This document shows positions 1-22,315 of a DNA stretch of 22,315 bases, one piece after another. Source of the stretch: a virus. A program made the position numbers and the translations under genes. How positions within the stretch are numbered: the stretch's first letter is position 1; the number at the start of each line of letters is the position of its first letter. The notes beneath the pieces are model-generated. The model searched no databases. It had not been told where the DNA came from and worked only from the letters and a program-made list of their open reading frames with translations. The stretch lies in the IMG/VR virus record IMGVR_UViG_3300030108_001405, positions 1 to 22,315 of that record. One strand, given 5' to 3'.

Positions 1-134
1 TCTATCTTACCGCCCAAATCGTGAATACCTTCGTGCATGTGTTTCATATCTTTTTTGATACCTGTAATATATCCATATATAGATAATAAATGTTCTCTTG
101 TACTCTTGGGTTTTAATTTATCTCCAGCGGGCAT
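1..134 (-). CDS. Small hypothetical protein, N-terminal part only
   Basis: This open frame starts with ATG at 134 and runs off the left edge after 44 codons. The visible protein begins MPAGDKLKPKSTREHLLS, continues through IYGYITGIKKDMKHMHEG and reads on to GGKI. It is hydrophilic and helix-prone, with no signal peptide or membrane segment visible. Its start overlaps the stop of the 1432-aa gene as TAATG, a standard coupled junction in this genome, which supports both the start and that it is expressed. Short proteins of this style follow large virion protein genes in marine phages, but I recognise no function. A lysis or packaging role would be a guess. Confidence 0.7.
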   Translation of the reverse strand, partial: MPAGDKLKPKSTREHLLSIYGYITGIKKDMKHMHEGIHDLGGKI

Positions 135-3100
135 TATGTTAACATGTTCCTTTGTTTTAATTTTATCATTTTTTCTTCTTCGGATAGTAAGGCATTTTCT
201 GCCATGGTCAATCCATTATTTAATTGCGCTACCTGACCACTATTAATTACGTTAGGATTAACAGCAGTGTTGACTACATTTTCAGGTAGTGGTGGCGTTA
301 TTAGCGATGCTTCATCAGCTGTGGGTACTAAATAATTTTCTATATTTAAATCAAAATCTTGATTGAGTCCTAGCTCTGACATATCTAAAGACATTTGCTC
401 AATGACTTCTAGTATCTCATCTGTAAGAATGTTAGGTATACCTTTATCTTCAGCTAGTTGTGCAAATTGCAGTGCAGCTCTTTGTGAAATTAACAATGGA
501 GAGAACTGATTGTCTTCAATATTTTGATACAAAGGCATTTCATTTCTAGCACCAAATATTTTTTCAATAATATCATCTCGCATACCTAAAGTTTTAACCG
601 CATCGTATACTCTTCTTAATTTACTCATGTCTTCGTAAAACGATTTGTTAGCTTCAAAGTATTGTCTTATGATTTGATTCTTATCTGTTATTGGATCCCC
701 TGTTCTAAGATCTTCAAATATTTTTTTAGCTTCATTTCTTTTTGATTCATTAAACTCAGCTATCTTAAAATCAAAATTACGTTCAAGGTCTAGAGGCACT
801 TTTCTAAAACCTACAAAACCAAGTAGTTCATCTGGTACTTCATAGTTAATACCTGATTGAGTTTTACCTTGTATAGCTGTTATTAATCTTTTTACCTGCG
901 GTAATGATCCAGGTGATAATGTATAAGCTACGTGCTGCGTAGACTTACTCCATTTAGTCATTATACCATCTTCTGGATTCCATACAGGACTACCATTGTC
1001 TTTAATACCATTTCTAATCATAACATCAGCAACAGCTCCAAACCAAATAGACTCAGTAAAGAATGGCTCTAATACTTTACCCATCGCTCGTGTTAATCCG
1101 TTTACAAAACCAGTGATTAACGGATCATCTTCGTCAGCTTGTTTTGCTTTTTCAACATTAGCTACAATAGTATTAACAGGTTGAATCATAGTATCGTAAA
1201 AGAAACCATGACTAAAATCTATGTATTTATATTTACCATCTTCGTATACTCCAATAATTGTATTGTCTTCTGACCACACCGGTAATATTTCTCTCATTGC
1301 TGTAAGTTTTTCTCTAGTAATACCATACAAAGCAGAGCCAGCTTTCATAGCTGCGAGTGGAAAGAAACCATAAGTTAAAGCTTGACCTACTAATCTTTTC
1401 ATACCTATTGTTTCTCTTACAGGATCTTTTATTTCTTTAAGAGAACGCATAGTCGTATTGCCACCTGTTCTAAAAATTTCTGATGGGAAAGATGCGAAAC
1501 TTCCAAGAGGTGATCTTCTAATTCCTTTTACAAAGTCTGATACGTATGCATAGTTAGGAACTGTTTCTCTTACAATCTTAGCTGCTTCTTTCATTATATC
1601 CAAATCTTTAGGCATCTTAACAAATGAGCCATCAGCATTTTTTACACCGTTTTTAATAGCTGATTTAAATGCTTCTTTTAATTTATGTCCTTCTGCTAAG
1701 AAGTTTATAATTCTAAATATATCATCCTCTGCTGTGTATAAATCTTGAGCTACACCATAAAGTTTTTTAAATTTTTTAGTTGTAGTGTTTATTAATTTAT
1801 TAAAAAATACTTCTGCTGTTTCGTTTCTTTGTCCTGCTAAAGTAATATCTCCAAATAATCCTTCAATTTCTTTTTGCATTATGTTTTGGTTAACCACTCC
1901 TTCATCTAATAAAAATTTATACAGCTTCTGATTTTGTGGTGTATTTCTGTATAGCAACTGTGGTTGTATTGTATTAAACGCAGTCTTTGAAAACTCTGCT
2001 AATTTTAAGGGACTAATTAAAATATTACCACTATGTACAGTAGTAAATATTGCAGAGAAAAAGTTTCTCATGTGTGTAAATGGACCTAGGATAGTTTTAC
2101 CAGCTTGCGATATACCTTTTGGTATCAACATCATAGCTCTATAAGGAAGAGATCTTGTTAGACCACTACCTATAATTTGATCTCCTACTCTCATTGCCTC
2201 TGCCCATGTTCGAGTTGTAAACATACCATCTAAAGGTGACGTATAAACTTCATCAGATAATCTAGTTGTAAGTTTTAAAGGTTTAGATATAGCATCCGCT
2301 CTACCTAATTTAACTAAAGCTGCGTTATAAGTAGGATAAAATAATGCTCTTTCACCTTTTGCAAGTAAAGCTTCGTTTTGTCTTAATAACGATGTGTAAA
2401 AATTATCTCGAGCAACGATCTCACCCAGGTCAGTCATAACATTGTAGATAGTATTTTTTGCATCTTTGTAGCTACCAAATAAAGTTTTAAACGCTTCTAA
2501 ATCTGATTTAGTTTGTATCAGTCCACCATCTTTTGTAGCTTTAAACTTACCACCAGCTGTAATGTTGTCACCTATGTTTACAACCTGCACGGCTTTATCG
2601 TCCATAATATTTACAGAGCCTATGGGAAACTCAGGTGTATTAGATACAGGGTTTTTAGTTACACGTTTTAAAATGTTGTTAACAACAATCATACCATCAT
2701 CAATAGAAAAATTTTTTTCACCATTGTTTTTGTGATACTTTTGAATAATTTTAGCCACATCTTTTTTAGCAGCTAGTGTTGGTTTAAATCCATCAAACAA
2801 TCCCATGTTCATGTCAAAAATTTTATAATCAGATCCTAAATTATATTTGACTCTGTTATTTAAAATTTCATTTAATTCTTTAGTAGCGACGTTAACATTT
2901 TTGTTTTGAGCAATTAAATTTTTTAATGCAGCTGCTGCATTTCTAAAATTAAATCCATCTGTAATTAAATCATCTAACGAATTTTTATTAATACCTAATT
3001 TATTCATAGCATTTCTAAAAGCTGTTAAAGATTTTTTACTGAATCCAGGAAAAACAATGTTGTTTTTTTTTACAATATCATCAGTGCTTAATAAAAATTT

Positions 3101-4432
3101 AGAAAATAATTCAGATAAAGCCGTGGGATTTTGTATAGCCTCAGCAGCTGTGGTGCTATTTTTAGATATTTTTTTAAGTGAGTTGTCAAAATTTTTAGCT
3201 ATGTCATCAGATAAAACTTTAACAGAACTTTTCTTTCCCTCTAATTTTTGAACTCCGTCAAATATTTCTTGAGCCTTATCACTTCTAGATCTAAATGGTT
3301 TACCTACATATTTATCCACCCATCGTTCTATTTGTGAATTACTAAATGCAAGATCTTTACCTTTTGTTGCAAGTAATTTAGCTGTCTTACCTGTACCATA
3401 AATAAAAGGCAGGATAGGAAAAGCTAACTCTGCTCCAAACTTAAGTTTATTATTTAACTGTCTGAATGCATCTTCATTAGCTGTTTCTTTTTTCTCTCTA
3501 TCTAAACCGGTACCAATAAAATCTATGGCGTCTATGTCTCCAAAAGTTCCGATGTCTTCTGCTTTCATAACTATCGCACCACCACCAAAACCACCACCAA
3601 GTGATACAGCTACGAATTTATCGAAGCCGCTTGGTTTACTTATATTTTTAGCTTTAGAAGCTGCTTTAGATAGATTGGCGTTGTCAACTGTTTTACCATA
3701 TCGATTAGTTTTAATTGCATTAACAAGTATTGGAGCTAGTTGTCTTGCCTTCATACTTGCGTATTGAATAGCCGGACCCAAAGTTTTCATGGCTATTTTA
3801 GTTCCACCATATAGTTGCACAAATGCTTCAGTTAAATGTCCCGCCGCCGTTGCCTTAGCTTGTTCCTCTGCTTGATTTTCTATAAGACCAAAAATAGTTT
3901 TTTCAAATTCTCTGTTAAATCTTTCTGTTAAACTTTGATCAACATCTAAACCATCACCAGTTGCAGCATCGTATATAAGTGTTCCAAAGTTAATTATACC
4001 TTTAGGTATTTTAATACCCCCACTAACAACTGCTCCAGTTATAGACTCACCTAGTCCTACTTCATAATCGTCTTTATCTCCTAATCCAACCTTTTCTACT
4101 TCTTTAAATTTTATAGGCTCATCTATATCTTCGGATTGTTTTTTCGCTTCTGCTTGAGCAGCTTTTGCTTCTCCAAATAAAGCTACGTCTTTTGAAAGAA
4201 GTGATGAAAGTCTAGTATATTTTTTTTCTTCTTTGATTCTTTTCTTTACGTCTTCTTCAGATAAACCTTCGTTTAAAAGTTCTTCTTCTCTTAACCTTTT
4301 AATTAAACCATCAACACCCTCTTCACCGATAATACGATTGTAGAGTTTACCTTCTTCTAAATTTTCTTCGATTACTTTTCTGGTGTCTTCAGAAGGAATT
4401 AGAAAATCATACCAATTGGACTTGTCCGCCAT
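134..4432 (-). CDS. Very large virion protein, putative internal/DNA-ejection protein
   Basis: This 1432-aa protein is by far the largest in the window. It starts MADKSNWYDFLIP, and the GAGGAG that spans the preceding stop codon lies 6 nt before the ATG as a good ribosome-binding site. The N-terminal ~110 residues are charged and probably coiled coil. Hydrophobic or glycine-rich stretches follow near residues 130-153, 274-290 and 331-356, and again near 766-795 (containing FTHMRNFFSAIF) and 1010-1035. Near residue 980 is SFASFPSEIFRTGGNT, a motif I associate with large structural proteins of marine phages. Size, composition and position after smaller structural genes resemble internal or ejection proteins such as T7 gp16, but no enzymatic domain is evident. 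GTGKTAK near residue 347 lacks the upstream glycine of a P-loop. The gene is surely real; the ejection role is inference. Confidence 0.88.
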   Translation of the reverse strand: MADKSNWYDFLIPSEDTRKVIEENLEEGKLYNRIIGEEGVDGLIKRLREEELLNEGLSEEDVKKRIKEEKKYTRLSSLLSKDVALFGEAKAAQAEAKKQSEDIDEPIKFKEVEKVGLGDKDDYEVGLGESITGAVVSGGIKIPKGIINFGTLIYDAATGDGLDVDQSLTERFNREFEKTIFGLIENQAEEQAKATAAGHLTEAFVQLYGGTKIAMKTLGPAIQYASMKARQLAPILVNAIKTNRYGKTVDNANLSKAASKAKNISKPSGFDKFVAVSLGGGFGGGAIVMKAEDIGTFGDIDAIDFIGTGLDREKKETANEDAFRQLNNKLKFGAELAFPILPFIYGTGKTAKLLATKGKDLAFSNSQIERWVDKYVGKPFRSRSDKAQEIFDGVQKLEGKKSSVKVLSDDIAKNFDNSLKKISKNSTTAAEAIQNPTALSELFSKFLLSTDDIVKKNNIVFPGFSKKSLTAFRNAMNKLGINKNSLDDLITDGFNFRNAAAALKNLIAQNKNVNVATKELNEILNNRVKYNLGSDYKIFDMNMGLFDGFKPTLAAKKDVAKIIQKYHKNNGEKNFSIDDGMIVVNNILKRVTKNPVSNTPEFPIGSVNIMDDKAVQVVNIGDNITAGGKFKATKDGGLIQTKSDLEAFKTLFGSYKDAKNTIYNVMTDLGEIVARDNFYTSLLRQNEALLAKGERALFYPTYNAALVKLGRADAISKPLKLTTRLSDEVYTSPLDGMFTTRTWAEAMRVGDQIIGSGLTRSLPYRAMMLIPKGISQAGKTILGPFTHMRNFFSAIFTTVHSGNILISPLKLAEFSKTAFNTIQPQLLYRNTPQNQKLYKFLLDEGVVNQNIMQKEIEGLFGDITLAGQRNETAEVFFNKLINTTTKKFKKLYGVAQDLYTAEDDIFRIINFLAEGHKLKEAFKSAIKNGVKNADGSFVKMPKDLDIMKEAAKIVRETVPNYAYVSDFVKGIRRSPLGSFASFPSEIFRTGGNTTMRSLKEIKDPVRETIGMKRLVGQALTYGFFPLAAMKAGSALYGITREKLTAMREILPVWSEDNTIIGVYEDGKYKYIDFSHGFFYDTMIQPVNTIVANVEKAKQADEDDPLITGFVNGLTRAMGKVLEPFFTESIWFGAVADVMIRNGIKDNGSPVWNPEDGIMTKWSKSTQHVAYTLSPGSLPQVKRLITAIQGKTQSGINYEVPDELLGFVGFRKVPLDLERNFDFKIAEFNESKRNEAKKIFEDLRTGDPITDKNQIIRQYFEANKSFYEDMSKLRRVYDAVKTLGMRDDIIEKIFGARNEMPLYQNIEDNQFSPLLISQRAALQFAQLAEDKGIPNILTDEILEVIEQMSLDMSELGLNQDFDLNIENYLVPTADEASLITPPLPENVVNTAVNPNVINSGQVAQLNNGLTMAENALLSEEEKMIKLKQRNMLT

Positions 4433-4435
4433 TTT

Positions 4436-5287
4436 CTACTCCTCTATTTTTTCTGATACGTATTCTTTAACTATGTTGCCTTGTCTTATGATGAATTTAC
4501 CTGAGCTGATGTCATACACTGGAATGTTTTCAGGTATTTTTTCTAACTTTGAATTTTTAGTTATAGCAGCTCCATCAGTTAAACTACCCTCATATTGCCC
4601 TGCTCCAAAAACAAATTTGTTTTTTCCTTTTATTCTCATAAAATTAGAGTATGCGTCTGGATTCTGTTCTTTAAATTTCATTATATCTTCGTAGATAAGT
4701 TCACCTTGCATCTTATCAATACTAGGAGTACCATACATATTTGATGTAACACTTATTATACTATCTATAATTTCACTTTTGTCCTCTTTTAATTGTTCAG
4801 TTGGTTCTTTCTTTTTTCTATAGATCTCTGTTCGATATAATTCATTCAACACCTCTTGATAATCTCTACCCGTTTCTTCAGAAATTTGTTTTGCTTTTTT
4901 GATAAACTGCGTGGCTGTATCATCGTCCATATCTTTAAAAAGTTCTAGACCAATAGCTTGTCTTGCTCTTCTTTTATCTGATAAGTCTTTAAATAAATTA
5001 GCTGTAGGTTCTTTTGATGCGAGAAGTATGTTTCCAATAGTACCACCACCTCCAGTTTGACCTGCAATCTGTGGTCCTATTTCTAATAAAAATCTTGTTA
5101 AAGGGTCCTCTAATCTAGAGTCGCCACCACCTAAACCTTCAATAAATTTTACTCTATCAGATAGAGTTGCAAAATCTTCTTTATCTGGACCTGTTTTATA
5201 GTTTCGTCTTTCGACAACATTATCCATAATGCCGCCACCGACGTCACCACCTTTTCTAAACATAGGTCTTTTAAATGTATTACTCAT
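4436..5287 (-). CDS. Hypothetical phage structural-type protein with MFRKGG N-terminus
   Basis: This 283-aa protein starts MSNTFKRPMFRKGGDVGGG. The start lies one base after the stop of the Q-rich gene (TAATATG), and the stop precedes the 1432-aa gene by 3 nt. A short basic, glycine-rich N-terminus is followed by IMDNVVERRNY, then a Gly-rich linker near residues 75-85 (AGQTGGGGTIGN). From about residue 100 it is helical and charged. No membrane span or catalytic motif is visible. Proteins with a similar FRKGG/FRRGG opening are frequent beside ejection-type proteins in marine phage genomes; that is memory rather than a search. A virion assembly or ejection accessory role is plausible from context only. 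Confidence 0.8.
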   Translation of the reverse strand: MSNTFKRPMFRKGGDVGGGIMDNVVERRNYKTGPDKEDFATLSDRVKFIEGLGGGDSRLEDPLTRFLLEIGPQIAGQTGGGGTIGNILLASKEPTANLFKDLSDKRRARQAIGLELFKDMDDDTATQFIKKAKQISEETGRDYQEVLNELYRTEIYRKKKEPTEQLKEDKSEIIDSIISVTSNMYGTPSIDKMQGELIYEDIMKFKEQNPDAYSNFMRIKGKNKFVFGAGQYEGSLTDGAAITKNSKLEKIPENIPVYDISSGKFIIRQGNIVKEYVSEKIEE

Positions 5288-5288
5288 A

Positions 5289-6134
5289 TTAACTAAACGC
5301 CCTGTATACTCCTGCTAATGTAGCTCCAGCTCCTAAGGCTGTTTGTAATGGTGAAGGCGAAGGTGTTTGTTGAGTTTGGAATTGTGCTGGGTATCCAGAA
5401 ATTAATCCCATAACACCCTGACCATATTGTTGAGCCAATGTTAGTGGTTGATTCTGTTGTGCTTGTAATAACTGTTGTTGCGCTGCTAACTCAGCTTGTG
5501 TCTGCGCTTGTTGCTGTGTGCCTAGCGCACCTAATGCTGAAATTTGCTGACCAAATAATTGTGGAGCCTGAGTCGCTAACTGCTGTTGTTGAGAAGCTAA
5601 CGCTTGTTGATTAACAAATGCTTGCTGCGCAGCTTGTTGAGCTTGACCAAAACCTTGCTGTAATAATTGTGCTTGAAGTGCTGCCCGGTTCCTGTCGCTT
5701 GTTGTTTGATATTCTGATCTTACAACACCTTCTCTACCACCACCAAGAACACCTCTACCTACAGCTTGCGCTGCGATACTAGGAATTCCTTTTTGAGCTT
5801 GTACATCAAACTCTCTCAACGTTTCAGATATAACATCTTGTTGATAAGGTGACATAAACTGTTGATACGCAGTTGGTCCAGTAAACTGACCTGCTTGACC
5901 AGCTTGTGTAGCTGCCGTTTGTAAGAAAGGCGCGAACGTTCCTAACCCACCTCTTAACGCTTGAGCTTCTTGTGTAATAGCTGACGTTGGGGCTACAAAT
6001 TGTGGACCTAAAGTTTTGCTTAAATCAGCACCACGTAGACCACCAATAGCCGACTGTAAGTCTGATAAATATGTTTTACCTGCCGCTTCAATAAACGGAG
6101 CTGGTAACTGTTGTACTGTTGAAATTTCTGCCAT
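5289..6134 (-). CDS. Gln/Ala-rich virion protein, putative core/ejection protein
   Basis: This 281-aa protein starts MAEISTVQQLPAPFIEAAG. Its ATG overlaps the upstream stop as TAATG. Residues ~150-235 are extremely rich in Gln and Ala (QQAAQQAF, SQQQQLATQ, AELAAQQQLLQAQQ) and should form long helices. A central GVLGGGREGVV stretch near residues 128-138, followed by RNRAALQAQLLQQGF, resembles a Gly-Gly-Gly-Arg then Gln-rich helix arrangement that I associate with internal core or DNA-transfer proteins of short-tailed phages. The C-terminus is hydrophobic (TALGAGATLAGVYRAF). The neighbours are other structural-type genes. Function is inferred from composition and position; there is no catalytic motif. 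Confidence 0.8.
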   Translation of the reverse strand: MAEISTVQQLPAPFIEAAGKTYLSDLQSAIGGLRGADLSKTLGPQFVAPTSAITQEAQALRGGLGTFAPFLQTAATQAGQAGQFTGPTAYQQFMSPYQQDVISETLREFDVQAQKGIPSIAAQAVGRGVLGGGREGVVRSEYQTTSDRNRAALQAQLLQQGFGQAQQAAQQAFVNQQALASQQQQLATQAPQLFGQQISALGALGTQQQAQTQAELAAQQQLLQAQQNQPLTLAQQYGQGVMGLISGYPAQFQTQQTPSPSPLQTALGAGATLAGVYRAFS

Positions 6135-7165
6135 TATACCACCTTACTCTCTAGGTTCTTCATGAGATCATACATTCTCTGAGCACCTTTATTAACACTA
6201 CCACCCCCTGCAGCTCTTACTGCATCGGCGGTAAATACAAATTCGTTGTTTGATAACATCGCTGGGATATCATCTGCTTTTTCTTTTACACCAACTGGTG
6301 GTATAAATCCACCTGTTTCTCTCATATCTAATTCTTTAACACCTTTAGAATTAATGTTTATTGGTAACTTTTCAATGCCTGATGCCTGTTCCACTAACTT
6401 ATCGGAACCAAATGCACGGCCAACTCTGCCACCTTCAGCCATGTTTCCTACATCTACTGTTTGATCATCAGCGTTTTCTACCAAGGCATTTATTCTTACG
6501 TCGTATTCTTCAGGTGATTCATTCTCACCTTTTGGATATAATCTTGAAAACTGTATCTTTAATTGATCTTTTACTTGCGCTTGTCTTTGTGCAAAATCTG
6601 AATCTGATTCACCTGGTTGTTGTTCCATCTCAGCTAATAGTCCAGTAATTGCTCCGCCAACTCCAGCTATTTTTAATGCATTAGATGCCTTTGAGCCACC
6701 TGTAAAAAAATTACCAATAGCAGTAGCACCTGGTAAATTACCAAAACTAAACCCTGACATACCTGCTCTTTGTAATCCTAATAAATTACCACCACCTAAA
6801 TAATATCCTCCAGCTGCAAGCAGTGCTAACTTACCAGCATCAGAACTAATTAAACTTTTAATACCTTTACCTACACCTTTAACAGCTTTCTTAACACCTT
6901 TAACAATACTACCTAGACCGTATTGTGCTCTGCCACCATCGGCCATAGATCTTTCTTCAAATAGTTGTCTAGCTTTTTTAGCCGCTTCTTCTGGAGAAAA
7001 ACCTTCGTCTAAAAGTTGTTCGTATAGTTGTTCTAAAAATCTTTCATTCATATCATCAGAAGCCATCTTCATCTCTGGCTTATCACGTCTATAATCGCCT
7101 TTTAGAATGATATCTGGTGCCCCTGCTACAAATGTTTTCGATGCTTTAGTGTCTGTTAATGCCAT
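6134..7165 (-). CDS. Structural-type protein with tape-measure-like IPAML...EFVF C-terminal motif
   Basis: This 343-aa protein starts MALTDTKASKTFVAGAP. Residues ~39-72 are acidic helix (FSPEEAAKKARQLFEE). A cationic Lys/Gly amphipathic segment lies at ~84-105 (VKGVKKAVKGVGKGIKS) and hydrophobic glycine-rich stretches at ~112-131 and 165-178. Two related short motifs, MADGGRAQYG (74-83) and MAEGGRVGRAFG (242-253), bracket the core. Near the C-terminus, ADDIPAMLSNNEFVF (298-311) matches the VPAMLTPGEFV-type motif found in many tail tape-measure proteins and related phage structural proteins. The protein is far too short to be an ordinary tape measure. A membrane-active or ejection-associated virion protein is one reading, but no function is proven. 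It follows a 56-nt gap, so it may head its own transcript. Confidence 0.8.
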   Translation of the reverse strand: MALTDTKASKTFVAGAPDIILKGDYRRDKPEMKMASDDMNERFLEQLYEQLLDEGFSPEEAAKKARQLFEERSMADGGRAQYGLGSIVKGVKKAVKGVGKGIKSLISSDAGKLALLAAGGYYLGGGNLLGLQRAGMSGFSFGNLPGATAIGNFFTGGSKASNALKIAGVGGAITGLLAEMEQQPGESDSDFAQRQAQVKDQLKIQFSRLYPKGENESPEEYDVRINALVENADDQTVDVGNMAEGGRVGRAFGSDKLVEQASGIEKLPININSKGVKELDMRETGGFIPPVGVKEKADDIPAMLSNNEFVFTADAVRAAGGGSVNKGAQRMYDLMKNLESKVV

Positions 7166-7221
7166 AATTTTGTCGTATTTAAGTTTGAATGGCAGGCGTA
7201 CTTATCCTGAAATATCACACT
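7166..7221 (-). promoter_or_regulatory. 56-nt intergenic gap with a weak promoter-like AT motif
   Basis: This is the longest gap in the window. On the minus strand AAACTTAAATAC (7175-7186) lies 9 nt before the ATG at 7165, and no Shine-Dalgarno is visible. The element loosely resembles the AAAC...TATA arrangements in the gaps at 12865-12915 and 20313-20344. There is no stem plus T-run that would make a terminator. A promoter is a weak inference. Confidence 0.2.
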
Positions 7222-8133
7222 TTATTTGATTTTTTGGCTATCGTCAACACCTTTGAGAGGTTGACTTCCTTGGTACAAGTCGTCCCAAAACCTACCACAA
7301 TAAGAGTATTCACCAACGTGTGTAATATAATCTTTAACATATATATGAATTTTACCACCCATATCAGACCATCTTTGACAGAAACCAAAGTCCTCTCCAA
7401 AGTATCTTTTAGTCTTAGGGTCATGAAGAGTATCAAAAAGATTAAACATGTTCTCTTTTTTCTCTGTATTACCATTGATTATAGTGGGTTGATATATCTC
7501 TAGCTCTGGGTAATGTTTCATCATCTTTTCTATAACTTCTCTCTTAATTAACATACAGCCAGTAGGAGCGTGAGTTACTTCAGCAACTCCATCATTTACT
7601 TCTATTTTTTGTGGGTCTTCTACTTTTAAAGGAAACGTATAGCCAGCTCTTGATAGATCATCTTTGTCATTAATAGCTCTGTGTTTTGTTGTGGTTCTTC
7701 TCCATGTTTTATCCCAATCAAAAGTTTTCATAGGATATGGACAACCAATAACATCCTTGTCTTTGTCTAACATAGTAAAGATAGTCTTGGACTGAAAGTC
7801 AATATCTGAGTCTATAAACAATAAATGCGTATAATGATCTGGGTGATTTATCATTTCAGCCACACATAAATTTCTACCCTGCGTAACTAATGACGATTTC
7901 ATTAATGTAAAACTTACAAGTATTTTTCTTTGCATGCAGTCTTGTTGAAATTTTAAAACAGCTTGTGCATAGTGCATTGATACATCGCTATGACAGGGAG
8001 TACATACCATTATCTTATATTGAGACTTAGTCCCAATATTTATTGTAGTTACTTCTGTGTCCCCAGTTTGAGTTGGCTTAGTAAACCAGATGGGTTCATT
8101 GTTTTGGCCCGAGGCCTTATTACTTTTTTGCAT
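7222..8133 (-). CDS. GT-A fold glycosyltransferase (family 2-like)
   Basis: This 303-aa protein probably transfers a sugar from a nucleotide-sugar donor. After ~38 disordered residues the Rossmann-like start KIMVCTPCHSD (40-50) is typical of GT-A enzymes. LLFIDSDIDF (104-113) supplies the DxD-type metal and nucleotide-sugar site. APTGCMLIKREVIEKM (189-204) matches the usual acceptor-side region, YFGEDFGFCQRW (244-255) carries the acidic ED pair that often holds the catalytic base, and HVG (272-274) is a late metal-ligand-type His. AAGGAG at 8140-8145, 6 nt before the ATG, fixes the start, even though it lies inside the GT-B gene that it overlaps by 14 nt. No membrane span is seen, so a cytoplasmic enzyme is likely. 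The substrate is unknown: glycosylation of a virion protein, phage DNA or host glycan are all possible. Confidence 0.87.
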   Translation of the reverse strand: MQKSNKASGQNNEPIWFTKPTQTGDTEVTTINIGTKSQYKIMVCTPCHSDVSMHYAQAVLKFQQDCMQRKILVSFTLMKSSLVTQGRNLCVAEMINHPDHYTHLLFIDSDIDFQSKTIFTMLDKDKDVIGCPYPMKTFDWDKTWRRTTTKHRAINDKDDLSRAGYTFPLKVEDPQKIEVNDGVAEVTHAPTGCMLIKREVIEKMMKHYPELEIYQPTIINGNTEKKENMFNLFDTLHDPKTKRYFGEDFGFCQRWSDMGGKIHIYVKDYITHVGEYSYCGRFWDDLYQGSQPLKGVDDSQKIK

Positions 8134-9058
8134 TTATTGCTCCTTCTAAAAATCTTTTCCAAGAAGTGCCTATTTTATTCCAACCATAATAGGCCTGTGC
8201 ATATGCAGATTGACACTCTAAATGATTATGTATTTGTTCTTCGTGTAAAGTATTAGCAGCTGCTTCAATACCCATTGCAAACTTTTGAGCTAGGTTTCTG
8301 TAATTTGATTCGTAAGGAACATACATAGGAAACTCTGCACCTGTTTCAAACAATGCACCATAATTAGTTGTGATACAATACAACCCTGCAGCCATACATT
8401 CTAATAAAGATATGCAAAACGTTTCTTCAAATATACTAGGGTATACGTACATGTGATAAGTATGTAAGTGGTCCTTTATAAAACTATTTGGTTTGTATCC
8501 TATGTAATTTACATTTGGTAATTGTCTAGCTTGTTCATACAGGTCTTTGTAGTTATGATCGTTTGCCTCGTAAAAATCTTTGCCGTATATTTCTGTAGAT
8601 GAATATACATCTAAACTTATTAATGGATTCTTAACTAACTGCATAGCTCCCAACAATACAGACAATCCTCTCCAAGGTGTGTTCTGATGAATAATTTTTA
8701 TAGGCTTACCTTTTTCGTAAGGTGTAGATCTACCTATTTTATCTATACCGTTTTTTATTACTACAGATTTATGTGTAGGAATATCAAAGTATGTTCTAAA
8801 TTTTTCATAAGTCCAATGACTATTAAATACATACCAGTCGTACTTGTCGTGATTAGATTTATCTTTAAACCATGGATATAGATTACCTTGATCGTAAGAA
8901 TTCTTTTGCCATAGGATATTTACTTTTGTAGGATGTAAAGGTATTTTTTCTGGTACAGATGTACAGATCTGTACTTCACTTAATAATTTATTATCGACAT
9001 ATTTTTTTAAATAGTCTTCTTGTAATTCAGTTCCGCCGTTAGGTTTTTGATTTATCAT
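8120..9058 (-). CDS. GT-B fold glycosyltransferase (group 1 / GT4-like)
   Basis: This 312-aa protein begins MINQKPNGGTELQED; the GGTE loop is typical of the N-terminal sugar-binding domain of GT4 enzymes. The N-terminal domain is short compared with bacterial homologues of ~350-400 aa. VIKNGID (100-106) marks the interdomain switch, followed by TPWRGL (127-132), equivalent to the usual S.x.KGL donor-domain start. FEETFCISLLECMAAG (210-225) contains the E-x7-E pair (E212, E220) that contacts the nucleotide sugar. It overlaps the 64-aa gene upstream by 20 nt and the GT-A gene downstream by 14 nt, so the three are probably co-translated. Two sequential glycosyltransferases suggest a disaccharide or two-step decoration. 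The acceptor is unknown. Confidence 0.87.
   Translation of the reverse strand: MINQKPNGGTELQEDYLKKYVDNKLLSEVQICTSVPEKIPLHPTKVNILWQKNSYDQGNLYPWFKDKSNHDKYDWYVFNSHWTYEKFRTYFDIPTHKSVVIKNGIDKIGRSTPYEKGKPIKIIHQNTPWRGLSVLLGAMQLVKNPLISLDVYSSTEIYGKDFYEANDHNYKDLYEQARQLPNVNYIGYKPNSFIKDHLHTYHMYVYPSIFEETFCISLLECMAAGLYCITTNYGALFETGAEFPMYVPYESNYRNLAQKFAMGIEAAANTLHEEQIHNHLECQSAYAQAYYGWNKIGTSWKRFLEGAINAKK
8140..8145 (-). promoter_or_regulatory. Shine-Dalgarno of the GT-A glycosyltransferase
   Basis: AAGGAG lies 6 nt upstream of the ATG at 8133 and sits inside the end of the GT-B gene. It supports the overlapping start. Confidence 0.6.
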
Positions 9059-9233
9059 TGTTATTACTCATCGCTTTCTGTATCATGTCTAAGCCTTTCG
9101 GAGATACCTGAACAGTTACATCTTGTACTATATCAGGTCCTTCTTTCTTTTCTTTAAACACTTCGTTAGTTTTAGTATTACGCCACGTAGTTATCGTAGT
9201 GCAATCTATCTTAATTATGTTATCCGTTTTCAT
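9039..9233 (-). CDS. Small hypothetical protein (64 aa)
   Basis: The protein starts MKTDNIIKIDCTTITTWRNT and ends SNNNDKSKT. The first half is Thr-rich and likely beta; the middle (DIVQDVTVQVSPKGLDMI) looks like one strand and a short helix; the end is polar and disordered. It overlaps the 116-aa structural-type gene upstream by 14 nt and the GT-B gene downstream by 20 nt, which supports it as a real coupled gene. There are no catalytic or membrane features. I do not recognise a family with confidence; a small virion accessory is possible from position. Confidence 0.65.
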   Translation of the reverse strand: MKTDNIIKIDCTTITTWRNTKTNEVFKEKKEGPDIVQDVTVQVSPKGLDMIQKAMSNNNDKSKT

Positions 9234-9570
9234 TCTCTCTGTTTATTAAAGCATAACTTATAAGGCCTTGTATTTTATTACTGCCTGTAGCTGCTTGCAC
9301 AGTTATAGCATCACCTGCTTCTAAATTCAAGCCCTCAGGTGAGGCATTTACTTGCGACTTACCTGGTACGTCATCTCTAAAAAATTCATATTCAGTGCTT
9401 GAATCAGATGAATCAACAAAATTCATGTTTACTAAAATAGATGATGATGCATCGTTGTTTGCACAATAGATACTTTTAACTATAATTGTGCCATCAACAG
9501 GGCAAGTAAGCACTGTAGTCTTGCTTGCATCAGCTTGTTTGAAACCTTGATTTTTGTAAAATATACTCAT
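9220..9570 (-). CDS. Small beta-rich virion-type protein (116 aa)
   Basis: It starts MSIFYKNQGFKQADASKTTV. Alternating hydrophobic strands through the whole length (TIIVKSIYCANNDASS, ILVNMNFVDSSDS, DAITVQAATGS, GLISYALI) predict a compact beta-sandwich with no signal peptide or membrane span. That pattern fits small phage capsid-decoration, head-tail or tail accessory proteins. Its ATG overlaps the stop of the 54-aa gene (ATGA), and its end overlaps the 64-aa gene by 14 nt. Function is inferred from fold-like composition and its place among structural genes. Confidence 0.72.
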   Translation of the reverse strand: MSIFYKNQGFKQADASKTTVLTCPVDGTIIVKSIYCANNDASSSILVNMNFVDSSDSSTEYEFFRDDVPGKSQVNASPEGLNLEAGDAITVQAATGSNKIQGLISYALINRENENG

Positions 9571-9731
9571 GCTAAAAAATAGTTAAATGCCTCTTGCTCG
9601 TTTTTTAAATCTTGTTGAAAAGAAAAATTAAGTTGTTGTTGCATGGTAGCTAACGCCTCAATAATCTGTCTTTGGTTTTCTGCTTCGTACTCTGGTGCCG
9701 GTTCAGGTATGTATGCTGTTACTTTTGCCAT
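9567..9731 (-). CDS. Short conserved-looking phage protein (54 aa)
   Basis: This short gene is easily missed by length filters. It reads MAKVTAYIPEPAPEYEAENQ, then RQIIEALATMQQQLNFSFQQ, and ends DLKNEQEAFNYFLA. Its ATG overlaps the previous stop as TAATG, and its TGA overlaps the next gene's ATG as ATGA, so it fills what would otherwise be a 160-nt hole with perfect junctions. A Pro/Glu-rich start is followed by one amphipathic helix (residues ~18-50), suggesting a coiled-coil or oligomeric structural peptide. I recall similar short proteins in marine phages at this position, but have no function for it. Confidence 0.78.
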   Translation of the reverse strand: MAKVTAYIPEPAPEYEAENQRQIIEALATMQQQLNFSFQQDLKNEQEAFNYFLA

Positions 9732-10897
9732 TAGTAATCTTGTCTTCCTCTACCAGTTCTATTACTTACAGGACCTCCCGTTGTTGCGCTAACACCAAAT
9801 CCTTGTCCAAAATCATAAGATTTCTGACCATCAGCGCCTACTCCATATTTACCGTCACCACCACCTGATGGAGAAGTAGGTTTATCGCCACCATGAATAT
9901 TTATAGATTTAGTTTTCTTTATTTTTTCTTTTAATTCAGCTTTTTGTTTATCAAATTTAGCTTTCATACTAGTTAAGAAAGCAAAGTCACTTACATTCTT
10001 TTTATTCATCTCGTTCCAAGTTTTACCATATTCATTTGTATTATTTAAATCACCATACTTTTCGGTCCATCTATCTTTAGATTTGTCAATAGACTCCGCT
10101 TTTTTTGCATAATCGTTTTCAATAGATTCTGCATAGTTACCCATAAGACTTCTAACATTTTTACCTCTTACATCTTTTAAAAGACCAGTATTAGGATCTA
10201 CATATATTCCACTGCCCGGAACATTTTTTAGATCCATAGCAGACTTAATAAATTTTCTATCTTCATACGGAAGAGTATCAAATCTATCTAAACTTTTTAT
10301 AAATCTCATACCTGGTATAAAATCTATTGCGCTAGAAGCTATGTTTGGTACAGTTTTAGTAAAGAAATCTTTTGCTTGTGTCATGATACCTGTTGGTCTA
10401 GTAAAATAATTTCTTTGTTCGTCTATTCTTGGATCACCTAAAGCAAATTTTTGACCGCCTGCCATTACAAATGGAGCTTCAAATGTTTGTCCTACTGTTG
10501 ACTCTGTAATACCACCTTTGATAGCTTCTGGATATACATCATCAGCACTTCCATAATTTATTTTTGTTGGTAATTCTTCTACAGATTTAAAAGGAAAATT
10601 ACTTTGCATGCCTGAAGAAAAAGGCATAGGTATTGGTACAGTGGTGCCTGGATAATATTGAACATTATTTTTAATAGGCTCACCTGTAATAACATTAAAC
10701 TCTGGCTCTGCACTAGCTGCAGGTGGAAAAAAGAAATCTCCTATTCTTTGTAAAATACCTGTTTTTTCTTGTTGCTGGTTTTGAGCAGCCGCTAGATAAT
10801 TTTCTGCTTGTTGTCTAATCTCAGGTGTATCGCTATTTAACATAGCTTGTAAGTTTTGGTCTGATATACCTATTCCATAACTAATTGGTGTTGCCAT
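9731..10897 (-). CDS. Hypothetical structural-type protein (388 aa)
   Basis: The protein starts MATPISYGIGISDQNLQAML. Its start overlaps the upstream stop by one base (TAATG). Residues 1-50 are helical and Gln/Ala-rich, followed by a hydrophobic and Pro/Ala stretch, IGDFFFPPAASAEPEF (51-66). The middle is mixed and charged, with two Lys/Glu-rich helical blocks near residues 255-335. The final ~50 residues are Gly-rich (SPSGGGDGKYGVGADGQ) and end RTGRGRQDY. There is no enzyme motif. It lies directly after the nozzle-like gene in one operon, so a tail or virion accessory role is the simplest inference. The family is not recognised. Confidence 0.78.
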   Translation of the reverse strand: MATPISYGIGISDQNLQAMLNSDTPEIRQQAENYLAAAQNQQQEKTGILQRIGDFFFPPAASAEPEFNVITGEPIKNNVQYYPGTTVPIPMPFSSGMQSNFPFKSVEELPTKINYGSADDVYPEAIKGGITESTVGQTFEAPFVMAGGQKFALGDPRIDEQRNYFTRPTGIMTQAKDFFTKTVPNIASSAIDFIPGMRFIKSLDRFDTLPYEDRKFIKSAMDLKNVPGSGIYVDPNTGLLKDVRGKNVRSLMGNYAESIENDYAKKAESIDKSKDRWTEKYGDLNNTNEYGKTWNEMNKKNVSDFAFLTSMKAKFDKQKAELKEKIKKTKSINIHGGDKPTSPSGGGDGKYGVGADGQKSYDFGQGFGVSATTGGPVSNRTGRGRQDY

Positions 10898-12864
10898 TAT
10901 CTTCTTCCATCCGGTTGTGCATCTAGTCTAAAGGTTCCGTATCTCCAAGACTCCCCTGTTGAAGTATTGGCTATTTGAATTGAAACTAATCGACCTCTAG
11001 CTCGAGTATCTACTTTATCAGTGGTAGACGTTATTGTAAAGGGTCCAAGTGGTGATCCTACGGGAGCATTGTCAGGGTAATCATTTAAAAATAATGTAAC
11101 CTGCGAATTACCACGTAAGTATTTAAAGTCGGGTATAAATCTTTTAACTGACATAAAAAACTCTCCATCTCCTCTATAATCAACAACTCCGGTTTGTTGA
11201 CCCAAAGCGCTTCGTCTAGATGTAATGTCCCAATCTCCAGATTTAATAAACGCATCAATAGATGTTGTGCCAGAACTGTTGACTTGGTCATCACCTTTTT
11301 CATGACAATAATAAATAGAAGCTCCGTATAAATTAGTTATGCCACTAATAGCGGCAAAAACAGGAGTGTCTGAAGCGTTGTAATCTGTAGCATAAGGCTC
11401 AGGGTATACACCCTGATCTTGATAAGTTGATCTATCTAAGGATGAGGTTGTAAATATATTTTCTGAATAGTTATAAGTTACACATCTATCAATTTGCTCT
11501 GATCCAGATTTAGGATAGAACCAATTAATCTCTGTATATAAAGTGTTAGGAGATGAGTAAACAATATCAGCAGCTCCATAGTTGATACCTAGATTAGTTC
11601 CATCTGTACTGAATACAAAGTCTTCAACTAAACATGGTAATGATTTAACAGTACCATCAAAGACAAAGAATCCACCTTCAGCTGACATCCACCACACAGC
11701 TCCGTTTGCGTAAGATACAGCATGTTGACCTATACATCCACAGTTTGTACCCACCTGCCTTACAGAGAAAGTAAATGGTGGACCAACAAATTGAATAACA
11801 TAAGCTGCTTGATCTGTTAAACAGAACACATAATCTTTACCTTGTATAGCAGCCATAATCTTGTTTCCTGTATCTAGTCTAAAAGTACCAGCTGTATTTG
11901 TAGACGTGGGTGCGTAAGTATTTAAATCTTCCTGGTTAGAAAATCTTACAAACATCGGATCTTGTGTGGTTGAGTCTCCAATAGTTGTTTCGGTTCCAAA
12001 ATGAAATAAGTGTCTATCCCTATCAGATACAAGAGTTATTCGTGTAGCTGTAGGATTGTTTGTGGTGTTAAAATTAGTAGTGGTTGTAGAAGCGCGATTT
12101 CCTCTAGGCGCTGCAGCTCCAGCATCCCAAGTAAAAGTTTTACCATCAAATATAGTTGCTACCAATACTTCTCCAAAATTATCAAGGCTCCAGTTTCCTG
12201 GATCCAGAGTCACGTTGCTTACTGTTCGTGCCGTACCCCATGCAGAATCACCCCATAAATAAGTTCCCCATCCATAACCTAGAGTTTGAAAAGTTGGTCC
12301 TACAATTACGTAAGGTCTTACAGTTGCTGATCCAGTGCCTGAGCCTCCAGGGTTAACTGCTACAGTGGGTGCTGTAATTTTAAAAGTATGTGTGGTTACA
12401 TCTCTGATTTCAAAAGCTCCATCTGTAAAAGTAGTAGCAGATGTAAATCCATTTGGTATGACAGACATACTATTAAAAGTTATATATCGACCAGCGCTTA
12501 GTCCATGACTCGCTAAATTAACTGTGCATACGGCAGATCCCTGCACTGTATCAAATGTAGCTGTCCCAGATATTTGAGAATCTAAAGGAGTGATGTCATA
12601 AAAAGCTTCATCGTAGTACAGAAACAATCCTTGTGAAGTTCCAATAGCTACATATTTTTCACCTTGGAAACTTGTAAAAGCATGTTGTCTTCTAGCGGCT
12701 CCAGGTAAAGTTTCTTGAGCCACCGTTAACTGTTCCCAGCCACCTATTTTTTCTGGTAGTCCATATCTAAATCTAACGAAATCACCATCTACCCATTGGC
12801 CTTCGGCTCCTGAGTCTGTTGCTTGTTTGTTGAATCCTGGTTTAAAGTTAAGCTTCTGTAACAT
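10897..12864 (-). CDS. Putative tail nozzle / DNA-stabilisation protein
   Basis: This 655-aa beta-rich protein starts MLQKLNFKPGFNKQATD. The first ~45 residues (DSGAEGQWVDGDFVRFRYG, then PEKIGGW) are a signature I associate with the long propeller-like nozzle or stabilisation proteins of short-tailed marine phages. Further repeating strands include YVAIGTSQGLFLYYDE and LVSDRDRHLFHFGTE. Length lies between P22 gp10 and T7 gp12, both of which close or extend the portal channel. No enzymatic motif is present. The start at 12864 follows a 51-nt gap with promoter-like repeats and only a weak AAGG ribosome site. Its C-terminal stop overlaps the next gene by one base. The structural assignment is moderately secure; the exact tail component is not. 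Confidence 0.85.
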   Translation of the reverse strand: MLQKLNFKPGFNKQATDSGAEGQWVDGDFVRFRYGLPEKIGGWEQLTVAQETLPGAARRQHAFTSFQGEKYVAIGTSQGLFLYYDEAFYDITPLDSQISGTATFDTVQGSAVCTVNLASHGLSAGRYITFNSMSVIPNGFTSATTFTDGAFEIRDVTTHTFKITAPTVAVNPGGSGTGSATVRPYVIVGPTFQTLGYGWGTYLWGDSAWGTARTVSNVTLDPGNWSLDNFGEVLVATIFDGKTFTWDAGAAAPRGNRASTTTTNFNTTNNPTATRITLVSDRDRHLFHFGTETTIGDSTTQDPMFVRFSNQEDLNTYAPTSTNTAGTFRLDTGNKIMAAIQGKDYVFCLTDQAAYVIQFVGPPFTFSVRQVGTNCGCIGQHAVSYANGAVWWMSAEGGFFVFDGTVKSLPCLVEDFVFSTDGTNLGINYGAADIVYSSPNTLYTEINWFYPKSGSEQIDRCVTYNYSENIFTTSSLDRSTYQDQGVYPEPYATDYNASDTPVFAAISGITNLYGASIYYCHEKGDDQVNSSGTTSIDAFIKSGDWDITSRRSALGQQTGVVDYRGDGEFFMSVKRFIPDFKYLRGNSQVTLFLNDYPDNAPVGSPLGPFTITSTTDKVDTRARGRLVSIQIANTSTGESWRYGTFRLDAQPDGRR

Positions 12865-12915
12865 AAGCCTTGCATTATATAGGGTTTTTAAAATTTTGGT
12901 AGTATTATATAGCCT
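12865..12915 (-). promoter_or_regulatory. Intergenic gap with two CTATATAAT repeats, putative promoter
   Basis: This 51-nt gap separates the carbamoyltransferase C-terminal ORF from the nozzle-like gene. On the minus strand CTATATAAT occurs twice, at 12904-12912 and 12874-12882, spaced exactly 30 nt, each with a TATAAT core. TTTTAAAAAC (12884-12893) lies just upstream of the second copy and recurs in the gap before the oxygenase cassette. No good -35 box is visible. The likely role is a late promoter that restarts transcription of virion genes downstream of the cassette; this is inference. Confidence 0.38.
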
Positions 12916-13440
12916 TTATTTAGGCATGTAAATGTCTTTAAAAGGTATGTCCAGATTGGTGACGTCTTCAATAGACTCAGCTATTGGATATCCAGCCAAA
13001 TTAAAAGAGGTATTTAATAGTAAAGGAACCTCTGTTTTTTTGTAGAAAACATTAATTAAATCATAGTAATTTTTATTTTGCTCTGAGGTAACAGTCTGTA
13101 TTCTACAGCTGTCATCTACATGGACTATTGAAGGAGTGTATTTAATTGCTTTCTTTTTTGCACCTACAGCGAAAGTCATATAAGGAGACTCTTTTAAAGT
13201 AGCTAGATCAAACCAATCGTGAGCATGCTCTAAAAGAACAGAGGCAGCTAACGGCCTCCACCATTCTCTTTGTTTAAATTCATTAACGATATCTTTTGCA
13301 TTCTTGTTTCTTGGATCAAATAAAATAGATCTATTACCCAGAGCTCGTGGTCCCCATTCACTTGAACCTTGAAATATTACTAAAGGTTTTTGCTGTAAAA
13401 TTAAATCTACAGCTTCATTAACATCTTTTATTATATTCAT
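12916..13440 (-). CDS. Carbamoyltransferase C-terminal domain (NodU/TobZ type), separate ORF
   Basis: This 174-aa ORF matches only the YrdC-like C-terminal half of O-carbamoyltransferases, the half that makes and passes carbamoyl-adenylate. FQGSSEWGPRALGNRSI (23-39) is the family hallmark. REWWRPLAASVL (58-69), HVDDSCRIQTV (107-117) and PLLLNTSFNLAGYPIAES (139-156) match the remaining conserved blocks. The C-terminus (FKDIYMPK) is slightly short. The start ATG at 13440 lies inside the end of the N-terminal-domain ORF, in the +1 frame relative to it, with no Shine-Dalgarno. The two parts may be a genuine split protein made by reinitiation, a product of +1 frameshifting, or one gene broken by a one-base indel in the AAAA run at 13426-13429. 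Domain identity is strong; the gene structure is uncertain. Confidence 0.85.
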   Translation of the reverse strand: MNIIKDVNEAVDLILQQKPLVIFQGSSEWGPRALGNRSILFDPRNKNAKDIVNEFKQREWWRPLAASVLLEHAHDWFDLATLKESPYMTFAVGAKKKAIKYTPSIVHVDDSCRIQTVTSEQNKNYYDLINVFYKKTEVPLLLNTSFNLAGYPIAESIEDVTNLDIPFKDIYMPK

Positions 13441-14368
13441 GATAATATAAATGAGCTCCTATTGATATTCCACCATCCCAAGCCATTGGATCTACAAAGA
13501 AGTTTAGATGAGGGTATTTTTTTACATATTTAAAATTGTTAGTGCAGTTCAAAAAGTAACCACCGCTTAATATAAAATTATTTAAGTTTTTATATTTATG
13601 GGCTTTTTCTATTAGCTTGCAGGTTTGTTCAAAAGTTTCTTCTTGTAATTCTTTAGCTTGTCTAACTTTATCATAATCTAAATCATATTTCTTTTTACTA
13701 TCAGCGTAAGCAGCTAACCCCATAACTTTACCTGCATCTTTACCACCCCTGAAACCTAGTTGAAACCCTACACGATTAAATTCATTAGCCCCCACACTTA
13801 ACGCGCTAAATTCACATTCAGTGCCATTTATATTTTTTACTATCACCGGAGCATAGCCATGTTTCCATGTGCCGTCTAATTCTAAAAAACTCCTACAGGA
13901 GTAATGACACCATAGTTTTTTAACAAAGTTATTCTTCACATAATAAATACTTTGCATTTCTTGATAACCAGGTTTATGCGTTTGAGCACCTCCAGCGTCT
14001 ATAACAATAGCCATTGCTTCATTAAAAGGAGAAAAATATTTACCACACAAAGCATGATAAACGTGATGTTCACTACCTGTAAAATAATAAGGTGGATTAC
14101 CTAACTGTTCTTGTATTTCAGGTATAACACTTTCGTCATCATCTTTTCCATACCACCAACTATTACGTTTATCGTAAGATCCATAACATACAAAATCAGG
14201 TTTAAAGTCTATATTCATTAATATAGAAAAGTAAAAAGAATCATTTACAGTTGGCTCCCAATGTTTTTTGTAGTTGTATCTGTCTTCGTACCAAACATTA
14301 ACAAGTTGTTTATCTTTAAAATAAGCAACGGATGCTTCGTGAGAAATGTTAATACCTAAATAGTTCAT
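13418..14368 (-). CDS. Carbamoyltransferase N-terminal domain (NodU/TobZ type), separate ORF
   Basis: This 316-aa ORF is the Kae1/actin-like ATPase half of an O-carbamoyltransferase, which in known members binds metal and transfers the carbamoyl group to a sugar or natural-product hydroxyl. MNYLGINISHEASVAY is the usual first strand. EHHVYHALCGKYFSPF (100-115) holds the conserved HHxxHA metal-binding histidines (H101, H102, H105). IVIDAGG (121-127), GKVMGLAAYA (213-222), LSGGYFLNCTNN (267-278) and MAWDGGISIGA (295-305) are the phosphate and nucleotide loops. It stops at 13418 after EYNKRC, 23 nt past the start of the C-terminal ORF. Its start overlaps the upstream oxygenase as ATGA. The combined 490 aa is near or slightly below family size. 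The substrate is unknown. Confidence 0.88.
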   Translation of the reverse strand: MNYLGINISHEASVAYFKDKQLVNVWYEDRYNYKKHWEPTVNDSFYFSILMNIDFKPDFVCYGSYDKRNSWWYGKDDDESVIPEIQEQLGNPPYYFTGSEHHVYHALCGKYFSPFNEAMAIVIDAGGAQTHKPGYQEMQSIYYVKNNFVKKLWCHYSCRSFLELDGTWKHGYAPVIVKNINGTECEFSALSVGANEFNRVGFQLGFRGGKDAGKVMGLAAYADSKKKYDLDYDKVRQAKELQEETFEQTCKLIEKAHKYKNLNNFILSGGYFLNCTNNFKYVKKYPHLNFFVDPMAWDGGISIGAHLYYHEYNKRC

Positions 14369-14892
14369 ACATCCTCGCTTACAGAAAGTGTTTTCATATT
14401 GAAACTAATTCCGTATTTAATATTTTCAGACTTACTAGCTTTACATCCATGTTGTAAAAACGATGAAAACAAAACGAACTTACCTTTTTCAGGTTTTACA
14501 CTTTGATTAATTTGTGGAAACTCTAAATGTTGAGAATGTTTATTTAAATAAATAGCACCCGACCAAAGTGAGTCATGTATATGAAAATTAGTTTTCTCAT
14601 TTTTCTTTAGACAATAACCCCAAGCATCCATTAATTTATATCTGGGTAAACTTACATTTTTATCTACTTCGTCTATAAGTTTTTTCAGTATTTCATTAAA
14701 TTCTTTATCTTCTCTAAAATGCAGCCAGGAAGTCATTTGACCTTTTACATGAGTCTTATAGTTTTCGTTATCATCTTTTCTAACAGCTTCTTCTATATTG
14801 TGTATAAAATAATTACTATTAATAGGTATCTTACCTTCTATAAAAAAATAATCGGTTAGTATCTTTCTTTCAATATGTTTATTAATAATCAT
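14365..14892 (-). CDS. 2OG-Fe(II) dioxygenase-like protein (175 aa)
   Basis: The protein is probably a double-stranded beta-helix oxygenase of the 2OG-FeII_Oxy_5 type, which hydroxylates a substrate using 2-oxoglutarate and O2. AWGYCLKKNEKTNFHIHDSL (90-109) contains the iron-ligand region H104-I-H106-D107, followed by WSGAIYLNKHS (110-120). KPEKGKFVLFSSFLQHG (133-149) gives the distal His148. The residue that normally binds 2OG as Arg, 11 positions later, appears to be Lys159 in NIKYGISFN, a conservative but unusual change. The N-terminal FPTP motif common in the family is absent. The gene overlaps both neighbours by 4 nt (ATGA). The class is likely; the substrate is unknown. Confidence 0.78.
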   Translation of the reverse strand: MIINKHIERKILTDYFFIEGKIPINSNYFIHNIEEAVRKDDNENYKTHVKGQMTSWLHFREDKEFNEILKKLIDEVDKNVSLPRYKLMDAWGYCLKKNEKTNFHIHDSLWSGAIYLNKHSQHLEFPQINQSVKPEKGKFVLFSSFLQHGCKASKSENIKYGISFNMKTLSVSEDV

Positions 14893-15461
14893 AGCACGTT
14901 ACATCCTAGAACAATTCTATTGTGAGTATTATTATGTTCGGTTCCATGTACTAACCAGCTTGGAAATAACAACAGCTTTCCTTTCTCTGGTTTAAACTCA
15001 ATATAATCGTAAGTGTATTCAGTGTTTCTCAAACTCATTGTGTTTCTTAAAACATAACTGTGTGGATTATAAAAAATTAAATTAGAACTATTTTTATCTA
15101 CCTTTATATAAATGACTACCGACAAAGTAGATAAAGCGTGCGCATGTTTTTCTAACTTACTATTTTTCTTTTCTACATTAAACCAAGAGTTAGACATTTC
15201 TCCTCTAAGTATGTATCCACAATCTTTAGCATACTGTTTACAAAGATCTACGATTCGATCTTTTAAATGTTTTTTTTCAATAAAAGTTAAAAAACAATCT
15301 AAGCTATGAGTTGATTGTCCTTCTTTTATTAAAGGAATATCTTTTAATAAATGCTGATTACTCAAAATAATTTCTTCTAGTTGTTTGCACTCTTTGTTGT
15401 CAATAAAGTTGTCGTACTCTAGGACTGGCGTTGGAAAAAGTTTGTATTGTCTTATCCCCAT
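14889..15461 (-). CDS. 2OG-Fe(II) dioxygenase, 2OG-FeII_Oxy_5 type (190 aa)
   Basis: This is a complete-looking member of the short phage and marine bacterial family. LFPTPVLEYDNF (8-19) is the conserved N-terminus. SNSWFNVEKKNSKLEKHAHA (90-109) carries the first His pair (H106, H108), followed by the beta strand LSVVIYIKVD (113-122). KGKLLLFPSWLVHGTEH (160-176) supplies distal His172, and NRIVLGCNV (181-189) supplies the 2OG-binding Arg182. It shares FPTP, SWFNV and FPS...H with the 197-aa oxygenase at the other end of the cassette, so the two are probable paralogues. It overlaps the upstream gene by 10 nt and the downstream gene by 4 nt. Confidence 0.85.
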   Translation of the reverse strand: MGIRQYKLFPTPVLEYDNFIDNKECKQLEEIILSNQHLLKDIPLIKEGQSTHSLDCFLTFIEKKHLKDRIVDLCKQYAKDCGYILRGEMSNSWFNVEKKNSKLEKHAHALSTLSVVIYIKVDKNSSNLIFYNPHSYVLRNTMSLRNTEYTYDYIEFKPEKGKLLLFPSWLVHGTEHNNTHNRIVLGCNVL

Positions 15462-16096
15462 TTCTTACACTCTCTCCCCGCAGTTTTAAAATTACGGCCA
15501 TCTCTCATTCTTATTTCTTCAAAAAAAGTAATTAAGATACACCTTTCTTGATTGTCAAAACTATCAGCAGCGTGTTGATGATTAGCATCAAATAAAAATA
15601 ATTTGTTAGGCTCAAAATTTACTCTAGTGGTTAATTCAAATTGTGAATTATGTTTATCAACTAATTTATGAAATTCTTTATTTATCTTTTTAATATCTTT
15701 GTATGTTTCAAATTTTTTCTGCACATATGAGTCCCTGTCATAAGGAAAAGCTTTTGGCTTATACAGACTGGTTCCTTGGTTCTTGTTTCCTGAAATATAA
15801 ACAATGGCTGTAAATTCATCGTCATCTTGATGTATAATACCTAGACCCTCTTGTTTTATTTTTTGAAACTGCATTCTAGCAGTCCACGTCAGGTTCTGAT
15901 AATTCATTGGATATAGGGCCTGTAATATTTTATATGCAGTCATTTCAAAGAAAGGACGATTAACGTTAGACAAATAACCAGATCTAAGTCCAGGCCAATG
16001 ACCATCTGTAGGATAGTATTCAAGTTTATTAGATAGTTTTACAACCGACTCAAAGTCGTTAAAAAAATTATTTATTATTAAAGTTGGCCATCTCAT
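15452..16096 (-). CDS. 2OG-Fe(II) dioxygenase-like protein, DUF6445-like (214 aa)
   Basis: It starts MRWPTLIINNFFNDFESVVK, in the style of DUF6445-type proteins, followed by HWPGLRSG (33-40). The HxD iron motif is clear: IIHQDDDEFTAIVYIS (87-102), with H89 and D91. The distal region KLFLFDANHQHAADSF (165-180) offers His173 or His175, and ERCILITFF (184-192) gives Arg185 for 2OG. A charged insertion (~120-150) separates the halves, and a basic tail follows (MRDGRNFKTAGRECKKWG). It begins one base after the preceding stop and overlaps the next gene by 10 nt. The enzyme class is well supported; the family name is from memory of motifs and the substrate is unknown. Confidence 0.8.
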   Translation of the reverse strand: MRWPTLIINNFFNDFESVVKLSNKLEYYPTDGHWPGLRSGYLSNVNRPFFEMTAYKILQALYPMNYQNLTWTARMQFQKIKQEGLGIIHQDDDEFTAIVYISGNKNQGTSLYKPKAFPYDRDSYVQKKFETYKDIKKINKEFHKLVDKHNSQFELTTRVNFEPNKLFLFDANHQHAADSFDNQERCILITFFEEIRMRDGRNFKTAGRECKKWG

Positions 16097-16097
16097 A

Positions 16098-16565
16098 TTA
16101 AAAATAGTTTAAATTAATTACTATTCTTTCTGGTGTATCTGTTTGACTTACCATTTGATGTTTGATGTTTGAATCAAATATAACTATTTGATTTTCTATA
16201 GATTTTATTTTTTTGTCACCCACTAAAGTATAACCATTACAGGTTGTTAAGTAATATATAGCTGTGGTCGAATCTAAATCATTAACATCTGTGTGCAGAT
16301 CTGATTTATAGGGTTTTTCTTTTGCTAAAACAATATTAGCTCGTATTTGTATTACAGCTTTCATGTCTAATTTTTTAATTAAAGGAAGAACTAAATCATA
16401 GTGATCAGATTGAACTCTATGTAAATTATAAAAGCAGTGATTAAAAAAAGGAGCATCATCCCAAGTCATATGGCGTCTATAAAACCAATTACAATTACCT
16501 AAACAAAATTCTTTTAAATTAATAAAGTCTTGTTGATCTAAAAAATTTTTTATTATTTTAACCAT
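16098..16565 (-). CDS. 2OG-Fe(II) dioxygenase-like protein (155 aa)
   Basis: This is the smallest oxygenase of the cassette. It opens MVKIIKNFLDQQDF. DLHTDVNDLDSTTAIYYL (89-106) carries the HxD pair (H91, D93) and the following strand. ENQIVIFDSNIKHQMVSQT (124-142) supplies distal His136, and ERIVINLNYF (146-155) supplies Arg147 at the usual spacing and ends the protein. All three facial-triad positions and the 2OG Arg are present, so it should be active despite its length. The start lies 13 nt inside the upstream oxygenase gene and has no obvious Shine-Dalgarno, suggesting coupled translation. The substrate is unknown. Confidence 0.83.
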   Translation of the reverse strand: MVKIIKNFLDQQDFINLKEFCLGNCNWFYRRHMTWDDAPFFNHCFYNLHRVQSDHYDLVLPLIKKLDMKAVIQIRANIVLAKEKPYKSDLHTDVNDLDSTTAIYYLTTCNGYTLVGDKKIKSIENQIVIFDSNIKHQMVSQTDTPERIVINLNYF

Positions 16566-17227
16566 GGCTTTGCTGGAAAATATTTAGGTAAACCTTTAGA
16601 TGGTCGTTTATCTAAATACATCTTTCTGTTATCTTTGGTATCTTCTATATAGTGTAAAAAAACTTGTGCACACATATCTCCTTTAAATTCATCTCGCCAA
16701 TGTTCTAGATCTGCTCCTTTGTACAACAACATATCCCCTGGTTTAAGATTAACTTGACGTCCTTTACTGTTGTGAGTTTCGTAATATCTGTATCCACCAC
16801 CACCTACAAATCTTCCCATATTTTTATTTGGTTCAATAAAAATAGGCCATGGATCACCACCAAGATTTAATGTAGTAGATATTTCACACTCAGGTCTATC
16901 TTTATGTCGATGTAAGACATCACCTTTATTGTAGAGCCTAGTGTAAGCGTATGTTTCTAATAACTTTAAACCTGTCCACTTTTCCATTTTAGGTTTAATT
17001 CTTCCTAGTAGTATTTCCATGAGGATGTCTCCGTAATTAGACCATGCTCCTGGGACCTGTCCATCTTTCCATGTTCCATAAAAAGCTGTTTCAGGTAAAA
17101 GATAACGTTCGTTATATAGATGCGCTGCCGCTGTTCTTTTTAAAAGTAAATACTCTACACACAATTTAGCTATCTGTGGATCAATTACTTTTCTTTTAAC
17201 GTCGTATCCTAATTTATTAAATTTCAT
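16553..17227 (-). CDS. 2OG-Fe(II) dioxygenase, prolyl-4-hydroxylase-like (224 aa)
   Basis: This 224-aa protein starts MKFNKLGYDVKRKVIDPQ. YTRLYNKGDVLHRHKDRPEC (95-114) carries the HxD motif as H108-K-D110, then STTLNLGGDPWPIFIEP (117-133), a strand arrangement typical of P4H-like enzymes. NLKPGDMLLYKGADLEHWRD (160-179) supplies distal His176. The usual 2OG-binding Arg is not at its expected place: the strand reads CAQVFLHY (186-193), with Gln188 or perhaps Lys182 nearby. I recall this QVFLHY form as a recurrent subfamily feature, so it need not mean inactivity. It overlaps the upstream oxygenase by 1 nt (TAATG) and the downstream one by 13 nt. Confidence 0.82.
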   Translation of the reverse strand: MKFNKLGYDVKRKVIDPQIAKLCVEYLLLKRTAAAHLYNERYLLPETAFYGTWKDGQVPGAWSNYGDILMEILLGRIKPKMEKWTGLKLLETYAYTRLYNKGDVLHRHKDRPECEISTTLNLGGDPWPIFIEPNKNMGRFVGGGGYRYYETHNSKGRQVNLKPGDMLLYKGADLEHWRDEFKGDMCAQVFLHYIEDTKDNRKMYLDKRPSKGLPKYFPAKPWLK

Positions 17228-17823
17228 TATCTAAAAGGTTTACCATTAACCCAACACACTAATGAGTACCTTTCTCCTTTTGTAACTGGTCTTACTTCAT
17301 GCAATGTATAACTAGGAAACAAAGTTAATTGCCCCTGATGTTTTTCTATTATCATAGGCTCGGGTCCTTGATGCAGCCATAGCTCTCCCCCTGAATATTC
17401 ATTTGGATTAGTTAATTGCACAACCGCAGATAATTTTCTAACGGTGCTATTATAAATTTTATCTAGATGTGCTTTATATTTGCCATCAGGGTGTTTGTAA
17501 TGTGTAAATTGTATTGCTTCAATAATTCCATTTAAATCAAATTTAAAATATTGATTATTAAAATCTGTTACAATTCTAGCTATTCTCTCATAAAACCATC
17601 TAGACTCTTCACACATTCCTAACCAAGCTATATTACTTTTTCTAACTTGTTGGTCAGGGCTTAATACTATTCCTTTTTTAGTTTTAAAAGTATTACCATA
17701 AGATATTATTTTTTTACATTCTTCTGGAGTAAATGCTTCTTGTACATGCACCACGTGAGAAACGTGGTCAAAGTCAAACATCCACGAAGAACCTACTACG
17801 TTATTTTTTTTATTCTTCTTCAT
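17227..17823 (-). CDS. PKHD-type 2OG-Fe(II) hydroxylase (PiuC/YbiX-like, 198 aa)
   Basis: This is the best-conserved oxygenase here. HVVHVQEAFTPEECKKII (23-40) is the usual helix after the first strand. GKYKAHLDKIYNSTVRKLSA (114-133) gives H119-L-D121. VVQLTNPNEYSGGELWL (134-150) is the typical core strand and Gly-Gly turn. QLTLFPSYTLHEVRPV (165-180) gives distal His175, followed by KGERYSLVCWVNG (182-194) with Arg185. This matches the LHEV.PVT.G.R pattern of PKHD hydroxylases, whose substrates are generally unknown. The lysine-rich start (MKKNKKNN) spans an 8-A run and lies 14 nt inside the upstream gene; Met15 is an alternative start. Confidence 0.87.
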   Translation of the reverse strand: MKKNKKNNVVGSSWMFDFDHVSHVVHVQEAFTPEECKKIISYGNTFKTKKGIVLSPDQQVRKSNIAWLGMCEESRWFYERIARIVTDFNNQYFKFDLNGIIEAIQFTHYKHPDGKYKAHLDKIYNSTVRKLSAVVQLTNPNEYSGGELWLHQGPEPMIIEKHQGQLTLFPSYTLHEVRPVTKGERYSLVCWVNGKPFR

Positions 17824-18367
17824 TAATGGTCAAATCAAATCCAATCACCATTCTGTCTTTATCACTTTGATTAACGGGTGCAAAGTGCTCTACACATGCA
17901 GGGAAAATTATAAGATCTCCTTCTTTCAAATTAGGGTATGGCGCTGTAAACTCTAAATCTCCAGATATTAAATTAGGCCAAGGTTTTTTAAATATCACTG
18001 GAGAGTGTTTGCTAGCATCAAAATCAATATAAAGAACAGCTGTAAATCCTTTATTGCCATGATGATGCATTAATTGATCATTACCTTTTTTATAATTAAC
18101 AGCCCACGCTTTACTTACTTCTACACTTTTCTTTATTTCTTTGGTAAAATTTTCTAGTTCAGCAGAAACAAGAGCTGCTATCTGTTTTTTAAAATCTAAA
18201 TGTTTATAAGGCACGCAAGAGAATAAAAAAGTATTACTATAAAAATTTTGTATTCCTTTCTTTTCTAAAGGAAATTGTTTTATTAAACTTTTAATCTTCT
18301 TTTTCTTAATTTTAAAATCTTTTAACGCATAACGCCAAAGAGGGATAGCCATTAACATTTCTTTCAT
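17810..18367 (-). CDS. 2OG-Fe(II) dioxygenase-like protein (185 aa)
   Basis: It starts MKEMLMAIPLWRYALKDFKI. Met1 is chosen because its ATG overlaps the upstream stop as ATGA; Met6 (MAIPLWRYAL) would look more like the family's FPTPL start. AWAVNYKKGNDQLMHHHGNK (87-106) carries the His cluster 101-103 in the iron site, then FTAVLYIDFDASKHSP (108-123). LKEGDLIIFPACVEHFAP (147-164) supplies distal His161, and KDRMVIGFDL (170-179) supplies Arg172. It resembles the 2OG-FeII_Oxy_5 group, with a basic helix at residues 17-32. The first metal motif is HHHG rather than clear HxD, so the exact ligands are uncertain. It is probably active; the substrate is unknown. Confidence 0.82.
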   Translation of the reverse strand: MKEMLMAIPLWRYALKDFKIKKKKIKSLIKQFPLEKKGIQNFYSNTFLFSCVPYKHLDFKKQIAALVSAELENFTKEIKKSVEVSKAWAVNYKKGNDQLMHHHGNKGFTAVLYIDFDASKHSPVIFKKPWPNLISGDLEFTAPYPNLKEGDLIIFPACVEHFAPVNQSDKDRMVIGFDLTINEEE

Positions 18368-19722
18368 TTATTTATTCTCTCCATAAAAGTTATTGTTCTT
18401 TCTAGTTTATCTGTCATATTATTATAATTATCCAAAAATAGCAATTCTTTTTCCCACAGCTTTTCATAATATTCAGGGTCAAAGGTCTTATGTCTTATTA
18501 TATCTTTCACACAATTTTTTAAATCTAAGGCTGTAACGACATCTGCTTCAAAGATCTTATTCCAGTAGGAGTTGTAATTGTTTTCAGTTTTAGAAAGAAA
18601 CATGAGATAATTTTTTTCTGCTTCACGATCTATTTTTCTACATTCTTCATTAAAATGATTTTTATACATCTGTGAAAAGATAACTCCGTCTTCAAAGAGA
18701 TCCACTAACTTAAATACTTTTTTAATTAAAATATCTAATGGGTTATCAATTAAAGGCTCTACCCAGTTATTGTTATAAGTAAAATCTATTACATCTTTAT
18801 TGTAATAATTATAATTAGAATTCTTGACTATATCTTTTATATCGAAATGTTTGTAATAAATTCTATGGCTTTTAAGTATGTGATCTCCTGTTACAAAAGT
18901 AGCTTGCTTACCTGTTAAGTAATGTTTATTAAAAAAATAATTTACTTCAATTCTATTCCATAGACATCTCTCCATGATATAACCATTATCTTTAGCTATG
19001 TAACATCTAGAATTAATTATTTGTTCTTTCTTATTCTTATAAGGAAATGAAGCTGTTATTAGAGAATTATTATAATGTGTTTGTTCAGGTTTGTGTTTAA
19101 AAAGATCATCTGAACAATCTATATACAGACCAGCTTTTAAAGGTAGACCTCTGTTAATAGATGTTTCTAAAAATCTTATGTAACCGTTTTCTTCGTAAAC
19201 AATATTTTTTATATTACAATCTATTATTCTACCCTCTAAATTTTTTTGAAATACTTCTTTACACAAAAAGTTTGTTGCTTTTATAGAATCAAAAGTAAAT
19301 GCGTAGTCATCATTTATATTTTTATCTATTAAATTACCTTTAAGCTGACTAGCTAACTTAGAAGTATACTCTATTTCTTCTTCTGAAGTCATTTTGGGAT
19401 TCAAAGCTTTTTTATAAACTAAAAGATCTTCGTTGGCTGTGTCGTTTGTTTTAATATGCAGGCTACCTTTTTTGTAAAAATTTTTATAAACAGAGCCAAC
19501 AACAGGGACTCCATTAGTTTCTTTTAAAAATTGTTCTACCGAGATATCATTTAAATCTAAAATAATTTTAATTAATTTACTATCCATAACAACAGGGACA
19601 TTTGATCCTTGTTTTTTTAAATCTACAATTCTTACATCTGCATTGTAACCAAAAAAGTTTCGTAAAATAATTGCAGTCGCTACCGCATAAATATTATATC
19701 CTAAAATGTAAATTGTTTTCAT
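18364..19722 (-). CDS. Flavin-dependent (tryptophan) halogenase homologue with eroded active site
   Basis: This 452-aa protein aligns by eye along PrnA/RebH-type halogenases. FTFDSIKATNFLCKEVF (142-158) corresponds to their HFDA...FL block, ENGYIRFLETS (178-188) to the following strand, and LYIDCSDDLF (199-208) to LFIDCSG. NWVEPLIDNP (319-328) corresponds to FLEPLESTG, and SYWNK near 386 to the late PFW. Key positions differ: the FAD glycine loop reads ILGYNIYAVA, the VGEAT loop reads VVMDSKL (44-50), the catalytic Lys (PrnA K79) falls on Val74, the catalytic Glu (E346) falls on Ile325, and WxWxIP is replaced by YIMERC (248-253). It may have lost halogenation or do something else. It is coupled by ATGA overlaps to oxygenase genes on both sides. 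The family is likely; activity is doubtful. Confidence 0.77.
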   Translation of the reverse strand: MKTIYILGYNIYAVATAIILRNFFGYNADVRIVDLKKQGSNVPVVMDSKLIKIILDLNDISVEQFLKETNGVPVVGSVYKNFYKKGSLHIKTNDTANEDLLVYKKALNPKMTSEEEIEYTSKLASQLKGNLIDKNINDDYAFTFDSIKATNFLCKEVFQKNLEGRIIDCNIKNIVYEENGYIRFLETSINRGLPLKAGLYIDCSDDLFKHKPEQTHYNNSLITASFPYKNKKEQIINSRCYIAKDNGYIMERCLWNRIEVNYFFNKHYLTGKQATFVTGDHILKSHRIYYKHFDIKDIVKNSNYNYYNKDVIDFTYNNNWVEPLIDNPLDILIKKVFKLVDLFEDGVIFSQMYKNHFNEECRKIDREAEKNYLMFLSKTENNYNSYWNKIFEADVVTALDLKNCVKDIIRHKTFDPEYYEKLWEKELLFLDNYNNMTDKLERTITFMERINK

Positions 19723-20312
19723 AAGCTTAACCTTTTTAATCTAGAATTAGTTCCTAATGTTCCTTTTATAAACACATTAAAAGCAATAGATTTTCTATCT
19801 TCTAGCCCTGTGTGAGTTTTTACAGAGTGCTCTAATTCAGAAGGAAACAAAATAATTTGATTTGTATCTACATTCTCAAAGAAAGTATCTGTGTTAAAAT
19901 GATTAAATTGTTTTTTATCTATTTCAATAGTTGCATTGAAATGTTTATGAAAGAATATTGTAGCCTCATTTAAATAAAATACTCCAGAAACAATTGAATT
20001 AGGATGTTTGTGATTGTGGTGTTTATGATTAGGTTTAGTTACATTAAACCAAGACTCCGTAATATAAGGTGTTATAGGATCTGCTGGAGAAACAATTTGA
20101 TTAAAATAATCATCTACTCTTTTTTGCAGTTCTTGTTTTAATTTTTTAAGAGGAACAGCGCTTAAAATATCACTATTATCTGAGGATAGATTAAATTCAT
20201 TATTTAATAATGTTAGTGAATCTAAAAACTTTAGCTCTTTAGATGTAAGTTTTCTATCTAAAATAGACTTATATAAGGGGGTGGGAAATAAACCTTTTAT
20301 CTCTGCTTTCAT
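19719..20312 (-). CDS. 2OG-Fe(II) dioxygenase, 2OG-FeII_Oxy_5 type (197 aa)
   Basis: This is the first gene of the cassette. GLFPTPLYKSIL (7-18) is the family's N-terminal motif. TESWFNVTKPNHKHHNHKHP (85-104) leads into the iron-binding His cluster (H99, H101, H103), followed by SGVFYLNEATIFF (109-121). NQIILFPSELEHSVKTHT (151-168) supplies distal His162, and EDRKSIAFNVFIKG (171-184) supplies Arg173. All expected elements are present. The start at 20312 has no clear Shine-Dalgarno and follows a 32-nt gap; the stop overlaps the halogenase-like gene by 4 nt. It shares FPTP and SWFNV with the 190-aa oxygenase and is probably its paralogue. The substrate is unknown. Confidence 0.85.
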   Translation of the reverse strand: MKAEIKGLFPTPLYKSILDRKLTSKELKFLDSLTLLNNEFNLSSDNSDILSAVPLKKLKQELQKRVDDYFNQIVSPADPITPYITESWFNVTKPNHKHHNHKHPNSIVSGVFYLNEATIFFHKHFNATIEIDKKQFNHFNTDTFFENVDTNQIILFPSELEHSVKTHTGLEDRKSIAFNVFIKGTLGTNSRLKRLSL

Positions 20313-20344
20313 GCAGGATCTATATCAGTTTTTAAAAAGAATGT
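20313..20344 (-). promoter_or_regulatory. Short gap before the cassette, possible promoter
   Basis: This 32-nt gap contains, on the minus strand, TTTTTAAAAAC (20328-20338) followed by GATATAGATC, 8 nt before the ATG at 20312. The same TTTTAAAAAC plus TATA arrangement occurs at 12865-12915. No Shine-Dalgarno or terminator is visible. A promoter for the cassette is possible but not proven. Confidence 0.28.
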
Positions 20345-20821
20345 CTAGGCGTAAGGATTTGGTGGTTGACTAGCAGGGTCGTAAGGAGTCACTGAATCAG
20401 CGTCTAAAACCCAAGCAGAGCCATCCCAATTATAGTTTTGAATGTTACCTGCATCACTATCTATTTCTACTTTAACCCAATTACCTGTTTCAAAATCAAA
20501 GTAAACCATGTCATTACTTGGTTCAGGATTTGCTACTGGATTTTCCCATTCTTCAGAAGAATCATTCCACACAAAACTTGCATGTGGAGCTGGGTGTTTA
20601 AATTTATTATCATTAAATTCAGCGTTTACACAAGGTTTTCCAGAGTAAGCAGCCACATCGGCAGGGTCGCCTACCCAAGTACCTCCACCTGCTTTATTAG
20701 CAGAAAATGCAGCACCTTTACTCTCATCATAAACTCCATCTGTAAAACAGTCTGAGGAATCTACAACGATACCATTAGTTACTTGATTGCTCTCTATTTT
20801 GTAAAATTTATGTAGGCTCAT
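20345..20821 (-). CDS. Small tail-fibre-associated protein with Trp/Asp repeats (158 aa)
   Basis: It starts MSLHKFYKIESNQVTNGIVV. Residues ~20-60 are Gly/Asp-rich (GGGTWVGDPADVAAY). Three similar aromatic strand-turn units follow: FVWNDSSEEWENP (83-95), VYFDFETGNWVKV (106-118) and YNWDGSAWVLD (130-140). The C-terminus is Pro-rich (PYDPASQPPNPYA). The W-D...W-x-P pattern is like that seen in tail-fibre and fibre-accessory proteins of marine cyanophages. It lies 2 nt downstream of the Gly-rich adhesin gene, so co-expression is very likely. It has no enzyme motif and no signal peptide. The role as a fibre accessory or chaperone is inference. Confidence 0.75.
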   Translation of the reverse strand: MSLHKFYKIESNQVTNGIVVDSSDCFTDGVYDESKGAAFSANKAGGGTWVGDPADVAAYSGKPCVNAEFNDNKFKHPAPHASFVWNDSSEEWENPVANPEPSNDMVYFDFETGNWVKVEIDSDAGNIQNYNWDGSAWVLDADSVTPYDPASQPPNPYA

Positions 20822-20823
20822 AA

Positions 20824-21612
20824 TTATGCTGTTGATAGCGATCTATATCTAACTATCACTACTCCATTCGCTGATGTACATGGACCACCTCTTGATGATG
20901 GTGAGCCATTTCCGTAAATTGTTTGAACACTTGGACTAATTGGACCCCAACCTGATGGGTTAGAAGATTCACCTACTCCACCTGCAGCATAAGTATACGG
21001 AGAACCTGTGATGTCATTAACAGTTCCTGGTCCTCCAGGTCCTGCAGCATAACCTCCGCCGTTTTGACCAGGGCCGCCCGATCCGCCGCCTCCGCCGCCG
21101 CCGCTGAATGGTCCGCCCATTGTCGATCCTCCTGGATTTCCTTCAGGTGGTGAATAGCCTCCAGCATTTCCAGAGCCGCCTGCTCCTCCTCCCGATCCTC
21201 CCGGGCTGCCGGTTCCACCGCCACCAGTAGTATTAATACTATTAAATGAAGAAGTTGTTCCGCTACCTCCTGGTGTATTGGTACCTTGACCAATAACTAC
21301 AGGGTAAGTTTGAACTGCTACAGTCATGTCGTAAGCACCGTTGGCTCTATAGCCTCCCGCACCTCCGCCACCTGCAGATCCTGCATGCGATCCATTTCCG
21401 CCACCTGCAACGACTAAATATTCAACTTGGTCGTCTCCGTTATCTCCTAGTTTTTCAACTACAAAATCTCCAGAAGCAGCAAATAAATTAATTCCATAGT
21501 CTCCGTCATAACTTAAAGTACCACCATTAGCAACGATCCCTGGCGGTAAACCCCCACCTGTGAAACCAAATGATTTAGCACTTCCTGCTCCGAAACTTCC
21601 TAGTATTGGCAT
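20824..21612 (-). CDS. Glycine-rich adhesin-like tail protein (262 aa)
   Basis: The protein starts MPILGSFGAGSAKSFGFTGG. After a short domain, VEYLVVAGGG (63-72) opens a long glycine-rich region (~69-200) with GGGG, GGSG and GPGGPG runs, ending with a strand GVVIVRYRS (250-258). VEYLVVAGGG...GVVIVRY is the usual frame of the glycine-rich domain in phage tail-fibre tips and bacterial surface proteins. Such proteins, like T4-type adhesins, often determine receptor binding, with glycine loops that change quickly. The coding stretch for the glycine runs (~21060-21220) is clearly more GC-rich than the window. A strong AGGAGG precedes the start, the best ribosome site here. The adhesin role is inference from family. 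Confidence 0.8.
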   Translation of the reverse strand: MPILGSFGAGSAKSFGFTGGGLPPGIVANGGTLSYDGDYGINLFAASGDFVVEKLGDNGDDQVEYLVVAGGGNGSHAGSAGGGGAGGYRANGAYDMTVAVQTYPVVIGQGTNTPGGSGTTSSFNSINTTGGGGTGSPGGSGGGAGGSGNAGGYSPPEGNPGGSTMGGPFSGGGGGGGSGGPGQNGGGYAAGPGGPGTVNDITGSPYTYAAGGVGESSNPSGWGPISPSVQTIYGNGSPSSRGGPCTSANGVVIVRYRSLSTA

Positions 21613-21615
21613 AAT

Positions 21616-21627
21616 CTTTCTCCTCCT
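21616..21627 (-). promoter_or_regulatory. Strong Shine-Dalgarno of the Gly-rich adhesin gene
   Basis: The minus strand reads AGGAGGAGAAAG, with AGGAGG at 21622-21627, 9 nt before the ATG at 21612. It is the strongest ribosome-binding site in the window and lies in the 21-nt gap after the preceding stop. High expression of the adhesin-like protein is suggested. Confidence 0.7.
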
Positions 21628-21633
21628 AATTTA

Positions 21634-22315
21634 TTACGCAAACTGAGATTGAGAAGCTAACGCTGTAAACGTAGCTGATCCAGTTTTAATAATAGTATAT
21701 GAATAAACATCTAAAGAGTTAACATTTCCACCTGTAGGTGCCGATCCTCCTTGCCATTCTGGCGTTATTGAAGAGCCGTCAATTGTTACAGCTGAATTGT
21801 AATATGCTGATGAGCCTTGTTTTACAATGTGAGCAACTGTAATTGATTCACCTGTGTCCATGATAGAATCTAAAGAGTTTGATCCATCACCTCTAATATT
21901 TAATGTCCAGTTAGCACCTGCATCAGTAGTGTAGTTTAACACCGCTTGAGTAAGTACATCGTAGTTGATTGTACCTGTAGCGGCTACAGCTGCTGTAGTA
22001 ACTTTTTCTGCAACACTTTGAATTTTACCTTGACCATTGAAAGTCGCTCTACCGATTCCTTTTGGTGTAAGGTTTAGATCAATATTAGTGTCGCCACCAG
22101 TTGCTGCCATTTCAGGTGCGTTACCAGTTGCTGCGTTTGTGAGCTGAAATTCGTTAACTGCAGATCCAGTAGTTACAAATTTAAGTTGTTCATTACCGTT
22201 TTCGTCAATGATACCTGTAGCAGTATCAATAGTAATGTTTTTACCATTTGCGTCTAGGTCTGCTGAAAGTTGTGGTGAGAAGTCAGATGATAAATCTGTA
22301 AATGCTGTATCAACA
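21634..22315 (-). CDS. Tail-fibre-like structural protein, C-terminal part
   Basis: The reading frame stays open to the right edge, so the gene begins outside the window; the internal ATG at 22110 (MAATGGDTN) is not its start. The visible 227 codons begin VDTAFTDLSSDFSPQLSADL, followed by DANGKNITIDTATGII. SPQLSADLDANG belongs to a repeat-like element common in marine phage tail-fibre proteins. LNLTPKGIGRATFNGQG follows, then a beta-rich C-terminal domain (TITQA-like strands, GANWTLNIRGDG, YTIIKTGSATFTALA). Gly, Thr, Asn and Ser dominate and there is no catalytic motif. Its stop lies 21 nt before the Gly-rich gene. It is most likely a trimeric fibre or appendage protein; the exact part is unknown. 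Confidence 0.78.
   Translation of the reverse strand, partial: VDTAFTDLSSDFSPQLSADLDANGKNITIDTATGIIDENGNEQLKFVTTGSAVNEFQLTNAATGNAPEMAATGGDTNIDLNLTPKGIGRATFNGQGKIQSVAEKVTTAAVAATGTINYDVLTQAVLNYTTDAGANWTLNIRGDGSNSLDSIMDTGESITVAHIVKQGSSAYYNSAVTIDGSSITPEWQGGSAPTGGNVNSLDVYSYTIIKTGSATFTALASQSQFA

Follow-up and report, generated by a model that had tools for sequence, protein, structure and literature searches.

Few ocean viruses rival pelagiphages and cyanophages in abundance, and why they carry so many 2-oxoglutarate (2OG) oxygenase genes is an unsettled question. The same question is raised by a stretch of viral DNA comprising positions 1 to 22,315 of IMG/VR record IMGVR_UViG_3300030108_001405, hereafter called the window. 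The source virus is an HTVC023P-type pelagiphage, related to a phage whose host is the ocean bacterium Pelagibacter. An earlier note, made from the sequence alone, had described eight oxygenase-like ORFs between positions 14365 and 20312, and all eight were found there with the lengths it gave (ORFs A–H, Table 1). The array is tightly packed, with overlaps of 1–14 nt at most junctions and a gap of 1 nt between ORFs C and D, and a single other gene interrupts the run, as had been claimed; it is halogenase-like.

Table 1. Features of the oxygenase array and its surroundings in the window.
Feature	Position	Strand	Assignment and evidence
Virion structural protein, 655 aa	10897..12864	-	Fixed cassette flank; phrog_3287 3.8e-77
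Carbamoyltransferase C-terminal half, 174 aa	12916..13440	-	PF16861 1.8e-52; separate frame
Carbamoyltransferase N-terminal half, 316 aa	13418..14368	-	PF02543 3.2e-10; operon shared with oxygenases; dN/dS 0.06-0.09
ORF A, 175 aa	14365..14892	-	2OG-FeII_Oxy_5 type, PF13759 6.5e-9; HxH104/106...H148; Lys at H+11
ORF B, 190 aa	14889..15461	-	2OG-FeII_Oxy_5 type, PF13759 6.2e-18; HxH106/108...H172, R182
ORF C, 214 aa	15452..16096	-	DUF6445-type 2OG oxygenase, PF20043 5.7e-9; H89xD91...H175, R185
ORF D, 155 aa	16098..16565	-	2OG oxygenase, PF13640 5e-4 (under cut-off); H91xD93...H136, R147
ORF E, 224 aa	16553..17227	-	P4H/PHD-like 2OG oxygenase (predicted fold); H108xD110...H176; "ferrochelatase" in databases (phrog_2954)
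ORF F, 198 aa	17227..17823	-	PKHD/PiuC-like 2OG oxygenase, PF13640 4.2e-16; H119xD121...H175, R185
ORF G, 185 aa	17810..18367	-	2OG-FeII_Oxy_5 type, PF13759 1.8e-10; HxH101/103...H161, R172
Flavin-halogenase-like protein, 452 aa	18364..19722	-	phrog_2928 4.6e-21; PDB VirX1 3e-4
ORF H, 197 aa	19719..20312	-	2OG-FeII_Oxy_5 type, PF13759 1.2e-15; HxH101/103...H162, R173
Small tail-associated protein, 158 aa	20345..20821	-	phrog_7759 1.1e-3
Glycine-rich protein, 262 aa	20824..21612	-	Putative receptor-binding adhesin; PF21722 Gly_rich_2 2.9e-6
Tail fibre, C-terminal part	21634..22314	-	Open at window edge; phrog_5906 7e-30; outside swapped block

All eight ORFs fall within the Fe(II)/2OG oxygenase superfamily, as judged by profiles, by motif conservation in relatives or by predicted fold. 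At Pfam cut-offs, five ORFs passed 2OG-FeII_Oxy_5 or Oxy_3 and one passed DUF6445, ORF D fell under the Oxy_3 cut-off, and ORF E had no Pfam match; for the seven ORFs other than E, the assignment is a prediction from sequence profiles and hhalign links. The proximal and distal His residues were separated by 44, 66, 86, 45, 68, 56, 60 and 61 residues in ORFs A to H, matching the reported range of 44–86, and an Arg followed at H+10/11 in six ORFs, with a Lys in ORF A and neither in ORF E. By itself, the His pattern is weak evidence and poorly separated from chance: when the eight proteins were shuffled, on average 4.6 of them still fitted a loose H-x-[DEH]...H pattern, and all eight did so in ~1% of trials. 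The oxygenase claim rests on family, conservation and fold.

The HxD/E...H facial triad was conserved across the relatives of ORFs C, D, E and F. In ORF C, the H, D and H residues were invariant (14/14), and hhalign linked the protein to ORF D at 97%; a PDB profile search with the ORF C alignment gave no match. The ORF D motif was 98–100% conserved in 50 relatives (HxD...H in 49–50 of them). The database labels "minor coat protein" on ORF C (phrog_1644) and "DNA endonuclease V" on ORF D (phrog_274) are probably both mistaken. ORF F matched a PKHD hydroxylase in the PDB (3dkq, 6.4e-8), and among its 119 relatives the acidic position was Asp in 104 and Glu in 14, with the His residues present in 118–119.

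ORFs A, B, G and H all exceeded the curated PF13759 cut-off, and the HxH...H motif was retained in every relative of ORF A (H104, H106 and H148, 22/22) and of ORF G (7/7). In these four proteins, the two-His-one-carboxylate triad was not found, as His replaced the carboxylate in 22/22, 79/79, 7/7 and 44/45 sequences of A, B, G and H, respectively. Half of the eight thus lack the textbook carboxylate ligand, and for them iron/2OG chemistry is less certain. HxH, as in ORF B, is shared with the solved Oxy_5-like proteins 3bvc and 2rg4, which makes the four ORFs relatives of Oxy_5 proteins with a putative metal centre.

ORF E carried the H, D and H residues in 78/78 relatives. A PDB profile search with its alignment gave no match, but AlphaFold (AF2), which the earlier note had proposed as a check, gave a confident model with a 74-sequence alignment (pLDDT 94.1, pTM 0.90); a model made without an alignment (pLDDT 36) was discarded. 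The model has a double-stranded beta-helix fold matching known 2OG oxygenases. These were the best solved matches in Foldseek (Pseudomonas putida P4H, 4j25, E = 6e-8), and VIA gave Z scores of 15–17 to 2OG oxygenases (SnoN, Z 17.2, rmsd 3.5, 194 aligned). On its predicted fold, ORF E is a prolyl-hydroxylase-like 2OG oxygenase. No curated Pfam or NCBIfam model of cellular ferrochelatases matched it, and we reject the ferrochelatase identity. This removes a label on which published ideas about viral heme or iron metabolism had been built (PMC9599517, PMC11561400), and the published pairing of oxygenase and ferrochelatase needs correcting. Our literature search covered open-licence papers, and the phage "ferrochelatase" may have been reclassified earlier outside them.

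The relatives of ORF E also bear on its substrate. Its bacterial homologues often lie in clusters of the lasso-peptide type: among 44 cellular loci of this family, 11 had lasso-peptide-type markers (cyclase, PqqD, HprK, B2) and several had further 2OG genes, a genomic context that points to peptide substrates. The fold resembles P4H and PHD2, which are protein hydroxylases. Counting against a role in tail tailoring, the only E-family gene of phage S-P4 stands by itself among replication genes.

No match between ORFs of the window exceeded 27% identity across its aligned part, whereas their nearest relatives in other phages were 30–53% identical (a range that excludes the close cassette relatives L089–L091). 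This bears out the view that they are not recent tandem copies, and tandem duplication was rejected. The assumption that eight such genes are exceptional did not hold. In 46 non-redundant related loci, we found 2–10 oxygenases (median 5) between the tail fibre or glycine-rich adhesin and the 655-aa virion protein. Locus L190 had 11 contiguous 2OG ORFs. The oxygenases made up 233 of the 291 cassette ORFs in the 46 loci, in reshuffled sets, and phages with near-identical backbones carried different cassettes (Jaccard index with the window ~0–0.07 at high backbone similarity).

The locus behaves as a hotspot of exchange. An 8.7-kb block, from the start of the adhesin gene to the end of the carbamoyltransferase, has been exchanged whole between divergent phages: the window shares positions 12904–21571 with locus L090 at 89.4%, including the whole glycine-rich adhesin. 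The edges of the block are sharp, as the 655-aa flank, which is ~90% identical in backbone relatives, is 47% identical at the protein level in L090, and the fibre 54% over 56 aa. Single genes also come and go cleanly, ORF A being precisely missing from L091 at ATGA junctions, and all cassette oxygenase genes are under purifying selection (dN/dS ≤0.25). A variable block lies between conserved modules and beside tail fibre genes, as in a hypervariable host-recognition island. Arrays of the same families adjoin tail-fibre genes in the T4-like pelagi- and cyanophages Mosig, S-CAM8, S-SCSM1 and S-RIM32; in HTVC027P, the oxygenase genes at the same spot adjoin a tail-collar protein instead of the glycine-rich adhesin, which counts against the adhesin as substrate.

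Most companion genes are hydroxyl-directed: a carbamoyltransferase in the window, and a sulfo- and an O-methyltransferase in relatives, both absent from the window. The carbamoyltransferase is split into two ORFs; a sequencing-error frameshift is an unlikely cause, since the split is identical in L090 and both halves have dN/dS near 0.1. The halogenase-like protein lacks two motifs of flavin-dependent tryptophan halogenases, GxGxxG (GYNIYA instead) and WxWxIP, while many other cassette halogenases retain both. The 158-aa tail-associated protein lies within the shuffled zone in the gene orders of L031, L039 and L042.

The swapping of oxygenase sets beside a receptor-binding tail protein suggests that the phage uses them as a toolkit to change the chemistry of proteins on its own surface. 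We put at about even the chance that this horizontally exchanged cassette of real, divergent oxygenases is a combinatorial polypeptide-tailoring island, most likely targeting the phage's own tail or adhesin proteins; here we infer both that the enzymes are catalytically active and that a polypeptide is their substrate. Late in infection, each enzyme would oxidise, mainly by hydroxylation, one side chain of a polypeptide made by the phage, with the co-inherited glycine-rich adhesin or the tail fibre as the best candidate. Part of the hydroxyls so formed would next be capped by the island's transferases (carbamoyl- in the window, sulfo- and O-methyl- in relatives), so that a swap of the enzyme set would alter the chemistry of the host-contact surface with its sequence unchanged. 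Of the interpretations in the earlier note, several hydroxylases acting on one target gains indirect support, whereas a fixed multi-step oxidative pathway does not: near-free turnover of gene content and clean gain and loss of single genes fit independent site modification better. Against the adhesin as target, cassette content did not clearly follow adhesin sequence (partial Mantel r 0.14, p 0.055), and did so no more strongly than it followed the other flank (0.13, p 0.012). A residue-level substrate signal was absent, as oxygenase number did not rise with adhesin Pro, Lys, Asn or Asp, and it fell with Ser and Thr.

Other targets have to be considered. The enzymes might act on host surface molecules (LPS, glycans, lipids) or small metabolites and bring about superinfection exclusion or seroconversion, making this a host-interaction island aimed at the host envelope. 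Sulfo-, methyl- and carbamoyltransferases act on sugars too, and the window has two conserved glycosyltransferases at 7222–9058. For pelagimyophages, a role in changing the host surface has been proposed for the glycosyltransferases of the host-recognition islands (PMC7029224). Those of the window, however, are part of the backbone, outside the swapped block, the oxygenase genes lie within the late structural operon, and the E-family relatives indicate peptides; we consider envelope targets unlikely. The peptide context would also fit a RiPP-like pathway in which the enzymes mature one small phage-encoded toxin or anti-competitor peptide and not a virion protein. Cellular E-family genes occur in lasso-type clusters, and a mix of halogenase, 2OG oxygenase, methyl- and sulfotransferase resembles RiPP tailoring, but Pfam and PHROGs recognised neither a cyclase nor a B2 protease nor a PqqD-like ORF in the window (precursor ORFs <60 aa being outside the scope), and such a pathway appears quite improbable.

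Equally improbable, in our view, is hydroxylation of DNA or nucleotides (TET/JBP/AlkB-like) for modification or repair, or a counter-defence role. Both 2OG oxygenases and carbamoyltransferases are known in phage DNA modification, counter-defence genes often lie in hypervariable islands, and PHROG labels such as that on ORF D point the same way. Against this, none of the eight ORFs reached a Tet_JBP or AlkB model in Pfam, the predicted fold of ORF E is P4H/PHD-like, and the cassette is located among late structural genes. Auxiliary metabolism, in which the oxygenases would deplete or sense 2-oxoglutarate, or have osmolytes and amino acids of the host as substrates, and so steer nitrogen and carbon metabolism, has been put forward for cyanophages (PMC3037559), and seasonal enrichment in pelagiphages (PMC11561400) agrees with it. 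A single active oxygenase would suffice to drain 2OG, however, and this explanation, to which we give little credence, does not predict adjacency to tail genes, turnover of the sets or group-transferase companions.

Returning to the tailoring of tail proteins, a broader and more doubtful proposal, which we make tentatively, is that enzymes are the means by which marine phages diversify their receptor-binding proteins, with interchangeable polypeptide hydroxylases and capping transferases generating a combinatorial side-chain pattern on the tail adhesin. If true, this would be a post-translational counterpart of diversity-generating retroelements. The anatomy of the locus makes the role of the numerous 2OG oxygenases testable in cultured cassette carriers (HTVC023P, Mosig).

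Several known systems resemble parts of the locus. The 262-aa protein is glycine-rich like the gp38 tail adhesins of T-even-type phages (PMC12892980), suggestive of a receptor-binding tip, although it has no sequence match among solved chains, including solved adhesins. CanE, a characterised 2OG enzyme that hydroxylates a lasso peptide, and other RiPP-tailoring 2OG enzymes act on a ribosomal peptide (PMC9266682); the likeness drawn here to CanE is one of function, and, unlike in those systems, lasso maturation genes were not recognised in the window. The host recognition cluster of pelagimyophages is likewise a hypervariable island with cassette-like content between tail fibres and a conserved structural module (PMC7029224), but belongs to large T4-like phages and is characterised by glycosyltransferases, whereas ours is a podovirus-type island with ~80% 2OG oxygenases by ORF count. 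Multiple 2OG genes were already published for the HTVC023P-type lineage, to which the window belongs, with eight non-orthologous families across the pangenome, often near each other (PMC9599517). That study described them as non-adjacent genes with ferrochelatase as a partner, whereas those of the window make up a contiguous, block-swapped array in which the "ferrochelatase" is itself a predicted 2OG oxygenase. Cyanomyoviruses carry the same enzyme mix of several 2OG genes per genome, prnA and carbamoyltransferase, read as modulation of nitrogen and 2OG or as repair (PMC3037559), whereas in the window synteny and peptide context point to polypeptide tailoring.

All large ORFs of the window lie on the minus strand, and the eight oxygenase ORFs (A–H) of the earlier note were present there as described. 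The window is a virus record of 22,315 bases; this fragment is related to Pelagibacter phage HTVC027P, to which three pieces within positions 5604–9331 align at 77% DNA identity.

Features of the window in coding order, with Pfam results for ORFs A–H; the last two rows refer to related viral loci
Feature	Position	Strand	Remark
Tail fibre end	21634-22314	minus	First in coding order
Glycine-rich protein (262 aa; putative adhesin)	20824-21612	minus	After tail fibre end
158-aa protein		minus	Between glycine-rich protein and array
Oxygenase array	20312 down to 14365	minus	After 158-aa protein
ORF H	19719-20312	minus	2OG-FeII_Oxy_5, above cut-off
Halogenase-like protein	18364-19722	minus
ORF G	17810-18367	minus	2OG-FeII_Oxy_5, above cut-off
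ORF F	17227-17823	minus	2OG-FeII_Oxy_3, above cut-off
ORF E	16553-17227	minus	No match in Pfam
ORF D	16098-16565	minus	Oxy_3, below cut-off
ORF C	15452-16096	minus	DUF6445
ORF B	14889-15461	minus	2OG-FeII_Oxy_5, above cut-off
ORF A	14365-14892	minus	2OG-FeII_Oxy_5, above cut-off
Carbamoyltransferase, two ORFs	12916-14368	minus	After array, before 655-aa protein
655-aa virion protein	10897-12864	minus	phrog_3287, 3.8e-77
Small proteins, two glycosyltransferases, DNA-ejection-type protein			Beyond 655-aa protein
~105-aa protein	L011 5112-5435, L019 5452-5769, L035 9666-9977 and others		Directly upstream of 655-aa gene
167–179 aa ORF family	L011 946-1485, L019 2181-2711, L029 2023-2526, L058 2333-2866		Cassette ORFs

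Profile–profile comparison linked most pairs among A, B, D, F, G and H at >95% probability and C to D at 97%; the weakest links were those of ORF E (88% to B, 84% to F). For each family, motif conservation was scored over between 7 and 119 non-redundant sequences. HxD(E)...H was kept almost without exception in relatives of C, D, E and F, and HxH...H in relatives of A, B, G and H. Half of the eight, these last four, thus do without the classical carboxylate ligand; for them, iron/2OG chemistry is an assumption taken from the family name. The HxH motif is a family trait and not a sign of decay, because the solved Oxy_5-like proteins 3bvc and 2rg4 show it too. The arginine reported after the distal histidine was confirmed at +10–11 in six of the proteins; A has lysine at this position, and E has no arginine there.

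ORF E matched phrog_2954, labelled "ferrochelatase" (1.5e-46), an annotation carried by many of its cyanophage and pelagiphage relatives. Its fold, predicted with 73 relatives (pLDDT 94.1, pTM 0.90), had a P. putida prolyl-4-hydroxylase as top Foldseek match (6e-8), and VIA-align gave Z 17.2 to SnoN and Z 15–16 to PHD2, P4H and lysine halogenase/hydroxylases. H108-x-D110...H176 was found in 78/78 E-family sequences, and a cellular relative from Methylomonas matched the 2OG model PF13532 below cut-off (1.5e-4). We conclude that phrog_2954 is a family of 2OG oxygenases. For ORF D (phrog_274, "DNA endonuclease V") and ORF C (phrog_1644, "minor coat protein"), the labels also look like misannotations of 2OG-oxygenase-type proteins; the fold evidence concerns phrog_2954 only.

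The earlier note set eight adjacent oxygenase genes against the one or a few known from phages and proposed counting them across related phages. We gathered 160 IMG/VR loci by two independent anchors, the 655-aa protein and ORF E; 54 covered the whole stretch between the tail fibre or adhesin and the 655-aa protein, and 46, including the window, remained once the glycine-rich gene was required and redundancy removed. The same position held 2OG genes in all 46, numbering 2 to 10 per locus (median 5); eight is therefore not unusual for this lineage. Of the cassette ORFs of at least 90 aa, 233/291 were 2OG-type, and stricter calling lowered the counts only slightly. Among loci found with ORF E alone, 75/80 had a tail-side or flank gene and 77/79 E genes had a neighbouring second 2OG gene. 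A 7.8-kb contig fetched from bacterial bins (L190, NZAX01000069.1), binned as Flavobacteriaceae and probably phage, held 11 contiguous 2OG-type ORFs. The 167–179 aa ORF family had no significant match in Pfam and looks like a degenerate form of the double-stranded beta-helix, with no clear metal triad. The ~105-aa protein is conserved in many cassettes and absent from the window.

The cassette behaves as an exchangeable block. Window positions 12904 to 21571 aligned to the related locus L090 as a single 8,672-base stretch (89.4%), from adhesin start to carbamoyltransferase end; outside it, the 655-aa flank shared only 47% protein identity and the fibre 54% over 56 aa. Conversely, L009 and L013 shared the window's flank at 81–84% DNA identity and not its cassette, except for a short stretch of ORF E in L013. 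ORF A is exactly missing from L091, where B joins the carbamoyltransferase at an overlapping stop/start, and some loci have whole blocks inverted. Since all oxygenase genes are under purifying selection (dN/dS 0.07–0.25; C saturated against L091), they are maintained and not decaying.

Their companions in the window are the carbamoyltransferase and the halogenase-like protein. The former is split into two overlapping ORFs in different frames, as in L090, with purifying selection on both halves. The latter lacks WxWxIP and has GYNIYA in place of GxGxxG, motifs that halogenases of many other cassettes keep; in both L090 and L091 it is conserved, with purifying selection acting on it, and it may be a partner protein or a fold put to a new use. 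Relatives' cassettes contain sulfotransferases, a TylF-type O-methyltransferase and JmjC-like ORFs. Hydroxyl groups are acceptors for carbamoyl-, sulfo- and O-methyltransferases, and are what 2OG hydroxylases create.

Scanning bacterial genomes with the E alignment yielded 63 loci, with E-values inflated for training-set members. Many of L179–L195 look like phage contigs in bins; apart from these, 11/44 E-family loci had lasso-type markers within the fetched flanks, where we would expect far fewer by chance. Among the markers, Asn-synthase-like proteins had the lasso cyclase as their best NCBIfam model, scoring under its strict cut-off; the others were PqqD proteins, HprK-like kinases and a B2 protein, the last in L213 and above cut-off. 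Several such loci also hold Oxy_3 or Oxy_5 genes. Of the bacterial lasso-type clusters L213, L237, L241 and L230, which contain E-family genes, most also have Oxy_3/Oxy_5 oxygenases or HprK-like kinases, and L230 has a SET protein; their products are possibly heavily tailored RiPPs.

On the most economical reading, these late phage genes form a combinatorial island for tailoring polypeptides. As its target, the adhesin or fibre is the strongest candidate: it is adjacent, was co-transferred in the one case resolved, and arrays recur beside tail fibres, across unrelated phage types. This target is inferred: in the statistical test, co-inheritance of cassette and adhesin reached only a borderline level (p 0.055), no stronger than that with the other flank, and a search for a residue-level substrate signal in the adhesin found none. 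Rival explanations would have the enzymes modify the host surface or DNA, act on metabolism, or mature a small RiPP.

That these phages carry many 2OG genes is already known. In the open-licence papers searched, we found no description of the contiguous array as a module swapped with the adhesin, of a reclassified phage "ferrochelatase", or of a link between the E family and lasso clusters. A 2OG enzyme, CanE, has been shown to hydroxylate a lasso peptide (PMC9266682). Arrays of the same families adjoin tail fibre genes in Mosig, S-CAM8 (with a carbamoyltransferase), S-SCSM1 and S-RIM32, and neck genes in HTVC008M; the exception is S-P4, with a single E-family gene in the replication region. 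The published host recognition cluster of pelagimyophages, which lies between VrlC and the neck gene, overlaps the array spot in these phages (PMC7029224).
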